64,000 bases of DNA. Origin: a virus. This document shows positions 1 through 64,000 of the stretch, piece by piece. A program made the translations under genes and the position numbers. The notes beneath the pieces are model-generated. The model made no database searches and was not told the origin of the DNA. It saw only the letters and a program-made list of their open reading frames with translations. Positions within the stretch are counted from its first letter, which is position 1. Every line of letters begins with the position of its first letter. The stretch covers positions 31,878 to 95,877 of the IMG/VR virus record IMGVR_UViG_3300042308_000216, one strand, 5' to 3'.

Positions 1-2
1 AT

Positions 3-89
3 CATAAAAAGGGTTATATTTACCAACTGAATTACCTACCTTTAAGCAGAGGCATTATAGCAGGTATATCATTCCAATTGAATAGATAA
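3..89 (+). CDS. C-terminal end of an upstream gene (partial)
   Basis: An open frame enters from the left edge and stops with TAA two bases before the next ATG. The 28 visible residues end in GISFQLNR. The 2-nt spacing to the next gene matches the tight packing of the structural operon, so this is most likely the tail of another virion gene. Too little is visible to name it. Confidence 0.55.
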   Translation, partial: HKKGYIYQLNYLPLSRGIIAGISFQLNR

Positions 90-91
90 CT

Positions 92-844
92 ATGATAACA
101 TTAAACCAAATGATTTATCAAATCTATGAAGGACTTCAGATTACATCTGATGATACTTCATTAGATAAAAGGTTGATTAAAGATTTGATTAATCAATCAA
201 GAGCTAATTGGATTAGAAAAGAACACAATAAGAACAGAAGTATTGATGATAATGTCATCCAAGATTTAGGTTGTATAGACATTGAGCTTACAGATAGGAT
301 ATCAGCTAATTGCTGTGACATATCTACAGATTGTAGGATTCTTAGGTCTAAAAATAAAATACCTAATGCTATTGAGTTAAACCATGAAAAGATAATCACT
401 AGAGTATCAGCAGTAGACTTTATGTCTATTCCTGTTATAGTTATGGATTATGATGCTGCTATTTATTTTGGCAATGGTAGATACAATAAAAAAGCTTTAG
501 CTGCTTTTATTAAGAGTAATTATTTATACATTATATATAACAAAGGTGCTTACAATATGCTAATTGAAAAATTAAATGTTCAAGGTGTATTTGAAGATCC
601 TACAGAAGCTGCACAATTTGATAATGGTTGTGGTGAACCTTGTTTTACTTGGGATTCACGTTATCCTATTAATGCTTGGATGTGGCAGACTTTAGTTAAA
701 CCAGAAGTACTTAATGAATTGAGAGTTAAGAGAACCTTATATAGAGATGATAACAACAATGCTAAGGATGATGCTATTCCATCAGTAGCAGCTAATTTCA
801 CACAAGCTGGTACAGATCCTGGTCAAAGCAGGCAACAAGAATAA
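92..844 (+). CDS. Virion connector/ring-like structural protein
   Basis: 250 residues. The N-terminus is helical (LNQMIYQIYEGLQITSDD, then an RLIKDLINQSRANWIRK helix), the opening style of phage head-to-tail adaptors that start with a helical bundle and continue into a beta domain. The middle is beta-rich and the tail is acidic and polar. It lies first in a run that leads through an HU/IHF-like protein and a gp4-like candidate to the muzzle protein, the position of ring/connector genes in crAss-like phages. The role rests on position and fold impression; I see no catalytic motif. Its end overlaps the next ATG by one base. Other head-completion proteins are possible. Confidence 0.55.
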   Translation: MITLNQMIYQIYEGLQITSDDTSLDKRLIKDLINQSRANWIRKEHNKNRSIDDNVIQDLGCIDIELTDRISANCCDISTDCRILRSKNKIPNAIELNHEKIITRVSAVDFMSIPVIVMDYDAAIYFGNGRYNKKALAAFIKSNYLYIIYNKGAYNMLIEKLNVQGVFEDPTEAAQFDNGCGEPCFTWDSRYPINAWMWQTLVKPEVLNELRVKRTLYRDDNNNAKDDAIPSVAANFTQAGTDPGQSRQQE

Positions 845-1368
845 TGACAAGAAAAGATTCTAAAAACAAGTTTGATGTACATAATACTTATGAAGATATT
901 TATAAGCATTATAAAGTAAATACAGATAAGCCAATAGATAAAGCTAACCATGCTGCAGTATTGGCTGATACTTTTGAAACTCTAATGAACATGGTAATCA
1001 AAGATGGTTACTCATTAAAGTTTCCACACAAGTTTGGAGAATTGGAAATACAAAAGAAAAAACAGAAGATAGTTTATAATGAGAATGGTTCTATAAATAG
1101 AATCTGTTATAAAATTGATTGGGGTGAGACTAAGAAACACTGGCAAACAGTTTATGGTGATATCTCATCTGAAGATTTAAAACAGATTAAGAATAAACCT
1201 AAAATCTATTGTAAGAATAAATATAGAATGAAGTTTAAATATATTAAAGATAAAGCTGTATATAAAGGTAAGTCAGCAGTAATGTTTATACCAAGTAGAA
1301 AATGGTGTAGAGAATTAGCTACTCATCTTAAAACAAATCCTTATAGAACAGATTATAAAGAACAATGA
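844..1368 (+). CDS. HU/IHF-like virion protein
   Basis: 174 residues. Residues about 35-75 resemble the HU/IHF fold: a helix (NHAAVLADTFETLMNMVIKD) followed by GYSLKFPHKFGELEIQKKK, which corresponds to the G-x-V-x-hydrophobic-P-x-FG-x-F strand of HU proteins. crAss-like phages encode an IHF-like subunit among their structural genes, which fits this location. The C-terminal half is lysine-rich and could bind nucleic acid or a protein partner. It ends with an ATGA overlap with the next gene, suggesting coupled translation. The fold call is moderately firm; whether it still binds DNA or is purely structural cannot be seen. Confidence 0.6.
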   Translation: MTRKDSKNKFDVHNTYEDIYKHYKVNTDKPIDKANHAAVLADTFETLMNMVIKDGYSLKFPHKFGELEIQKKKQKIVYNENGSINRICYKIDWGETKKHWQTVYGDISSEDLKQIKNKPKIYCKNKYRMKFKYIKDKAVYKGKSAVMFIPSRKWCRELATHLKTNPYRTDYKEQ

Positions 1369-1655
1369 TTATAAAATTAAATGCTATGGCAGACAATAAA
1401 AAAAGGTGGGAGAAATCAGAAACTGCTGATGGAATCACTAAGAGAGTATCAGTTGAACAAGTTGAAAATGGTTACATTGTAACTATGGAAAAATATGGTA
1501 GACCATCTATAGATGATGAAGATGATAGCAAATATACTAATGATTGCAAGAAATATATTTCTAAGAAAAATCCTCTTGAAGGTATGGCACCTAAGACAGA
1601 GAAAGAATCTGTAGAAGATAAAATTCTTGATGGACTAGAAAACTTATCCTTTTAA
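1365..1655 (+). CDS. Small acidic hypothetical protein
   Basis: 96 residues, starting at the ATG inside the ATGA overlap; an internal ATG at 1386 (MADNKKRW) is an alternative start. It has a short beta-like region (VEQVENGYIVTMEKYGRP) followed by an acidic stretch (SIDDEDDSKY) and a charged helix at the end. There is no recognisable domain. It sits between the HU/IHF-like gene and the tail adaptor candidate, so a minor virion or assembly role is plausible but unproven. Confidence 0.6.
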   Translation: MIIKLNAMADNKKRWEKSETADGITKRVSVEQVENGYIVTMEKYGRPSIDDEDDSKYTNDCKKYISKKNPLEGMAPKTEKESVEDKILDGLENLSF

Positions 1656-1660
1656 TAACT

Positions 1661-2629
1661 ATGGCTACTTCAGGTAAACTTATCAGTTTAAAAACTATTG
1701 TAGAGAGAGTCTACATGGATTTTGGATTCAATTATTCATTATCATTCACAGAAGCTGCTGAATGGGCTGGTAGTTTACTTGCTTTACTTAAAGCTCCTGT
1801 AGTATTACAACACCATGTTGAAGAGATTGTAATTGATGAAGGTAGAGGTAAACTCCCTTGTGATTTAGAATCTATTATACAAACTGCTAGAAAAGTAGAA
1901 GGTGTTAGTGATGGTTGTTCTACAGGTGTAATTGCTACATTAGATAGAGGTACACAGTATGTAGAAATCTCTGCTATTGATATTGTAAATAGAAAGTTTA
2001 AGTTATGTGGTTGTAATGCATTCACTACTTGTGATGAGTGTACTACTGTTGAAGGTCCAGATATTCCAGGAAATATTCCTTGTGAACCTCGTAAACCTAT
2101 TATCAGAAGATATGGTGGTGGTACTGAAAGACCTAACTTTAGATTAGAGCCTATGAGATGGGCTACTGATTCTTTTAATAATAGTATGCATTGTACTAAT
2201 TATGATTATGCTTGTGGTCGTGGAACTAGTACATATACAGTAAATGGTAATTACATATTTACATCTTTTGACCATGGTTCTGTAATGATGGCTTACTTAG
2301 CTATACCTACAGATGAAGAAGGTTATCCTTTAATTCCTGCAGATGAATGGTGGAGACAAGCAGTACAATATGAAATTGCTTATAAGATTGCAATGAAATT
2401 ATTTATCCAAGGTAATATTGCAGATAAAACATTTCAATACATTGAAAAAGAAAGAGATTGGAAAGTAGGACAAGCTGTTAATAAATCTAAAATGCCTTCT
2501 ATTGATGAGATGGAATCATTTAAGAATCAGTGGCTTAGACTTATTCCAAATTATAACAACCATACTACATTCTTTAAGAATATGCAGATGCCAGAGAGAA
2601 TGTTTAATCATCCATATAGATACTTTTAA
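1661..2629 (+). CDS. Tail tubular/adaptor-like protein (P22 gp4-like candidate)
   Basis: 322 residues. The N-terminal helices (LISLKTIVERVYMDFGFNYSLSFTEAAEWAGSLLALL) followed by a strand that mentions DEGRGKLPCDLESI match the pattern of podovirus head-tail adaptors: a helical layer that bonds to the ring above and a beta domain below. A cysteine-rich loop (CGCNAFTTCDECTT, residues about 114-127) could bind zinc. The C-terminal third is helical. It directly precedes the muzzle/stabilisation gene by 3 nt, the arrangement of tail tubular and stabilisation genes in crAss-like genomes. The name is inferred from position and general architecture; a structural search would settle it. Confidence 0.55.
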   Translation: MATSGKLISLKTIVERVYMDFGFNYSLSFTEAAEWAGSLLALLKAPVVLQHHVEEIVIDEGRGKLPCDLESIIQTARKVEGVSDGCSTGVIATLDRGTQYVEISAIDIVNRKFKLCGCNAFTTCDECTTVEGPDIPGNIPCEPRKPIIRRYGGGTERPNFRLEPMRWATDSFNNSMHCTNYDYACGRGTSTYTVNGNYIFTSFDHGSVMMAYLAIPTDEEGYPLIPADEWWRQAVQYEIAYKIAMKLFIQGNIADKTFQYIEKERDWKVGQAVNKSKMPSIDEMESFKNQWLRLIPNYNNHTTFFKNMQMPERMFNHPYRYF

Positions 2630-2632
2630 TAT

Positions 2633-5600
2633 ATGCCAGCTAGTAAAAATACATGGAATAAGGGACTTAATTCTGATTTATCTAAACTAAAAAGTCAACA
2701 AGATAGTTATTTAGATGCTAAGAATATTAGAGTACTTACAGATGAAGGTACTTCAAGTTTAGCCATAGAAAATATTAAAGGCACTAAACTTAGTTTTAAA
2801 TTACCGCAAGTTCAAAAAACTTTTAAAGTTGATTTTACAGGTGTTGAGGGAAATGTAACTGTTTTTATAGATAGAATAGATACTATTGATGGTTTTGTAA
2901 TTCAAAATGCAGCAGGAAAATCTAATCAAATTATTGCTGATGAACTAAATACTTTAATACAAGCATCTACTCTTTTATATGATAATCAATATATTAAAGC
3001 ATACTACAATAATAACTATATAGTTATATATGATTTTTTACCGCAGTCAGAAGTTGATGCTGGTATATCTGGTATTAATGTTCAAACAACTCCTTCTGCA
3101 TCTGTTATTAGAACTAGAGCTGTATATAACCATACAATACTTGGTTGGGGATATTATAATGACAACTTAGTTATTATTAGTTGTGATGCAAATAGTAATT
3201 CTGAAACTCCTGTTGGAACAGAAGGTTTTATATGGGATGTTAGATATATTAATCAAGATAATACTATTTCAAATCCTGATGGTGATTATTTAAATCCACT
3301 TTACCATCTTAAGTATGCTGGTAAATTAGATTTATCTAGACAGTATGCTATCTATAAACATTTAAAATGTAGATATGAAAGTTCTGAAATAATAAGATTA
3401 GTGTGGACTGATTGGAACAATAACCTTAGAACTTGTAATATAGCAGAACCGCAAATATGGGCAACACCTGAAACTGTATTTTCATTTTTACCAGTACATG
3501 CACCACAAAAACCTGTAGTATCAAGAGTTATACTTGGGGGTAATTTACCTGTAGGTAAGTATCAATATTTTTATCAATTATACACTGAGCAAGGAGCTGT
3601 ATCTACTTACTCTCCTTTAAGTAATTTAATTGGATTAAATGCTGGTGATTTAAGCTATGCTCAAAATGGAGGATTACAAGGACAGCCAGCTGGTAAATCT
3701 ACTGAGATAACTATTATTAATTTAGATACTAACTATTCTTTTATAAGATTAGGTTATGTTATATATCAAACTGCGGATAATCCAGAGGCTTTTTGGTTTT
3801 TTGAAGATATTGTACCTCAAAGTGGTACATATACTACAACACATAATGGTAATGAAAACGATATACCTATTGAACCATTCTCTGTAATAACTAATTTAAA
3901 TAAACCACCCAGCATCTTTAAAACTATTGATGTAGTTAGAAATAGATTATTTGCAGCCAATGCAAAGACTATAAAATTTGATATGGATGGTGTATTTGAT
4001 ACTAGAGCATATAGATATACTAGGGTTAGTAAACTTGCTAAATTATATAATGAACAATCAGATGTATTTGGTTTTCCAAGTGTACTTATAAATGGTGCTA
4101 CAAATACTGTTAGTATTGAAAATGTTACACAAACAGGTACTTTTTATGAACAGTTATTAGCAATACCTGATTCTTTTGATTTAATTAATCCATTTAATAA
4201 TGAAGATCCAACTAATGATTTTAATAATAATAATTGGATTACAAACTCACAATTTAAATATCAAAAAGATGGCTTAACTATAGGAGGATCAGGTCCTAAC
4301 ATATCTTATGATTTTTGTATAGCTAATAACATTGCTGAAACAGGAAACTTTCAACCAACAGGTAGTCCTTATCTAGGACCTAGATTAGATTATAATGGTA
4401 TTTATGCATCAGAATTTAATGATACATATACTTATGCAGCTGGAGCAAGTCAGTGGTTAGATACACCTAAAAGTCCATTAATTGAAACATTGTTTACAGG
4501 ATACTCAAGAGGTGAAGTTTATAGATGGGGTATTGTATTTTTTGATAAATATGGTTTTCCATCTTATGCTAATTGGATAGGAGATATCAAATTTCCATTT
4601 TCAACTGATGATAATGGAAATTATGGATTAACTAAAGAAACTACAGGAGTTAATGGTAGTCCGTTTTTCCTTATTAATGATCCTACCAAAGTAAAAAGAA
4701 CATACGGTACTGGACCTGACCCATTTAATATATTTAATATAACAAGTAATACTGATATAATTTTAAATGGTAATTTTCTTTGGAATTACAATGCTGTAAA
4801 TTCTAATAATACATCTTCACAGTTTTGTGATGAGTTAAATGCTGCTGGTATTGGTTTAACTGCAACAGCTGTTTTTCCATCAGTTTCAAATAGTCCAATT
4901 ATGATTTCAGGAGCTCCTTCAGGATCTACATTATCATTATACAGGCATATTAATCAGGTAGGTAATAGTGGGTCTGATCTTTATTTACTATCTCCTACTA
5001 ATCCAGTAGAGACACAGCAACTAGGAATTACATTTTACTTAGATACTACAACTCCTCAATTCCAAGCAATTAAAGATAGTATATCAGGTTGGTCTTATGT
5101 TAGAGTAAAGAGAGATGTAGTTAATAGTACTAAATTGGGTACAGGATATTTACAACCTACATTCCAACTATTTAACAATTCAAATGCAGAAGATGGCCTT
5201 GCTTTAATACCATATGAAAAAGGATATATGTCTTCCTATGTACGTACAGGAACAAGTCAACTTAATTCAAGGTGGAATTATCTTGCAAGTAGAGTTAGAG
5301 CACAAAACCAAGTTTTTGTAGCCCCTAATTTTTTAACTAGATCTGTTGGTGGATTTTCACAAAGAGACTACATAAGATTTATAGGAAGAACAAAAGTGTT
5401 ACCTAATGCAGTAAAATACTGGCAAGAAATACTTAGTCCTGATTTTAATAACTATGATCCAGGTAATGGAGGTGGTGTTGGTTCTTTTATGTATTATGTA
5501 AAATCCAATGACTTTGATTACAATTATTTAGATTCAGGAACTACATATCCACCTTCATCAATAGCTACAACAAGTAATTATTTAAATGTTAATAGTACTT

Positions 5601-7432
5601 GGGAAGTAAAGGCTAGATTATGGGTAAATAAAAGTACTACAGGTAATTACCTTGAACCTACTTTAGGTCCACTATTTACTAAGTTTTATAATATGTCTGA
5701 TGGTGGGCTAGATTTTAATATGTATACTCCTATTGATAATTTAAAATTTACACAATGGGGTACTCAATGTGAAATAGTGCAATTTGATTCTGCAAGGTCT
5801 TATCCAGATACAGCTAATGTTTATGGAGATTTAGTACAATTTCCATTTTATTTAGCATCTTATGAAAGATTCTTAGCTAAACAATATGGTGGAGCTTCAA
5901 GGTCAGCTAGATATGGTAATCAGTATATACTTACAAATCACTTTATGCCTTATCCATCAATACCTGATGCTGTAATAAGAAATGATGTTTATGGTGGAGA
6001 TACTTATGTTAATTATTTTGATTGGCAAAGATCTAATCCTAATGGTAGTGATGTAAGTGGATGGCCTGTTGAAACTGGCCCAAATGGTGTAGATGCAAAC
6101 TACAGACCTACAGGAGTAGCAGTATTCTTTCCAGCAGAATGTATTTTTAATGCAGATTTAAATACTTCTACTGCAGGACATGCATCAGTTAGACCTGATA
6201 CAGCCCCAATGGATATAGCTAACTATACCTATAATCCAGCAATGTCTCAACAAAATACAACTAATGTATTTGTATCAAAAGGATTTAATCAAACTAGTGT
6301 AGGTGAAGAACCACATACTATATATGGTTCAGATCCTAAAATAGATAATGAAAGGTCAGATGCTTGGAGAACATTGTTTATTAACAACTCTTTATCTGTT
6401 AATGGTAACTATGGTGAGATTAATAGAATAGCACAATTTAAAGATAAGTTGTTTTACTATCAAAATGATGCTGTTGGTATAGCAGCAGTTGATGAAAGAA
6501 TTCTTGAAAATGATGGTGATGTTAATCAAACTCAATTAGGTATTGGTAGACTATTACAGAGATATGATTATATAACTACAGAAACAGGATGCAAGCATTC
6601 TTTTGCTGTAGAGACTACAGGTGATGGTATTTACCATTATGATTCTTTTATTAATAAACTATTTAAATATACATTAGGTAGATCAAAAGCAGACTCTGAT
6701 GGTATGAATCCATTAACAGATATTAAAGGATTAGTAGGTTTCTTTAGAACTGCATTTGTTGGTAGTACTCTTAAATCAGAAGATAAAATATTAAGAAAAG
6801 ATAGTAGAGTAGGTATTGTATCTGGATATAATTCAGAATACAATACTGTATATTTTACTTTCTTTGATGAAGAAGAAGGTATTCAACATACTATATCTTA
6901 TAATGAGTTAATGGATGCTTTTGAATCATTCTATGATTTCTACCCATCTATGTATCTAAATATGAGAAAAAGGTTTTTATCATTAGATCCAAATATTACT
7001 GGTAATGGTTATATGCATAATCTTGGGTTAAGAAATAATTTCTATGACCAATGGTTTCCATCAACTGTTAAGTTTAGAGTTAATGAAAATTCAGATCTTG
7101 TTAAAACATTTGATAACTTTCAGATTAATACTGAAGTTATTATAAACAATTTACAAACTGCAAGAACAGTTACCTCTTATTCTATTTCTAATGACTATCA
7201 AATTATTCCAGAAATAGATGCTAACTTTGTACAAAAGATAAGAAGTTGGAGAATGATTATTCCAAGAGACGAGACTAACCCTGCATTGACTATTAAACCT
7301 AGAATATCAGATAAGTATATGGATGTTACATTTAATTATTATGATAGTAATGGTGGTTTAGGAGATGATATATTTAGACTACATGATGTAATAACAGAAT
7401 ATTCAATGAGAAGTAAAATTTTACCTAAATAA
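2633..7432 (+). CDS. Tail stabilisation/muzzle-like structural protein
   Basis: 1599 residues, rich in Asn, Tyr, Thr and Gly and almost wholly beta-strand in character. The opening (NTWNKGLNSDLSKL, then YLDAKNIRV and SSLAIENIKG) is the typical start of the large stabilisation protein of crAss-like phages (the P22 gp10-like gene of p-crAssphage, muzzle in crAss001). Such proteins form the distal nozzle that closes the short tail and gates ejection. It follows the gp4-like gene and precedes the cargo genes, as expected. There are no transmembrane segments or enzymatic motifs. Length is in the family range (about 1300-1700). Confidence in a tail structural role is high; the exact hub or muzzle assignment is inferred. 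Confidence 0.75.
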   Translation: MPASKNTWNKGLNSDLSKLKSQQDSYLDAKNIRVLTDEGTSSLAIENIKGTKLSFKLPQVQKTFKVDFTGVEGNVTVFIDRIDTIDGFVIQNAAGKSNQIIADELNTLIQASTLLYDNQYIKAYYNNNYIVIYDFLPQSEVDAGISGINVQTTPSASVIRTRAVYNHTILGWGYYNDNLVIISCDANSNSETPVGTEGFIWDVRYINQDNTISNPDGDYLNPLYHLKYAGKLDLSRQYAIYKHLKCRYESSEIIRLVWTDWNNNLRTCNIAEPQIWATPETVFSFLPVHAPQKPVVSRVILGGNLPVGKYQYFYQLYTEQGAVSTYSPLSNLIGLNAGDLSYAQNGGLQGQPAGKSTEITIINLDTNYSFIRLGYVIYQTADNPEAFWFFEDIVPQSGTYTTTHNGNENDIPIEPFSVITNLNKPPSIFKTIDVVRNRLFAANAKTIKFDMDGVFDTRAYRYTRVSKLAKLYNEQSDVFGFPSVLINGATNTVSIENVTQTGTFYEQLLAIPDSFDLINPFNNEDPTNDFNNNNWITNSQFKYQKDGLTIGGSGPNISYDFCIANNIAETGNFQPTGSPYLGPRLDYNGIYASEFNDTYTYAAGASQWLDTPKSPLIETLFTGYSRGEVYRWGIVFFDKYGFPSYANWIGDIKFPFSTDDNGNYGLTKETTGVNGSPFFLINDPTKVKRTYGTGPDPFNIFNITSNTDIILNGNFLWNYNAVNSNNTSSQFCDELNAAGIGLTATAVFPSVSNSPIMISGAPSGSTLSLYRHINQVGNSGSDLYLLSPTNPVETQQLGITFYLDTTTPQFQAIKDSISGWSYVRVKRDVVNSTKLGTGYLQPTFQLFNNSNAEDGLALIPYEKGYMSSYVRTGTSQLNSRWNYLASRVRAQNQVFVAPNFLTRSVGGFSQRDYIRFIGRTKVLPNAVKYWQEILSPDFNNYDPGNGGGVGSFMYYVKSNDFDYNYLDSGTTYPPSSIATTSNYLNVNSTWEVKARLWVNKSTTGNYLEPTLGPLFTKFYNMSDGGLDFNMYTPIDNLKFTQWGTQCEIVQFDSARSYPDTANVYGDLVQFPFYLASYERFLAKQYGGASRSARYGNQYILTNHFMPYPSIPDAVIRNDVYGGDTYVNYFDWQRSNPNGSDVSGWPVETGPNGVDANYRPTGVAVFFPAECIFNADLNTSTAGHASVRPDTAPMDIANYTYNPAMSQQNTTNVFVSKGFNQTSVGEEPHTIYGSDPKIDNERSDAWRTLFINNSLSVNGNYGEINRIAQFKDKLFYYQNDAVGIAAVDERILENDGDVNQTQLGIGRLLQRYDYITTETGCKHSFAVETTGDGIYHYDSFINKLFKYTLGRSKADSDGMNPLTDIKGLVGFFRTAFVGSTLKSEDKILRKDSRVGIVSGYNSEYNTVYFTFFDEEEGIQHTISYNELMDAFESFYDFYPSMYLNMRKRFLSLDPNITGNGYMHNLGLRNNFYDQWFPSTVKFRVNENSDLVKTFDNFQINTEVIINNLQTARTVTSYSISNDYQIIPEIDANFVQKIRSWRMIIPRDETNPALTIKPRISDKYMDVTFNYYDSNGGLGDDIFRLHDVITEYSMRSKILPK

Positions 7433-7434
7433 GC

Positions 7435-10400
7435 ATGGCAGAGAAAAATTCACTTTGGAAGAACATTAGAAATAAGGCTAAGCAAAACAGAGCCTCTGGT
7501 GCTACACCTAAAAAGCCTACTACAGAAATGCTTAGGCAAGAAAGAAAGATTAGAGCTCAAAAAGCTGGTGGTGGACCAGTAAAAGAAAACCCATTGTATA
7601 AATCTAATGAAGATTATGCATATAATCAATGGGTGCAATCTATGCCTGAAAACCTTAGACAAGAATCTCCAGGTTATAACATGAGAGGTGCTTGGGAAGG
7701 TGGGTTAGAACCTGAAATGTTTTACAGAGATGAGCAAGGAACCTTTAGAACTGCTCATGAACCACATCCATTTAATCCTACATATGAACCACATTTAGGA
7801 AGTAGAAATCCTAATACTGGAGAAATATTAAAATCACCAGAACACCATACTTATGATATGGCTATTGAAGGTGATATTAGAGCAGGGTATACTCCAAGAG
7901 TAGATGCTAGAACAGGTACAATGTATTCAACTAATTCTAGTGATCCTACAACAGCAGGACCATTTAAAGAATATGCTACAGGAAGCTTTGTAGGTGAAGA
8001 TGATGAACTTGAAAAGAAACTTGCTGACTTAAGAAAACAAGCAGCAAAACCTGCTAACAAAGTACCTACTGCACAAGAGAATTTTATTAATGCTACTAAA
8101 AATATTCCTAATTATAGTATGGATCCTAATTACCAAGCTCCAGCTGTAGGAACTAATTACACTACTAAAGAAGAAATGTCTGCTAGACCTTACCCAGCAT
8201 CTGGTAAAATAGATATTGATCCAGGAGCAGAGTTGTTGCCTTTTGCTGTTTTTGAAGCTATGAGTATTCCAGGACTAGTTAAAAACTATAAATATAACAT
8301 GAATCTTTATAAAAATGCTCCTACTATAGGTAATTTTAATATGGCACATCCAAGAAATTTAAAAAGAGCAAAAGATGCTTTAAATAAAGCTGCAATAATA
8401 ACAGCATCTGAAACTGTGCCTGAACTTATTAATGCAGCTGGAGGATATACTATAAATAATAATAAATCTATGAAAAATAATAATCAATCTTGGAAAGAGT
8501 ATCTTAAGTATGCACAAGGTGGACATACTAATCCATATAACCAATATCAGGATGACCAATATCTTCAATATGAAGTAGGTGGTAAAGTATGGAAAAACAT
8601 TGCTGCAGGTTTATATGGAGCAGGTGAAGGTATATTAGATACTGTAACTATGGGAGCTACTGATGAATTAACTGATAAAGGATTTGAAGCTCTTAGTAAA
8701 GCAGGAAATAAAAACATAGATTTAAATAATCCTGATGATGTTAAGTTTTTAAAATCACAGCAAAAAGTTAAAGGTTATAGTAATGCAGCAGGTGCTATTG
8801 GTACTGCAGCAGTTACAGGTAATGTTCAAGGTGCTATCAAGCAAGGTACTAAAGGATTGAATACTGCATTCCAAGCTACTGATGGTATGAGTGATGATTT
8901 TAAAAAATGGTCACAAGGAGTTACTGGTGTTGCAGGAGTTGCTTCTGGATTTGCAGGAGGTATGAATTCAGATAGTTTTAATGCTGCTGCAAAAGCAGGA
9001 ACAGGTGTTGCAGGCTTTGGGCAAAAAGTAGGTAAGTATTCACCATTAATAGGACAAGCTTCAGGATTTATTGGAGGTAATGACCAGCCACTTTGGCAAC
9101 AAGGTCAAGCACAACAAGATACTTTAAATTCTCCAGATTATATTGCAGCACAAAGAGAAAAAAATGCATCTTATACAAACCAAGGATTAATGTATGGTCA
9201 AGGTGGAAACATGTCAAATAATTCATTAAATTTGCGTGACACTATGGGGTACAATAGATTTGCTCAAGGCGGTGCATTTAATCAATATGGAATAAATATG
9301 ATTCCAGAATCTGCAGGATTGCATCATCAAAGTGCTTATGGTGGTGTACCTATTGGACCTAATGCTTTAGCTGAAGGTGGAGAGATTAAAATGGATAATG
9401 GTGATGGTAGCCAATATATAGTATCAGACCAAGTTGATGGTGCTGAAACTCAAAAAGATTTTACCTTTTCTAAAGGCGGTAAGTATAAAGAACTTAATAG
9501 AACTTTAGCTGATGGTATGAAACAAGACCTTAACAAATATACTTATGGTTCATTAGCTACCAGTGATAGAGTTAAAGGTGATTTAAGAAGACCTAATGAT
9601 TCTTACTCTCAAAGTACTGTAGAGCAAATTAAAAATAAGTGGCAACAGAAAACAGAATATGCTAGACAACGTAGTCAGCAAGAACAAGCTATTGCACAAG
9701 CAGAAGAACAAAAGAGAATGGCAGAAGAGCAGTACATAGCTGCTTATGGTGGTAGAATTAATCCTAAGAAATATCCAGGATTAAATATGACTAAAAAAGC
9801 TAAAGGTGGTTATGTTCATAATCAAATGATTCAACCTATGTTAGCTGAAGGTGGTCCATTATATGGAGACCCTGCATCACCATATACTTATGCAATGGGT
9901 GGAGTTGGAAATAGTATAAATACAAATCAACCTAGTAATCAACCAAGATATACTTCTTGGGAAGATATGAGAACAAAAATGAATGCAGCTCAAGCAGCTA
10001 AACCTCAACTAACTTTAGATCAGCAAAGAGCACAAGATAGTCAAACTATGGGAAGAATAGGTCAGATATTTGATTCTTATAATCATCCTAATACACCTAA
10101 TCTTGTTAGCAGTCCTAGACCTATTAATTTCCAAGTACCAACTGGCTATGCTCAAGGTGGTATGTATGGTGACCCATATGCTAGAGGTGGTCAAATAGAT
10201 TACACTAATGATATGTATAGTATGTATGCAGGTGGTGGTCCAATGCCTAGTGATTTACCACAAGCATTTAATGGTCCTGCTGCACAGAATAGTAATGGTA
10301 TGTATTTATACCCTGAAGGGGGTCCAGGTGTAATACCAACAGGCAATCCAATATACACACCAGATTCTGGAATAGAACAGTTTGCTCCTGATGCTTCTTG

Positions 10401-12345
10401 GCTTGATGGTGGTAATCAAGTAGCTGCTCCAGGAAATGTTGTTTCTTGGCCTTCATATCCTGAGACTTATGGAGATATGGAAGACCCTGAAGGAGTTTCT
10501 TTAAACATGCCTACTAATGACCCAAGAAATAGAAATAGACGTGGTTTTGATTTTGACTTTGATTTTAATTTAAGAGATTTAGGTAGAAAATGGAAACATA
10601 GAGGTAGAGGACATTCTAGTGGAAAACCTCAGAGTAGGAAATGGGGAGATACTATTTGTACTGTACATCCTGATGGTGGTTCAATATATTATGATTTAGG
10701 TGGTATTCTTCCACCAACTGGTACACCTCCACCAACTACTGAATTTAATTTTGAACAAAATCCAAATTATTTAGTAACTCAAAAAGGACCAATACTTGCA
10801 TCATCAGATACAACAGCTACACCTCAACCCCCAAAAGCTGCATACATTCAAAGACCATATATGAAAGGTCATAGTAGTAAATACTATAATTTATATAGTA
10901 CTGATCCTGAAGAAAGAAAGAAAGCTTTATTAGCAAATAAAGCAAATAATGCAATGATTGATATTGAAAAAGGTAAAAGTACTGGTCCACAAAATCTGTT
11001 ATCTACATTTACTAAAGCAGATGGTGGTATGATGCCTTCAGAACAACAAATGCAACAAGAACAACAAGGTGGTCAAGACCAAATGATGCAAATGGTTCAA
11101 CAAGTTGCACAAGCAATTGGTGGTGGTGCAAACCCAGAGCAAGTTATGCAACAAGTTATGCAACAATTAGTACAAGCTGGAGCACCAGAAGAACAGGCAA
11201 TGCAACAAGCACAGCAAATTGTACAAGCTGCTATGCAAGAAGTACAAGGTCAGCAGCAACAACAACCTATGCAAGAAGGACAGCAAATGCCTCCTCAACA
11301 AGGTATGGCTAGAGGTGGTTACTTTAATGGTAAAAGACAATACTATACAGGTGGTACAGGTGGTACAGATGGACCAGTAAGACCTTTAACAATGCAAGAA
11401 GCTGTTGATGCAGGAGAATATAGTCTTTACCCAAAAGTTACTTCACGTACTGGTGAATTTGAAGACCAATTTTATAATACTAGTACTGGTCCAACTGGTT
11501 CAACTTTTGCATTTGCAAATAACCAACCAGCTATTCAAGAAGAACAAGCTCCTATGAGTTTAAAACCTAATGTAGTTAATAATCAAAGTAACAGAGAAGA
11601 ACTTTTAAATGTATTACCTACAAAAAAACGAGCAGAAGATAAATTAAAAGAAGATAAAAAGAAAGAAGATAAAAAAGATAATAAAACTAATACAACTACA
11701 ACACAACAACAAACTCCAAAAGGTTCTAAAATGTCTGCTACTGATTTAGCTTTTATGGCTGCTCAATTAGCTGGACCTGCTTATCAATTCTTTCAAAAGA
11801 AACCAGAAGCTTTTCAATATAAAAAAGGAGAAGCTAAAACACTAGATTCTTCAACAGCTATTATGCTTGCTGACCAAGCTTTAAAAGAATCTGAAGCTGG
11901 AGCTGGTTATGCTATTAGACAAGCTGCTCCAACAGCAGGAAGTTATTTAGCTAACATTAGAGCTAATGCTTTAGACTTTGGTAAAAAACGTGGTGCAAGT
12001 TCAGCTGGTATTAGAGGTCAATATGACTTACAAAATACAGGAATTCTAAATCAATTTGAGCAATATAATACTGAACTTGAAAACAAAGCTATTGATGCTA
12101 TGCAGCAAGATCAAGCTAACTATCAAGAACAAAGAACTAATGCTCTTTACAATGCAGGTGCTAATTTAGCAGGTATGCGTAAAGATTATAATGCTGGTGA
12201 GATTGATAAATTAATTGCTAATAACATTGGTACTAGTAATTACAAATATGACCAAGCTAAGCAAACCATAACTTATAAAAAACCTGATGGTAAAGAAGTT
12301 ACAATACCTGTATCAACAGTATTAGGTGGTAATACAACAACATAA
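7435..12345 (+). CDS. Gly-Gly-repeat virion/cargo-like protein
   Basis: 1636 residues. A basic N-terminus (KNIRNKAKQNRASGATPKK) is followed by Asn/Pro-rich low complexity, then a small-residue-rich region (residues about 380-560, GAGEGILDTVTMGATDEL onward) able to form membrane-active helices. Short motifs built on Gly-Gly beside an aromatic or charged residue recur irregularly from about residue 560 to 1290 (QGGNMS, QGGAFNQYG, YGGVPIG, EGGEIKMDNGDG, KGGYVHNQM, RGGQIDY). A Gln/Met-rich tract spans about 1200-1290 and a Lys/Asp-rich one about 1400-1425; the C-terminus is a long helix. Large proteins of this kind in crAss-like virions are carried as cargo or line the ejection channel. Function is inferred from position. 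Confidence 0.6.
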   Translation: MAEKNSLWKNIRNKAKQNRASGATPKKPTTEMLRQERKIRAQKAGGGPVKENPLYKSNEDYAYNQWVQSMPENLRQESPGYNMRGAWEGGLEPEMFYRDEQGTFRTAHEPHPFNPTYEPHLGSRNPNTGEILKSPEHHTYDMAIEGDIRAGYTPRVDARTGTMYSTNSSDPTTAGPFKEYATGSFVGEDDELEKKLADLRKQAAKPANKVPTAQENFINATKNIPNYSMDPNYQAPAVGTNYTTKEEMSARPYPASGKIDIDPGAELLPFAVFEAMSIPGLVKNYKYNMNLYKNAPTIGNFNMAHPRNLKRAKDALNKAAIITASETVPELINAAGGYTINNNKSMKNNNQSWKEYLKYAQGGHTNPYNQYQDDQYLQYEVGGKVWKNIAAGLYGAGEGILDTVTMGATDELTDKGFEALSKAGNKNIDLNNPDDVKFLKSQQKVKGYSNAAGAIGTAAVTGNVQGAIKQGTKGLNTAFQATDGMSDDFKKWSQGVTGVAGVASGFAGGMNSDSFNAAAKAGTGVAGFGQKVGKYSPLIGQASGFIGGNDQPLWQQGQAQQDTLNSPDYIAAQREKNASYTNQGLMYGQGGNMSNNSLNLRDTMGYNRFAQGGAFNQYGINMIPESAGLHHQSAYGGVPIGPNALAEGGEIKMDNGDGSQYIVSDQVDGAETQKDFTFSKGGKYKELNRTLADGMKQDLNKYTYGSLATSDRVKGDLRRPNDSYSQSTVEQIKNKWQQKTEYARQRSQQEQAIAQAEEQKRMAEEQYIAAYGGRINPKKYPGLNMTKKAKGGYVHNQMIQPMLAEGGPLYGDPASPYTYAMGGVGNSINTNQPSNQPRYTSWEDMRTKMNAAQAAKPQLTLDQQRAQDSQTMGRIGQIFDSYNHPNTPNLVSSPRPINFQVPTGYAQGGMYGDPYARGGQIDYTNDMYSMYAGGGPMPSDLPQAFNGPAAQNSNGMYLYPEGGPGVIPTGNPIYTPDSGIEQFAPDASWLDGGNQVAAPGNVVSWPSYPETYGDMEDPEGVSLNMPTNDPRNRNRRGFDFDFDFNLRDLGRKWKHRGRGHSSGKPQSRKWGDTICTVHPDGGSIYYDLGGILPPTGTPPPTTEFNFEQNPNYLVTQKGPILASSDTTATPQPPKAAYIQRPYMKGHSSKYYNLYSTDPEERKKALLANKANNAMIDIEKGKSTGPQNLLSTFTKADGGMMPSEQQMQQEQQGGQDQMMQMVQQVAQAIGGGANPEQVMQQVMQQLVQAGAPEEQAMQQAQQIVQAAMQEVQGQQQQQPMQEGQQMPPQQGMARGGYFNGKRQYYTGGTGGTDGPVRPLTMQEAVDAGEYSLYPKVTSRTGEFEDQFYNTSTGPTGSTFAFANNQPAIQEEQAPMSLKPNVVNNQSNREELLNVLPTKKRAEDKLKEDKKKEDKKDNKTNTTTTQQQTPKGSKMSATDLAFMAAQLAGPAYQFFQKKPEAFQYKKGEAKTLDSSTAIMLADQALKESEAGAGYAIRQAAPTAGSYLANIRANALDFGKKRGASSAGIRGQYDLQNTGILNQFEQYNTELENKAIDAMQQDQANYQEQRTNALYNAGANLAGMRKDYNAGEIDKLIANNIGTSNYKYDQAKQTITYKKPDGKEVTIPVSTVLGGNTTT

Positions 12346-12356
12346 TAAAATAAGAT

Positions 12357-14192
12357 ATGAATAGATTTTACAAACCAACACCAAGAGAATATGTATCTAC
12401 ACATGTAGATATGCCTTGGGAGTTTTTACAAGGAGCTGCTGAAACAAAACAAAAAGGTTTTGATACTGCAGTAGCAACTGGAGATGCATCTGAAAAGTTA
12501 TTAAACTTTAAAGTTGCTCCTGGAGATATTGAAAACTACAAAAAGAAAGTAGGTCAATATAATTCAGAAATTCAAGGAGCTACAGATTATTTATTTGAAA
12601 CTGGTGACTATACTAATGCTAGTAGAAAATTAGTTGGCACTGTAAGAAATATAACTGCAGATACAGATATTAATGAGATGAAAGCTTTTCAAGCTAATTG
12701 GGAGAAAGCATTAGAAGAAAGACAAAAAGACCCTGATTATAAAACTAGGTCTTGGTGGCAACAAGGTGAAGATTTAAATACAGCTACTTCTTGGAATCCT
12801 GAATTAGGTAGACACGTTAATAGATCTATTGATACAGGATACAAATCACCAGATTTAAATAAAGACTTAAGAGAAACTTTTGGTACATTACATATGTCTA
12901 AATCAGAAACAGGTTATGATATAGTAAATGATGCAACAGGAGAAATAGAACATATAACTACAGGCGGTGGATCTATTACTCCAAAGTATATTGAATTTAG
13001 AGCAAAAACAATATTACCTAATTATTTACAAACCGCTTCTGGAAAAGACCATATTATACAAGCACAAAAAGAAGGTTACACAGGAGATGCTTTAATGAAA
13101 AGAGCTTCTGAAATTGCATATACTAATTTGTATAATCATGGATTACAACAAATACAAAGTGAATCAAAAAATATACGTAGAAAAGATTATCAACCTGAAT
13201 GGAAAAGAAATGAAATATTAGGAAAAGTAGAAGCTGAGAAAAAATATATTCCTGATAGTTCTTTTGTAGTTACTAAAGAGCAAAAACCTATTACAACTAG
13301 TGATTTATTACCACTTGGTGCTAACGCTAAAACTAATATGTTTGGTAGTGGAGATATTATGAAAATAAAATTTGCACCAAAAACTTTTAGTGATTTAGCT
13401 CCTAAATACAGAGCAACAGCTGAAGCTGCTTATAAAACTTTATATGGTGAAGTTAAATATAATGAAGTTAAATCTGGTAAAAAAGAGTTAACAACTGCTG
13501 ATCTAAATAATTTTGTGTCTTACTACAACAACCTTAATCTAGGTTTAAGAAGTAATACAAACACAGCATCAATTCCAGATGTAAAATTACTACATAATGA
13601 TTTATTTGGGTTTAAAGAAGATGCAGTTCCAGGCGGTGTAATTGCATCAGGTGCAGGTAGAAATTATCCACCTAATACTAAAGTATATGATGTTATAAAT
13701 AGTGAATGGACTACTTTAGGGCAAATTGAAACAGCAAATGGAGATAAAGCTATTAAATACACAGTAAATAAAGAATACGGATCTCACAATCCAATATATC
13801 AAATATCTGGTAAAGACCCTTATTTTGCACAAGGTTATTCAATAGTTGGTACTCAAGGCAACAAAACTTTCCAATACATTTTACCAACTAATACTAAAAA
13901 TGATGAAGCTACTATGGAAGCAGAAGTAAATAATGCTATATACAGTAGTGGATTACCTACGCATGTAAATTTATATAATCAAGATTATACTATTTTACAC
14001 CAAAAAGGACCTAATGGAAAAGATGCTTTTTCTTTAGTTGATGTTAATCCTACTAATGGATTAGTAAAACCACATTTGATTAATAATCAACCAGCTATAT
14101 TTGAAACTCCAGAAGCTTTAATAGGTACTGTAGGAGCTGTTATACAAATGGCACAAGAAGCACAAGAGAAACAAGCAAAAAAAACTAAATAA
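12357..14192 (+). CDS. Virion-associated protein, helical N-terminus
   Basis: 611 residues. It opens with NRFYKPTPREYVSTHVDMPW and a long polar helical segment (to about residue 150), then mixed beta structure and an Ala/Gln/Lys-rich tail (AQEAQEKQAKKTK). The opening FYKPTPREY type is a recurrent start in crAss-like structural proteins next to the giant ORFs. It lies 11 nt after the repeat protein and 3 nt before the first giant ORF, so all are likely co-transcribed late. I do not recognise a domain; a minor tail or cargo protein is most likely. Confidence 0.55.
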   Translation: MNRFYKPTPREYVSTHVDMPWEFLQGAAETKQKGFDTAVATGDASEKLLNFKVAPGDIENYKKKVGQYNSEIQGATDYLFETGDYTNASRKLVGTVRNITADTDINEMKAFQANWEKALEERQKDPDYKTRSWWQQGEDLNTATSWNPELGRHVNRSIDTGYKSPDLNKDLRETFGTLHMSKSETGYDIVNDATGEIEHITTGGGSITPKYIEFRAKTILPNYLQTASGKDHIIQAQKEGYTGDALMKRASEIAYTNLYNHGLQQIQSESKNIRRKDYQPEWKRNEILGKVEAEKKYIPDSSFVVTKEQKPITTSDLLPLGANAKTNMFGSGDIMKIKFAPKTFSDLAPKYRATAEAAYKTLYGEVKYNEVKSGKKELTTADLNNFVSYYNNLNLGLRSNTNTASIPDVKLLHNDLFGFKEDAVPGGVIASGAGRNYPPNTKVYDVINSEWTTLGQIETANGDKAIKYTVNKEYGSHNPIYQISGKDPYFAQGYSIVGTQGNKTFQYILPTNTKNDEATMEAEVNNAIYSSGLPTHVNLYNQDYTILHQKGPNGKDAFSLVDVNPTNGLVKPHLINNQPAIFETPEALIGTVGAVIQMAQEAQEKQAKKTK

Positions 14193-14195
14193 GCT

Positions 14196-17100
14196 ATGCC
14201 TGGAGAAAACCTTGGTACCACCACTATTGCAATTCCTTTACAGAAAATAAAACCGTATAAACCTACAAGTACTACACAAGCAGTACCTGAAACTTATGCT
14301 GGTCCTCAATCTAGATATGATGATAATTATTTCATAGATCAAAGTAAAATGAACTCTGAATTTTTTCAGAGTATGAGAGCTGAAAATCAAGGGTTTGGTA
14401 TGGAACTAGCTACCGCTGGTGCTAACCTTATTCCTAATATTGCATTAAGTATTGGTGAAACTGCTGGTTATTTATTTGATGTTGAGGATTGGTCAAACAT
14501 GATTCAAGGAAATAAAACTGATTATGGTAATGCTATAACTAAATGGGCTAGTGATAACAAGAATCCCTTTGGTCAAGTATACACAAAAAGCACTGATGGT
14601 GGTTTTGATATGTCAGACTCTGCTTGGTGGGTATCTAATGGTGGAGGGTTAGTAGAGTCTTTAGTTGCTTTTGGAATAACAGGATTTGGTGTTGGTAGTG
14701 TATTAGGCAAAAGTGCTTCTATGCTATCAAAAACATTAGGTGCTTATGGTAAAACTAAATTTGCTATTGAGGGTGCTGCTAAATTAGGTACTTCATTATC
14801 ATTAGCATATAGTGAAGGTGCTATGACTGGTGCTCAAGTATTTAAAGATGTGTATGATGATACCTATAATTTTGAGTATTTAAAAAATGTAAATGCAGGT
14901 ATGGGGGATAAGGAAGCTAAAGCAAGAGCTCATTATACTGCTACTGATGTTGCAGGTGAAGGTGCAACTAAAGCTGTTAGAACTAATACACTAATTAATA
15001 CATTTTTAAATATACCTGAAACAAATGTTCTATTTAGAAGTATGGGTGCATCTAGATATATAGATGATGCTTTAAAACTTCAAAAAGGAGAATTTGCTAG
15101 AGATGCTGTTGAAAGAATAAAGAAATTTGATGTTAATAAACATTTAACTAGACAAGGTATAGAACATTGGGGCAAAGAAACTGGCAGTGAAATGTTAGAA
15201 GAGATGGTCAATGTTTATGCTGAAGAGTCAGGTAAAAATGTTGGTAGGCTAGCTACAGGACAAGACATTGTTTCTCTTGGAGATATGCTAGCTAATGATG
15301 ATATATGGGCAGCAGGATTCTGGGGTGCTATTGGTGGTAGTATGAATGGTTTTGTTATGGGTAAAATGCCTAAGTGGGTTGTCCAAGAAGATGGAACTAA
15401 AAAAAGAACTACTGTTGGTGCATATAATAAAGAACAAGTAAAAGATAAATATAAAGAACAATTAACTGACCTTCAAGATAGATTAACAGAATTTGTTGAT
15501 GCTAGAGATGCTTTAGATATAGCAGCTAAGTCAGGTGATGAAAGAGCTTATAAAGAAGCTGCTGACAAAGTATTTAGTTATAATAGTTTCAACTCTATTG
15601 TAAAAGGTACTGAAGAACAGTTACTAAATGATTTTCAAGAGATAGCTGCATTTACTCCTGAGCAAGCTGCACAACAAGGTTTTGCATCAGACTACAAAGA
15701 AAGAGCTACTGAAAAAATACAATCTGTTAGACAAAATACAGCAGAGTGGAATAAGATTCAAGATAGACATTCTTCACAGGATTTAGATCAAGCAGGATTT
15801 CCTGAAACTATTTTTCAGCAACACATGAATGTTCAGAATAATAAAAAGATTATTCAAGATAACACAATTGAACTTGCTAAATTAGAATCAGAGATAGCAC
15901 AAGCACATGTATTAAGAGGTACAGATTTAACAACTACATCTTTTAATGATGTTAAATCTAGTATTGATGCTGTTGAGCATGCTTTTGAAATGGCTGCTAA
16001 AGATTTAAGTGATATTGACTCATTAAGCACACTTGATAGTAAAACTAGACAGAAAAAAATAGCAGAGCTTAGTAATAAATATGGTAATATTGAAAATGCT
16101 AAAATACAAATACAAAAGCATTTAGAAGAACTAGAAGAAAAAAGAGAAGACCTATTTAATAATTTAGAAATTCAAAAAGAAAATTTCTATTCTTTCATTG
16201 ACCCTGAAAACACAATGTCAGATGATGAAAAACTAGATAGATATAAAAATATAATTGCACAGAATAGTTCAGATATATATTCATTAACAGAAGGTAAGAA
16301 AGTATTAGAAACAAATAGAAAGATACTAGCTTCACAGATAGAAGAACTTAGAGTATTAAAAAGTGATAAAGGTCTTGAAAGATTTAAAGCTCTTAAGAAA
16401 GAAAAGATGGCTGAGAGAGATGCTCTTGATGCTCAAGCTGCTGCTAAAGCTAGAGCAGAAGCAGAGGCTAAAGCTAAAGCTGCTAAAGTTGAAGAGATTA
16501 AAGTTAAAAAGAAAGAAGCTCCAGAAACAGTAACACCACAAGAAGAAGAGATTATACAAGCCAACACTCCTGTAGAAAGTTTTGAAGAAGGTGTTTACTC
16601 AGGTGAAGGTTCAAATAAAGAAGGGTTAGAAGAGCAGTATAAAGAAATTACAAAGATAGCTGATAACTCAGATGAAGAAGGTAAAGTTAAAGACAGCTCT
16701 GGGCAAACTATTTCTGTTGGAGATAAACTTATGTATGGTTCTAACAAACTAGCTTATGCTAGTACTGTTGAATATATTGTAGAAGATGATAAAATTAAAC
16801 ATACATCATTAAAACTTAATCCTGAGACTAATCCTGATTTATTAACTGATAAATATGTACCAGGAACTAAATTAAAGATAAAGAAGTTAACACCAGAAGA
16901 ATTTAAATCACATGAGTTTTTTGCTCCTGATAATATTAAATTTATAGATGAAGTAGGTAGAGAAATATTAGTTGCTAATAAAGGACAGAAAGTAACATTT
17001 GAAATGTTAAGCCATCCTTATATGCAACCCATTGGTATATACAATGAAGCAGGAGAGTATCAAGCTATGCTGCATGCTGTTACTTATATTAATGATAATA

Positions 17101-20100
17101 GAGTTGTATCTGAGAATGTAGAAACTGATTTACAAACTTTAATTAATATTAGAGCTGCTGTTACAAATGAATTTCAAGATATTAAACTTAGTTCTAAAAG
17201 TAATGGTAAACTAAACCAGTTACCAATGTTCTATAGATTATCAGAACTTATTGATGAGAATGTAGAGTTTGCTATTGCAACATCATCTATTCAATTAAAC
17301 ACTAGTAAAGTAACACCTGTTGAAAATTTAGCTAATACTAAAGGCTACAAAGTAGGTCAGGTATATGCATTAACTGTTATGCCTGATGGTAGAAAGTTAG
17401 CTGTACCTGTAAAGACAACTAAGATTAAAGAAAACCCACAAGTACTTACAGAGTTAATGTCTGCTTTAGATATTTTCTTAAAAGGAGGTAATAGAGAAGA
17501 CTTACAAGCTGTTTTTGGTAAATACTTACATTCAGTATTTAGTAAAGATAAACTAACACCAGATGGTAATTCTTTTCAAGAAGACCCTAATGGTAATGAT
17601 AGATTCTATATTGACTTTACTTCAACAAATGTTAAAGGTATTATATTTGGAAAAGCAGGATTTTCTAAAAACTTTATTAGTGGTGATACACCTATAGATG
17701 CTTTAGAAGGATTAAAAAAAGAGTTAGCTTCTATTATTCAAGAGAGTTATATCAATCTTAATTTTCAAAGCTTAAAAGACCCTGATTTTGTAAAAACATA
17801 TGTAACAAGTAATGTTAGATTTTATCCATTACCTAATGGTAAGGTAACTGTGTTTGATAATCCAGTACTTGGATTTGACCCATCTACATTAATAAATGCT
17901 ACAGCACCTGCTGCTAAAGTAACACCACAACCTATTGTTACACCTACAACACAAAGTTCTGAATCTGTCTTTAATATAACTATTGAACAGATAAAAAACA
18001 ATATAGCAGAATTAAGAGCTAAAGAACAAGCAGAGTATGCTGCTATTGATCCTAATGATACAGCAGCAAGAAAAAAGATTTATGAAGACTATAATAAATT
18101 AATTACTACTTTAATAAATGAAGCAGAAGCTGATATAGAAAAAAGAAAAGAAGCAGAGTTAGAATTAGAATCTGAAAGAATTGTAGAAAGTACTGAAATT
18201 TGGAAAGATGAAGAAGGTCGTTTATTTAGAATTGATAAACTAAAAAACGGTAAACAAAGATTAGCCGCTACAGATGAAGAAGGTAAACTGCTTAGTGTAA
18301 TAGATATCTATGAAGGTTCTGTATCTCCTACTAAGTTTATAGCAGATGGAGAAAAAGTAAAAGACCAAGAAGTAAAAGAAAATAAGATAGTAGATAAAAT
18401 TAATGCTAAATATAAAGAAGAACTAGATGCTGTAAAACAAGTTAAACCTACTACTACACCTATTTCTGATATAGAAACTAAAAAAGCAGATATAGAAACT
18501 GCTTTTGATTATATAACTACTCGTAAATATAAAGGTGAAAATAATAGATTAAATGAAATAAATAAAATTGGAGAAGATCTTGCTAAACGCTTTGTAGCTA
18601 CTCTTAAAGAAAAAGGTTTAGTTAAAGAAGACTACAGAATGGCTCCTAGAACTGATGGGTCTGTAGAAAAAATGAAAGTAAATACAGATGATAAAGGTAA
18701 TAATTTAGGAAATGATTGGAGTACTGCTGGTAAATTTAAAGATGAGTTTAGAAAATTTGTTAATGTAGAATTAGCTTCTTTAAAAAGTAAAGCTACTACT
18801 ACACCTACAGCACAATCAACTACAGATACTAAAGCTGAAATAGAAAAAAGATTAAAAGAAGAAATTATATCTTTAGAAAAAGATTTAAAGGCTATTAAAT
18901 TTAAAGATGGAAATACACTAGGAAAAATGTTTCCTGATTGGTCAGTAGAAGCTGCTACTTTTATAAGAGAACATTTTAAAAAAGCTGTTACTGAAGAAGA
19001 TTATAATAAAGCAGTAAGATATGAAAACCTAGTAAACCATTTTGATGCTGTAGTTAAAAATGAATTAAATAAATTAACACTTCAACCTACAGCTCAACCT
19101 ACTGCTGCAGATATTAAAGCTGATATAGAAAATAGAATTGTTATTACTGGAACTGACCAAGGATTTGAAGTATATAATACATCAAATATTAAAAATGAGA
19201 AAGCAGGAACTGTAGCTGATGTTAGAAGAAAGTATTCTGATGATAAATATGAAATAGAATTTGGTAAAGGAGATGATAAAAAAAGTATTTTTTCTGATAT
19301 AAATTATGGTCAAAAAGAAGATTCCTATCATTATTTTATAACAGATAAAAAAACAAAGAAGAGATACTACGTAGTAGGAATTAGCAGTAGAGTTACTGGT
19401 ACTGATCCCCAAAGAGATGGAAGTCTATTTGCAACTATAGAGGACGATGGTAATATTACAGATTTTACAAGAACAGTATTAGAACTTGCTCTTATAAAAG
19501 AATTTGAAAATCAAACGAAAAAAAGAAAGAATATATTTAGACCTTTACCACAAAAATTTATTGACAAAGTAAAAGCTGCAGAACAAGCTGCTTTAGGGCA
19601 AGCTCAACCTACACCTGCTACAGAAACACCAACAACTCCACAAGAAAAAGGAGAGTTTTCTATTCAAGGTACATTTCGTGGATTAACTCATGTATTAGGT
19701 GATCCTGCTAATATGATTCCTGATCTTAGAGATACAGGATTTATTGATAAGCCAACTTTTTCTGAATCTGTTCAAAAAGGTAAAAAGTTTTTTACACTTT
19801 CTATTCCACAAGCAGATGATGTTTATAGACAAGGCTATTTATCAGTGTCTTTAGTATTTCCTGAAACAACAACTAAAACAATGGCTGATGTCAAAGCTGC
19901 TTTAGAAGCAAAAGTAGCTGAAGCTAAATCTGTTATTGCAACTGCAAGAGATAAAGGATCTAATGCAGAAGCTTTTTTAAAAAACAAGGTTAGTGCAGAA
20001 TACACAGAACAACCTTCTGTAACAGAACCAGTACCTGTAGTTGAACAACAACCTGTACCACAACCTACAGTTGAATTAAAATCTGCTGGTGGAGCAAAGT

Positions 20101-21461
20101 TTAACTTGAAACTACCTAAAGAAGATTCAGATTTAAGTATAACTACTACAGAAGAACTAGGTGTTGAACAAGTAGCACAAGAAGTATTACCTGCTTTAGA
20201 AGATAGATTAAGAGGATTTTTATCATCTATTAATGTAGATACATTAGTTGTAGATAATTTACAAGAAAGATTAAAAGAAAAAGGATTGAATACTGATGCT
20301 GTTGCAATATCAGATATATTACACAAAGCAATATTCCTAGATTCAGAAAGGTATAATACTATGGATTATGCTGAAGAGGTTGCTACTTTTGCAATTGAGT
20401 TTATGGGAGCTAGTAAACATGCTGAGGCATCTCCTTTAATTAGAAAAGCACTAGACAATATATCAAGTTGGGAAAAATACCAACAATACTATGATTTATA
20501 TAAGGATAATCCTATTTATAAAAACAACGAAAGAAAATTAAAAGTTGAAATACTTAGTAAGCTATTAGCTGAAAAAATAATAGAGAATAAAGATAAAACT
20601 AAAAAAACAAAACAAGATAAAAAGCTAACAACTTTAGAAACTATTATTAATGACATACTAGCTTTGTTTGATAAAATATGGAAATCAGATTACTATAGAG
20701 CTGTTGATAGATTTTTAAAACAAAAAGGTATTCAAACTAAAGGAGTTAATAAAATTAACATTAGACCTTTTGATGCTGTAATAAATGAGATTGTAGATGA
20801 TATACTATTTAATAATACATCTAAAATAATTAATAATGCTAATAGAGCTAGAAAAGGAGAAACTGCTGTTTCTTTAAAAGAAGTTTTAGAAAACAATCCT
20901 ACTATAAATGAGATATATAATAAACTAAACTCTTTAGGTTTTATGTTTACAGGTTCTCCTGCTCTTTCAAATGAAGGAACTATATACAGAGAATCTAATG
21001 ATACTTTACATGATTTAGATTGGCAAGTACCAAAAGAGTTAGAAGATAATTGGTTAGACATAATAAAAGAAACTTTTCCAGAAATAGGGTATAAGATTAA
21101 TGAAAAAACAAATCAAGCTCAGATTTTTAGTAAGGGTGAAAAAACTACTCACACTTTAATGATTAAAGGAATGCCTGTTGACTTTTTTATAAGTGTTAAT
21201 CCTCCATCCAATAAAAATACATTTGGAGATATGAGATGGCAGGATACCTTTGAAGCTAAGATGGATATAGGTAGAGACAAAGACATCAGAGACTTAATTG
21301 ACTTTAAAACTTTATTTAATGATTACTTTTCAAATCCTGGTTACTTATATTATTCTTTAGGTCAAGTTAAACCAGGAAAACAAATTGAAAAATATGTATC
21401 TTTGCAAGATAAGGTTAACACCCTTATAGAAGAAGGTAAAGCAACTAAATTTTGTAAGTAA
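14196..21461 (+). CDS. Giant virion protein with C-terminal nucleotidyltransferase-fold domain
   Basis: 2421 residues. Residues about 75-200 and 365-390 contain Gly/Ala-rich hydrophobic helices (ESLVAFGITGFGVGSVLG; AAGFWGAIGGSMNGFVMG) that could insert in membrane during ejection. Residues about 410-790 are long charged coiled coils, including an Ala/Lys/Glu tract. The middle alternates beta domains with Pro/Thr linkers (TTTPTAQ types), as in multi-domain polyvalent proteins. Near the C-terminus a nucleotidyltransferase triad is visible: GS at 2253-2254 in FTGSPALS, D2273 and D2275 in HDLDW, and a later Asp in MPVDFFIS. The last base of the stop codon is the first base of the next ATG. It is probably packaged with the polymerase ORF; the substrate of the transferase domain is unknown. 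Confidence 0.65.
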   Translation: MPGENLGTTTIAIPLQKIKPYKPTSTTQAVPETYAGPQSRYDDNYFIDQSKMNSEFFQSMRAENQGFGMELATAGANLIPNIALSIGETAGYLFDVEDWSNMIQGNKTDYGNAITKWASDNKNPFGQVYTKSTDGGFDMSDSAWWVSNGGGLVESLVAFGITGFGVGSVLGKSASMLSKTLGAYGKTKFAIEGAAKLGTSLSLAYSEGAMTGAQVFKDVYDDTYNFEYLKNVNAGMGDKEAKARAHYTATDVAGEGATKAVRTNTLINTFLNIPETNVLFRSMGASRYIDDALKLQKGEFARDAVERIKKFDVNKHLTRQGIEHWGKETGSEMLEEMVNVYAEESGKNVGRLATGQDIVSLGDMLANDDIWAAGFWGAIGGSMNGFVMGKMPKWVVQEDGTKKRTTVGAYNKEQVKDKYKEQLTDLQDRLTEFVDARDALDIAAKSGDERAYKEAADKVFSYNSFNSIVKGTEEQLLNDFQEIAAFTPEQAAQQGFASDYKERATEKIQSVRQNTAEWNKIQDRHSSQDLDQAGFPETIFQQHMNVQNNKKIIQDNTIELAKLESEIAQAHVLRGTDLTTTSFNDVKSSIDAVEHAFEMAAKDLSDIDSLSTLDSKTRQKKIAELSNKYGNIENAKIQIQKHLEELEEKREDLFNNLEIQKENFYSFIDPENTMSDDEKLDRYKNIIAQNSSDIYSLTEGKKVLETNRKILASQIEELRVLKSDKGLERFKALKKEKMAERDALDAQAAAKARAEAEAKAKAAKVEEIKVKKKEAPETVTPQEEEIIQANTPVESFEEGVYSGEGSNKEGLEEQYKEITKIADNSDEEGKVKDSSGQTISVGDKLMYGSNKLAYASTVEYIVEDDKIKHTSLKLNPETNPDLLTDKYVPGTKLKIKKLTPEEFKSHEFFAPDNIKFIDEVGREILVANKGQKVTFEMLSHPYMQPIGIYNEAGEYQAMLHAVTYINDNRVVSENVETDLQTLINIRAAVTNEFQDIKLSSKSNGKLNQLPMFYRLSELIDENVEFAIATSSIQLNTSKVTPVENLANTKGYKVGQVYALTVMPDGRKLAVPVKTTKIKENPQVLTELMSALDIFLKGGNREDLQAVFGKYLHSVFSKDKLTPDGNSFQEDPNGNDRFYIDFTSTNVKGIIFGKAGFSKNFISGDTPIDALEGLKKELASIIQESYINLNFQSLKDPDFVKTYVTSNVRFYPLPNGKVTVFDNPVLGFDPSTLINATAPAAKVTPQPIVTPTTQSSESVFNITIEQIKNNIAELRAKEQAEYAAIDPNDTAARKKIYEDYNKLITTLINEAEADIEKRKEAELELESERIVESTEIWKDEEGRLFRIDKLKNGKQRLAATDEEGKLLSVIDIYEGSVSPTKFIADGEKVKDQEVKENKIVDKINAKYKEELDAVKQVKPTTTPISDIETKKADIETAFDYITTRKYKGENNRLNEINKIGEDLAKRFVATLKEKGLVKEDYRMAPRTDGSVEKMKVNTDDKGNNLGNDWSTAGKFKDEFRKFVNVELASLKSKATTTPTAQSTTDTKAEIEKRLKEEIISLEKDLKAIKFKDGNTLGKMFPDWSVEAATFIREHFKKAVTEEDYNKAVRYENLVNHFDAVVKNELNKLTLQPTAQPTAADIKADIENRIVITGTDQGFEVYNTSNIKNEKAGTVADVRRKYSDDKYEIEFGKGDDKKSIFSDINYGQKEDSYHYFITDKKTKKRYYVVGISSRVTGTDPQRDGSLFATIEDDGNITDFTRTVLELALIKEFENQTKKRKNIFRPLPQKFIDKVKAAEQAALGQAQPTPATETPTTPQEKGEFSIQGTFRGLTHVLGDPANMIPDLRDTGFIDKPTFSESVQKGKKFFTLSIPQADDVYRQGYLSVSLVFPETTTKTMADVKAALEAKVAEAKSVIATARDKGSNAEAFLKNKVSAEYTEQPSVTEPVPVVEQQPVPQPTVELKSAGGAKFNLKLPKEDSDLSITTTEELGVEQVAQEVLPALEDRLRGFLSSINVDTLVVDNLQERLKEKGLNTDAVAISDILHKAIFLDSERYNTMDYAEEVATFAIEFMGASKHAEASPLIRKALDNISSWEKYQQYYDLYKDNPIYKNNERKLKVEILSKLLAEKIIENKDKTKKTKQDKKLTTLETIINDILALFDKIWKSDYYRAVDRFLKQKGIQTKGVNKINIRPFDAVINEIVDDILFNNTSKIINNANRARKGETAVSLKEVLENNPTINEIYNKLNSLGFMFTGSPALSNEGTIYRESNDTLHDLDWQVPKELEDNWLDIIKETFPEIGYKINEKTNQAQIFSKGEKTTHTLMIKGMPVDFFISVNPPSNKNTFGDMRWQDTFEAKMDIGRDKDIRDLIDFKTLFNDYFSNPGYLYYSLGQVKPGKQIEKYVSLQDKVNTLIEEGKATKFCK

Positions 21462-24400
21462 TGAGTAATTGTCAAACGACTTTCCAGGATAGAACTATCC
21501 CTTCTGGGGATTTTGAATTTCAAATAGCATCTAACCAAATTGATTTATCACCAACAGACAAGTCTGATTTAGATACAATGTCTTTACTGACATTAGACTT
21601 ATCAACAATACCTTTACTATCTCCTGATAAGATTAACTCTGCTCAACAAGAGGAGATGATTAATTGGTTAACAGGTGAAGTAATTAACTTCTCATTAAAT
21701 AATGCTGTTAAAGGTGTTGATGAAAAAGAGTTAATAAATAATGCTTTTAACGATGCATCAGAGCTTCTTAAAAGCGGTGCTTTACAAGCTGTAGAATTAG
21801 GTATACCAATATTAGAAGAAAGAATAAACAGTATTCTTGAGGTATATGATAAGCTAAAAGAGATTGTACAAATTAGAGTTAATAATTTTGGTATTGATTT
21901 TGAAGCTGATGCTGTTACACCAGAAGATGCTACTGAAAATTATGAAGAAGATAAAGCTTTAAAAGTAAATCCTTATACAAAAATTGGTCAGGAAATTAAA
22001 AGACAGCTTTTTACTATTTATGATTTAGATAGTTTACAAGAGGATGGTTCTTACACAGAAGATGATGTAAAAAGAACTTGGTTTGGATTCCCTGCTTACA
22101 AATCTATTAACCAAGTATTACCCACAATACTATCACACTCTAAAGATTTACCTGCAGAGTTTGATGTGATTAAAGCAAAGATGCTAGATAGCAAAGATGC
22201 TAATAAATGGTTTGTACCCTTACTTGATAAATTAAGTGAGGCTGATGGACAAGTTAGAAATCAGTTTTCTAGATGGGCTAGTAAAGCACAAATCAATTTA
22301 AAGTATTTATTGTTTGATACCAAGACTAATGAGTTTCAATTTAACAATAGTAACTCAGGTAGGCAAGTAGATATCATAACTAACAAATGGAAGAATAACC
22401 TTATACAAACAGAGCTATTTAAAATTAATCCAGACACTAATGAGTATGAGTTAGATAGAGAAAAAGCAGATGCTATAACTAAAAACTTTGAAGCATTCAG
22501 TGAAAAGTATAAAATGCTTAAAGAGAATTATCCAGAAGAGTTATTTACAGAACTGGCTGATATCTTAAAAAGTATTGGTGTTGATATTAAACCAAGAGAA
22601 ATTAAAAGAATGCAAAGGTTTCTTGATACACAAGGAACCAAATGGGGGAATAGTCCAAGAGCTAAATTTAGTCAGTTCTTTGTAGCTGATAAAGGTGCAG
22701 TGGATTTTATGATTCAAAGATTATCTAAAGCAGATAAAGAAGCTGAAGGTTCTTTTAATAAATACAATCCACTATCTAATAATACTGGTGTTAGAGCATT
22801 AACATTGTTATACTCTTATTACCAAGAAATTTCTACTAATGATTCTTACAAGAATAGTAACAATGATACTATTTATGCATATAGTCCTAAGAAATATGCA
22901 ACAGACCAATTTCAAAGAATAGCTGATACAGCTTATTTAGGTAGATTAATGGAAACTCAATTTGCTAGTAACTCTACTTGGGGTAAAGCATTGATGTCTG
23001 AGGATCCTGATACAAGAGCTAGATTTCTAGAAGTATTCACATTAGATTATTTTGATGGTGCTACAGGTAAAGGCTCTAAATTAAATACTCCATTTGACCA
23101 ACTATCTGCATCTGAAAGAGAAAAGTTTTTACTGACTTGTTTTCAAAACCAAAATAGAAAAGTACAAAGTAAATACAGATATGGTTCTACTTCTTATCTA
23201 ACTATGTCTGATAAGAAAACCTTAATTAGTGTTCAACATATATTAGAAGATGTTGATATTAATCCAGAAACAAATAAGCTAGGTAGTAAAAGTATTGACT
23301 TATTATATCAAGTATTTAAAGCAGAGCAGCAAAGGATTAGAGAATTTGAAGCATTAAGTGCAGAGAATAAAAAAGGTTTATCAAAAGAATATGTAAAAGG
23401 TGCAAAAGAGTATATCTTAAATCCTTGGGTTACAAAATATAAAGCTGAAGGAAAAGAACTTGACTCATCAGAAGATGTTAAAATAGCTATTGAAGAATAC
23501 TATAATGATATTATAAATACTAAAATAGCTACTTGGAAAGAGGTTGGTATTATATCTACAGATAATGAAGATAATATAACTACAACTTTTGATAAAGAGT
23601 ATTTTGAGAATGTTAAAAATAGTAAAGTAGGTAGTAAAGCAAATATTAATGCTGCTATTGCTTATGCTGCTATTGACTATGAAGTAAATACAATAATTGG
23701 TAACTTAAATCTATTTCAATTATTTGCTGGTGACCCAGCTAGTTATTGGAAAAACAATGTTGATGATACATTAGTAAATGTTGGTAAACGTCTAGCAGCA
23801 CAGATTGCTCCTGGAGATTCATTAGCTAATACTAGATATACAGACATTGCTGGTATTAATGGGCATAGCTATACACAAGTTATTGCTAAAGACCATAAAA
23901 TGATATCATCATCTATCAAGTATCTAACTAAGCTGCTTGATGGTAAAGAAGTTACTGATAAAGAGATTGAAGATTATAGAGCAGGTAATACTAAAGCAAT
24001 AGAAGAAAAATATCCTAATGCTGCAGCTTACTTTGATATAGAAGCTACTGATGCTCAGGAATATACTACAGCATTAGAGCATGCTTACAATCTATACCAT
24101 GAAGGTAAGTTATCTGATAAAGTATATAAAGACTTAGCAAATAAATTAATTAATGATAGAGAGTTAAGTGATAGTGATGTTAAAGTGCTAATGCAACCTA
24201 TGAAACCAGTTTACTTTAATGGTGATGTTAAGTCAGCAGGTACTGGTTCATTAAATTATTATGATATGTCTTACATTAAGACTTCATCATTTCCATTGTT
24301 AAAAGAATTTACAGTAGGTACTGAGCTTGACAAGTTAAGAAAACAACTAGAGAAATTACAAGACCCAACTGGTTCTAAAGACCCTAGCCAAATTAAACTT

Positions 24401-27400
24401 GTTAGAATGGTAATGAGTTCAGGTATTAAGATTGGTGCTGTGCAGAATCCTGTAACAGTATTCAATCCTGATGGAACAGTTAATCCTGATATTGACTTTA
24501 CAAGCTCTACAAAGTCTTTAACTAGAGATGGATATAGAATTCAGTTAGAGGTTCCTTTAAAAGATAAGAAAGAAGTTAATAGAGGTACACAAGAGATTAA
24601 ACTTTTGTTTACAGATTTACTTGACCATAAATTTGCTAATGGTAAAACAGGACAACAGTTAAAAACTGAATACCTTGATTTAAACAGACAACTATTTAAA
24701 ACTCAATTAGAGATATTTAAAAACCAAATAGATGCAGATGAAAAAGGTGAATTTAATATTCAACTATTAAGAGATAAACTAGTAGAAGAAGCACAATCAA
24801 GAAACTTTTCACTGAATGAGATTGAGTCTTTGAGACTAGTTGATTTAGACTCTGAAGGTAAGTTTGTAATTCCATTAGTTTTTAACTCAGCATCAGATAA
24901 GTTTGAAAGCTTAATGATTTCTTTAATAGATAACTCTGTTAGAAAACAAAAGCAAACTGGTTACAGCTCTCCATTAGGTTCATCTTCTGGATTTAAATTT
25001 CAGAATGACCTTAAAAGTATAGATAAGAGTAAAATTATTTGGGTTGAAGGTTTTGATCCATCAGGAGATTTAAAGCAACAAAGAATTGTAGATGGTAAAG
25101 TAAGAGGTTCACAAGTATTTGTACCTTGGAAATTCAGAGATAACAATGGTAAGCTTTTAAATGCAAAAGATTTTACTAAAGAGTTGCCTGATGGTAGAAT
25201 AGTAATTGATCATGATAAATTACCAAAAGATATATTAAAGTCATTTGGATTTAGGATTCCTACACAGGGATTAAACTCAATGGCTTATATTGAGATTGCA
25301 GGATTTTTACCAGAAGAATCTGGTGACTTGTTAATTGCACCTGCTGAATTTACAAAGCAGATGGGTTCTGACTTTGACATTGATAAATTATATAGTTACT
25401 TATATACTACAGAATTTAATTATAAAACTGGTAAACTAGAAAAGTTTGTATTTAATAATAAAGATGTATTTGAAATACTATCTAGTACTAACTCTAGTTT
25501 AGTTACTAAAGACAATAAAGATTACAGATTAAAAACATTAATCAAAGAGTTTGGATATATTAAAGTAGCCAAATCTCTTTTCCAATTTTATAACAGTAAA
25601 ATAGATACTCTTAAAAAAGAGTTAGATGATAAGTGGTCATTACATGAAGCTTTTGTAAGTAATGTACTAGACACTATTGATGTTAAAGAAGCATCATTGG
25701 ATACAAATAAAACATTAATCAATAAAGCTTTTAGAGAGAATGAAATCTATGTTGCTTTCTTGAGAGATGAGTTATCAGAGTTAAGGTCTGTAATATCTGC
25801 ATTAGAGAAAAATGAATTAGATGAAGGTGTTAATGAATACCTTGTAGATAAATTTGATATCTATGTAGATGAAGTAAGAACAGAAAGTATAAATGAATTA
25901 CTTAGAAAAGAGTTTGAATTAAATAATAGATTAGAAAAATCTGTTGTAATAAAAGAAAGTCTTAAGAAGTTTAATGCTTCTATTAGTGATACTGTAAAAG
26001 TTGCTTTAGATATTAAGAATGATATTTTTGAGACTAAAAGAGATTTAAGAAATATATTAAAGTACACTAGTACATTACAGAATGAAATTCTAGATATGCA
26101 CATCACAGTGCTATCTGACCCATCAGATTTAGTACAGTCTAAAGTAACATCAGCATTAGGATTTGGTAAGCTAGGTGAACTTAAAAAGGTATATGATAAA
26201 GAATCTAAATCAAAAGCAGAAAGTACTAGCCCTTTATCATCAGGATACCAATCTCAGAAATATTTATCTGCAAGAGGTGGTAAAGCAGGTACAGGATACT
26301 TTAGTGCATTAAATGTATTTGTATCTGTTATGCAGGGACTAGGATTAAAGTATAATGTATCTACTCCTGTAGATAATGGTAAATTTGCAATGATAGAGAA
26401 AAACCTAGTTATCCATAAAAAAGGTAATGGGTTGAGTAAGAATGTTGATAACATGAATAACCTTAAATCTGAGAATGCTGTAGCATACCAATCAGCAGCT
26501 GTGGATGATGAGAAAGAACAGATTATGGCTTCTCTTAATATCACATCAGAAACATTCTATGCTATTGGTGCATGGATATTAGATGGTCATTCACAAGAAG
26601 CTATTACAGGTATTTTAACTCAGCCTATTGTTGCTGAGTATATCAATGCAATCAATAATAAAACAGATATTTTTTCAGATTTTACTAAGAATGCAGATCT
26701 TATTGTGTTTAATGAGTTGTATGAAAAGTACTCTAAGATGACAGGTCTTAGTCAAGAAATATTAAATGAAACTGATTTTAATAATACTGTATTATCAGAA
26801 GATGTTTTATGGAATTCTTACAAAGCTACTACTAAAGATGCTAATTGGGCTATGACTCAATTAACTGCTCTACATAAATTTAGAGAAGCTGATGTTATGG
26901 GTAAAAGCATACAAAAAACCATCAGTGCATTTAGTGTGGATTCTAAAGGATTAGGTAAATCTTTTATAGAAGTTGGTTTAAAGTTAGATGATATTAAAAC
27001 TGAAAGAGAAAGTGGTAAAATTACTAACATAGAAAAACTACTTAATCAATCTGTAGGTGGATTAGCTGTGCAATATTCTTTAGAAACAGTTCACCAACTA
27101 TTTAGTAAGTTCTACCCATACTTAATTCCTGAAAGTTATAACAAAGTTACTTTTGATGAGTATTTACAAGTTACATTTAAAGATAATCTTTCAGCAGAGC
27201 AAAGAGAAAAAGAGTTTAGAGATTTCTATAACCACATGAAAGCTGGTGTGTATGCAAATATGCTTCAGCAACCTGGTGTAGATTTATATACTAGAAGAAA
27301 AGAGTTAATGTATGGTGAAAATTCATTAGGTAAAAGAGTACAAGAACTGCAAAAAACTACTAAGAACCCATTTTTAATTAAACTTACTCCTAATGTAGCT

Positions 27401-30400
27401 ACTATTGTAGGAGATCCTGATACAGTAAGTATGAGGTCTATTGGTGGTGAGTTATTTAATGAAGATGATTTATATGTTGGCTTTTTAGATTTATTTAATA
27501 AACCTGAAAACAGACAGTTAGCTAAAGACTTAGTTGATTACTTCTATATTAATGGTGGTAGTCAGAAAGCTAGAGAGTTTTCTAAATATATTCCAACTGG
27601 GTTTATGGTTGCTAGTGGTTATGCAGATAGTTTAAGAAGTGCTAACTTATTTAACCTATCAAATATTCTAGGTTCACCTCAAATGTTTTTACAGAACTAC
27701 ATCAGAAACAATCCTAGTAAAGCACCTCAACTTAATAGAGGAGATTATACTATGAGTCCTGATGGTAAAGTCACTGTTACTAGTGACCAATTTACATATG
27801 TACCTAAAAATGGTGTTGATGTTGGTGTTAGTACAGCAATACCTTATGTTTCAATACCAGAAGTAAAAGTAAATCCAGATGATAGTATTAAAGTAACTAT
27901 AAGACTTTACATGTATGATGACCAAGGTAGTTATGTAGAAATTCCTAGATTGGGATTTACAACATCAAACTATTCAGGTACAGAGTATGGTAGTAGATAT
28001 TCTGCTATAGATTCTAATGCTGTAAAACAAAGAGTTCAAAATCCTAATACAGTGCAAGAACCTGTTAGGCAAGAAGCTAGTTCAGATCCTGTTATTCCAA
28101 ATAGTATTAAAGTAGCTGCTAATGACTTTGAAGCACTAAACATTAATAAGGTTAATAACAAAGAAGATGTTAAAGTAACACTATCTATTATTAATAACAG
28201 TACATCAAAAGCATTATTAGACTTACTTGATAAAATAGGTAGCTTAACTTTAGAAGCTACTCCAGGTAATTCTTCATATAAAGCAGGTAGAATTACAATA
28301 GATAGTAGAATTAAAGATCCATCTGTACTACAAACTAAAGTATTGCATGAAGTTACACATGCTGTAACATCTGAAATAATTAATAAAATACTATTAAACC
28401 CTAATAACCCTAACTTTGAAGGATTATCTGAATCTCAAAAGTTAGCTTACATGAGGTTAAATAAAACATTTACTACATTAAGACAATCTGTAATTGATGG
28501 TAGAGTACCTGGATTAAACAAAGAAGGATTAGAATTATTTGAAGCTAAAATAGATGCCCTTAAAAAAGGTCAAAAAGGAATTGACTTTACACCAGATGAT
28601 GTTGAGTATAATCCATATTTAAATCTTAAAGAATTTTTAGCAGAAGCATTTTCTAATACTACTTTTCAAAAGCAATTAGATGCTATGAAATTTACTGAAG
28701 ACAGATCAATGCTTCAGAAGTTGTTAGAAGATATTGCAAACTTCTTAAATAAATTTGTAGCTGACTACAATAAAGATAATGTACTTGCTTCTGTACTATA
28801 TGATGGGTTTACACTAGCTGGTGGTAATGAAGTAAATATTTATTTTAAATCTGGTGAAAATAGAATACTATCTAATTTAAATTTAAATTCTTTTACAGGT
28901 AAAGATGGTAAAAGATATGCTTCTGTAGAACATGCATACCAATCTTGGAAATCAGGATCATTTGATGAATCAACATATACATCTCCTAATTGGGTATTTA
29001 ATGGTGGAGATAATTATAAAGTATCTGGTAATAAAGGTACTAAAACAGAAAACAATTGGAATCTAGATTTAATGAAAGGTCTTATTAGACAATCATTAGA
29101 TCAAAACCCAAATGCTAAACAAGCATTACTTAATACAGGAGATAAAATACTTACTCATAACCAAGATAATACTATTTGGAAAAATGCTTTTCCTCAGATA
29201 TTAATGGAATTAAGAAAAGAGTATTATGATGCAGGATTATCTGGTGTTAACAATCCAAGTGATTATGTTAATCACTCTGGTGGTGCTGTAGGTTCTGATG
29301 AATCTTGGGATATTATAGGTAGACAATTTGGTGTAACACAGCATAAGCATTACAGAGAACCAGGTGCATTAAAGCTAGACTCAGCTGAACTTGATAGTAG
29401 AGGTATTAAACCTGTAAATGTATCTGAAGCTTTATACAATGAAGGTATTCAAAAATCTACTAGAGCAGCTCAACAAATGTATGGGTTAAAAGGTCAGATA
29501 AAAATGAATTACATTATTCGTAATTGGGCACAAGTTAAAAATGCTGACTCTATATATGCAATAGGTGTAATTCTTAAACCTGGTAATAGACTTAATACAA
29601 AAGATGATAGAATAGCTTTAGTACCACAAGTAAAAGGAGGTACAGGATATGCAGTACAGATGGCTATTAATGAAGGTAAGCCTGTATATGTATATGATGG
29701 CACAAAGAATGGGTGGTTTAAATATGATTACAATATAAAAGATTTTGTACCTACAAGTATACCAACACTTACTAAAAACTTTGCTGGTATAGGCTCAAGA
29801 AAATCTCAAGATTGGAATAAAGATTTACAAGCTATTAGAGATGTTTATGCTAATACTTTTAAAGTACAGCAAGATACTTCTACAAATACTGGAGGTAATC
29901 CAAAAGGAGAGAAAATTGCTGATGGTATGTATGTAAACCAACAAGGACTATCTCCACAAGAAGAACTTGAATTATTTGAACTTGTTAGACCAATTTTAGA
30001 GCAACAAGCTGTAAAAAGTAATAAAGGTAAATCAGCTCCTAAAATGGCTGGATTAAATTTAAATTGGGATTATGTAAGTAATAGAAGAGGGCAACAGACA
30101 AGAATAAATGTTGGAGAAACATTAAAACCTAATGATACTTATGGTTGGTTTACACAATCTGCTAATGGTCAAGAGTTATATCCAATTACTGGTAGAATGA
30201 TAGAGTTAATGAGTAAAGCTACTGGTATAGATGTTAGTAATTATGATGGTTCTATTATAAATATATATGATTCTAATAGTTTTATTGGTAACCATCCTGA
30301 TATTGATGAAAGTAAGACAGCAGAAAAATATCCTGTTGTTGTTGTTAATATAGGAGGTCCAGGAAATATTGTATTAGGTAATAAAAAAGTTGATTTAAAT

Positions 30401-32407
30401 TCAGGAGCAGGTTATGTATTTGGATTTGAAGGTAAAAATAGAACTATACCTCATTCTACTTATGCAGCACCTATTAAAGGTACATTACCATCTATAACAA
30501 CAAGTATGGATGGTGAGACATTAGCAGCTGGTTCTTATAGAGTTTCAATTACTATGAGAAGAGTTATGCCTTTAGAGCAAGGTATGCCTAGTAAACCAAA
30601 TACAGTTAATACCATATCTAAAACTCAACCTGTTGAAACTAGTACTGAAGAAATTCAACAAAACTTAGCTGAACCTACACCTCAACCTCAGAAGAGTACA
30701 TTTACATATAAAAATAAAACTATAGAAACTGAGTTTAAACTAACAAATGGTCAAGTAAATGCAATAGAAAGACTTACTGATTTTGCATTAGGTAACACTA
30801 AAACAATTACATTGCAAGGAGCTGCTGGTACAGGTAAAACATCTGTTATAGGTTACTTACAAAAGTTCCTAGGTGACAACTATAACTTTATTTATATGGC
30901 ACCTACACATGCAGCAACTGCTGAGTTAGCAACTGCTACAGTTAAGTCAGGTAATAGAGATTTACCTATGACTGTACAATCTGCATTTAATAAAAGACAG
31001 AATCAAGATACTGGTGAGTGGGAATATGGTACTACTAAAAAGTTAAATAATAAATTAGAGTATACAGATAATATTATTGTAATAGATGAAGTATCTATGT
31101 TAGCTGATAAAGACTACAACATAATACTAGATGCTATTAAAAAGAAACAGATTCAAGTTATCTTTATGGGTGACATACTTCAGATACCTGAAGTTGATAC
31201 TAATAATCCAGAAAGAAAAAGTGTATCAAAAGCATTTTCTGCTAATGAGCAAGTATTACTTACTGAAGTAAAAAGAACTGATGATAATGATATACTTACA
31301 ATCTTAACAGAACTTAGAAACAACCCAACAAGTTTAATACCAGTAATACCAAATAGTAATAGATTACAGTATTTAGACCAAGGAGAGTTTGATAATCAAA
31401 TAGTAGAAACTATTAGAATAGAACCTGAAGAAACTGTACTACTTAGCTATACAAATAATGGTGTTAAAGACAGTAATAGAAAATTAAGAAGAGCATTAGG
31501 TAGAGTTGGTAATCTACAAGAAAATGATATTATAGTTGGTTTTTCAGGTTACAAGTCTAAGCAAATTGAAAAAGGAAACATTGCTAATAGTGTTAGATAC
31601 ACTGTAGAAAATGTTGAAAAAGATGGTAGTAATTATATTATAACAGCAAAATCTCAAAAGCTAAAGGCTTTAGAAGATTTAGGTGTAAAGAATGTAAATG
31701 AATATGCAGTAGGTACATACAAACAATTATCAGCAAATGATTCTTTAGTATTTGAAGACCTTACTAATGAAGACCTTGAAAAAAACAATAGAGATGTTTC
31801 AGAAATATTAAAACTAGTTTATGATACTAAGCAAGCTGCTGTAGCTAGAAGAATTAGATGGAATGTATATGATGCTGCTTTAGCTAAAGCATCTATGTAT
31901 TTTGAAAATGTTAATTTAGGTAGTGACTATGTTTATAATCCAAATACAAATAGAATGGAGTTATACAACTATATAGTTCATGGTGACATACTTAAAAACT
32001 TTGCAGAGTTAAAAGTAGAAAAAGGTATTGACTATGGTCATGCTATTACTATACATAAATCTCAAGGTAGTACAATCAAGAATGTATTTTTTGATGCTAG
32101 TACTTTACCTCAAGGAACATCTTCTAAATTAATACAGAATGGTAATCAAATAAGTACTGAGAAGCATTCTTTAATCTATGTAGCTCTATCAAGAGCATCT
32201 AATATGTTAGTAATTAATAAATCAAATATTAGTAATTTCTATACATTGAACAAAGATTCTAGAAACACAACAGATAATTCAATATCTTTGCCAAAAGATT
32301 TAGGTATGGACAATCTTGAATTTATGAAAGATTTAGATAAACAAGAAAGAGCTGCATATCGTAAATTATTTAATGATGGCACTTTTAAAGTAAAATGTAA
32401 TGGGTAA
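21461..32407 (+). CDS. Giant fusion: virion RNA polymerase-like, metallopeptidase, NADAR, SLOG, AlkB and SF1 helicase
   Basis: 3648 residues in one uninterrupted frame. The loop DFDID at 1304-1308 matches the DxDxD metal-binding loop of the single-chain crAss-type virion RNA polymerase; residues 1 to about 2150 are taken as that enzyme. Next come an HEVTH zinc-peptidase motif (H2296, E2297, H2300, with EFLAEAF as third-ligand candidate), a NADAR-like domain (about 2457-2592, SVEHAYQSWK and LLNTGDKIL), a SLOG-like nucleotide-binding domain (about 2604-2800, HSGGAVGSDES, GGTGYAVQMAI, AGIGSRKS), an AlkB-like dioxygenase (about 2813-3038: H2945-x-D2947, H2998, R3027 and R3033), and a RecD/Dda-like SF1 helicase (GAAGTGKT at 3120-3127, DE at 3209-3210, HKSQGST and YVALSRA late). 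It overlaps the next gene by 8 nt. Domain calls come from motifs only. Confidence 0.75.
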   Translation: MSNCQTTFQDRTIPSGDFEFQIASNQIDLSPTDKSDLDTMSLLTLDLSTIPLLSPDKINSAQQEEMINWLTGEVINFSLNNAVKGVDEKELINNAFNDASELLKSGALQAVELGIPILEERINSILEVYDKLKEIVQIRVNNFGIDFEADAVTPEDATENYEEDKALKVNPYTKIGQEIKRQLFTIYDLDSLQEDGSYTEDDVKRTWFGFPAYKSINQVLPTILSHSKDLPAEFDVIKAKMLDSKDANKWFVPLLDKLSEADGQVRNQFSRWASKAQINLKYLLFDTKTNEFQFNNSNSGRQVDIITNKWKNNLIQTELFKINPDTNEYELDREKADAITKNFEAFSEKYKMLKENYPEELFTELADILKSIGVDIKPREIKRMQRFLDTQGTKWGNSPRAKFSQFFVADKGAVDFMIQRLSKADKEAEGSFNKYNPLSNNTGVRALTLLYSYYQEISTNDSYKNSNNDTIYAYSPKKYATDQFQRIADTAYLGRLMETQFASNSTWGKALMSEDPDTRARFLEVFTLDYFDGATGKGSKLNTPFDQLSASEREKFLLTCFQNQNRKVQSKYRYGSTSYLTMSDKKTLISVQHILEDVDINPETNKLGSKSIDLLYQVFKAEQQRIREFEALSAENKKGLSKEYVKGAKEYILNPWVTKYKAEGKELDSSEDVKIAIEEYYNDIINTKIATWKEVGIISTDNEDNITTTFDKEYFENVKNSKVGSKANINAAIAYAAIDYEVNTIIGNLNLFQLFAGDPASYWKNNVDDTLVNVGKRLAAQIAPGDSLANTRYTDIAGINGHSYTQVIAKDHKMISSSIKYLTKLLDGKEVTDKEIEDYRAGNTKAIEEKYPNAAAYFDIEATDAQEYTTALEHAYNLYHEGKLSDKVYKDLANKLINDRELSDSDVKVLMQPMKPVYFNGDVKSAGTGSLNYYDMSYIKTSSFPLLKEFTVGTELDKLRKQLEKLQDPTGSKDPSQIKLVRMVMSSGIKIGAVQNPVTVFNPDGTVNPDIDFTSSTKSLTRDGYRIQLEVPLKDKKEVNRGTQEIKLLFTDLLDHKFANGKTGQQLKTEYLDLNRQLFKTQLEIFKNQIDADEKGEFNIQLLRDKLVEEAQSRNFSLNEIESLRLVDLDSEGKFVIPLVFNSASDKFESLMISLIDNSVRKQKQTGYSSPLGSSSGFKFQNDLKSIDKSKIIWVEGFDPSGDLKQQRIVDGKVRGSQVFVPWKFRDNNGKLLNAKDFTKELPDGRIVIDHDKLPKDILKSFGFRIPTQGLNSMAYIEIAGFLPEESGDLLIAPAEFTKQMGSDFDIDKLYSYLYTTEFNYKTGKLEKFVFNNKDVFEILSSTNSSLVTKDNKDYRLKTLIKEFGYIKVAKSLFQFYNSKIDTLKKELDDKWSLHEAFVSNVLDTIDVKEASLDTNKTLINKAFRENEIYVAFLRDELSELRSVISALEKNELDEGVNEYLVDKFDIYVDEVRTESINELLRKEFELNNRLEKSVVIKESLKKFNASISDTVKVALDIKNDIFETKRDLRNILKYTSTLQNEILDMHITVLSDPSDLVQSKVTSALGFGKLGELKKVYDKESKSKAESTSPLSSGYQSQKYLSARGGKAGTGYFSALNVFVSVMQGLGLKYNVSTPVDNGKFAMIEKNLVIHKKGNGLSKNVDNMNNLKSENAVAYQSAAVDDEKEQIMASLNITSETFYAIGAWILDGHSQEAITGILTQPIVAEYINAINNKTDIFSDFTKNADLIVFNELYEKYSKMTGLSQEILNETDFNNTVLSEDVLWNSYKATTKDANWAMTQLTALHKFREADVMGKSIQKTISAFSVDSKGLGKSFIEVGLKLDDIKTERESGKITNIEKLLNQSVGGLAVQYSLETVHQLFSKFYPYLIPESYNKVTFDEYLQVTFKDNLSAEQREKEFRDFYNHMKAGVYANMLQQPGVDLYTRRKELMYGENSLGKRVQELQKTTKNPFLIKLTPNVATIVGDPDTVSMRSIGGELFNEDDLYVGFLDLFNKPENRQLAKDLVDYFYINGGSQKAREFSKYIPTGFMVASGYADSLRSANLFNLSNILGSPQMFLQNYIRNNPSKAPQLNRGDYTMSPDGKVTVTSDQFTYVPKNGVDVGVSTAIPYVSIPEVKVNPDDSIKVTIRLYMYDDQGSYVEIPRLGFTTSNYSGTEYGSRYSAIDSNAVKQRVQNPNTVQEPVRQEASSDPVIPNSIKVAANDFEALNINKVNNKEDVKVTLSIINNSTSKALLDLLDKIGSLTLEATPGNSSYKAGRITIDSRIKDPSVLQTKVLHEVTHAVTSEIINKILLNPNNPNFEGLSESQKLAYMRLNKTFTTLRQSVIDGRVPGLNKEGLELFEAKIDALKKGQKGIDFTPDDVEYNPYLNLKEFLAEAFSNTTFQKQLDAMKFTEDRSMLQKLLEDIANFLNKFVADYNKDNVLASVLYDGFTLAGGNEVNIYFKSGENRILSNLNLNSFTGKDGKRYASVEHAYQSWKSGSFDESTYTSPNWVFNGGDNYKVSGNKGTKTENNWNLDLMKGLIRQSLDQNPNAKQALLNTGDKILTHNQDNTIWKNAFPQILMELRKEYYDAGLSGVNNPSDYVNHSGGAVGSDESWDIIGRQFGVTQHKHYREPGALKLDSAELDSRGIKPVNVSEALYNEGIQKSTRAAQQMYGLKGQIKMNYIIRNWAQVKNADSIYAIGVILKPGNRLNTKDDRIALVPQVKGGTGYAVQMAINEGKPVYVYDGTKNGWFKYDYNIKDFVPTSIPTLTKNFAGIGSRKSQDWNKDLQAIRDVYANTFKVQQDTSTNTGGNPKGEKIADGMYVNQQGLSPQEELELFELVRPILEQQAVKSNKGKSAPKMAGLNLNWDYVSNRRGQQTRINVGETLKPNDTYGWFTQSANGQELYPITGRMIELMSKATGIDVSNYDGSIINIYDSNSFIGNHPDIDESKTAEKYPVVVVNIGGPGNIVLGNKKVDLNSGAGYVFGFEGKNRTIPHSTYAAPIKGTLPSITTSMDGETLAAGSYRVSITMRRVMPLEQGMPSKPNTVNTISKTQPVETSTEEIQQNLAEPTPQPQKSTFTYKNKTIETEFKLTNGQVNAIERLTDFALGNTKTITLQGAAGTGKTSVIGYLQKFLGDNYNFIYMAPTHAATAELATATVKSGNRDLPMTVQSAFNKRQNQDTGEWEYGTTKKLNNKLEYTDNIIVIDEVSMLADKDYNIILDAIKKKQIQVIFMGDILQIPEVDTNNPERKSVSKAFSANEQVLLTEVKRTDDNDILTILTELRNNPTSLIPVIPNSNRLQYLDQGEFDNQIVETIRIEPEETVLLSYTNNGVKDSNRKLRRALGRVGNLQENDIIVGFSGYKSKQIEKGNIANSVRYTVENVEKDGSNYIITAKSQKLKALEDLGVKNVNEYAVGTYKQLSANDSLVFEDLTNEDLEKNNRDVSEILKLVYDTKQAAVARRIRWNVYDAALAKASMYFENVNLGSDYVYNPNTNRMELYNYIVHGDILKNFAELKVEKGIDYGHAITIHKSQGSTIKNVFFDASTLPQGTSSKLIQNGNQISTEKHSLIYVALSRASNMLVINKSNISNFYTLNKDSRNTTDNSISLPKDLGMDNLEFMKDLDKQERAAYRKLFNDGTFKVKCNG

Positions 32408-35400
32408 AACTTGTAGGGTAATTTCAAATGATGATATTTTTAATTCTTTAGAAGAATTAATGCATCAACATGTAGCAACTGTATTGAGGACTAGATTTGA
32501 GATGGCTAAAGAGGCTGGTACTGCTGATAGAATGTTAACTTTTCTTATTGATAGATACAAAAAGCACAAGAATAGACAGCCAGAAGATAGAATATTTGAT
32601 AACTACAAAGATGCTAGAGACTATTTTTTAAATACAAGACAAAACTATGACCTTGTAAACCCACCTAGAAAGATTGTAGGTAGTGGTAGCTATGCAGTGT
32701 ATTCATACTCAGGTATGCAATATGCTAATATTATCAGTCAGTTATCAGAAAAACTTGATGAAGAACTAAGCTACTATGAAGAAAAAACTATAGAAGAAAT
32801 TAGAACTAAGCAAAAAGAAGCTAATGAAATCTTTAATGATGAAGGTGAATTATATGCTCCTGATGGTGACATTGACTATTCTGTTAGTATAGAATCACAA
32901 TATGACTTTGTACTTAAAAGAAAAAAGGAAGAGATGACTAACCTTGACAGGTTAATTGCTTTAGAAAAGTCTAAAAGAAATACTGAGAATGTTGAGAAAT
33001 TAACTAAGGCTAAAGAAAGATTAGAGGAAGATATTAAAAAACTAATTGATACTCCTAACTTTTCTGATATAATGAATATAGCATCTGATGATTTAGAAGA
33101 GATAAATACTATTTTAGATAAAGATATGCTATCACCACAAGATCTAGTTATTGTAAAAAACAAACTTGAGTTTTGGTTGAGTGATAAATTTAGAGATGCT
33201 TTTTTTACTAGTGCAGATAAGATTAATGAAGTACCTAGTTATAAAGCTTTTTTAGTTAAAAAAGGAGAGTTTGATAGAAAGAGAGTTCAATGGGAAGACT
33301 TAGCTTCTGCTTACATGAATAGTGTTATTAAAGATGTTACTAATAATAACTATACAGTAGAAGAGCTTAAGATAATGAAAAAACAATTACTAGAGATTAA
33401 TATTGGTCAAGGTCAGATGAGAGATTTATCTACTGACTCTAATATCTTTATTCAAGTAATTGATACTAAAATGAAAGAAGCTAGTGAATTTGCTAGACAA
33501 GAGGTACTTACTTTTCAAAAGAAATTAACTGAAGAAACAGAAGCTTTAATAAAAAGAGCAGGTACTAATAATCCTAAGAAATTATATGAACTGTTTTTAC
33601 AATTAGATTCTAAAGGCAACTGGTCTGGTGGTGTTGTAAATAGATTTTCTCAAAAGTTTTTTGATGCTAGACAAGCAATACAAGTTACAGATTGGTCAGA
33701 TACTGAGAAAGTAAAAGCTAAATACAAATGGTTAAAAGAAAACACAATTACTTTTGACCCTCGTAAACTATTTTATGAAGATTACCTAGAAATGGAAGAA
33801 GGTAATCGTCCAGCATTATTTGATGAAGAGTCTAGAGAAGCTCATATACAAGAACTTAAAAGAGAACTTGGTGAAAGAGGCTTTGCTAATTACTTTGAAA
33901 AACAAAAGAAAGTATTTGAAGATTTCAAAGAAAGATATAATGAGCTTAAAAATACTACAGAAGGTACAGAAGAAGAAGTTAAAGCTGCTTTAGATGCATG
34001 GAAAAAAGAATGGTCTCCATTCTACTACCTTGATAAAACAACAGGTGCTAATGTAAGTGCTGGTAAATTTTTAGGTTATAATTATATTGTAAGTGTACCT
34101 AGAAGATTTAAAAGAGATGGTGAGCCTACTGGTTGGTATGATAAAAACTTTGATAGAATTGAAGCAGACCCTGATTATTTAAAATACTATGAATTCTTAA
34201 CAGATTCTCTACAGAAGTTTAAAGCATACTACCCATCAGATAATGAGTTACAAACAAATTACTTACCTGAGCTTAGAGAAACCCAAGTATTAAAACAATT
34301 CTTTACTAATCCATTAGCATTAAAATCTAATCTATATGATTTCTTTATAGACCAGACAGCAGAAAATGAGATATTCCAAGATCAAACAGATTCTATGGGT
34401 AATCTTATTAGAATATTACCTGCACATATGATGTCTAATAATATGTCAAAACTAAGTGCAATAGAAAAAAGAATACTTGTTGATGAAGCAGTTAAGAAAA
34501 TACCTGATACTACTAGTGTAGAGTTTAAAGCTTTATTGCAACAAATGCAGTATGATGCAATACAAAAGAAACTTAAAGAAAAATCTTTTGATTTATTTAA
34601 AGTATTATCAGCACATGCTGTAACAGCAGAAACTTACAAACATAAAACTAGAACAGAAGATTTTCTTAGAATAGCAAAAGACTTTGTTTATAATGCAGAA
34701 AGAATAAATGTAACTGCTAATGGACAAACAAGTTCTTCTATCATGGGTTTCAATACACAAAAAGATGGTTTAAGAAATCTAATTAATGCTTTTGATTATG
34801 CTGTAGATTCTTGGTATGGTTTAAATAAAAATAAAAAACCGGGTAAACTAGTAGCTAAAGATTTAGAATCTAAAAAGAAAATAGAAGACTATGAAGCCAG
34901 TTTAAAACAGTTAAAAGAGTCAGAGCAAGATGACGAAACTGTAAAAAAAATCAAGGCTATTGAAGAAAATATTAGATCATTACAAAAAATATTTATCACT
35001 TCAAATGCTTCAGACTCTGTGCTTAAATATATCCATATAAAGTCTATGGGTTGGAATCCATTCTCTGCAGTAACTAACTTAGGTTTTGGTTTTATATCTA
35101 ACTATACACATGCAGCAGGTGAGCAAGACTTTACTTCTGAAGAACTTAATAAAGCATATGCTTATTTACTAAACAATGTTTTCAGAGCAACAAGAGCTGT
35201 TAATATGAAAACTGCAGTTAAGATAAGCCAGCTTATGATGGAGTATGGTGTAGTTGGAGATATTAGAGAAGGTACTGGTAGTCATGCTATTAAAGGTATT
35301 AAAGAAAAATTTAAAATTCTATTACCTTATGAAATGACTAGTAGAGCAGAGTTTGTTAACCAAGGTTCTACATTTATAGCAATGATGCTTAATACAAAAA

Positions 35401-36263
35401 ATATTAAAGATTTAGCTAATAATGACAGAACTCTATTTGATGCTTACACATTAGATGCTGATAATAACCTTATATGGAATGAAGCTGAATTTGGTCCACA
35501 AGAAGCATGGCAATCTTTAGGTAAAAATAAAACTGCTTTTAAATTAAAAGTAGAAGCTGTTAAAAAGATTATTCATGGTAACTATGACCCTAATAGTCCT
35601 GTTGCAATTAAAAAGACAGCTTTAGGTAGAGCACTAATGATGTTTAGAAACTGGGTAGCTGAAGGTTTTGCTAACAGGTTTGAATCTGAATATGAAAATA
35701 TTAAGTTAGGTAGACAAGTAAAAGGTAGATATAATTCTTTTTATAATGCTAAAACAAAAGAAGGTGAACCTGTTGGTATTGGTAGGTCAATAAGCTTAAC
35801 TTTACAAGAGATGGCTAGAATATTTACAAAAGGAATGTATAATTCTAAAGGTGTTAATGCTCTTACAGATGTAGATAAAGCTAACCTCAAGAAAAATGCC
35901 ATGGAGTTAAATATTTATTTATCTATACTAGCATTGACTATGTTACTTAAATATATGAAAGATGATGATGATGAAGAAGATGCTATGTTTTTAACTTTTA
36001 TGATTAATAATCTTAATAGACTTCAAACTGATATAACTTTCTATACTAGTCCATTATCTTTTGAAAAACTACAAAGAAATAGTATTCCTGCTTTTGGATT
36101 TATTACTGATATTGCTAGATTAAATAAAGCTGCTTACAAATATATTATGGGTAGAGATGGTGAAAATGGCTCTACTACTTTTTTAGAATCTTTCTTTAGA
36201 GTCTTTCCTATGGGATTTGCTTACTACAGAACAGAAGCTCTTTTAGAAGAAGTACAAGAATAA
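32400..36263 (+). CDS. Giant helical virion protein, last gene of the late operon
   Basis: 1287 residues, overlapping the fusion ORF by 8 nt. It is dominated by long charged helices (IRTKQKEANEIFNDE; LEKSKRNTENVEKLTKAKER; KIEDYEASLKQLKESEQDD). A Gly/aromatic-rich stretch (SMGWNPFSAVTNLGFGFISN) and a hydrophobic helix (NIYLSILALTMLLKYM, followed by KDDDDEEDAMF) near residues 880-1190 suggest membrane contact. The C-terminus (SFFRVFPMGFAYYRTEALLEEVQ) is aromatic. By position and size it is probably ejected with the two preceding giants, perhaps as channel or scaffold protein; no catalytic motif was seen. Transcription of the late unit ends at the hairpin immediately downstream. Confidence 0.6.
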   Translation: MGKTCRVISNDDIFNSLEELMHQHVATVLRTRFEMAKEAGTADRMLTFLIDRYKKHKNRQPEDRIFDNYKDARDYFLNTRQNYDLVNPPRKIVGSGSYAVYSYSGMQYANIISQLSEKLDEELSYYEEKTIEEIRTKQKEANEIFNDEGELYAPDGDIDYSVSIESQYDFVLKRKKEEMTNLDRLIALEKSKRNTENVEKLTKAKERLEEDIKKLIDTPNFSDIMNIASDDLEEINTILDKDMLSPQDLVIVKNKLEFWLSDKFRDAFFTSADKINEVPSYKAFLVKKGEFDRKRVQWEDLASAYMNSVIKDVTNNNYTVEELKIMKKQLLEINIGQGQMRDLSTDSNIFIQVIDTKMKEASEFARQEVLTFQKKLTEETEALIKRAGTNNPKKLYELFLQLDSKGNWSGGVVNRFSQKFFDARQAIQVTDWSDTEKVKAKYKWLKENTITFDPRKLFYEDYLEMEEGNRPALFDEESREAHIQELKRELGERGFANYFEKQKKVFEDFKERYNELKNTTEGTEEEVKAALDAWKKEWSPFYYLDKTTGANVSAGKFLGYNYIVSVPRRFKRDGEPTGWYDKNFDRIEADPDYLKYYEFLTDSLQKFKAYYPSDNELQTNYLPELRETQVLKQFFTNPLALKSNLYDFFIDQTAENEIFQDQTDSMGNLIRILPAHMMSNNMSKLSAIEKRILVDEAVKKIPDTTSVEFKALLQQMQYDAIQKKLKEKSFDLFKVLSAHAVTAETYKHKTRTEDFLRIAKDFVYNAERINVTANGQTSSSIMGFNTQKDGLRNLINAFDYAVDSWYGLNKNKKPGKLVAKDLESKKKIEDYEASLKQLKESEQDDETVKKIKAIEENIRSLQKIFITSNASDSVLKYIHIKSMGWNPFSAVTNLGFGFISNYTHAAGEQDFTSEELNKAYAYLLNNVFRATRAVNMKTAVKISQLMMEYGVVGDIREGTGSHAIKGIKEKFKILLPYEMTSRAEFVNQGSTFIAMMLNTKNIKDLANNDRTLFDAYTLDADNNLIWNEAEFGPQEAWQSLGKNKTAFKLKVEAVKKIIHGNYDPNSPVAIKKTALGRALMMFRNWVAEGFANRFESEYENIKLGRQVKGRYNSFYNAKTKEGEPVGIGRSISLTLQEMARIFTKGMYNSKGVNALTDVDKANLKKNAMELNIYLSILALTMLLKYMKDDDDEEDAMFLTFMINNLNRLQTDITFYTSPLSFEKLQRNSIPAFGFITDIARLNKAAYKYIMGRDGENGSTTFLESFFRVFPMGFAYYRTEALLEEVQE

Positions 36264-36265
36264 AA

Positions 36266-36285
36266 AAGGGGCATTTAAGCCCCTT
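36266..36285. terminator. Bidirectional terminator between converging units
   Basis: A perfect 7-bp stem AAGGGGC/GCCCCTT encloses a 6-nt ATTTAA loop. On the - strand it is followed by six T residues (A run at 36262-36267); on the + strand by TCTATTTTAG. It sits between the stop of the last late gene and the stop of the last leftward gene, so it can end both transcripts. Confidence 0.85.
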
Positions 36286-36290
36286 CTATT

Positions 36291-36515
36291 TTAGTCTATT
36301 GAAACTCCATAATCATTTAGTAACTCATGGAGCATATCTCTAGCATCCTGGTAAGCAGCAGCTGATTTATCATCTAAAGTAGGATCATACTTAAGTTTAC
36401 TTCTTAGCTTTTGGTTTAAATCCCAAAGAACAGCTTTATAATCTGATGCATGTACTGCATCATGAAAATCTGTTTGTTCTTCAGGTAAAGTAAATGTTAT
36501 AGTAGCTTTTGCCAT
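36291..36515 (-). CDS. Small conserved-looking hypothetical protein
   Basis: 74 residues from the ATG at 36515 (MAKATITFTLPEEQTDF), which lies one base after the stop of the upstream gene; the longer frame to 36545 would run into that gene. It has a beta strand followed by two helices (FHDAVHASDYKAVLWDLNQKLRSKLKY and AAAYQDARDMLHELLNDYG). Similar short proteins with a TFTLPEE-type strand are common in tailed phages, without a known function. It is the last gene of the leftward unit, directly before the convergent terminator. Confidence 0.65.
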   Translation of the reverse strand: MAKATITFTLPEEQTDFHDAVHASDYKAVLWDLNQKLRSKLKYDPTLDDKSAAAYQDARDMLHELLNDYGVSID

Positions 36516-36516
36516 A

Positions 36517-36855
36517 TTAATAAATTTTATAAAACCATTTAACAATTTTAGGAACTCTAGCTAATTGCTCATATGCTCTTTTACAATTGTTATCTAAATT
36601 AATATGTAAATTTCTTAATCTTACATTTTCAGCTTTTAATTCCATTACTTGCTTAGAGTATTCCTTAATTTTAACATTAAGTTCTTCTAGCATTCTTTCA
36701 TTAGCACTAAGACCATTCTGTAATGAAATAATCTGAGATACTTTCTCATTAATCAATTCAGATTGTCTATCAATTACTGGTGATGTTACATTAACATCTG
36801 CTACTAATCCATCTACTTGAGGTTTACGTGACCTTCTTCTAGGTTTGTTTTCCAT
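36517..36855 (-). CDS. Coiled-coil protein with basic N-terminus
   Basis: 112 residues. The N-terminus is strongly basic (PRRRSRKPQ), followed by a long leucine-zipper-like coiled coil (residues about 35-95, with heptads such as ERMLEELNVKIKEYSKQVMELKAENVRLRN read in two parts) and a short aromatic tail (IVKWFYKIY). It may bind nucleic acid or act as an assembly factor; nothing is diagnostic. The leader before its ATG is A-rich (AACAACAAACAAATAAATAAG) with no Shine-Dalgarno sequence. Confidence 0.6.
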   Translation of the reverse strand: MENKPRRRSRKPQVDGLVADVNVTSPVIDRQSELINEKVSQIISLQNGLSANERMLEELNVKIKEYSKQVMELKAENVRLRNLHINLDNNCKRAYEQLARVPKIVKWFYKIY

Positions 36856-36877
36856 TGCTTATTTATTTGTTTGTTGT

Positions 36878-38776
36878 TTATAAAGTTGTTATTTCACATG
36901 CACCACCTGCACAAGCAGCTTGGTCTACTAAGTTAGTAATATCATCTTCTTCTGTAACCAAAGATAAATCAATAGATGTCAGTTGACCTACAAGATTGTT
37001 GTACTGAGCTTCAGTAATATCTTCAAAAGGTGCTTGACTATAGCTACCACCATCAAATGGAAGACAGCTTAATCCATTATAAAATTCTTTGTTATTCCAC
37101 ATCCATTCTCCAACTACTTCCCATTCATCAAGTTTTACATAAGAATCTTCATGACTTGCATACATTCTATTCTTATCAATAGAAATAGTAGCAGATACAT
37201 TGTGTGTATTATCACCATGAATATGTCCTGGTTTAATCCAATCCATAGATACTTTCTTAACTCTTTCTAATGTATCAATAGCAGTCTCAGTTCTTATTAC
37301 AGAACCAGCAGGTGCTTTAATAGGAATCTCAACTACTGCAGAATTAGGAATTAATAAATGGTCTTTAACTAAACTAGGATGATTAGCAGCTAAATACTTG
37401 TATAAATCTTCTGACTTAGACATTTGCATTCTTCTAATATAGAAATCATTATGCCAAGCATGGATACCTGATGCAGTACCTAATACACAGCTTGTAGTAC
37501 CTGAAGGTTTAACACAAGTAATTCTAGCTGCTCTATTGATACCTATAGTCTGGCATAACTCAATATTAGTAAGCTCAGCTTCATTAGCTGCTTGAGTAAG
37601 GTCATATTTAAATACTTCCATACTAGCAATACCTGTCATACCAATACCAACAAGAGCATCTTTTTCAGTAGTCTTTTTCCAAATAGGTCTTAGATAATGA
37701 AAGTCAGTAAATCCTGCTTGCAAAGTACCAAAGAATGCTGCTGCAATAACTCTAGAGTTTAAGTCATCCTGTGATGTAACATCAGAAACATTAACCTCAC
37801 ATAGATTACAGAACTGATAAGGTCTTAATGCAATCTCACAACAAGGGTTAGTACCCCAATCTGGGTTATTAGTAAAGTAAATACCAGGTTCACCAGCATA
37901 ACTAAGTTCTATTTTTCTCCATAAGTCTAAGAAAAACTCTTTAGTTATTCTGTGTCTTACAAGTACAGCAGAGTTATTAGCTCTACCTCTTTGTGGATTA
38001 AGTTCCCACCAATTACCAAACTTACAAGTTAGCATTGATTCATCATCAGCACTAAAAAGGCTAATCAAAGCTGCTCTACGGATACCACCTGCAAGAACTG
38101 CATCTGCAATATGACAAACTATATCATGAACTTCAACAGAAGATAGTTTTTCACCATTCTGTTTTCTGTCAAGTATTTGTTCTAATTCAAATAAGCATTT
38201 CTTAAGTGGCTCAGGTCCTGGTGCTTTACCACCAGCAGTAATTAATCTTGCACCTTTGTGTCTAATATCACTAAAGTCAAATCTAGGTTTAGTATTTCTA
38301 AAACCAAGATAACTTCCAATCATATGTTTAACAGCATCAGCCCAACCTTCAATACTATCACCTACTAAGAACTTCTGTTCTTTAACAGGTTTATTAATTT
38401 CAGGTAGTTTCTCAATGTGTTTAAACTGTACAGAGTAACCTACTCCTGTACCACCAAGTAGTAAGAACATAATCTCACCAAAAGCTCTATAATCATCAAT
38501 AGGTAAATAGCAACAATTGTAGATTCTAGCTTCATTCTTTTGAATAGCACCACCTGCAAACTGCAATGCTCTCATAGATGGTAATACCTTCTTATCAAAG
38601 ATAAACTGACCATAATTCATAATATCATTAGCAAGAGCAGGGTATTTATCTACCATCATCTGTAAGTATCTTACAATGATTTCATTATATGTTTCTCGTC
38701 TTTTTTGTTGTGGTAAGTATTTTGCATACTTATTAAAGACTACCACGTTAGATAGTGTTTCTAATCCAATTTCCAT
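36878..38776 (-). CDS. Adenosylcobalamin-dependent (class II) ribonucleotide reductase
   Basis: 632 residues from the ATG at 38776; the frame is open to 38830 but that part overlaps a terminator hairpin. It converts ribonucleotides to deoxyribonucleotides for phage DNA synthesis. Class II marks: SMRALQFAGGA, a Cys in YNCCYLP, the cofactor-side glycine loop LLLGGTGVGYSVQ, the active-site NPCCEI with Cys and Glu, KPSGTTSCVLGTASGIH, and a C-terminal cysteine pair (CAGGACEI) for thiol re-reduction. There is no separate radical-generating subunit gene nearby, consistent with class II. It is shorter than the 739-residue Lactobacillus monomeric enzyme. It depends on host or environmental B12. No cobalamin riboswitch is seen. 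Confidence 0.88.
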   Translation of the reverse strand: MEIGLETLSNVVVFNKYAKYLPQQKRRETYNEIIVRYLQMMVDKYPALANDIMNYGQFIFDKKVLPSMRALQFAGGAIQKNEARIYNCCYLPIDDYRAFGEIMFLLLGGTGVGYSVQFKHIEKLPEINKPVKEQKFLVGDSIEGWADAVKHMIGSYLGFRNTKPRFDFSDIRHKGARLITAGGKAPGPEPLKKCLFELEQILDRKQNGEKLSSVEVHDIVCHIADAVLAGGIRRAALISLFSADDESMLTCKFGNWWELNPQRGRANNSAVLVRHRITKEFFLDLWRKIELSYAGEPGIYFTNNPDWGTNPCCEIALRPYQFCNLCEVNVSDVTSQDDLNSRVIAAAFFGTLQAGFTDFHYLRPIWKKTTEKDALVGIGMTGIASMEVFKYDLTQAANEAELTNIELCQTIGINRAARITCVKPSGTTSCVLGTASGIHAWHNDFYIRRMQMSKSEDLYKYLAANHPSLVKDHLLIPNSAVVEIPIKAPAGSVIRTETAIDTLERVKKVSMDWIKPGHIHGDNTHNVSATISIDKNRMYASHEDSYVKLDEWEVVGEWMWNNKEFYNGLSCLPFDGGSYSQAPFEDITEAQYNNLVGQLTSIDLSLVTEEDDITNLVDQAACAGGACEITTL

Positions 38777-38813
38777 TTTTAAATTTTTTAGGGGTGGCAA
38801 ATATAATAATAAA

Positions 38814-38851
38814 ACCCACACACCAAACATTTGATTGTCTGATGTGTGGGT
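38814..38851 (-). terminator. Intrinsic terminator-like hairpin before the reductase gene
   Basis: A perfect 9-bp stem, ACCCACACA/TGTGTGGGT, with a 20-nt loop. It lies 12 nt after the metallophosphoesterase stop and 38 nt before the reductase start. Reading leftward the stem is followed by TTTTATTATTATA. It may end most transcripts or give a stable 3' end by processing. Confidence 0.65.
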
Positions 38852-38862
38852 ATTTTTTATTA

Positions 38863-39729
38863 TTACAAGCTCATTGGTATATTGATAGGCAGTTTACCAT
38901 TCAAGATAACTGCACAAGCAACAACTGGCTTTCTGGTATTCTGTTTGCCATAAGCAAAAGCATACTTCTCATGGTCAATTCCACAACCTACTGAAACACC
39001 AAATATTAGGTCTTTGTATGACGCTAAATATCTGACATTACATACAGTATGTAAGTGACCAATAACTGTAGATTGTCTGTTTTCTCTAGCAGCATTAATT
39101 GCCGCTAATTCACCAGATAATCCAGTACCATGTTGATAAATTACTCCATTAATTTCATGTGTAAAATCCCACTGCCATGTAGAAGGACTTTGTAATAACT
39201 CTTGATAAGTCTTTAACCAAGTCTTAGGTAAGCCTGCTGTAAAAGCTTTTCTAAATGGTAATGCATCATGATTTCCAATGCAAACTTTTACATTAGGAAA
39301 TGTGTAATACCATTCTTTCATTTTTAACAGAGCTAAGTTAAACTCATCTCCTGCTGACATACCTTCAGGGTCTTTCTCATGATAACTAACAGCATGGTTA
39401 TCAACTGCATCACCAATGTGAACTACAGTACCACAATCATACTCTTCTTGTACTGACCTACAGAATGCCATATACCCTTCAAGAGTAAATGGTTCATGTG
39501 GGTCACCAATAACCAGAACATTATCTGGATTTCCATCCAAATAAGGTTCTAGTTTTGTGGCTGTACTTTTAACTGTACTACGATATAATTCTTTAGCTAA
39601 TCTGATTATTTCAATATTTTCTTCACCAGTTAATTCACTGACAATTTCCAAAGATTTCTTTAAGTAACCAGGCTTAGCACAGAAAAACTCATATACAAAA
39701 TTAATCCTTGCATTATTGTTTTTAGCCAT
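38863..39729 (-). CDS. Calcineurin-like metallophosphoesterase
   Basis: 288 residues. All metal-ligand motifs are present in order: GDPH (in VLVIGDPHEPF), GDAVDNH, GNHD (VCIGNHDALPF), QHGTG and GHLHT. This is the two-metal phosphoesterase fold used for nucleotides, nucleic acids or phosphoproteins. Residues 1-60 form a helical N-terminal extension (LKKSLEIVSELTGEENIEIIRLAKELY) resembling a small HTH or partner-binding region. A gene between replication nucleases and ribonucleotide reductase suggests nucleotide or DNA processing, but the substrate is not predictable. The start is preceded by an A/T-rich leader and a TAnnTTTG promoter-like motif. Confidence 0.88.
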   Translation of the reverse strand: MAKNNNARINFVYEFFCAKPGYLKKSLEIVSELTGEENIEIIRLAKELYRSTVKSTATKLEPYLDGNPDNVLVIGDPHEPFTLEGYMAFCRSVQEEYDCGTVVHIGDAVDNHAVSYHEKDPEGMSAGDEFNLALLKMKEWYYTFPNVKVCIGNHDALPFRKAFTAGLPKTWLKTYQELLQSPSTWQWDFTHEINGVIYQHGTGLSGELAAINAARENRQSTVIGHLHTVCNVRYLASYKDLIFGVSVGCGIDHEKYAFAYGKQNTRKPVVACAVILNGKLPINIPMSL

Positions 39730-39744
39730 ATTTTTTTATTTATA

Positions 39745-39752
39745 CAAATATA
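39745..39752 (-). promoter_or_regulatory. Bacteroidota-type -7 promoter motif candidate
   Basis: On the - strand the sequence reads TATATTTG, matching the TAnnTTTG -7 box of Bacteroidota, 15 nt before the metallophosphoesterase ATG. It partly overlaps a short inverted repeat TATAAG/CTTATA that could be an operator. A clear -33 TTTG box is not seen, so this is tentative in such AT-rich DNA. Confidence 0.3.
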
Positions 39753-39760
39753 AGAATATC

Positions 39761-40345
39761 TTATATAACCTCTTGTTCATTATCTACTTTATACTTAATA
39801 AAATAGGTTTCTTCTTCTATAGAAGGTATAGATGATAACTCAGCATCTTGAGGTAAACTCATACCAATCTGCTTCTCAATCTCAAATCTCCGCCAGTCTT
39901 TCTTATACAGAACACCAGAAGGACCAAAATTATCAGAAGATGTAGCAGAATAAAAATCAAGAATCTTCTTTTTATCTTCTGTTCTAAACTTAGAATAAGA
40001 ACCACTATCAAATAAAGCTAATGTCTTTAAGCACTCAAAAGGTATTTCATAAATCAACATAACAGAAACTTTATCAAAATCTACATATGAATGAAAACAA
40101 GGGTTTTTCTTCATTCTAGATATATAAGCTTCAAAACCTGCAATTGGACTATATTTATACAAAACAAATACATGTTGAGTTAATTCAGGAAACTCTTCGC
40201 AATACCTAAAAGCATTTATAAAATTACATTTAGGAAAGAACTCATCTTCCTTAAAATCAGTAATCTTACCATTTCTAGGTGTCACCAGTGGCAATAGATA
40301 TGCAACTGTTTTAGTTTTAATCTTTTTAATTTCATCTAATGTCAT
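39761..40345 (-). CDS. Hypothetical protein in the replication cluster
   Basis: 194 residues of mixed alpha/beta character with many aromatic residues (FINAFRYCEEFPELTQHVFVLYKYSP). No catalytic motif is recognised. Its ATG overlaps the stop of the upstream FEN nuclease gene as ATGA, so it is translationally coupled to it. Several conserved-looking phrases (HVFVLYKYSPIAGFEAYISRM, read in part, and GPSGVLYKKDWRRFEIE) suggest a folded protein. A role in DNA replication or repair is inferred only from location. Confidence 0.55.
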   Translation of the reverse strand: MTLDEIKKIKTKTVAYLLPLVTPRNGKITDFKEDEFFPKCNFINAFRYCEEFPELTQHVFVLYKYSPIAGFEAYISRMKKNPCFHSYVDFDKVSVMLIYEIPFECLKTLALFDSGSYSKFRTEDKKKILDFYSATSSDNFGPSGVLYKKDWRRFEIEKQIGMSLPQDAELSSIPSIEEETYFIKYKVDNEQEVI

Positions 40346-41085
40346 ACTACAAGATTATTTACATCTAAGATAATAGGTTCTTCCTCACCAAAATACTCCC
40401 CATCCATAATCTTTAGACATTTATAATTCTGATAGAATTTCTCAATGCCCTTGTATTCACCATATTGATTAACATATTCTTCAAAAACTGTAGTTCTTAA
40501 AGATTCTGCATCATCAATATTAGCAAGAAGTTTAGTAGCAAAAGCTTTACCTTTACCTTCTAAGCCTTTTATATTATCTACTGAGTCTCCAATAATCATG
40601 GATTGCCAGAAATATAAATCAGCTTCTTGTTCACTAGTTGTAACCCATTCATTAGTTTTGTAATTGTAGTGAGTTCCTTCTAGTTGTAGTAAATCTTTGT
40701 CTATTGCACATATAAATGAATTATCAAGCTTAATTCTCAACATATTAACTACATCATCAGCTTCTATACCATGTAAAGGTATAAATCCCCAATGATCTAC
40801 CATATGCTGTTTTGCCTCCTTGTAAAAGGGAAGAGGCTCCCTGTCTTTTCTATTAGCTTTGTATTCAGGATATGCATCATATCTAAATTGTGCTCTAGTA
40901 TATCCTACATACCCTAAATACTTAGTTGCTTTAGTGTTAATTAGTATAGAACTAATCAAACTATCAATAGATTGTTTAATAACCTCTAAAGGCTTCTCAT
41001 AGGTTTTATTATCACTGTCCCAGTGGGCTATAAAAACTATAGAGTCAGCATCAATTAAGGCTATATTTTCTGAGTGTAATTCCAT
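40342..41085 (-). CDS. FEN/5'-3' exonuclease
   Basis: 247 residues of the flap endonuclease/PIN-like fold, resembling T5 or T7 phage 5' nucleases. Acidic metal ligands are visible in order: LIDADS near the N-terminus, GIEADDVVN, AIDKDLLQL and GDSVDNIKG, the last leading into the helix-three-turn-helix DNA-binding segment (GLEGKGKAFATKLL). It would remove RNA primers and flaps during lagging-strand synthesis, complementing the separate family A polymerase, which lacks a 5' nuclease domain. It overlaps the PD-(D/E)XK gene upstream by 35 nt and is coupled to the next gene by ATGA. Confidence 0.88.
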   Translation of the reverse strand: MELHSENIALIDADSIVFIAHWDSDNKTYEKPLEVIKQSIDSLISSILINTKATKYLGYVGYTRAQFRYDAYPEYKANRKDREPLPFYKEAKQHMVDHWGFIPLHGIEADDVVNMLRIKLDNSFICAIDKDLLQLEGTHYNYKTNEWVTTSEQEADLYFWQSMIIGDSVDNIKGLEGKGKAFATKLLANIDDAESLRTTVFEEYVNQYGEYKGIEKFYQNYKCLKIMDGEYFGEEEPIILDVNNLVV

Positions 41086-41491
41086 GTTCTAGTAGTTTTT
41101 TAATAATGCGATAAAAGTCTTCCTTCCTAAGAACTACAACTTCTTCACCTTCTTTTTTATGAAAAACCACATTTACATAAACATCTCTTTCTGGAACCAT
41201 TTTAGGAATAGCAGATTCCATGTCATCTAAAACAGTAAATACATTCAAGCCAGTTTTTACAGCTTTACACTGTATATTATATGGAATACCATTGATATCT
41301 ATCTTAGCATCATCCATAATTTTACTTGTAGCTCTAGTAGTTGCTGCTGTAGCAAAACCTAAATCTTTCAATTCCTTAACAACTTTCCTCTCATAATTAT
41401 GACCTATCCTCCTAACATTGGGTCTAGCCTTTGATTTCTCAGAAGATAGTTCATTCTTATTTTTAATCTTACGTCTATTTGGTTCTCTCAT
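41051..41491 (-). CDS. PD-(D/E)XK family nuclease
   Basis: 146 residues from the ATG at 41491 (MREPNRRKIK); the longer frame has a non-ATG start and a hydrophobic lead that lies inside the preceding gene. A basic N-terminus precedes the nuclease core: NYERKVVKELKDLGF (conserved Glu on helix 1), ATTRATSKIMDDAKIDINGI (Asp in strand 2) and PYNIQCKAVK (the QxK that completes the active site). This pattern resembles archaeal Holliday-junction-resolvase-like and phage resolvase-like nucleases. It lies next to the FEN and primase genes, so it likely processes replication or recombination intermediates. The substrate is inferred. Confidence 0.75.
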   Translation of the reverse strand: MREPNRRKIKNKNELSSEKSKARPNVRRIGHNYERKVVKELKDLGFATAATTRATSKIMDDAKIDINGIPYNIQCKAVKTGLNVFTVLDDMESAIPKMVPERDVYVNVVFHKKEGEEVVVLRKEDFYRIIKKLLEHGITLRKYSLN

Positions 41492-41666
41492 CTTGTTTAT
41501 TATTAGTAAGAACATTAATGATATCATTAAATGCTTCTACTTTACCTTCATAGAATCTAATTGTTAAAGGATCCTGGTCAAGAGTATCCAACTCAGTGGC
41601 TACTCTATCACAGGCATCTCTCTTTTTATAAATGACTTGAAGGATTGTTTCTGTTAACTTATCCAT
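41475..41666 (-). CDS. Small helical hypothetical protein
   Basis: 63 residues, two amphipathic helices (TETILQVIYKKRDACDRVATELD and LTIRFYEGKVEAFNDIINVLTN). The pattern of short phage proteins with a helix, a short loop and IRFYEGKVEAFN is common in replication clusters but has no known role. Its end overlaps the nuclease start by 17 nt, which supports the nuclease start chosen at 41491. Confidence 0.6.
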   Translation of the reverse strand: MDKLTETILQVIYKKRDACDRVATELDTLDQDPLTIRFYEGKVEAFNDIINVLTNNKQDERTK

Positions 41667-41677
41667 AAGCCATTAGC

Positions 41678-41974
41678 TTATACTGTTCCTACAACAGCAT
41701 CAACATCAGCATTATAAGTTGCTGTTTCAACTACTGGTGCTTCGACTTCGGTAAAATTTTCCACCTTATTAATGATAAAATCAAACACAGGATTGATAAC
41801 ATAATCAACACTAGTTTTTGTTGGTTTAGCAAAACCAAATTTAATTAGTACATCACGCATTTCTTTAATGCTAATACCAAAATGGTCAGCCATTGTTTTT
41901 GCATCTGTTCTGTATGCTCTCATTGCTGCTACTTCTTTTTGAGAGATATTTATAATTGTTACTTCTGTGTTCAT
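41678..41974 (-). CDS. Small HTH-like protein
   Basis: 98 residues. Residues about 12-50 (QKEVAAMRAYRTDAKTMADH, FGISIKEMRDVLIKFGFAK) look like a helix-turn-helix DNA-binding unit with a recognition helix around IKEMRDVLIKFG. The C-terminal half is acidic and Val/Thr-rich. ATGA coupling links it to the primase gene upstream. It may be a replication accessory or regulator; the HTH call is by pattern only. Confidence 0.55.
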   Translation of the reverse strand: MNTEVTIINISQKEVAAMRAYRTDAKTMADHFGISIKEMRDVLIKFGFAKPTKTSVDYVINPVFDFIINKVENFTEVEAPVVETATYNADVDAVVGTV

Positions 41975-43014
41975 ATTAAATAATCTTTTAAATTGTTTAC
42001 TAATTTTTTTGTTTGATCATATCCCTTCATGGATATGTAATCGGAAATATCTTTAATATTATCAGGGATAACTAAAGATTTTATACCAAATTGTGCAGAG
42101 AATTTTTTCATTGCATTTAAACCTACTTCATCGTTATCATAGTTTATTATGATATTTGGAAACCTCATTGATAGTAGTTGAAATTGATTCTCATTCAAGA
42201 AAATGTTCTCACTTTGTGGTGCTATGCTATTATAACCATATACTCGCCAAACCATACAATCTTTCAAAGACTTCGTAATTATTAATTCTTTGTTTTGTTT
42301 ATTTAAACTTTGTTTATCTAATTGATTGTAACCACTAAATACATTCCTTGGTATATTACTTATCCATTTATTTTGCCTGTCAGCAAATGGTCTAAGTATC
42401 TTTCTCATTCCATTACCATGCTCATAACTATAAGCAGGGTCATTTGCACTCTCTGAATATACATTTAGCAACTCATTATTCTTAACGCTAATCCAGTAGT
42501 CTGTTACTGGAACAACATTATAAAAGTTTAAAAGGTCTTTGTCTATGTGGTACTTATTCCAATAAGTGTCATACTCTTTCCAATCTCTCTTTTTTATTCT
42601 AATAATGGTAGTTTGCCTATTATGTTTGTCAGGTAGTCCTAAATAATTTAAAGATGGTATTATTTCTTTGTTTTGAACTTTCTTAATAAATCCAAAGTCA
42701 TTTGCAATTACTTTTAATACTTCGTGATAAGTTAGGTCTTCATTAAATTTTTGTCTCATGTAATATTGTACATATGCAAAACAATTGTAACTTTCATTAG
42801 TACCAAAGTCTTTGTAATAGAGACCATTTGGATAAGCTTTAATGCTGCAAGATGGATATTTATCCATTCTTAAATCTGAGCAGAATGGTTTATTAAGGTC
42901 TATAAAGTTCTTACAATAGAATCTAAAAATTTGGTACTCAGAAACATTCCTGAGTACCATATCCTTAGTTAAATGAATAACGTCTACACCTCCAAAATTA
43001 GAACTGTAAGCCAT
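41971..43014 (-). CDS. DnaG-type primase (TOPRIM)
   Basis: 347 residues from the ATG at 43014 (MAYSSNFGG). The N-terminal part (FCSDLRMDKYPSCSIKAYPNGLYYKDFGTNES) corresponds to the primase zinc-binding region but keeps only part of the usual cysteine set, so zinc binding may be lost. The TOPRIM core is seen in ELIITKSLKDCMVWRVYG and FPNIIINYDNDEVGLNAMKKF, giving the acidic DxD triad. It makes RNA primers for the DnaB-type helicase encoded downstream in the same unit. A GGAGGT sequence (43019-43024) precedes the tandem ATGATG, one of few Shine-Dalgarno-like sites here, which guides the start choice. Confidence 0.8.
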   Translation of the reverse strand: MAYSSNFGGVDVIHLTKDMVLRNVSEYQIFRFYCKNFIDLNKPFCSDLRMDKYPSCSIKAYPNGLYYKDFGTNESYNCFAYVQYYMRQKFNEDLTYHEVLKVIANDFGFIKKVQNKEIIPSLNYLGLPDKHNRQTTIIRIKKRDWKEYDTYWNKYHIDKDLLNFYNVVPVTDYWISVKNNELLNVYSESANDPAYSYEHGNGMRKILRPFADRQNKWISNIPRNVFSGYNQLDKQSLNKQNKELIITKSLKDCMVWRVYGYNSIAPQSENIFLNENQFQLLSMRFPNIIINYDNDEVGLNAMKKFSAQFGIKSLVIPDNIKDISDYISMKGYDQTKKLVNNLKDYLI

Positions 43015-43555
43015 CATTACCTCCTGTTGCAAAGAAATCATTATCAGGTAGCTTTACCAGTTTTTTGATATCAGTATCAGGATTGAATGTCATCTTAGTT
43101 ACAGCTACCACAGGGTATTCTGCACCATCTTGAATTGCTTCTGCAAATTCTGGATAACCAATAACAGATCTAACACCTGTTGAGCCATCTTGTTTAAGAT
43201 ATTCTTCACCACGGAATTTAATTCTTAATGAATTACCAGATAATGTGTTGTTATACACTTCACCTAGTGCTTCAATGCTATCAGCTTTAGCTGCAAGATA
43301 ATCTGTATCTTTTACAATCTTAGTAAAGATGTGTCTGATTTTCTTGTAAGTAGATTCTGATGCTTTTTCTGATAAATAGAAACGCAAATCTGTTGCTGAA
43401 TCTGGTTCACCACCTACTAAGTGCATAGAAAATGTAATAGTAGGATTACCATTAGCATTAAGTTCACCCTTAACAGACTTAATTGTTACTTCGTGAATAC
43501 CTGGTCTAATATACTTAGGTTTATTGATTTCTGGAGTGTCTTGTCCACCGAACAT
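42998..43555 (-). CDS. Single-stranded DNA-binding protein candidate
   Basis: 185 residues, rich in beta strands (IHEVTIKSVKGELNANGNPTITFSM; SGNSLRIKFRGEEYL) consistent with an OB-fold core, and ending in an acidic flexible tail with a terminal aromatic residue (DNDFFATGGNDGLQF), as SSB proteins do for recruiting partners. It lies between the primase and the Sak4-like ATPase; Sak4-type recombinases are often paired with an SSB gene. Length fits phage SSBs. The name is inferred from tail, composition and context, as no residue motif is decisive. Confidence 0.6.
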   Translation of the reverse strand: MFGGQDTPEINKPKYIRPGIHEVTIKSVKGELNANGNPTITFSMHLVGGEPDSATDLRFYLSEKASESTYKKIRHIFTKIVKDTDYLAAKADSIEALGEVYNNTLSGNSLRIKFRGEEYLKQDGSTGVRSVIGYPEFAEAIQDGAEYPVVAVTKMTFNPDTDIKKLVKLPDNDFFATGGNDGLQF

Positions 43556-43576
43556 AATTTTAAAATTTAGTTATTG

Positions 43577-44302
43577 TTATTTAAATACTTTATCCCAACT
43601 CGCTACAAGATTCCCATCTATAGACTCAGTTAAAATAATTTCTTGATTTTTTAGATGGTCTGGTCTAGCACCACAAGTAATCTCATCAGATGTTTTGAAA
43701 TTCAAAATAACTTGATTACCTTTTCTGCTTAGTAAACCAATAGCATCTGCTTTAGCACAAACTAAAGCCTTAATTTTACCTGTAAGATCCAAATCTACAG
43801 CAGATACTTCTTTACCTGCTACTTCAATATTTTTATCTTTCAAGTGACCTAGTAGAATAATACTACCATCATCAGGCACTAATGTCTCAATGTAATCTAG
43901 AATCTTAAAGAAAGCTTCTCTAAGATATAAATAACCTGCACCATTAGGTAGTTTAAGTACATTATCACCTGCAAATGTTTTACCCATAGGAGTATCCATA
44001 TACAAAGATTTAGCATAACCTAAACACAATTCCTCCAAAGCAGTTACAGTATCTACTGCAATATACTTGTAAGGTTTTCCAGCTTTAACAATCTCAGCAC
44101 CAACCTCTTTAAGAGTTTGAAGACTATCAATTTTAAGCTTCATTGCATCAACATAATCAGAACCCTTCTCAAAGTCTAGCAAAAGGCAATCATCTAATAA
44201 AGCCAAAGCTGAGGTTTTCCCAGCTTTAGGCTTTGAATAGATAACCAACCTTTTAGGATTAGCTCTAGTAGCTAACACCTTTTTAGTTGGTAGTTCAATC
44301 AT
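43577..44302 (-). CDS. Sak4-like RecA-fold ATPase (single-strand annealing/recombination)
   Basis: 241 residues of a minimal RecA-core ATPase. Walker A is SKPKAGKTSA, the Walker B strand is YKYIAVDTVTAL with the acidic residue Asp, and IILLGHLKD follows as the sensor strand. This matches the phage AAA_24/Sak4 family, which anneals or pairs single strands in replication-coupled recombination, typically with an SSB encoded next door, as here. It is shorter than RecA and lacks the RecA N- and C-terminal domains. ATGA coupling joins it to the upstream small gene. Confidence 0.78.
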   Translation of the reverse strand: MIELPTKKVLATRANPKRLVIYSKPKAGKTSALALLDDCLLLDFEKGSDYVDAMKLKIDSLQTLKEVGAEIVKAGKPYKYIAVDTVTALEELCLGYAKSLYMDTPMGKTFAGDNVLKLPNGAGYLYLREAFFKILDYIETLVPDDGSIILLGHLKDKNIEVAGKEVSAVDLDLTGKIKALVCAKADAIGLLSRKGNQVILNFKTSDEITCGARPDHLKNQEIILTESIDGNLVASWDKVFK

Positions 44303-44637
44303 AATTTAACTGCAAGTTCTAGTATGCGTTCTACTAATACTGGATACAATCCAGGATACTGACTCTTAACTAAGTCAATGTTAGTACCACCAATAATAAT
44401 TGGAGTTCTCTGACCATCTCTAGTTTGCAAATCTGTCTTTGGAACAACAGTAGTTAAATCCAATACTTTGCAAAGAGTATTAATAGCATCAATAGCTTCG
44501 TGTCTTGTATCACAAGGGAATCTACCTGCTTTAATCTCATTTACATAAGCAATGTACTCTGCTTTCATCTCATCATTTGGGTCTGTAGCTGGTTTAGCTT
44601 CAACCACTTCTTCAAAACTTACTGTTTCTTCTGTCAT
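44299..44637 (-). CDS. Hypothetical protein upstream of the Sak4-like gene
   Basis: 112 residues with an acidic, Pro/Glu-rich N-terminus (TEETVSFEEVVEAKPATDPNDE), a helical part with two cysteines (FPCDTRHEAIDAINTLCKVLDL) and a C-terminal helix (YPGLYPVLVERILELAVKL). No domain is recognised. It is coupled to the Sak4-like gene by ATGA and preceded by an A-rich leader (AACAACAACAAAAACAAG). Possibly a recombination or replication cofactor by position. Confidence 0.55.
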   Translation of the reverse strand: MTEETVSFEEVVEAKPATDPNDEMKAEYIAYVNEIKAGRFPCDTRHEAIDAINTLCKVLDLTTVVPKTDLQTRDGQRTPIIIGGTNIDLVKSQYPGLYPVLVERILELAVKL

Positions 44638-44657
44638 TTTTCTTGTTTTTGTTGTTG

Positions 44658-45908
44658 TTAATAGTAACCTCTACCATTTGAGAGGTGGTTGCTGTAATAA
44701 GCATCTTTTTCATCAATGTAGTTAAAGCATTCTAGACAATAGCTTTGCTGCATTCCTGTATCCCACATAGTATCTTTGTGAGAACATGGTGTTAGTTTAT
44801 CCATGAATAAATCTAACTGCTTAATGTTATCTGCTTTGTTATCAATTTTAACTACATCAGCAGGTTCAAAAGTTTGATTATACTGTTTTTCTTCTTCTTC
44901 TAGTGTATTTCTTTCATCCATATAATCTAGAAGCATGTGTTCAACAGGAAAATCATAACCAGCATATTCTGCCATTGTTAAATCACGTTCTTCAATTAAT
45001 TCTATAACATAGTCAAATGCTTTAGTATAAGCATAAATATGTTTAGGATTATTGAGATAGTGCTTGCTCTTTTTAAAGCCTTCATATAACGCTTCATAAA
45101 GCTCTGACTTTGGTTCCGCAGGTTTACTCCCATAGGTAACTGTAGGTCTTGTATACAAAAAGCGTTTATCAGAATTACTAATGATATCACAAATTACATT
45201 GTAGCAAGTTGTAACATCTTTAATAGACACATACTCAGTAGATGTATGAGGATTGTAATAACCACAAGAAATATTAAAGCAAGCAATGCCTACATTTCTT
45301 TTAGATAAACAACCAGCATCAGTTGCAATACCTACACACTCTTTGTAATTATAGTCTTTAAGAACAGGTGCCACAAATGTACTAAATTCTTCTCCAAATA
45401 GTTGCACACCATTTGAATAATTTATGAAATCTGAGTTATTTTTTCTGTCAGCCTGACCTATAAACATACAATCATCAAAGAATGATAAATCACAAGCACT
45501 AGAACCTATGCAACCTACTTCTTCTGCTACAAAGAATACAACTTTCATATAGTCATAATCTTCAAGCAGTTGTAAACACATAAATACTCCTACTAGGTCA
45601 TCACCACCTGTACCTACTTGATTTGGACCATTGAATGCTAGTAAATAATCACCATTTTGAAATATGGTTTTATGCTCAGCATACTTATGTACTTGATCTA
45701 AATGACTTACTATACATGGATAAAGATCAGCTTTACCTCTAGTAACATAAATATTACCATGTGTGTCATTTTCTATTTTTAATTTACGTTTCAGCTTTAG
45801 ATTTAAAGCTTCTAAATAGGCACTTAATGTAGGAACTATCTGTTCCTGTTCTTTTCTAGACTCTGATTGCCATCCTAGAACCTCTATTAATAATTTTTCG
45901 TTAAACAT
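44658..45908 (-). CDS. M20/M42-like zinc aminopeptidase with C-terminal zinc ribbon
   Basis: 416 residues from the ATG at 45908, five bases after the upstream stop; an in-frame ATG at 45944 would overlap that gene. Metal and catalytic residues of di-zinc exopeptidases are present in order: HLDQVH, GGDDLVG, AEEVGCIG (catalytic Glu pair), GQADRKN and NPHTSTEY. The C-terminal region contains CSHKD followed by CLECF, a likely zinc ribbon not typical of these peptidases. It may trim phage or host peptides, or act as a de-amidase on another substrate; a peptidase in a phage replication operon is unusual. Family is clear; substrate is not. Confidence 0.75.
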   Translation of the reverse strand: MFNEKLLIEVLGWQSESRKEQEQIVPTLSAYLEALNLKLKRKLKIENDTHGNIYVTRGKADLYPCIVSHLDQVHKYAEHKTIFQNGDYLLAFNGPNQVGTGGDDLVGVFMCLQLLEDYDYMKVVFFVAEEVGCIGSSACDLSFFDDCMFIGQADRKNNSDFINYSNGVQLFGEEFSTFVAPVLKDYNYKECVGIATDAGCLSKRNVGIACFNISCGYYNPHTSTEYVSIKDVTTCYNVICDIISNSDKRFLYTRPTVTYGSKPAEPKSELYEALYEGFKKSKHYLNNPKHIYAYTKAFDYVIELIEERDLTMAEYAGYDFPVEHMLLDYMDERNTLEEEEKQYNQTFEPADVVKIDNKADNIKQLDLFMDKLTPCSHKDTMWDTGMQQSYCLECFNYIDEKDAYYSNHLSNGRGYY

Positions 45909-45912
45909 TGTG

Positions 45913-47754
45913 TTAAAATATAATGTGTTGTTCTTGTTGACCATCTATTATTATGTCATTAATTTGATTTAATATTACTTGTATTTCAGGACTAGCAGCA
46001 TCCATAAGTCTAGCTATATTAGCATTTGGAGTATAAGCAGCTATTTGTTCATGTATTCCTGCTCCTGTTACTACAATATTAACTGGGCCATGATTTAATG
46101 TACCAACTTCATTTAAAGCAGCTATAGTATAAGGATTTTCTTCTACTTCTTGCTCTGCATCTAAATCCTCCTCTAGTTCTAAATCATCATTATCTAAATC
46201 ATCATCATCCCAATTAAAATCAAAATCTCTATCAATATCAGAATCACCAGCTTGCGGTGTATCAGAATCATCTAATGTTACTGTATCAACTTTAAGAGTT
46301 GGATCTATACCATAGCCTGTATTGACAAATCTCCTATCATATACTTTACCATTATCATAGTAAACTTCATTGTTATCAACAAGTTCACCAGATAATTCAC
46401 AAGCAGTAAAGAAATTTAAAGCATTTACAGATGCTTGTTTAGTAAATGCATTTATAAACTGAAAGTTATCTATATAAGGAACATCAAAATTACTACTAAT
46501 ATTAGATTGTTGTGCTACAGCTACTTGATATTTAACAGCATCACTTTGCTTATCAATTGCAGAAGGTAACCAATCTAAATCTACTTTATAGTTATCATCA
46601 TATTGCTTAGTCCAATTACCTGGACCCATAGTAAGTAAGTTTTTAGTACTATAAGGTTTTCTATGCTCATAGATATTTTTAATACCATTTTCTTTAGCAT
46701 ATCTATGGAATAAAGTAATAATCTTAGTATCTACAGTATAAATCCTATCCATAAATACAGTACCATCAGTTGTAGTAACTAATAATGCTCTAGCCATAAT
46801 ACTATCTGTTTGACCTGCTTTCATAATAAGCAATCTAAATTTAGAATTCTTAGCATAAAACTTTATAACATGGCTTTTACTACTATCACGCATACAAGAA
46901 TTACCTAGCTCACCAGACATTTTAAAATAACTATCTTTATCATAATATTTTATAATATCATCACCACTAACTATTGAAAATAGATTAGAGTCAAAACATG
47001 TTAGCATTTTATTAAACTCTATATAAGCATTAATAGTAGCTTCAGTTATTTCTGGAAGATGGTCTTTAAAGAATTTACCTATACCCATAGTTCTGCGTAA
47101 AGAAAGTGCTTCTTCACTAATTCCATTAGCAACAGCATAAGCATATTTTTCTTTAGTTACATAAACAATGTTATTTTCATTTATCTCCTTAAAATAGTAT
47201 ATCTCACCTACTTCATTTATAGCACTATAAAAACGATGATTATTAATACTAGGTACCATTCTATGTAATTCTGAAAATAAAGAACTTTTACTAACTCTAA
47301 TTTTATGCTCATGACGATTTAAAGGTAAATTACCTACATACATAGCAGCTGAAATTACAATTTGACCATCAGGATTTTGATATATTGTATAGTCTAATTC
47401 TAGTTTTTCACAGATTGTATAGCCTTTACTTTTCATAACACAAAAAGATATAGTATTCATAGCATCATCTCTATATCTATCAGTGCTTCTAACATAACAT
47501 TGAGTTTCACTAGTTGATACTAAAATACTTCTTCTTCTGTCAACAAAAGCTATATTTGAATCTATATAACCTATATTACTAATCTCATACCAATCTAAAT
47601 CTGTAATTGTTAACTGTAATACTTTAGTATCATTATTGTAAATCAATCCAGCTTTAAATCTTCTAGCTTTAGATTGTTTAATTAGGAAAATCAGTTCTTT
47701 TGGAAATTGTACTTTTGTGTCACCTTGATGATTTGTTAATATTATTTTTCCCAT
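45913..47754 (-). CDS. Large hypothetical protein with acidic C-terminal tract
   Basis: 613 residues. A central region (SGELGNSCMRDSS, FRLLIMKAGQTDSIMARALLV, then GTVFMDRIYTVD) reads like a conserved enzyme-type core I have seen in uncharacterised phage proteins but cannot name. From about residue 495 to 545 there is a highly acidic Asp/Glu run (DFDFNWDDDDLDNDDLELEE), suggesting a protein- or nucleic-acid-mimic linker. A strong hairpin lies 15 nt upstream of its start. Function unknown; the size and conserved-looking core argue for an important early function. Confidence 0.55.
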   Translation of the reverse strand: MGKIILTNHQGDTKVQFPKELIFLIKQSKARRFKAGLIYNNDTKVLQLTITDLDWYEISNIGYIDSNIAFVDRRRSILVSTSETQCYVRSTDRYRDDAMNTISFCVMKSKGYTICEKLELDYTIYQNPDGQIVISAAMYVGNLPLNRHEHKIRVSKSSLFSELHRMVPSINNHRFYSAINEVGEIYYFKEINENNIVYVTKEKYAYAVANGISEEALSLRRTMGIGKFFKDHLPEITEATINAYIEFNKMLTCFDSNLFSIVSGDDIIKYYDKDSYFKMSGELGNSCMRDSSKSHVIKFYAKNSKFRLLIMKAGQTDSIMARALLVTTTDGTVFMDRIYTVDTKIITLFHRYAKENGIKNIYEHRKPYSTKNLLTMGPGNWTKQYDDNYKVDLDWLPSAIDKQSDAVKYQVAVAQQSNISSNFDVPYIDNFQFINAFTKQASVNALNFFTACELSGELVDNNEVYYDNGKVYDRRFVNTGYGIDPTLKVDTVTLDDSDTPQAGDSDIDRDFDFNWDDDDLDNDDLELEEDLDAEQEVEENPYTIAALNEVGTLNHGPVNIVVTGAGIHEQIAAYTPNANIARLMDAASPEIQVILNQINDIIIDGQQEQHIIF

Positions 47755-47768
47755 ATTAAAAAATATAA

Positions 47769-47796
47769 AAGCCCCTACCTTTTACAGCAGGGGCTT
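47769..47796 (-). terminator. Intrinsic terminator-like hairpin
   Basis: A perfect 8-bp stem AAGCCCCT/AGGGGCTT with a 12-nt loop. Reading leftward the stem is followed by TTATATTTTTTA. It lies 14 nt after one stop codon and only 15 nt before the next ATG, so either it leaks or the next gene is expressed by read-through. Confidence 0.75.
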
Positions 47797-47809
47797 AAAT
47801 TGTTTATTA

Positions 47810-48289
47810 TTAGTTCTGACTAGTAACAAATAGTAATGCTAGATTACCATAAGATTCAGTATCAGTTGTTGTAGCAACCCAATGACCATCCTTTAAAGTT
47901 ACATAGTAACGTGTTGGTGATTTCTTCTGACCTCTTACTTTGTTGTACAAAGCACAGATAGTATCAGCATCAGGTACTTGTGGCAATTCTGGTTCATGTA
48001 AATTAACTTCATCATGGTCAGTATCAGGCACATAAGCATCTACTACATTTCTAATGAAATCATTAACACCACCATCTTCTAGTAAGTCAAAAATCATAGT
48101 TGCTTTACCAGCAGCATACTCTTCTCTTCTAATCCAGTTGATATCAAATCTATCACTACCTGTTGTTAAATACATACCTTCCTCCATATCACAGATATTA
48201 GGAGATACTGAAAAATTCAATTGTTCTGCAAATGCAATACAAGCTTTTGCTACATTGATGTCGTCTACATAAAAGATTTCTCTTGTCAT
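47810..48289 (-). CDS. Hypothetical protein
   Basis: 159 residues, acidic overall. The N-terminal half (YVDDINVAKACIAFAEQLNFSV, then EEGMYLTTGSDRFDINWI) looks alpha/beta; the middle is rich in Asp and Pro (DTDHDEVNLHEPELPQVPDAD); the end has two strands (RYYVTLKDGHWVATTTD). No known domain. It lies between the DnaB helicase gene and a strong terminator hairpin, so it is the last gene of that transcript segment. A-rich leader, no Shine-Dalgarno site. Confidence 0.55.
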   Translation of the reverse strand: MTREIFYVDDINVAKACIAFAEQLNFSVSPNICDMEEGMYLTTGSDRFDINWIRREEYAAGKATMIFDLLEDGGVNDFIRNVVDAYVPDTDHDEVNLHEPELPQVPDADTICALYNKVRGQKKSPTRYYVTLKDGHWVATTTDTESYGNLALLFVTSQN

Positions 48290-48301
48290 TTTAATTTGTT
48301 T

Positions 48302-49345
48302 TTAAATTTGTTGATTGTAATAATTGTTTATTTCTAATGAGTCTGGTTCAGGTAATTCAAAGAATTTACCAGATTCAGGTTTAACATAAAGACCTTTTGC
48401 AATACCATCTCTTGATAATCTGTTTTTGATTATCTTAAGCATAAGCATTTTGTCTTTAAGTTTACTAAGGTCATAGCCAAGACTTGTATCCATATCTAAT
48501 TTATAAGGACACATTAGACCTAAAACTATGTCAGCATCTTGATAAGGATTAGTGGTATCTTTAAAATCTCCTTGTGAAGGAGACAGATCTACACCCTTAA
48601 ATTTTTGACGGTCTACTGAAGATAAACCTTGGTTAAATTGTTGAAGTATAATGGGTGTAAATCCAAAAATATTCCGCAAAATTACAAAGTACTCACTCAT
48701 CTTATCCATCACTTCCTTAGTTTGAAATCCTCTTTCTTTTTTCAATAAGTATAAATGGTCTAAAGCTACTATATTATAAGCATATGGGTTATTTGGTTTA
48801 TAACCACATATTCTTTGTTTAATATTACCTTCATGATCCTTATACTCTTCATACTGGATTTCACCATGAAGACTTGCAAATTTCCACAGCTCATTAAAAA
48901 TACCAGTTGGATTAGTAGACTCAAATCTAAAATGAATCTTGTCTGCCATCTCCTCTACCATTGTTATGATAGGTTCTATAACTGCTACTTCTTGAGGTGT
49001 TAATCTAAAGTCTCCAAGACCTTTAATCTTTTCTGGTGGTATTACTACTCCATGTAATTGATAAGCAAAAGATGATACCCAATTGCACATCTTAGTTAGC
49101 TTGTCAATCTCAAAGGAATAATAAAAGACATTGCATTCAATATTATTATCACTAGCAGACTTTATAGCATTCCTGACTATATAATCCAACAGAGTTGTCT
49201 TATAAGTACCTGAAGAACCACCTATTAGATAGTAGGTTCCACGTTGAACACCAAAAGTGTACTTGTTTAAATCTTTAAATCCATTGGCTAAACCTTGAAA
49301 TTTCCCTTCCAGACCTTCATTAATTCTTTTTGTTAAAATACTCAT
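48302..49345 (-). CDS. DnaB-family replicative helicase (core only)
   Basis: 347 residues that begin almost directly with the RecA-like motor: Walker A GGSSGTYKTTLLDY, Walker B NIVALDHLYLL, the sensor/arginine region IILQQFNQGLSS and QDADIVLGLMCPY. The N-terminal DnaB scaffold domain is missing, as in T7-type or compact phage helicases. It unwinds the fork ahead of the family A polymerase and would work with the TOPRIM primase encoded downstream. It is coupled to the preceding gene by ATGA, which may encode a loader or partner. Confidence 0.82.
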   Translation of the reverse strand: MSILTKRINEGLEGKFQGLANGFKDLNKYTFGVQRGTYYLIGGSSGTYKTTLLDYIVRNAIKSASDNNIECNVFYYSFEIDKLTKMCNWVSSFAYQLHGVVIPPEKIKGLGDFRLTPQEVAVIEPIITMVEEMADKIHFRFESTNPTGIFNELWKFASLHGEIQYEEYKDHEGNIKQRICGYKPNNPYAYNIVALDHLYLLKKERGFQTKEVMDKMSEYFVILRNIFGFTPIILQQFNQGLSSVDRQKFKGVDLSPSQGDFKDTTNPYQDADIVLGLMCPYKLDMDTSLGYDLSKLKDKMLMLKIIKNRLSRDGIAKGLYVKPESGKFFELPEPDSLEINNYYNQQI

Positions 49346-49845
49346 ACTCTTTCCACCCTTTCTTGAGTGTCTTGAATATCCAAATCAGCATATTTATCCC
49401 AGGTTTGTTGATTAAACCAGGTTCTAATATCTTGAAAGAATGCTTCATTATTACCTTTCTTCCTAAGAAGAATCTCATTCTGAAGACCTTTCATCATTTT
49501 AGCACCTATGTTAACATCTTGCCTTTGATAAATTCTGTACTTAGTCAAGCAATGTTTCCCATCACCAGAATCAATGCTCTTAGCTTTCAGTACACGATTA
49601 CCTATCTTATGAGGATATAAATCATATACTCTTACAAAGAGCATGGTAGCATCATCTGCTTTGGGAAACATTAATTGTTCACAATGGCTTGTTAAGTCAC
49701 CATCTGTGTTCATCAAACCTAGCTCAAATAAAGTTTCTATATCTAAATCATTAGCTAGATTATATTTCTTGCATTGCAAATAGGCATACTCCACAGGAGT
49801 AATACCTAAATTTGCAGCTTCATCAGTATCAATTGTCAATATCAT
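49342..49845 (-). CDS. Helicase-linked hypothetical protein (loader candidate)
   Basis: 167 residues. The N-terminal half (ITPVEYAYLQCKKYN, then LDIETLFELGLMNTDGDL) resembles a winged-helix-like unit, and the C-terminal half is helical and basic (NIGAKMMKGLQNEILLRKKGNN). It is coupled to the DnaB gene by an ATGA overlap, the classical position of helicase loaders or replication initiation partners in phages. No ATPase motif is present, so it would not be a DnaC-type loader. The role is inferred from coupling and pattern. Confidence 0.5.
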   Translation of the reverse strand: MILTIDTDEAANLGITPVEYAYLQCKKYNLANDLDIETLFELGLMNTDGDLTSHCEQLMFPKADDATMLFVRVYDLYPHKIGNRVLKAKSIDSGDGKHCLTKYRIYQRQDVNIGAKMMKGLQNEILLRKKGNNEAFFQDIRTWFNQQTWDKYADLDIQDTQERVERV

Positions 49846-50242
49846 TTTGTAGTTTGTCTAATAATTCATCCTCATCTAAATCTGCTAATTGTACTAAACA
49901 TTTTGACAATAGAACTATAGAATTACATTCTTTTTCTCTCATCTCTATGTCTGGTGAACCATTTAGCATACATTCAATATACTTATTATGAAAGAATATA
50001 AGTAAATCAGCAGCACTTGGTGCTATAAATAGAATAAAATCTTTTTCTAAACTACTTGAATCTTTACCTGATGAGAAAAATGCTATTGCATCATCTTTAG
50101 TAATAAAAATTGTCATTACATCTTTATTCTCTTTAACTTCATTAAGAACATCATAAAAATCTTCTTTACCATCTTTAAAGTTTTCAGAATAATCTGTAAT
50201 AGCATCTAATCCTACTAATACTTCAATTTTATCTGTACCCAT
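49829..50242 (-). CDS. Hypothetical protein
   Basis: 137 residues from the ATG at 50242 (MGTDKIEVLVG), chosen for its small overlap with the upstream gene; ATGs at 50269 and 50290 are alternatives. It contains alpha/beta segments (VMTIFITKDDAIAFFSSGKDSSSLEKDF; ISSDAADLLIFFHNKY-like strand-helix units) and ends in acidic residues (DLDEDELLDKLQND). No family is recognised. It may be a small accessory of the helicase operon. Confidence 0.5.
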   Translation of the reverse strand: MGTDKIEVLVGLDAITDYSENFKDGKEDFYDVLNEVKENKDVMTIFITKDDAIAFFSSGKDSSSLEKDFILFIAPSAADLLIFFHNKYIECMLNGSPDIEMREKECNSIVLLSKCLVQLADLDEDELLDKLQNDIDN

Positions 50243-50450
50243 TGTTTCTGTATAATATTGAATACTCATCTTGCTCAACAATTCTTTCATTAATAAGTTC
50301 TTCAATAATTATAAGTGGTACATCTTCATCATATACTTCATGTACTAGGTCTCTAACTTTTAATGGAGAATTACTCCATATTCCAGGATAGATAGCTTGT
50401 ACACAGTTGATACAGAAAACAATTTCATCTTTTTCTAAAGTACTTGTCAT
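50229..50450 (-). CDS. Small hypothetical protein
   Basis: 73 residues with two cysteines (FCINCVQAIYPG) and a helix-strand pattern (DVPLIIIEELINERIVEQDEYSILYRN) reminiscent of a small winged helix. Its start is coupled to the SF2 helicase stop by ATGA. Function unknown. Confidence 0.5.
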   Translation of the reverse strand: MTSTLEKDEIVFCINCVQAIYPGIWSNSPLKVRDLVHEVYDEDVPLIIIEELINERIVEQDEYSILYRNNGYR

Positions 50451-51577
50451 AAGTTTTTTGAATTTAAATAAGTTATCTTTTGTTTATCTAGGTTCTCAGA
50501 ACATTTAGTCCACCATACCTCATCTTGAGTGCCTACAGCAACTAATACCCAAATAGTAGCTTCATGGTCAGGTCTCCACCTAACAATTCTACCTGTCTGT
50601 TGTATTAAGTTTCTTTCAACACTATTAATCTGAATGATAATAGCAGAATCTAAGTCTGGAATATTCTCACCTTCATTTAAAGCTTTTACACAACTGAGTT
50701 GCTGAATATCTTTATTTCGCAGCTGCTTTAAAGCTTTATCTGAGGATTTTGAATGAAAAGTGTCTGAACATATCTCTTCAGCTTGAGCTATAGAATGACA
50801 AAAGAACAAAGCTCTTTCACCAACCATATACTTATCTTTAATTAGTTTGGCAACATCCATTTTGGATTTAAGATTCCCAAGAAATCGTTGTCTTGCTAAT
50901 TGTGCAAACATAGCAGCTTTTGCTCTGCCACCATATTTATGTTGCAATATCAATTTAGATAGATACTGATAATGGCTATACTCAGTAGTCATAAAGGGTT
51001 TATCCTTTGTACCTGCTGTTATATACTTATCAATACTATTTAATTGAATTTCCACTAGATTGATTTTATAGGGTGCAACTACACTATCCTCAACTGCTGA
51101 ATCAAGCCTGTACTCATATACTACTGGACAGTGTATTTTGAGTAACATCTTTTTAATTTCATCTGTAGGGGGAGTAGCTGACAAGCCTAGTATCCTAGTG
51201 GATACATTTTGCATAAAGAACTTACTGTTACTTTCAGTAATGTTATGCAATTCATCAAGTATTACTAAATCATAATTCTCATCAAAGATTTTATTAATGG
51301 ATACATAACAATATCTATCAAGATACTTGTAGTATTTTGTCATCTTCCATTTCTTAAATTCTTCTAGCCAATTATGGTCTCGTAAACTCTCTGTTGGTAC
51401 AATTAAGCATATCTTAGGTTTCTTGACTTTTAAGGTCTTAATTATGTAGTCTATAGCAAGTAATGCCACCTTACTCTTTCCAGAGCCTGTAGCCATAGCT
51501 AATGCACCTACACATTTATTATCTACCCAAGTTTGTAATGCTTCATCTTGTATTTCACTTTTCTTATTTTGAGCCAT
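50447..51577 (-). CDS. SF2 DNA/RNA helicase
   Basis: 376 residues, a compact two-lobed superfamily 2 motor. Motif I is MATGSGKSKVAL, motif II is VILDELHNI (DELH), motif III LGLSATPP, and motif VI QQTGRIVRWRP, all in proper order and spacing. It resembles the UvsW/Hef-like short phage helicases that remodel forks or recombination intermediates. No nuclease or zinc domain is fused. It is flanked by small uncharacterised genes coupled by short overlaps. Confidence 0.85.
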   Translation of the reverse strand: MAQNKKSEIQDEALQTWVDNKCVGALAMATGSGKSKVALLAIDYIIKTLKVKKPKICLIVPTESLRDHNWLEEFKKWKMTKYYKYLDRYCYVSINKIFDENYDLVILDELHNITESNSKFFMQNVSTRILGLSATPPTDEIKKMLLKIHCPVVYEYRLDSAVEDSVVAPYKINLVEIQLNSIDKYITAGTKDKPFMTTEYSHYQYLSKLILQHKYGGRAKAAMFAQLARQRFLGNLKSKMDVAKLIKDKYMVGERALFFCHSIAQAEEICSDTFHSKSSDKALKQLRNKDIQQLSCVKALNEGENIPDLDSAIIIQINSVERNLIQQTGRIVRWRPDHEATIWVLVAVGTQDEVWWTKCSENLDKQKITYLNSKNL

Positions 51578-51869
51578 TGATTCTGTCTAAGCATCTTTGT
51601 TGTAATATCTCAAAGATATTTACAAAAGTACTATTAGGTTTTTTGGTTGCATACCCATTAGCAAAATACAATTCTTCAGAACAGAAGTGTAATAAATCTA
51701 AAGCATTACCTTTTCTAATACTAACTTCCATAATCTCAAATGATTCTCCTGAACCTGGATAAGCATCATCAACAGGATATAATATTTCTGGTTCTCCTTC
51801 ATCATATATACCTGATATCTCAAGTTCTACATCATGGTCAATTTCAATAATTACTGTGTCTCTTGTCAT
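51564..51869 (-). CDS. Small acidic hypothetical protein
   Basis: 101 residues. The N-terminus is a strand-rich acidic segment (TVIIEIDHDVELEISGIYDEGEPEILYPVDD), as in proteins that adopt a small beta barrel and often seen as a short phage gene next to replication proteins. The C-terminus is helical. It overlaps the SF2 helicase by 14 nt and is coupled to the upstream gene by ATGA. Function unknown. Confidence 0.5.
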   Translation of the reverse strand: MTRDTVIIEIDHDVELEISGIYDEGEPEILYPVDDAYPGSGESFEIMEVSIRKGNALDLLHFCSEELYFANGYATKKPNSTFVNIFEILQQRCLDRINGSK

Positions 51870-52186
51870 AATTTCTTATTTCTTAAGTGTCGTTGTTTAG
51901 TTCTACAATGTTTACTGTGATCTTTTTTAAACCCACATATAGGGCATTTAGAGTTTTCGTTGATTAGTTTACCATATCTAGATACACCACTCATTTTTTG
52001 GTTCTCGACAATTTCAAATTCTACTATAGGATTAGATGCTATTCTAGCTTCAATGTTATCAAATGTAAATTCAAGTTCACGAATATAGTCTACATCATCA
52101 TAGTGTAATGAAACACCTTTTGCTTCTCCATTTTCAGTATAAGAAATCATCCAACCATGCTCTGATTTGATTAGTTCTCCTTTCAT
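51866..52186 (-). CDS. Small protein with C-terminal zinc-finger-like motif
   Basis: 106 residues. The C-terminal segment CPICGFKKDHSKHC (residues about 84-97) offers a CxxC plus His/Cys pair and is followed by a basic tail (RTKQRHLRNKKL), a good candidate for nucleic-acid-binding zinc knuckle. The N-terminal part is a small beta domain (GWMISYTENGEAKGVSLHYDD). Coupled both upstream and downstream by ATGA overlaps. It may modulate host or phage transcription; this is conjecture. Confidence 0.55.
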   Translation of the reverse strand: MKGELIKSEHGWMISYTENGEAKGVSLHYDDVDYIRELEFTFDNIEARIASNPIVEFEIVENQKMSGVSRYGKLINENSKCPICGFKKDHSKHCRTKQRHLRNKKL

Positions 52187-52437
52187 TTTATACGTCTAAG
52201 GTTTATTTCTATGTTTTCCATCATCCATTTAGCACCTTCAATAAAATTTTCTATTGCTGCTTCTTTTTCTAAAGGTTTAATATAATTAAAATAATTTATA
52301 TCAACATGCTTTTCAGCAGCTTTTTCAATAAATTTATTAATATTCATTTTACCAATTACTTGGTCTGAATGAGATTCTGTTTTATTTACTAAATCATCCC
52401 ATTCTTCTTTTGTTTTATTTGATTTTAGATTTCCCAT
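52183..52437 (-). CDS. Small helical hypothetical protein
   Basis: 84 residues from the ATG at 52437 (MGNLKSNKTKEEW); the frame continues upstream without an ATG inside the neighbouring gene. It contains polar helices (TKEEWDDLVNKTESHSDQ) and a segment (FIEKAAEKHVDINYFNYIKPLEKEAA) with no known family. ATGA coupling to the next gene. Confidence 0.5.
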   Translation of the reverse strand: MGNLKSNKTKEEWDDLVNKTESHSDQVIGKMNINKFIEKAAEKHVDINYFNYIKPLEKEAAIENFIEGAKWMMENIEINLRRIK

Positions 52438-52726
52438 TTTGTATCTTTTTATATTGTTCAAACCATTCTTCAAAGCTATTTGTTTTAATCCAAGATGTTT
52501 TGTTTCCACCTCTAAATGCTTCTTTTAAATCTTCCTTACTATACATTCCATCAGTTAGCATTTTAACATAATCTCTCATTATAACTACTGTATCATCTGA
52601 ATAATGCTTATCATAAAATTCTTTTGCTGTTGTTTCTTGTTTAGGTTCTTCTAATGGACCACAATCACAATAATCTGTATGCCCACAATAGCATTTAATT
52701 TGTTTAGGTTTTTCTTGTTCTACCAT
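52415..52726 (-). CDS. Small cysteine-rich N-terminus protein
   Basis: 103 residues. The N-terminal motif CYCGHTDYCDCG has four cysteines and one histidine in 12 residues, likely a metal-binding knuckle. The rest is a charged helical region (YSKEDLKEAFRGG; FEEWFEQYKKIQNGK). No family known. It overlaps the lipoprotein gene by 7 nt upstream and the next gene by 23 nt. Confidence 0.5.
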   Translation of the reverse strand: MVEQEKPKQIKCYCGHTDYCDCGPLEEPKQETTAKEFYDKHYSDDTVVIMRDYVKMLTDGMYSKEDLKEAFRGGNKTSWIKTNSFEEWFEQYKKIQNGKSKIK

Positions 52727-52929
52727 TTGTCTAAGTCTATGTTTGTTGGTCTAATTAATTTCTGTCTAGCTTCTTTCTTAACAAGAGGATTCCTATAAGT
52801 ACCTTGTTTAAAGACACTAACAGGTTTCCTCTTCCACCCACTTAAAGATTTTCTTTTATAGTGTGGGTGGTCAAAGTCAGGGTTACAGCTAAGTAAAAAT
52901 ACTAATAGAATTAAGATTAAGAATTTCAT
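52720..52929 (-). CDS. Small lipoprotein
   Basis: 69 residues. The N-terminus MKFLILILLVFLLSC is a type II signal peptide with a lipobox (LLSC) at Cys15. The mature part is short, basic and proline-containing (HPHYKRKSLSGWKRKPVS). Phage lipoproteins can block superinfection or alter the host envelope, so this and the neighbouring secreted genes may be a lysogenic-conversion or exclusion set; only the signal is directly visible. Confidence 0.65.
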   Translation of the reverse strand: MKFLILILLVFLLSCNPDFDHPHYKRKSLSGWKRKPVSVFKQGTYRNPLVKKEARQKLIRPTNIDLDKW

Positions 52930-52965
52930 AAAGTAAATTTCTTTATTTCAAATTCTTATTTTGTA

Positions 52966-53226
52966 CTAGATTTTTAGTACTAATCCATTCTCAGGTTCAA
53001 ATTCAATTGCTTTGATAATCATATTCTTTTTTGTATTGAAGTAAGTATTTAGATTCATACCTACACCAATATATGGACCACCTGCTGGATCTATAAACTC
53101 AATTTTAGAACCATCTTCATTGAATCCACTTCTTGAATATTGATAACCAGACATTTTAACTGTATTGTTATCAAGTTTTTCAAACACTATTGTATCTCCT
53201 TGTCTATTGTAATAATCTACTTTCAT
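52966..53226 (-). CDS. Small beta-rich hypothetical protein
   Basis: 86 residues with alternating short strands (DTIVFEKLDNNTVKMSGY; KKNMIIKAIEFEPENGLVLKI), resembling a small beta barrel. No motif recognised. It stands between the lipoprotein and the T9SS-like gene. Its leader is A/C-rich (AACTAAAACTAACAAAAAAAG), without a Shine-Dalgarno sequence. Confidence 0.45.
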   Translation of the reverse strand: MKVDYYNRQGDTIVFEKLDNNTVKMSGYQYSRSGFNEDGSKIEFIDPAGGPYIGVGMNLNTYFNTKKNMIIKAIEFEPENGLVLKI

Positions 53227-53241
53227 CTTTTTTTGTTAGTT

Positions 53242-54132
53242 TTAGTTAATAAATTTACGAATTACATTACCATTCTCATACTTGATAATCTTAAATCCTG
53301 GTGTGTTTAAAGTTGTTGGTAATCCCATAATATCATACACTTTATATTGTAATGAGTATGGATAGTATACACAGATTATTGTGTATTCATGTCTCACACC
53401 ATTAAAATCATACTCTACTAATCTATAGTAATTATTACCTTCATAAGGTTTATCATCTATAGCTTTGTAGTTTAGTGCTCTTGTAGAGTTACCACTAGCT
53501 TTAACTCTACTAACTTCTTTAAAGTTAATAGCATCACTAGATTTCTCAATTACAAAGTAATCAGAACTTGTTTCAGTTGCTGTAGTCCAGCATAGGTTAA
53601 TTAAACCATTTTGTGTTTCACCTTGAAAACTCAATAGTTCAATTACTAAAGGAATATCTACAAACCAATAAGGGCATATAGCATTAAATCCTTGACAAAA
53701 TCTACCAACAGCAGTAGCTGTTAGAGTCCATGTATAAGTGTGTCCTTCTAAAATTTGAAAGGAATAACCTTCATCAATAAATTGACAAGTGGTGTTATCA
53801 TATAATCCCGTATACAAAAAATTAACATTTGTACAAGAAAGTACACTATAACCACTGTTAATATAAATGAAGTTATCAGCCACACTAGTAAATGTGAAAG
53901 AATAGGTAATAGAATTAGAAGCAGGAACAATACTATAACAATATTGGTTGTTTCTAAGAAATTCATAAGAGTCTGGTACATAGCTTATTTCTTTTAGCAA
54001 TAATGTTGATGTGTCACAGGCAGAATTTAATCTGAGGTTACTATCAAACAGGCTATCTTCAATCTTTCTAAAACCTTGTCCTTGTAATGATAATGAAGAT
54101 ACAATCAGCATTAAAATTATATAAGGGTACAT
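53242..54132 (-). CDS. Secreted protein resembling a Bacteroidota type IX secretion cargo
   Basis: 296 residues. An N-terminal signal peptide (YPYIILMLIVSSLSLQGQG) is followed by a Cys-containing beta region. Residues about 165-255 contain the phrase pattern of Bacteroidota surface proteins: LLSFQGE, INLCWTTATETSSDYFVIEKS, FKEVSRVKASGNSTRALNYKA and NNYYRLVEYDFNG. The last about 35 residues (YKVYDIMG, then GFKIIKYENGNVIRKFIN) resemble the end of a type A T9SS C-terminal sorting domain, shortened. Such C-termini direct proteins across the outer membrane. This looks like a gene acquired from a Bacteroidota host. A TAnnTTTG promoter motif precedes it, suggesting its own control. Function after export is unknown. 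Confidence 0.7.
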   Translation of the reverse strand: MYPYIILMLIVSSLSLQGQGFRKIEDSLFDSNLRLNSACDTSTLLLKEISYVPDSYEFLRNNQYCYSIVPASNSITYSFTFTSVADNFIYINSGYSVLSCTNVNFLYTGLYDNTTCQFIDEGYSFQILEGHTYTWTLTATAVGRFCQGFNAICPYWFVDIPLVIELLSFQGETQNGLINLCWTTATETSSDYFVIEKSSDAINFKEVSRVKASGNSTRALNYKAIDDKPYEGNNYYRLVEYDFNGVRHEYTIICVYYPYSLQYKVYDIMGLPTTLNTPGFKIIKYENGNVIRKFIN

Positions 54133-54139
54133 AATGTTA

Positions 54140-54147
54140 CAAAGATA
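54140..54147 (-). promoter_or_regulatory. Bacteroidota-type -7 promoter motif candidate
   Basis: On the - strand TATCTTTG matches the TAnnTTTG box and lies 7 nt before the ATG of the T9SS-like gene. A transcript from here would have almost no leader. No good -33 TTTG box was found at the right distance, so this is a candidate only. Confidence 0.35.
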
Positions 54148-54152
54148 CGGAA

Positions 54153-56000
54153 TTATTTATCCCAATAATCTGCTATCTTACAGTCTACTACAATAGGTAC
54201 AGATTTAATAACTTCTTGAGCAGATTCTACCATTAATTTATCTAGTTCTAACTTCCACCATTCACATAAATCTTCAGGACATTCTGTTTGTATCTCGTCA
54301 TAAACTGATAGTAATATGTTGATAGGCAATGCTCTAGCATCAATAAACCTTTGTACTTTAACTAATGCTGATTTAATAATATCACCATTGGTGCCTTGAA
54401 TAGGAGTATTCTTACCTGCTCTTTCAATCTCACCTTGTCTAATAAAGTTTTCTTTATTGTCATAACCAGCAAACCATCTAATTCTACCATAAGGTTGACC
54501 ACTTTTGATATAACCTCTAGCTTTAGCTAGTTCACCTAATACATTAAGAAACTTTTCTACATCAGGTACTACTTTAAAGAATTTCTTGATAATCTTATCA
54601 GCTTCACCAACAGGAATTTGCATAGTATCTGCAAGTTTAAACTTTGACATACCATAAGCAAGACCAAAATTGATAGTTTTCTGAATATCTCTGTAAGCTA
54701 CACCTTTCTTAAATGGTGTTTCTTGTTTAACATCAGTAATAGGTATATCAAATGTTGCTGCACATAGTACAGAATGCAAATCTTGACCATCATTAAAAGC
54801 ATTAACCCATAATGGATCTTTGCTAAACTCTGCTATGATTCTTAATTCCATACCACTATAGTCACCACCAACTATCTTATAACCTTGTTGAGGTATAAAA
54901 CAATTTCTAATCTGTTTACCAAGTTCACCTTTAGATGGAATTTGATTTAGATTAGGTTCACTAACTGATATTCTGCCTGTAGATAGAATTTGCCATACAT
55001 CATAATGGATTCTACCTGTGTTTCTATTAACAAACTTTAGAAACTCTTTACCAAATGCTGATTCTAATTTACTATATCTATTATAGTTAATCAATTCTTT
55101 AACTAATGGATGTTTATCCTTGTTAATTTGTAAGAATCTATCACCAGTACTGTCAGTATCAAATCCTAAGTCTTTTAATATGTTTAGTTTTTGCAATGGG
55201 CTACCCCAGTTAATACCTAGCTCTCTTGTTTCATACTCAAATAAACTAGTTTGTACATACTTTGGTATATACTTGTTTAGTTTTGGTTCTGATTTAAGAA
55301 TGCTATCTAATTTACCTTCAATCTCAAGAGTACCTTTTCCTGTAATCTCTGCTATCTCTAACCATTTAGTCTTGTTAATAGATATACCAGTATATTCCAT
55401 TCTAGCAAATACTCTTGTTACTTGATTCTCAAGTCTAACTACATTTTCTAAGTTGTATTTTTTAACTTGCTCCATCTGTTTATCCATAATCTGTTTAAGA
55501 TATGTAACATCATCAGCACAGTATTTTACAACTCTTGTAGTTAATCCTTCTCTATGTATTCCACCTCTAATAGATTTATCTAGTACTGCACCACAATATT
55601 TCATTGCTAGTGCATCTAATCCTAGTTTTCTATCTTCTAATCCTGTAGTTAATATACACTCTACTAGAAATGTATCATATACATTCCTAATATTAATACC
55701 TAACTTCAAAAAGAACTTTAAGTCAAACTTAGCATTCTGCAATATAAATAGCCTATTACTCTCAAGTATTGGTTTAAAATACATAGGGTCAATAGTCTTG
55801 TTATCAATAACAAATTGATCATTCTCTGTACCAAATTGCTGAGTTAATAAACTGCAAGTATGTGGATCAAGACCTGTAGTTTCAGTATCTAATTCAATTA
55901 CTCCACACTCTGCTATTTTATTGTATGCTTCTTCTTTACTAATGATAGTATAAGTATCACTCTTAAAGAGTTCCTGATTCGTTGTTATTAGGTAAACCAT
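54153..56000 (-). CDS. Family A DNA polymerase with 3'-5' exonuclease
   Basis: 615 residues. The proofreading domain keeps Exo I (IELDTETTGL), Exo II (LQNAKFDLKFF) and Exo III (YCADDVTYL). The polymerase domain shows motif A (GGDYSGMELRIIAEFS), motif B (RDIQKTINFGLAYGMS) and motif C (LLSVYDEIQTE). In motif C the usual His of VHDE is Tyr. It lacks the 5' nuclease domain, which is supplied by the separate FEN gene. This is the replicative polymerase of the phage; crAss-like groups differ in using family A or B, and this is an A-type lineage. Start overlaps the upstream gene by 38 nt. Confidence 0.92.
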   Translation of the reverse strand: MVYLITTNQELFKSDTYTIISKEEAYNKIAECGVIELDTETTGLDPHTCSLLTQQFGTENDQFVIDNKTIDPMYFKPILESNRLFILQNAKFDLKFFLKLGINIRNVYDTFLVECILTTGLEDRKLGLDALAMKYCGAVLDKSIRGGIHREGLTTRVVKYCADDVTYLKQIMDKQMEQVKKYNLENVVRLENQVTRVFARMEYTGISINKTKWLEIAEITGKGTLEIEGKLDSILKSEPKLNKYIPKYVQTSLFEYETRELGINWGSPLQKLNILKDLGFDTDSTGDRFLQINKDKHPLVKELINYNRYSKLESAFGKEFLKFVNRNTGRIHYDVWQILSTGRISVSEPNLNQIPSKGELGKQIRNCFIPQQGYKIVGGDYSGMELRIIAEFSKDPLWVNAFNDGQDLHSVLCAATFDIPITDVKQETPFKKGVAYRDIQKTINFGLAYGMSKFKLADTMQIPVGEADKIIKKFFKVVPDVEKFLNVLGELAKARGYIKSGQPYGRIRWFAGYDNKENFIRQGEIERAGKNTPIQGTNGDIIKSALVKVQRFIDARALPINILLSVYDEIQTECPEDLCEWWKLELDKLMVESAQEVIKSVPIVVDCKIADYWDK

Positions 56001-56232
56001 TTTTATCTATTTCATGTTGTAGATACCATATTGCTTTCTTTAAGTCTTCAATTCTATCTCCTTTAGCACCTGCTCTAGCAATATACTTTACAGCATTACC
56101 TAAACAAAATCCAAGTTCCCAAGCATCAATTACTTTAATAGCTTCATAAGGATTGCCTTTACCTTTATAGTGATTTGGATGATTTACATTATCCACACAT
56201 TCAGTTTTCCATTGTTTATAGTAATCTATCAT
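55963..56232 (-). CDS. DUF3310-like protein
   Basis: 89 residues. The phrase VNHPNHYKGKGNPYEAIKVI, then LGNAVKYIARAGAKGDRIEDLKKAIWYLQHEI fits the DUF3310 family of short phage proteins (SaV-like), often seen near polymerases or nucleotide enzymes. The family is annotated by analogy only as nucleotide-metabolism linked. It overlaps the polymerase start by 38 nt and its own start sits at the stop of the next gene. Confidence 0.78.
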   Translation of the reverse strand: MIDYYKQWKTECVDNVNHPNHYKGKGNPYEAIKVIDAWELGFCLGNAVKYIARAGAKGDRIEDLKKAIWYLQHEIDKNGLPNNNESGTL

Positions 56233-56432
56233 CAGAATATCTCCTCTATTATACCTAATACTTCTGCAATACCAAAAGCAATTGCTGCTGATACTAACAT
56301 ATTACATCCTAAAAATGTACATGCACCAAATCTAATCATAGATTTCATAAAACTAATAGTTTGATGTATTCTTGGATTAGGTAGTTCATTTAACTTTTCT
56401 CTATCTTTTATATTTATGATTTTATTTTTCAT
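56232..56432 (-). CDS. Small membrane protein
   Basis: 66 residues from the ATG at 56432, which forms an ATGA overlap with the upstream stop. After a polar N-terminus there is a hydrophobic, cysteine-containing stretch (MIRFGACTFLGCNMLVSAAI, then AFGIAEVLGIIEEIF) that looks like one or two transmembrane helices. No family is recognised. Confidence 0.55.
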   Translation of the reverse strand: MKNKIINIKDREKLNELPNPRIHQTISFMKSMIRFGACTFLGCNMLVSAAIAFGIAEVLGIIEEIF

Positions 56433-56623
56433 AACCATCTTTTTTGAGCTTTGTTTATTATTTCTAAAATCTCTTCTTGAGATTCTCTTACTCTATATGG
56501 AGAAGCTGTTGTTTCTACTGATGTACAATTAGGCAATGGATACAAACTAACAATATGATTTATGTTAATGTTTATATAATTAGCATTATTTTGCAAATGT
56601 AATTTAATAAATATATTTTTCAT
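56429..56623 (-). CDS. FlbD-like small protein
   Basis: 64 residues. The pattern of hydrophobic strand, YINININHIVSLYPL, then TASPYRVRESQEEILEIINKA matches small beta-hairpin proteins of the FlbD-like type: start with a strand, a central N-I-V-S turn, and a VxES-x-EEI helix end. These occur in phages and bacteria with unknown molecular role. Coupled on both sides by ATGA overlaps. Confidence 0.55.
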   Translation of the reverse strand: MKNIFIKLHLQNNANYINININHIVSLYPLPNCTSVETTASPYRVRESQEEILEIINKAQKRWL

Positions 56624-56871
56624 AATTCATTTAGTTGTTTTAATATTGTTTCTTTGTTTTCAATAGCAAACCAATACATGTTTACATTATCACTATAGTT
56701 AGTACTCCAACCTGGAGAATACTCTTGTAATTTATCATGCTTAATTAGTTTTCTAGATATTGTACTATCTGTAGTAATTACTATAATTGAACACTCTTGG
56801 TATACAACGTATAGTTTCTGTGAATAACTATTAATAGTTATAAACAGTAATAATGTTAATATTGCTTTCAT
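56620..56871 (-). CDS. Small secreted protein
   Basis: 83 residues with a clear signal peptide (MKAILTLLLFITINSYSQK; cleavage after SYS) of Bacteroidota type ending in Gln. The mature part is polar, about 64 residues, with no known domain. It is one of several exported small proteins in this part of the genome. Confidence 0.55.
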   Translation of the reverse strand: MKAILTLLLFITINSYSQKLYVVYQECSIIVITTDSTISRKLIKHDKLQEYSPGWSTNYSDNVNMYWFAIENKETILKQLNEL

Positions 56872-57164
56872 ATTTTATCTATTGTTGGTGGGTAAAACTC
56901 TACACAGTAAACTCTAAATTTATCTGTGTATGTATTATCCCAATTGTTACCATTTGTACAACATTCATATTCATAATAACCTTCATAATCACTAGGATAT
57001 TTAGAATTATATGGTATAAATGCTATAAATTTACCTGAGTTTCTTTCATCAGCACCGCAATAATTATCTAATGCTTTTCTCATATTGTCAAATGAGTCTG
57101 CAGAAATTACTGGAAACTTTTCATCAAAGTCACAAGCTATATAAATTGCTCTAACTTTTATCAT
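56868..57164 (-). CDS. Small hypothetical protein
   Basis: 98 residues, Tyr- and Asn-rich (YNSKYPSDYEGYYEYECCTNGNNWD read in parts), with a strand-helix opening (RAIYIACDFDEKFPVISADSFDNMRKALDNYCG). The N-terminal half recalls small alpha/beta regulatory proteins. It is coupled to the next gene by ATGA and sits directly after the radical SAM gene. Confidence 0.45.
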   Translation of the reverse strand: MIKVRAIYIACDFDEKFPVISADSFDNMRKALDNYCGADERNSGKFIAFIPYNSKYPSDYEGYYEYECCTNGNNWDNTYTDKFRVYCVEFYPPTIDKI

Positions 57165-57165
57165 A

Positions 57166-57999
57166 TTAAAAAATATATCTTATTGTTGTTAAATCAAAGA
57201 ACTCAGCATATAATGCTTTAAATTCTTTTAATAGTCTTGTTTTGTGTTCTAATGGATATCTCATTACTCCTGATGCATTCTTAACTTCAGAACTATATCT
57301 CATAATCTCTCTAGCTTCATCAGTAGTTTTAGCCATTTGATTAGGATGATTAGTAAGAGCTATAATCTCACATTTATTCTCACCTGCCATCTGTTTAACT
57401 TCAGCAAATAAATAAGCATATGCTTCAGTCCAACTTGGATAGAATATCAATGGACTATAGTTAATATGTACTTCCCAACCTAAATCTTTAAGCCTATTGA
57501 TGTCTTGTATTCTATCAGATATTTTTTGCATATTAGGTTCTAGTATATCTGAGAATCTCTGTGGCATTAAACTAACTCTAACTCTAGGTTTTTTAATAAA
57601 ATGATTAACATCTAGCTTTAATAATCCTGGATATTTAGTAGCCATTGTAGTATTTAATCTAGGATGGTCATCATATCTTTTAAGATAGTCTAATAGTGGT
57701 TCAGGCATATGCTTTTGCATTAATACCAAATCACTATTACAAGCTATATCTACCATAGTATACACAGGATCTTGTTGGTCTGGTACTTTAGTATATGATT
57801 TCTCCCATTCTACAACAGAATTAAATACATCATCTACATTGCTGTTTACAAATACTCTAGTATCATTGTGTCTAGACATATAACAATATGTATTAACACA
57901 ACCACCAAAGCAACCATATATAACATTAGGTGCTATACAATTAGCACTGTTGTCATTAGGTTTAGTTACTAATGTTTTAGTTTTTTGTATCTTAATCAT
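57166..57999 (-). CDS. Radical SAM protein, spore-photoproduct-lyase-like
   Basis: 277 residues. The region NCIAPNVIYGCFGGCVNTYCYM holds three cysteines in a radical-SAM-like cluster motif, but spaced C-x3-C-x4-C instead of the usual C-x3-C-x2-C. Downstream it keeps features of SplB-like photolesion/radical enzymes (VRVSLMPQRFSDILEPN; WEVHINYSPLIFYPSWTEAY; LTNHPNQMA). SplB-type enzymes repair UV lesions, so a phage repair role is possible, though many relatives act on other substrates. ATGA coupling links it to the upstream HExxH gene. Confidence 0.72.
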   Translation of the reverse strand: MIKIQKTKTLVTKPNDNSANCIAPNVIYGCFGGCVNTYCYMSRHNDTRVFVNSNVDDVFNSVVEWEKSYTKVPDQQDPVYTMVDIACNSDLVLMQKHMPEPLLDYLKRYDDHPRLNTTMATKYPGLLKLDVNHFIKKPRVRVSLMPQRFSDILEPNMQKISDRIQDINRLKDLGWEVHINYSPLIFYPSWTEAYAYLFAEVKQMAGENKCEIIALTNHPNQMAKTTDEAREIMRYSSEVKNASGVMRYPLEHKTRLLKEFKALYAEFFDLTTIRYIF

Positions 58000-58361
58000 A
58001 ATTTCTTTTTAGCGTTGTTTACAATTTCAAATACTTTATATGATTCAAGTTCTGCCCATGTAATAAGTTCTTCTTCATCACTATGTAAATCAAAGCTCAT
58101 GTGCATAAGCTCATGCATGATGAGTCCAAAGGTTTCAATGTCAGTATTACATCTGCTTAAATTGATAAATACAAAATGCTCATTAGAATTTGGAATAATA
58201 TTGCACCATCCTGCAATGTATGCAGATTCAGTTGTATTATTATGCTTTTCACAATCTGCAAGATTAAGTCCATGCATTTCTGTAACATTATAATGTGTGA
58301 ATATATCACAAGGATTATAACTCATTAATAGAGTATATAATGCAAATTTAATTTCTATCAT
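57996..58361 (-). CDS. Putative HExxH metallopeptidase-like protein
   Basis: 121 residues. The motif HELMHMSFDLH (residues about 88-98) is a zinc-binding HExxH with a further histidine, in a helix-like context. The N-terminal part is strand/loop-rich (IIPNSNEHFVFINLSR). Size and motif resemble small phage or ImmA-like metalloproteins. Its end overlaps the radical SAM gene by ATGA, so they are expressed together. The substrate is unknown. Confidence 0.6.
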   Translation of the reverse strand: MIEIKFALYTLLMSYNPCDIFTHYNVTEMHGLNLADCEKHNNTTESAYIAGWCNIIPNSNEHFVFINLSRCNTDIETFGLIMHELMHMSFDLHSDEEELITWAELESYKVFEIVNNAKKKL

Positions 58362-58395
58362 GTTTAAGTTTTAATATTGTTAAAAATATAATTAA

Positions 58396-58443
58396 ACAGA
58401 GCGTGCTTGGAAACTTAATCCACTACACTATATGCTTCTCTGT
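58396..58443 (-). ncRNA. Folded element, tRNA-like fragment?
   Basis: A 48-nt element closed by ACAGAG/CTCTGT, with inner pairs GTG/CAC and TGGA/TCCA around a 7-nt loop TTAAGTT. The portion TATAGTGTAGTGG recalls a tRNA D arm, but there is no T arm. It lies between the tmRNA 3' end and the HExxH gene. Confidence 0.3.
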
Positions 58444-58477
58444 AAAATTATATTAGGACCATCACAGTTATGATGGA

Positions 58478-58507
58478 CTCCACCAACTAATCCCCATTAG
58501 TGTGGAG
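58478..58507 (-). terminator. Hairpin at the tmRNA 3' end
   Basis: CTCCAC/GTGGAG plus ACTAAT/ATTAGT form a 12-bp stem with a 2-nt bulge and a GGGG-type loop. It includes the 3' strand of the tmRNA acceptor stem, so it would compete with it. A second short hairpin (CCATCA/TGATGG) follows at about 58459-58476. It may be a terminator or a processing signal. Confidence 0.45.
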
Positions 58508-58881
58508 GTAATGGGAGTCGAACCCATGTCTCAAAATAAATTTCAATTGTTTTCTACAAGTTTATCTAGATACCTACTAGCAGGTTTTAACAGTCTTACA
58601 ACTATCAGATAGATTGTGGATTCTATTATCCTCTATATGCCTTTAGAACAAGGTTTTTGTACTTAATTAGACAAGCTCAAGTACAGGAGCTTCAACATCA
58701 TTAAATGATGCTACAAGGTCTGCGATGGCAGATTTACCAACTACGTCAGCAATCTTACCTGTTTCAATAGTGTTTCCAGCTATTATTATCTACTAATATT
58801 TAAAGTCCTCACATTATTAGACAAGGGACTACTTGCTTACATACTTACTCTTTGTATTCTGATCAATACCATGATACCCCC
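58503..58881 (-). ncRNA. ssrA: tmRNA with long, non-LAA tag
   Basis: About 379 nt. The 5' end GGGGGTA pairs over 7 bp with TACCTCC at the 3' end, with a G-U wobble at the third pair, the alanine identity mark. A perfect T arm (ATGGG TTCGACT CCCAT) and the upstream GTATGTAAGCAAGTAGTC region are of tmRNA type; a pseudoknot-like AGTCC/GGACT pairing follows. The tag reading frame, taken from the GGA at 58777 down to TAA at 58667, has 36 codons, beginning GNTIETG and ending APVLELV. Most bacterial tags are about 8-25 codons and end in LAA. No CCA is encoded. It would rescue stalled ribosomes and charge alanine. Confidence 0.85.
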
Positions 58882-58989
58882 AATTTTAACACTCTATTTT
58901 ATCCAACTACAAGTGTTATGGCTGTCCTTGATTTAATCAAGTTAGGAATAAACTACTGAGCTAATCACAACTAGTAAGCTCTTTTGGTG
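58882..58989 (-). other. Leader with several hairpins upstream of the tmRNA
   Basis: No gene. It contains hairpins TAACACT/AGTGTTA (58887-58918), CTTGAT/ATCAAG (58927-58941) and GAGCT/AGCTC (58958-58981). The CTTG/CAAG loop shows a U-U-A-A-A pattern like an anticodon loop, and TTAGCTCAGT recalls a D arm, but there is no T arm, so a tRNA remnant is only a possibility. Confidence 0.35.
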
Positions 58990-59078
58990 CAGATAGTTAA
59001 TCTGAATAGAACTTTGTCCTATTAGCAATCTCATATGGCCATCACACCATTTCTCATCATTCAGAGCTGAACTATCTG
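58990..59078 (-). ncRNA. Folded RNA element with long closing helix
   Basis: CAGATAGTT (58990-58998 complement) pairs perfectly with AACTATCTG (59070-59078) and TCTGAAT (59001-59007) with ATTCAGA (59059-59065), giving a 9-bp plus 7-bp closing stem. Inside is AATAGGAC/GTTCTATT and a small ATGG/CCAT hairpin. No T or anticodon arm of a tRNA fits. Function unknown. Confidence 0.5.
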
Positions 59079-59097
59079 TTGTATGTTACAGAACGTG

Positions 59098-59167
59098 TAG
59101 TCAGAACAGGATTTGCACCTGCTATTTCCTAATGATTAGGTGTCATATCTAAAATGACCTCCTGACT
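59098..59167 (-). tRNA. tRNA-Leu(UAG)-like gene lacking a D arm
   Basis: 70 nt. A 7-bp acceptor (AGTCAGG with TCTGACT) is followed after two bases directly by the anticodon arm GTCAT-TTTAGAT-ATGAC, with U33, anticodon UAG and A37. Next is a class II variable arm CCTAA-TCA-TTAGG and a T arm GCAGG-TGCAAAT-CCTGT; base 55 is G instead of T. There is no space for a D arm: only 5 nt separate it from tRNA-Arg. It could be a degenerate or structurally minimal tRNA reading CUA. Adjacent to the intact tRNA-Arg. Confidence 0.5.
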
Positions 59168-59172
59168 ATTTG

Positions 59173-59244
59173 TGTTCCCACTAGGAATCGAACCTAGATT
59201 GATGGTTTAGAAAACCATTGTTCTATCCGTTGAACTATGGAAAC
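59173..59244 (-). tRNA. tRNA-Arg(UCU)
   Basis: A canonical cloverleaf of 72 nt: acceptor GTTTCCA/TGGGAAC (with one G-U), D arm GTTC/GAAC, anticodon arm ATGGT/ACCAT with loop TTTCTAA (anticodon UCU at 59209-59211), 4-nt variable loop, T arm CTAGG/CCTAG with loop TTCGATT. No CCA is encoded. It decodes AGA, the arginine codon favoured in these AT-rich genes. Confidence 0.92.
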
Positions 59245-59277
59245 AATGTGTAAAATTAAAAAATAAATATTAGAAAG

Positions 59278-59347
59278 CCATATAAAAACTAACATTTATT
59301 TTGTCGATGTAAAACTGTTTAGTTTTATGTTTAAAATAGGTTATATG
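59278..59347 (-). ncRNA. Inverted-repeat element between tRNA-Arg and the next gene
   Basis: CCATATAA/TTATATGG form a perfect 8-bp outer stem, with inner TATTTT/AAAATA and AAAACT/AGTTTT pairs. It sits between a gene stop and the tRNA. It may end the mRNA or guide processing of the RNA gene cluster. Confidence 0.4.
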
Positions 59348-59364
59348 GTTTTTTTAGTAAAATC

Positions 59365-59748
59365 TTAATGCCAATAGAAAAAGTAACCACTTTCATCTTT
59401 ATAATGGTATATTGAATATACAATTCCATTATCTCTTAACATCCATCCATCATATACTTTAAAGTATTTTCTAGTATTATAAGTATTAATAATATAATCA
59501 GCTGCTTCTTTTGTAATAGCTAAAATTAATATTGAAGTACAAATACTATCTGCATCTAAATAATAATTAACAATTACATCAGAATGAGGATAGCGTTCTA
59601 AATAAAATCTACCCTGTGGTGAATGTTTATATTCAATACCTTCAAACTTAAAATCATTGTAAAGTTCTTTTCCTGTTTTATTTAAGCTTACTTGTGAATT
59701 TGCTGTCAATGTAATCATTAAAACAGCAGCAATCAATAAATTTTTCAT
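59365..59748 (-). CDS. Small secreted protein
   Basis: 127 residues with a signal peptide (MKNLLIAAVLMITLTANSQ) that ends in Gln, a Bacteroidota habit. The mature part is rich in Tyr and Asp with strand-helix features (GKELYNDFKFEGIEYK; VYDGWMLRDNGIVYSIYHYK). No domain known. It may act in the periplasm or outside the cell. A strong hairpin lies 38 nt upstream. Confidence 0.55.
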   Translation of the reverse strand: MKNLLIAAVLMITLTANSQVSLNKTGKELYNDFKFEGIEYKHSPQGRFYLERYPHSDVIVNYYLDADSICTSILILAITKEAADYIINTYNTRKYFKVYDGWMLRDNGIVYSIYHYKDESGYFFYWH

Positions 59749-59785
59749 GTTAATTTAGGGATTAGAGATTAAAAATAAAAATAAA

Positions 59786-59809
59786 AATGGGGGCTTTTAC
59801 ACCCCCATT
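59786..59809 (-). terminator. Strong intrinsic terminator
   Basis: A perfect 8-bp stem AATGGGGG/CCCCCATT, loop CTTTTACA. Reading leftward it continues as TTTATTTTTATTTTTAATC. It closes the transcript that includes the 159-residue gene at 59832, just 23 nt after its stop. Confidence 0.85.
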
Positions 59810-59831
59810 AAAGCAACAACTCTTTGTTTAA

Positions 59832-60311
59832 TTATCCACCAATTTCAGCACGAAGTGCTTCTAAAGCAGATACATTGTTGTTAACTGGTGCTTCTGCCAT
59901 AATTTCATGGCCTTTGCTTTTGAATGCAGCTTTCACTGTTGATTCATAAGCAGGAGAGTCAGTGTCTCCAAATACTATTGTAGTATATGTTGATACTGTT
60001 TTAGTGCTACCATCAGATGCTGTAATGTCGTAAGCTACAACCTCTCTGGTTTCAATAGAACCAGCGAACCATCCACCAAGTGAAGGATTATTTGCATTGA
60101 AAATTGGATCTGCATAACCTGCATCCATTTTGTTTAAATAGCTATTCTCATAGCAATTGATTTTAACTGTTTTAGACTGACTTGCTGGCAATAACATTTT
60201 CCCAAAAGGGGTATCTACATGTTTTACCTCGCTAAAAGCTACTGTTTTATAGCTTCTGTTGTTTCTGTCTTGTTTTACTTCTGACTCAGATGTTTTTACA
60301 ATAGTGTTCAT
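59832..60311 (-). CDS. Hypothetical protein, probably highly expressed
   Basis: 159 residues, beta-rich with many Thr and Ser (YKTVAFSEVKHVDTPFGKMLLP; YDITASDGSTKTVSTYTTIVFGD), and a charged C-terminal helix (NNNVSALEALRAEIGG). The composition resembles small phage DNA-binding or scaffold proteins. It has a leader of repeated AAC/AAAAAC units and a strong terminator directly after it, which suggests abundant mRNA. I cannot name the family. Confidence 0.5.
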   Translation of the reverse strand: MNTIVKTSESEVKQDRNNRSYKTVAFSEVKHVDTPFGKMLLPASQSKTVKINCYENSYLNKMDAGYADPIFNANNPSLGGWFAGSIETREVVAYDITASDGSTKTVSTYTTIVFGDTDSPAYESTVKAAFKSKGHEIMAEAPVNNNVSALEALRAEIGG

Positions 60312-60315
60312 AATT

Positions 60316-60558
60316 TTACTTGTTTTTGTTTTTGTTAAATTGTTTGTTGTTGTTTTTCGATTGTTGCTTTTCTTTTATAGACTTTATAGCTAGTCTAATA
60401 TTATTTATATCAGTTTGACATTGATTAAACATAGGCATATTACCATTGTTTATATAATAATCGCTCCACATGAAATTCATTTGGAGATTCTTATGGAGAA
60501 TATCAATCTCCGTCATGTCGTAAGAATTCCATCTTACAGGCATAGTGAATGTAGTCAT
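60316..60558 (-). CDS. Small hypothetical protein with basic tail
   Basis: 80 residues. The N-terminus has aromatic residues (RWNSYDMTEIDILHKN; MNFMWSDYYINNG) and the C-terminus ends in Lys/Asn repeats (NNNKQFNKNKNK). Its start forms an ATGA overlap with the tiny gene upstream. Function unknown. Confidence 0.45.
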   Translation of the reverse strand: MTTFTMPVRWNSYDMTEIDILHKNLQMNFMWSDYYINNGNMPMFNQCQTDINNIRLAIKSIKEKQQSKNNNKQFNKNKNK

Positions 60559-60728
60559 AGTTTTTTAATTAAAGTGAATAAATGATTTGCTTGTGAGTTA
60601 AAGTCTAAATTTTCATTGTAAGCTTTAACTCTTGTTAACTTCATTGGTTTAGAAATAAATGTACTTTCTGATTTTTTAGTAACCAAAGAGCTAATTTTAA
60701 GCCTAAGAAATTCATAAGGTGTTTGCAT
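60555..60728 (-). CDS. 57-residue hypothetical protein
   Basis: A short frame starting at 60728 (MQTPYEFLRLKISSLVTKK) and ending ...HLFTLIKKL with a TGA that forms an ATGA overlap with the next start. It is basic and Lys/Ser-rich with a conserved-looking MKLTRVKAYNEN segment. The exact overlap on its downstream side supports translation. No domain known. Confidence 0.55.
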   Translation of the reverse strand: MQTPYEFLRLKISSLVTKKSESTFISKPMKLTRVKAYNENLDFNSQANHLFTLIKKL

Positions 60729-60807
60729 AAATACAAAAGATTAGAGTTACTAATAGATACAATATTGATATTGTAGCAAGTGGATGCCTTCTAATTAATC
60801 TTGTCAT
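60712..60807 (-). CDS. 31-residue membrane peptide
   Basis: A frame of only 31 residues (MTRLIRRHPLATISILYLLV then TLIFCIYANTL), with a basic start followed by a single transmembrane helix. Its ATG overlaps the upstream stop as ATGA and its end overlaps the next gene by 17 nt. Small membrane peptides of this kind are common in phages, for example as lysis or exclusion factors; the role here is unknown. Confidence 0.5.
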   Translation of the reverse strand: MTRLIRRHPLATISILYLLVTLIFCIYANTL

Positions 60808-61076
60808 AGAGTTACAATAAATTGGTTTTTACGTTTAACAATCTTAAAATTACTTGATGTTACAGCATCAATAAATTGACGTTTTAATATTTCTTCATTT
60901 TGTTTGTGTAATAAGACATAATAATGTTGCCTTATAGCACTTAAGCTTCTATGAAGCTTTTTAGCAGCTAAATTAAGACCATATTCCAATATATATTGGT
61001 TATTTTGATCTATGATTTTCATTAGTTCTTTGTCTTCTTTTTCAGACCATGAACTTTTACTTAGAGTTTTCCTCAT
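60804..61076 (-). CDS. Myb/SANT-like HTH protein
   Basis: 90 residues from the ATG at 61076; the longer frame begins with TTG. The region SSWSEKEDKELMKIIDQN, then GLNLAAKKLHRSLSAIRQHY fits a Myb/SANT-type DNA-binding module: Trp-containing first helix, E-DxxL, then a recognition helix. A basic end follows. It may regulate phage or host genes. ATGA coupling to the 31-residue peptide downstream. Confidence 0.65.
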   Translation of the reverse strand: MRKTLSKSSWSEKEDKELMKIIDQNNQYILEYGLNLAAKKLHRSLSAIRQHYYVLLHKQNEEILKRQFIDAVTSSNFKIVKRKNQFIVTL

Positions 61077-61299
61077 TGTTATCAATTAAAGGGTTAATAA
61101 TATGAGCAGTATATTCTGGTTGCTCATCCAGTTCATCTTGTTTTGGAATCAGTACTATTTCAACAATACGGCTATCATATTTATCAATAATATTCATAGC
61201 TTGAATACTTGACATATTATAAACCTTTTGTTTAACAGGCACTGATGGAACGTAGACAAAATAACTATTGCCTACGTTCACAATCTCGCCAATATACAT
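61057..61299 (-). CDS. Small hypothetical protein
   Basis: 80 residues with strands (YIGEIVNVGNSYFVYVPSVP; RIVEIVLIPKQDEL) and an acidic tail. No family known. It overlaps the next start by 20 nt and the previous stop by one base, typical of the tightly packed accessory segment. Confidence 0.45.
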   Translation of the reverse strand: MYIGEIVNVGNSYFVYVPSVPVKQKVYNMSSIQAMNIIDKYDSRIVEIVLIPKQDELDEQPEYTAHIINPLIDNNEENSK

Positions 61300-61511
61300 T
61301 AGTGTCTACCAGGTAAAGCTTTAATACCACGACAACCATGTCCAACAAGACCATTTTTTTTAGCGTGTTTTCTCGCCTTGCGATTTTTCTTGTGTTTCTT
61401 TTTTTTAGGTTTGCCATCGTTAAGCTCATAAGAGCTTTTTATTTCGTAAGTTTCAGCAGAAACATTAGCAGTAAAAACTACTAGGACGATAAGGAAAAAT
61501 AAATTTTTCAT
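61299..61511 (-). CDS. Secreted Lys/Arg-rich peptide
   Basis: 70 residues with a signal peptide (MKNLFFLIVLVVFTANVSA) and a mature part of about 50 residues that is very basic (DGKPKKKKHKKNRKARKHAKK, read in parts). A short Cys/Gly end (GHGCRGIKALPGRH) follows. Exported cationic peptides could bind the envelope, peptidoglycan or nucleic acid. Function unknown. Confidence 0.55.
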   Translation of the reverse strand: MKNLFFLIVLVVFTANVSAETYEIKSSYELNDGKPKKKKHKKNRKARKHAKKNGLVGHGCRGIKALPGRH

Positions 61512-61546
61512 CTTGTTTAGTTTTAAAGGGTTAGTTAAAAATTAAA

Positions 61547-61972
61547 TTAAAAATCCAAATGTATTTCATCTGGAGGTGGTGGCAATTCGTTATCATTATT
61601 TAAATTGTGTAAATCCCATGTACCTGGAAACATGCTTCTAGACAATGCTTTAATTTGTTTCTCAGCAATATCTATATCAGTTAAGCATTTAAGCACCATA
61701 CCTTTTTGCTTATATTCAAAGTATTTGGTATAAATTTCAGACATCATTCTATTTAAATTCATTTGAGTTGTTACATCAAACTCAAAAGAATAGTATTTAC
61801 TGCCTTTTTTAAATTTACCATTCTTATCATAAGAATCTCTTCCTTGAAAGACTGTAATACCTTTGTCTTTGTGTTCACCTACATCAAGTTTAGTTGCATA
61901 AGTCATTTTAACTCTTATACCACTATCAGTAAGAGTAGTTTTACAATTTGGAGGGAGTTTTACTTGTAACAT
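61547..61972 (-). CDS. Hypothetical protein
   Basis: 141 residues with an alpha/beta opening (GIRVKMTYATKLDVGEHKDKG) and helical middle (MNLNRMMSEIYTKYFEYKQKG), ending in a proline stretch (NELPPPPDEIHLDF). No motif recognised. Between it and the next gene is a 92-nt spacer with a short hairpin (GTCG/CGAC) and no further gene. Confidence 0.45.
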   Translation of the reverse strand: MLQVKLPPNCKTTLTDSGIRVKMTYATKLDVGEHKDKGITVFQGRDSYDKNGKFKKGSKYYSFEFDVTTQMNLNRMMSEIYTKYFEYKQKGMVLKCLTDIDIAEKQIKALSRSMFPGTWDLHNLNNDNELPPPPDEIHLDF

Positions 61973-62064
61973 TTTTTAGTTTTTTTTAAAAGTGAATAAA
62001 AAAATAAAGCCTTTTGTCTTCATGCTTAGGAATACGTCGGATATCACGACCTTTCTATTATATT

Positions 62065-62304
62065 TTACCATCTAAATTGGACATCTTCATCCCAATAATC
62101 TTCTTCAGTAAGAAGTTCTTGGATTTCTTGTTCAGCAAAGTTTGCTTCAATTCCTGATTGATATTTAATTTCAACAGGATTACTATCAATTAAAAACTCG
62201 TAGTAATTAATTATAGCTAATACACTTGCACTTGGAATAACGCTATTATCCATTAAATTGGTAAAGCGTTTACTAGTTTGAGCCATTGCTTCTAATCTTG
62301 TCAT
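62065..62304 (-). CDS. Small acidic helical protein
   Basis: 79 residues, opening with LEAMAQTSKRFTNLMDN and closing with a very acidic stretch (IQELLTEEDYWDEDVQFRW). Its start is an ATGA overlap with the next tiny gene. Possibly an inhibitor of a host protein by mimicry, but there is no evidence beyond composition. Confidence 0.45.
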   Translation of the reverse strand: MTRLEAMAQTSKRFTNLMDNSVIPSASVLAIINYYEFLIDSNPVEIKYQSGIEANFAEQEIQELLTEEDYWDEDVQFRW

Positions 62305-62426
62305 ATTTTAATAAGATTATCATTGTGAGTAATATATTCTGTACCATCATCATCCCTGACAATAGTATAATCATCTGTAGATTTTACAATACTACAGAAT
62401 ACTTTGTGTAATGCATCGTAATACAT
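62301..62426 (-). CDS. 41-residue hypothetical protein
   Basis: A frame of 41 residues (MYYDALHKVFCSIVKSTDD, then YTIVRDDGTEYITHNDNLIKI) with ATGA overlap to the next gene. The strand-turn pattern (TIVRDDGTEYITH) suggests a small beta hairpin. Shorter than normal ORF thresholds; the coupling supports it. Confidence 0.55.
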   Translation of the reverse strand: MYYDALHKVFCSIVKSTDDYTIVRDDDGTEYITHNDNLIKI

Positions 62427-62461
62427 TTATATAGATTTAATTAATTACAAATAAAAAATGC

Positions 62462-62550
62462 GTGGTAGTTATATTACCACTAGGTTAATGTCTTGTAACC
62501 TATACAATGCAAACTACGATGAGTTTGTCTAATCAGCGGCCAATATAACT
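62462..62550 (-). ncRNA. Structured element with alternative helices and terminator-like end
   Basis: Gene-free. AGTTATATT (62467-62475) pairs perfectly with AATATAACT (62542-62550). Within are CAAACT/AGTTTG (62510-62527) and AGGTTA/TAACCT (62482-62501). GTGGTA/TACCAC (62462-62480) overlaps the closing strand and is followed leftward by GCATTTTTTATTTG, a terminator-like arrangement. The two states exclude each other. Confidence 0.5.
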
Positions 62551-62607
62551 GTTTATGGTTAGTGTTCCACGTGCCTTTTGCGCTAAACTGTCACTACTCA
62601 GTATTAT

Positions 62608-62629
62608 TATAACCTGTGCACAAGTTATA
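62608..62629. repeat. Near-perfect 22-nt palindrome
   Basis: An inverted repeat with one mismatched pair: 5' half TATAACCTGTG, 3' half CACAAGTTATA, centred on a TGTGCACA core. It lies between a gene stop and the structured element, and shares the TTGTGC string found in two elements further right. It may be an operator or the stem of an RNA. Confidence 0.6.
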
Positions 62630-62642
62630 ACTGCTATGTTCT

Positions 62643-62975
62643 TTAATCTGCAAAAAAACATTGTCTATGTAATTCATTGAATTCTTTTTGCATTTCAAGA
62701 AATTTACATAGAATCTGATCTTTTAATGTTTGACCAAAAGACTCAAATTCATCAATAGTAGAAGTTAATTGCTTAACTCCCCATGTGTAATCACCTAAAT
62801 AAACAACCTGCTTAATCTGATTATGTTCTGGTTTTCTAGGATTAGAAGGAAACCAAGTCAGATTATCTTTAGCTGTTCCTACAGGTACACCACAATATAA
62901 TATTGTGTAGTTTCTGTCTATAGTAAGATCATTGTTTATTTCTAACACTGTTCCTTTTGTTATTTCTGCGTGCAT
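62643..62975 (-). CDS. Hypothetical protein
   Basis: 110 residues. The N-terminal part has strands (YTILYCGVPVGTAKDN; QVVYLGDYTWGVKQL) and a small helical end (FLEMQKEFNELHRQCF). No family is known. It stands alone between two RNA-like intervals. Leader AACTAACTAAACTTATATAC, no Shine-Dalgarno site. Confidence 0.5.
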   Translation of the reverse strand: MHAEITKGTVLEINNDLTIDRNYTILYCGVPVGTAKDNLTWFPSNPRKPEHNQIKQVVYLGDYTWGVKQLTSTIDEFESFGQTLKDQILCKFLEMQKEFNELHRQCFFAD

Positions 62976-63012
62976 TGTATATAAGTTTAGTTAGTTACGA
63001 AAGAAAATATTT

Positions 63013-63192
63013 ACATTTAGTTGTAATTTGCACAATGGTCATGGATATAAATCCCCATTATTATACTATTAACAGTTTTGAGTTTTACCTCACTGAAAGC
63101 ATACTAAACAGTGTACGTAATATTTAGTACTCTAAGTGTTCATCTTTCTGTTAAATATTCGTATAACACGCTTACAAATTACAACTAAGTGT
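63013..63192 (-). ncRNA. Structured element closed by a 14-bp helix
   Basis: TTAGTTGTAATTTG (63017-63030) and CAAATTACAACTAA (63175-63188) are exact reverse complements, plus ACA/TGT further out. Inside are hairpins AATGG/CCATT, CACTG/CAGTG and AATATTTA/TAAATATT. The ends share sequence with the element at 63268. No reading frame of note. Confidence 0.6.
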
Positions 63193-63200
63193 AAAGATTA

Positions 63201-63244
63201 TTAACAATGTAGGTGGACGTTTTCATCTCCTAATTGATTGTTAA
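63201..63244 (-). ncRNA. Short inverted-repeat element
   Basis: TTAACAAT (63201-63208) and ATTGTTAA (63237-63244) are exact reverse complements around a 28-nt loop with GTAGGTGGACG. It lies between two larger elements in the same series. Confidence 0.4.
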
Positions 63245-63267
63245 ATAATATTATTTGCCCATCTGCA

Positions 63268-63381
63268 CTCAGTTGTAATCCGCACAACATAAAACTTACT
63301 CATCGCTATGCAGTGATTGCTGCCTTATAAGCTACATTAGTAAGCTGAGTTCTTGTTGATACTACTTAAGAATTACAACTG
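63268..63381 (-). ncRNA. Structured element, relative of the one at 63013
   Basis: CAGTTGTAAT (63270-63279) and ATTACAACTG (63372-63381) are exact reverse complements; a G-U pair (- strand) and a C-G pair continue inward. Inner pairs AACTTACT with AGTAAG plus GCAG/CTGC make a branched fold. Its ends share TTGTGC-x2-ATTACAACT with the preceding element, differing by transitions only. Confidence 0.6.
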
Positions 63382-63395
63382 CTCACCCTTTGGAA

Positions 63396-63511
63396 ACTGA
63401 TTAATAACTATGGTAGAGTTCCAACTTATCCTTAGCAATATACTAGTAAATGATTAACTAGTGCTTACCTTCAGTATCTCCCCTATTTTCCCAACTTCAT
63501 TATTAATCAGT
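63396..63511 (-). ncRNA. Structured element closed by a 12-bp helix
   Basis: ACTGATTAATAA (63396-63407) and TTATTAATCAGT (63500-63511) are exact reverse complements; inside is ACTAGT repeated as an inverted pair around AAATGATTA. A second possible pairing GAAAC/GTTTC overlaps its outer edge. No gene. Confidence 0.55.
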
Positions 63512-63519
63512 GTAGTTTC

Positions 63520-63580
63520 ATATCTTAAATGTATTTGTATTTCTACAGCCTATATTTCTTCAGCCAACCATTTAAGATAT
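63520..63580 (-). ncRNA. Structured element closed by a 12-bp helix, with a direct repeat
   Basis: ATATCTTAAATG (63520-63531) and CATTTAAGATAT (63569-63580) are exact reverse complements. On the - strand the loop holds a tandem near-repeat GGCTGAAGAAATATA and GGCTGTAGAAATACA. Rest of the 63581-63643 interval shows only a weak TTGG/CCAA hairpin. Confidence 0.55.
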
Positions 63581-63643
63581 TATACTACGTGAGTTGTGGT
63601 GCATTAACAAATTTGGAAGCTTATGGTTTACCAACCTATAGTT

Positions 63644-63811
63644 TTAATATCTCCTTATCCATAGTCCATCTTCAAAATCCCAAATAGATTTATCAATAAG
63701 CACTATTATTTTTTTATCTTTATCATGCCTTTCAATGTATTGACTTAATTCACTATAAGTTTTTACATTACTAGCAAAATTATCATCAAAGTTAAATGAA
63801 TGTGGTATCAT
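63644..63811 (-). CDS. 55-residue hypothetical protein
   Basis: Frame from the ATG at 63811 (MIPHSFNFDDNFASN). The frame continues upstream to 63877 only with a GTG start and over an inverted repeat, so the shorter form is preferred. It has charged helices (YSELSQYIERHDKDKKIIVLID). No family known. Confidence 0.5.
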   Translation of the reverse strand: MIPHSFNFDDNFASNVKTYSELSQYIERHDKDKKIIVLIDKSIWDFEDGLWIRRY

Positions 63812-63840
63812 GATTTCTAGTATTAAAAGGTTAAACAAAA

Positions 63841-63893
63841 AATACAATGCATTGAGTATAGCTGTATAGCCTCCCACCTCAACACATTGTATT
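63841..63893 (-). ncRNA. Inverted-repeat element upstream of the last gene
   Basis: AATACAATG (63841-63849) and CATTGTATT (63885-63893) are exact reverse complements, 9 bp, around a 35-nt loop containing TATAGCTGTATAG. It resembles the series at 63.0-63.6 kb in having a perfect closing helix. The remaining 63894-64000 shows only a CACC/GGTG hairpin and no gene. Confidence 0.4.
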
Positions 63894-64000
63894 AATTTAC
63901 TGCTCTTTTTCCATATCTAGACCTGTAGATACAGTTAAGATTAGAATAATAATGGTATGTAACACCCATATAGGTGAACATTGAATGTTATAGAATGTTT

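Follow-up and report, generated by a model that had tools for sequence, protein, structure and literature searches.

A crassvirus virion RNA polymerase fused to a variable set of enzyme domains, and end cysteines that may join it to the adjacent cargo proteins

Results and discussion

Genome and gene map

The window, by which we mean the whole 64,000-nucleotide stretch of DNA that was analyzed, comprises positions 31878-95877 of a 95,877-base IMG/VR virus record. Terminase, portal, tail ring and muzzle genes of the crassvirus type are present in this genome, as is typical of the Crassvirales. Because the terminase is only approximately 32% identical to the terminases of many crAss phages, the genome is assigned to a distant lineage. 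The features of the window are listed in Table 1. The 2421-residue protein encoded upstream of the polymerase has a counterpart that is fused to the RNA polymerase (RNAP) in FpV4-type genomes. The 1287-residue protein encoded downstream corresponds by its location within the block to phi14:2 gp65 and crAss001 gp49, and it is fused to the polymerase in 16 relatives.

Table 1. Location of the features discussed, in window coordinates; residue numbers refer to the 3648-residue polymerase except in the rows for the two neighbouring proteins
Feature	Position	Strand	Basis or remark
Tail ring 2	92-844	+	Pfam CrAss_Ring_2, 3e-37
Tail ring 1	1661-2629	+	Pfam CrAss_Ring_1, 2e-51
Muzzle	2633-7432	+	Pfam crAss_MUZ, 1.5e-118
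Tail gene block (ring 2, ring 1, muzzle)	92-7432	+	Marks genome as crassvirus
Probable cargo protein 1, 1636 aa, 1 Cys	7435-12345	+	Weak crAss_CARG1 match, E 0.028
Probable cargo protein, 611 aa, 0 Cys	12357-14192	+	
Upstream cargo protein, 2421 aa	14196-21461	+	Sole Cys C2420 at 21453-21455 (KFCK, then stop)
Polyvalent virion RNA polymerase, 3648 aa	21461-32407	+	ATG start, no internal stop
N-terminal end cysteine of RNAP, C4 (MSNC)	21470-21472	+	
crAss-type RNAP core, residues ~672-1860	23474-27040	+	DFDID at 25370-25384
HEVTH of zincin-like metallopeptidase region (residues ~2180-2450)	28346-28360	+	Motif and position
NADAR, residues ~2457-2580	28829-29200	+	Profile and AF2/Foldseek
SLOG, residues ~2600-2802	29258-29866	+	Phage homologues, phrog_768
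AlkB-type 2OG-Fe(II) dioxygenase, residues ~2845-3045	29993-30595	+	Pfam, PDB 5xeg, Foldseek
SF1 helicase, RecD2/Dda-like, residues ~3058-3600	30632-32260	+	AAA_30, UvrD_C_2, phrog
C-terminal end cysteine of RNAP, C3646 (KCNG, then stop)	32396-32398	+	
Downstream protein, 1287 aa	32400-36263	+	Sole Cys C5 at 32412-32414 (MGKTC)

Elsewhere in the window, a 277-residue protein encoded on the minus strand (57166-57999) has a cysteine-rich start (CIAPNVIYGCFGGCVNTYC) that resembles a radical-SAM-type cluster site, and a single tRNA-Arg (tct) gene (59172-59244, minus strand) lies amid small minus-strand genes.

RNA polymerase core and zincin-like region

An earlier note made from the DNA alone had described a single open frame of 3648 residues, and this is confirmed, as are the places of its motifs: DFDID at residues 1304-1308, HEVTH at 2296, a Walker A sequence (GAAGTGKT) at 3120, the AlkB-type HPD at 2945-2947 with H 2998, and the SLOG-type GGAVGSD near 2607. 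In a phmmer search, residues 672-1329 matched 6vr4, the virion RNAP gp66 of phi14:2 (E-value: 1.5e-25), and the residue alignment of the two proteins runs through DFDID. In an alignment of 45 relatives, the three aspartates of this motif, the lysine that follows it and seven more positions are invariant. The AlphaFold (AF2) model of residues 802-2001 (pLDDT 81, pTM 0.79) returned 6vr4 as its top Foldseek match (E-value: 3e-33, probability 1.00, TM-score 0.63 by query). In the phi14:2 enzyme, both double-psi barrels lie within one chain (PMC7886860). A predicted structure lacking such barrels around DFDID had been named beforehand as one result that would count against the earlier reading; the modelled region instead adopts the phi14:2 fold. 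Based on homology, motif and fold, the core of the 3648-residue protein is almost certainly a crAss-type virion RNAP, as had been proposed.

In one relative (L025:8836-14375), the polymerase is broken within its catalytic motif, with QMGSD followed approximately 230 bases further on by FDVDK. The frame of this RNAP also contains several stops. An intron together with recoded stops would account for both features, and the end cysteine pattern described below is kept nonetheless.

Most relatives belonging to the clade of the window RNAP have an HExxH motif, located 700-1300 residues after DFDID, and the equivalent motif in FpV4 gp32 is HEVIH. The zincin-like region had no match in Pfam or NCBIfam profile searches; its assignment rests on the conservation of HExxH at a conserved place, and its identity is graded below those of the other tail domains. 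Judging from the sequences compared, RNAP and HExxH are the part common to relatives and the enzymes downstream of them are variable.

Enzyme domains of the tail

The NADAR domain of the window sequence alone falls under the Pfam cut-off (0.0067) but matches phrog_1017 (3e-10), and a profile built from the window and three relatives matches YbiA 2b3w (1.1e-11) and the ADP-ribose-bound NADAR 8bau (1.6e-7). Foldseek assigned the AF2 model to both of these structures with a probability of 1.00. The domain carries a histidine (LTH, 2564) where YbiA types have glutamate; this is the phage-type position, as phage NADARs have a histidine in place of Glu125 (PMC11543638).

The SLOG domain is 36-60% identical to other phage proteins, among them a stretch of the virion RNAP of Klebsiella phage Pylas (36.6% identity, E-value: 2e-25). 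Giant proteins of the crAss phages cr113_1, cr109_1 and cr130_1 are also among its matches in annotated phages. It matches the DprA-like phrog_768 (2.7e-6) and has no Pfam match; its AF2 model is of high confidence (pLDDT about 90-98), and no SLOG structure was among the Foldseek matches listed. The SLOG alignment used two rows, a three-row version with L060 being poor. In Pylas (L007:9001-9528), the same SLOG family lies inside the N4-type virion RNAP at residues ~983-1158. As this family is found in both the window RNAP and an N4-type RNAP, two unrelated ejected polymerases appear to have taken up one domain.

The AlkB region shows the HxD...H...R set of a 2OG-Fe(II) dioxygenase-type domain and matches Pfam 2OG-FeII_Oxy_2 (7.9e-5) and PDB 5xeg (0.0024); its model, of moderate confidence, matches AlkB 3t3y in Foldseek (probability 0.92). 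A scan of IMG/VR with this domain returned solely a relative that was already known. The helicase matches Pfam AAA_30 (1.4e-20), UvrD_C_2, a Dda-like phrog (9.5e-62) and RecD2 (4e-15), and Walker A and B and motifs V and VI are all found, as in an SF1 helicase of the RecD2/Dda-like type. Helicase-like models were the only PADLOC matches, and the 3648-residue protein also matches phrog_16227 (3.5e-64).

Profile, homologue and Foldseek matches thus uphold the NADAR, SLOG, AlkB and SF1 assignments proposed earlier, each of which we consider likely to very likely; the enzyme roles attached to them, including guanine-ADP-ribose hydrolysis by NADAR, are putative and follow from their families. With several unrelated enzyme domains and a zincin-like region (recognized by motif and position) in one giant chain, this is a polyvalent protein.

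A variable slot behind the polymerase

Close relatives differ in what follows the polymerase. L003 matches the window protein at 92% identity across 2598 residues (95% in the helicase) but lacks SLOG, and its AlkB is different. L004 carries an A1S_2505-family module in the slot, and L023 (87%) has the helicase in place of NADAR. L026 and L028 share 98% identity across 1452 residues, yet of the two only L026 has NADAR. In other relatives the slot holds SLOG, ASCH, RNase H, or NADAR with ART, or is empty, and the FpV4 chain stops soon after the zincin region. Because these relatives differ here, the five-enzyme set of the window is one filling of a slot: the five fused domains reported earlier are present, but as the contents of a variable cassette slot and not as a fixed set. 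The 3648-residue fusion is a new variant that adds to the polyvalent virion RNAPs. The variable slot would allow crassviruses to carry enzymes of ADP-ribose, NAD-signal and DNA-repair types into the cell with the polymerase, before gene expression. It has previously been suggested that Macro and NADAR domains are packaged into virions (PMC9503650).

A search of IMG/VR for NADARs of this type gave 60 loci, most of them in cysteine-poor giant ORFs, many with DFDID. The tail of one relative (L048:14441-18205) contains NADAR, an SF1 helicase and an ART-PolyVal domain; it is possible, from these domain matches, that an ADP-ribosyl transferase and an ADP-ribose remover are combined within one chain. 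In L013 (14723-16321), the slot that follows the zincin region holds an RNase H domain (Pfam 1e-10). Several genes of L006 (3-2355, genome bases ~16003-18355) have collagen-like GPQGPQG repeats and likely encode fibre proteins.

Cysteine depletion and end cysteines

The window RNAP has cysteines at positions 4, 560 and 3646 only. Together with its two neighbours (2421, 3648 and 1287 residues), it contains 5 cysteines in 7356 residues, compared to approximately 109 expected from the 1.49% mean over twenty other genes of the window genome, and four of the five sit at the two gene breaks. The polymerase tail has 1 cysteine in 1353 residues (20 expected). In phi14:2, gp67 ends in NTIC, gp66 begins with MAC and ends in QECK, and gp65 begins with MSC; there are no further cysteines in these three proteins. 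In crAss001, gp47 ends in RCNS, gp50 begins with MSKRC and has a cysteine nine residues before its end, and gp49 begins with MAKKC. The crAss001 gp47 gene is on the strand opposite to gp50 and gp49, yet the end cysteines are kept, so a nucleotide-level effect where the genes meet does not explain them. An overlap of start and stop codons was likewise rejected as their cause, as the spacing between genes varies between -13 and over 50 bases and the crAss001 genes lie on opposite strands.

The same arrangement was found across approximately 160 crassvirus loci: where the block is cut, the first protein ends in a cysteine and the next begins with one, and where it is fused both are absent. Among 300 adjacent ORF pairs from these loci, 146 have both end cysteines, 147 have neither and 7 have one only. 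The N-terminal cysteine of RNAP is present in 62 of 65 loci where RNAP is cut from the upstream part and in 1 of 66 where it is fused; on the tree, the cysteine follows the cut in approximately 7.5 of 8 independent pairs on supported branches (sign test, p 0.008). The C-terminal cysteine is present in 129/129 loci where RNAP is separate from the downstream protein and in 0/16 where it is fused (4/4 independent pairs). Loci sampled by NADAR or SLOG rather than by chain ends gave the C-terminal cysteine in 24/24 and the next N-terminal cysteine in 22/22. GTDB assemblies that were unused in finding the rule, some of them TAG-recoded, obey it at 10 of 10 intact junctions; this set left out L323, L328 and L332 (a cysteine-rich ORF in an archaeal record, or short ORFs), and for L321, L329 and L330 a C-terminus was not determined. 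A break approximately 265 residues before DFDID (L018-L028) also obeys the rule. Some of the seven exceptional junctions can be put down to the start codon chosen, to a wide gap, to a frameshift or to a cysteine at position -9 (crAss001 gp50); L130 is among those with no such cause. The earlier note missed this rule that ties RNAP to both neighbours, and end cysteines are not mentioned in the crassvirus and ejection literature that was searched, a scope outside of which the phi14:2 RNAP paper lay. We have very little doubt that the pattern at gene breaks is real.

Strict freedom from cysteine is not universal, as a gut/rumen clade (L144, L145, L148, L157 and L160) keeps the end cysteines with 12-41 other cysteines in RNAP. 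Comparison of these sequences suggests that the end cysteines are kept for their own sake. The upstream partner in L148, L157 and L160 may be a large ORF on the opposite strand, which has a cysteine near its C-terminus.

Several ejected proteins of other phages have zero cysteines: N4 vRNAP (3500 residues), Pylas vRNAP (3819), T7 gp15 (747) and T7 gp16 (1318). This would fit, by analogy, with threading in general, and cysteine depletion may be a mark of ejected proteins generally, usable as a sequence sign of them. In the loci L172 and L173, N4 vRNAP, gp51 and gp52 and T7 gp15 and gp16 all lack cysteine. The zero counts of the N4, Pylas and T7 proteins could also mean that cysteine is simply avoided in ejected proteins and that a terminal cysteine is tolerated as harmless. 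We regard this as very improbable, as tolerance can neither yield the opposed C-terminal counts of separate and fused polymerases nor link cysteines to gene breaks, and the N4 and T7 proteins examined are without end cysteine pairs.

A packaging signal confined to the C-terminus was rejected because the next gene has a matching N-terminal cysteine. Each terminal cysteine might separately bind a common packaging or portal factor, unrelated to the neighbouring chain, given that in the genomes examined the terminal cysteine pattern is confined to packaged proteins of the RNAP block and is absent from other cargo. This is a poor prospect, although a slightly better one than tolerance: the first protein has no N-terminal cysteine and the last no C-terminal cysteine, though these are ends too. 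The three exceptions (L038, L053 and L162) are chains with one extra member that begins with cysteine, and they still obey the rule.

A proposed disulfide linkage for ordered ejection

MS/MS has detected gp65-67 in phi14:2 virions, and crAss001 virions contain gp47, gp49 and gp50 (Bayfield 2023, PMC10172136); virion packaging and early transcription are known for relatives of the window RNAP. In crAss001, the cargo must partly unfold to pass tail constrictions under 50 A, and disulfides hold other parts of the mature virion together (PMC10172136). What sets the order of ejection was left open in that study.

Ejection as one chain, as proposed earlier, is indirectly supported by this virion proteomics and by the near absence of cysteine from the tail. 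The tail is likely ejected together with the polymerase. Zincins in polyvalent proteins have been proposed to process the chains that contain them (PMC5512222), and the zincin-like domain could therefore cleave the tail enzymes off RNAP, making them separate late proteins instead of ejected cargo. We consider this unlikely, as the tail is as cysteine-free as RNAP and bears the C-terminal end cysteine, and relatives hold it in the same frame.

Because cysteines are nearly confined to the ends at chain junctions, we suggest that disulfides link the separate proteins through their ends. The head-packaged 3648-residue chain would thread its way down the tail and enter the cell ahead of the DNA or along with it, as the middle of three chains (2421 residues, RNAP, 1287 residues). 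In the released virion, a disulfide formed in the oxidizing outside world would connect the C-terminus of one protein with the N-terminus of the following one in place of a peptide bond, giving one threadable chain of approximately 7356 residues that the reducing cytosol would then cut apart. Once inside, RNAP would transcribe early genes while the added enzymes act at once: NADAR would reverse ADP-ribose marks, SLOG would bind or cut NAD-type signals, AlkB would repair alkylated nucleic acid and the helicase would clear the template. We infer the disulfides themselves and their timing, and likewise the sequence in which the chains are ejected and what the enzymes do.

The end cysteines could instead belong to a contact between RNAP subunits, either non-covalent or bridged by a metal; fusion would build this contact in, and the cysteines would then be lost. 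Each of the three proteins is RNAP or associated with it, and they are often fused, which probably places their ends near each other. Two cysteines are seen per junction, and such a pair could help to bind metal or form a plain subunit contact. No conserved histidine or third cysteine that would complete a metal site was seen near the ends. The cysteine alone is constant, at position -1 to -7 on the C side and residue 3 to 7 on the N side, with neighbouring residues that vary widely, and the loss of all other cysteines is what a disulfide needs. Such a contact therefore seems doubtful to us. Native chemical ligation is also unlikely, as the cysteine is at residue 3-7 and not at residue 1 after removal of methionine.

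On the pattern of cysteines, we hold it to be somewhat probable that disulfides stitch the chains head to tail for ordered ejection. We lean equally towards a split polyprotein that was rejoined, with a cysteine put wherever a cut creates an end, the other cysteines almost all removed, and ejection as one thread. Fully fused single chains of 5100-5600 residues have no cysteine; as the count along the chains runs through the C-terminal cysteine, the independent evidence from this count consists of these fused chains and the lengths.

An order-wide cysteine rule at gene breaks would be a simple physical answer, testable on cultured phages, to the question of how several huge phage proteins are sent through a narrow tail in sequence; stitching of this kind, if true, would order protein ejection in a categorically new manner. 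Published MS data from reduced and non-reduced crAss001 virions are perhaps enough to test the disulfide. The computed masses of the linked tryptic pairs are 1812.8234 Da for gp47 CNS with gp50 CITTNSTIEELAAK and 1992.0172 Da for gp50 ICGANTLYEL with gp49 CAIIPQVR.

Comparison with known systems

The earlier note knew of no polymerase fused to all of these domains. Fusions of N4-like RNAPs to a metallopeptidase and other enzymes have already been described (Iyer 2017, PMC5512222), as have large multidomain crAss transcription proteins (PMC7886860); the polymerase of the window differs from the former in being of the crAss type. The polyvalent proteins of Iyer 2017 resemble it as giant phage proteins with many enzyme domains and a zincin-like region, but crAss, NADAR and AlkB do not occur in that text. 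N4-type vRNAP is a single-subunit RNAP unrelated to the crAss type (PMC4496689). Pylas gp65, of this N4 type, is likewise an ejected giant RNAP with added domains, including the same SLOG family, but it is one chain without any cysteine, at its ends or elsewhere.

Among crassviruses, phi14:2 gp66 shares the RNAP fold, DFDID, the place between upstream and downstream cargo genes and the end cysteines at both termini. At 2180 residues, however, it lacks HExxH and is too short for a NADAR/SLOG/AlkB/helicase tail. Flavobacterium phage FpV4 gp32, a 4287-residue virion structural protein, resembles it in having RNAP and HExxH in one chain and a C-terminal cysteine, the only one in gp32; in contrast to the window protein, the upstream cargo protein is fused in front and there are no cassettes. 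The gp47, gp50 and gp49 proteins of crAss001 form the same three-part block, all in virions, with end cysteines at the C-terminus of gp47, both termini of gp50 and the N-terminus of gp49. This block differs in that gp47 is encoded on the opposite strand and HExxH lies in gp47 and not with RNAP.
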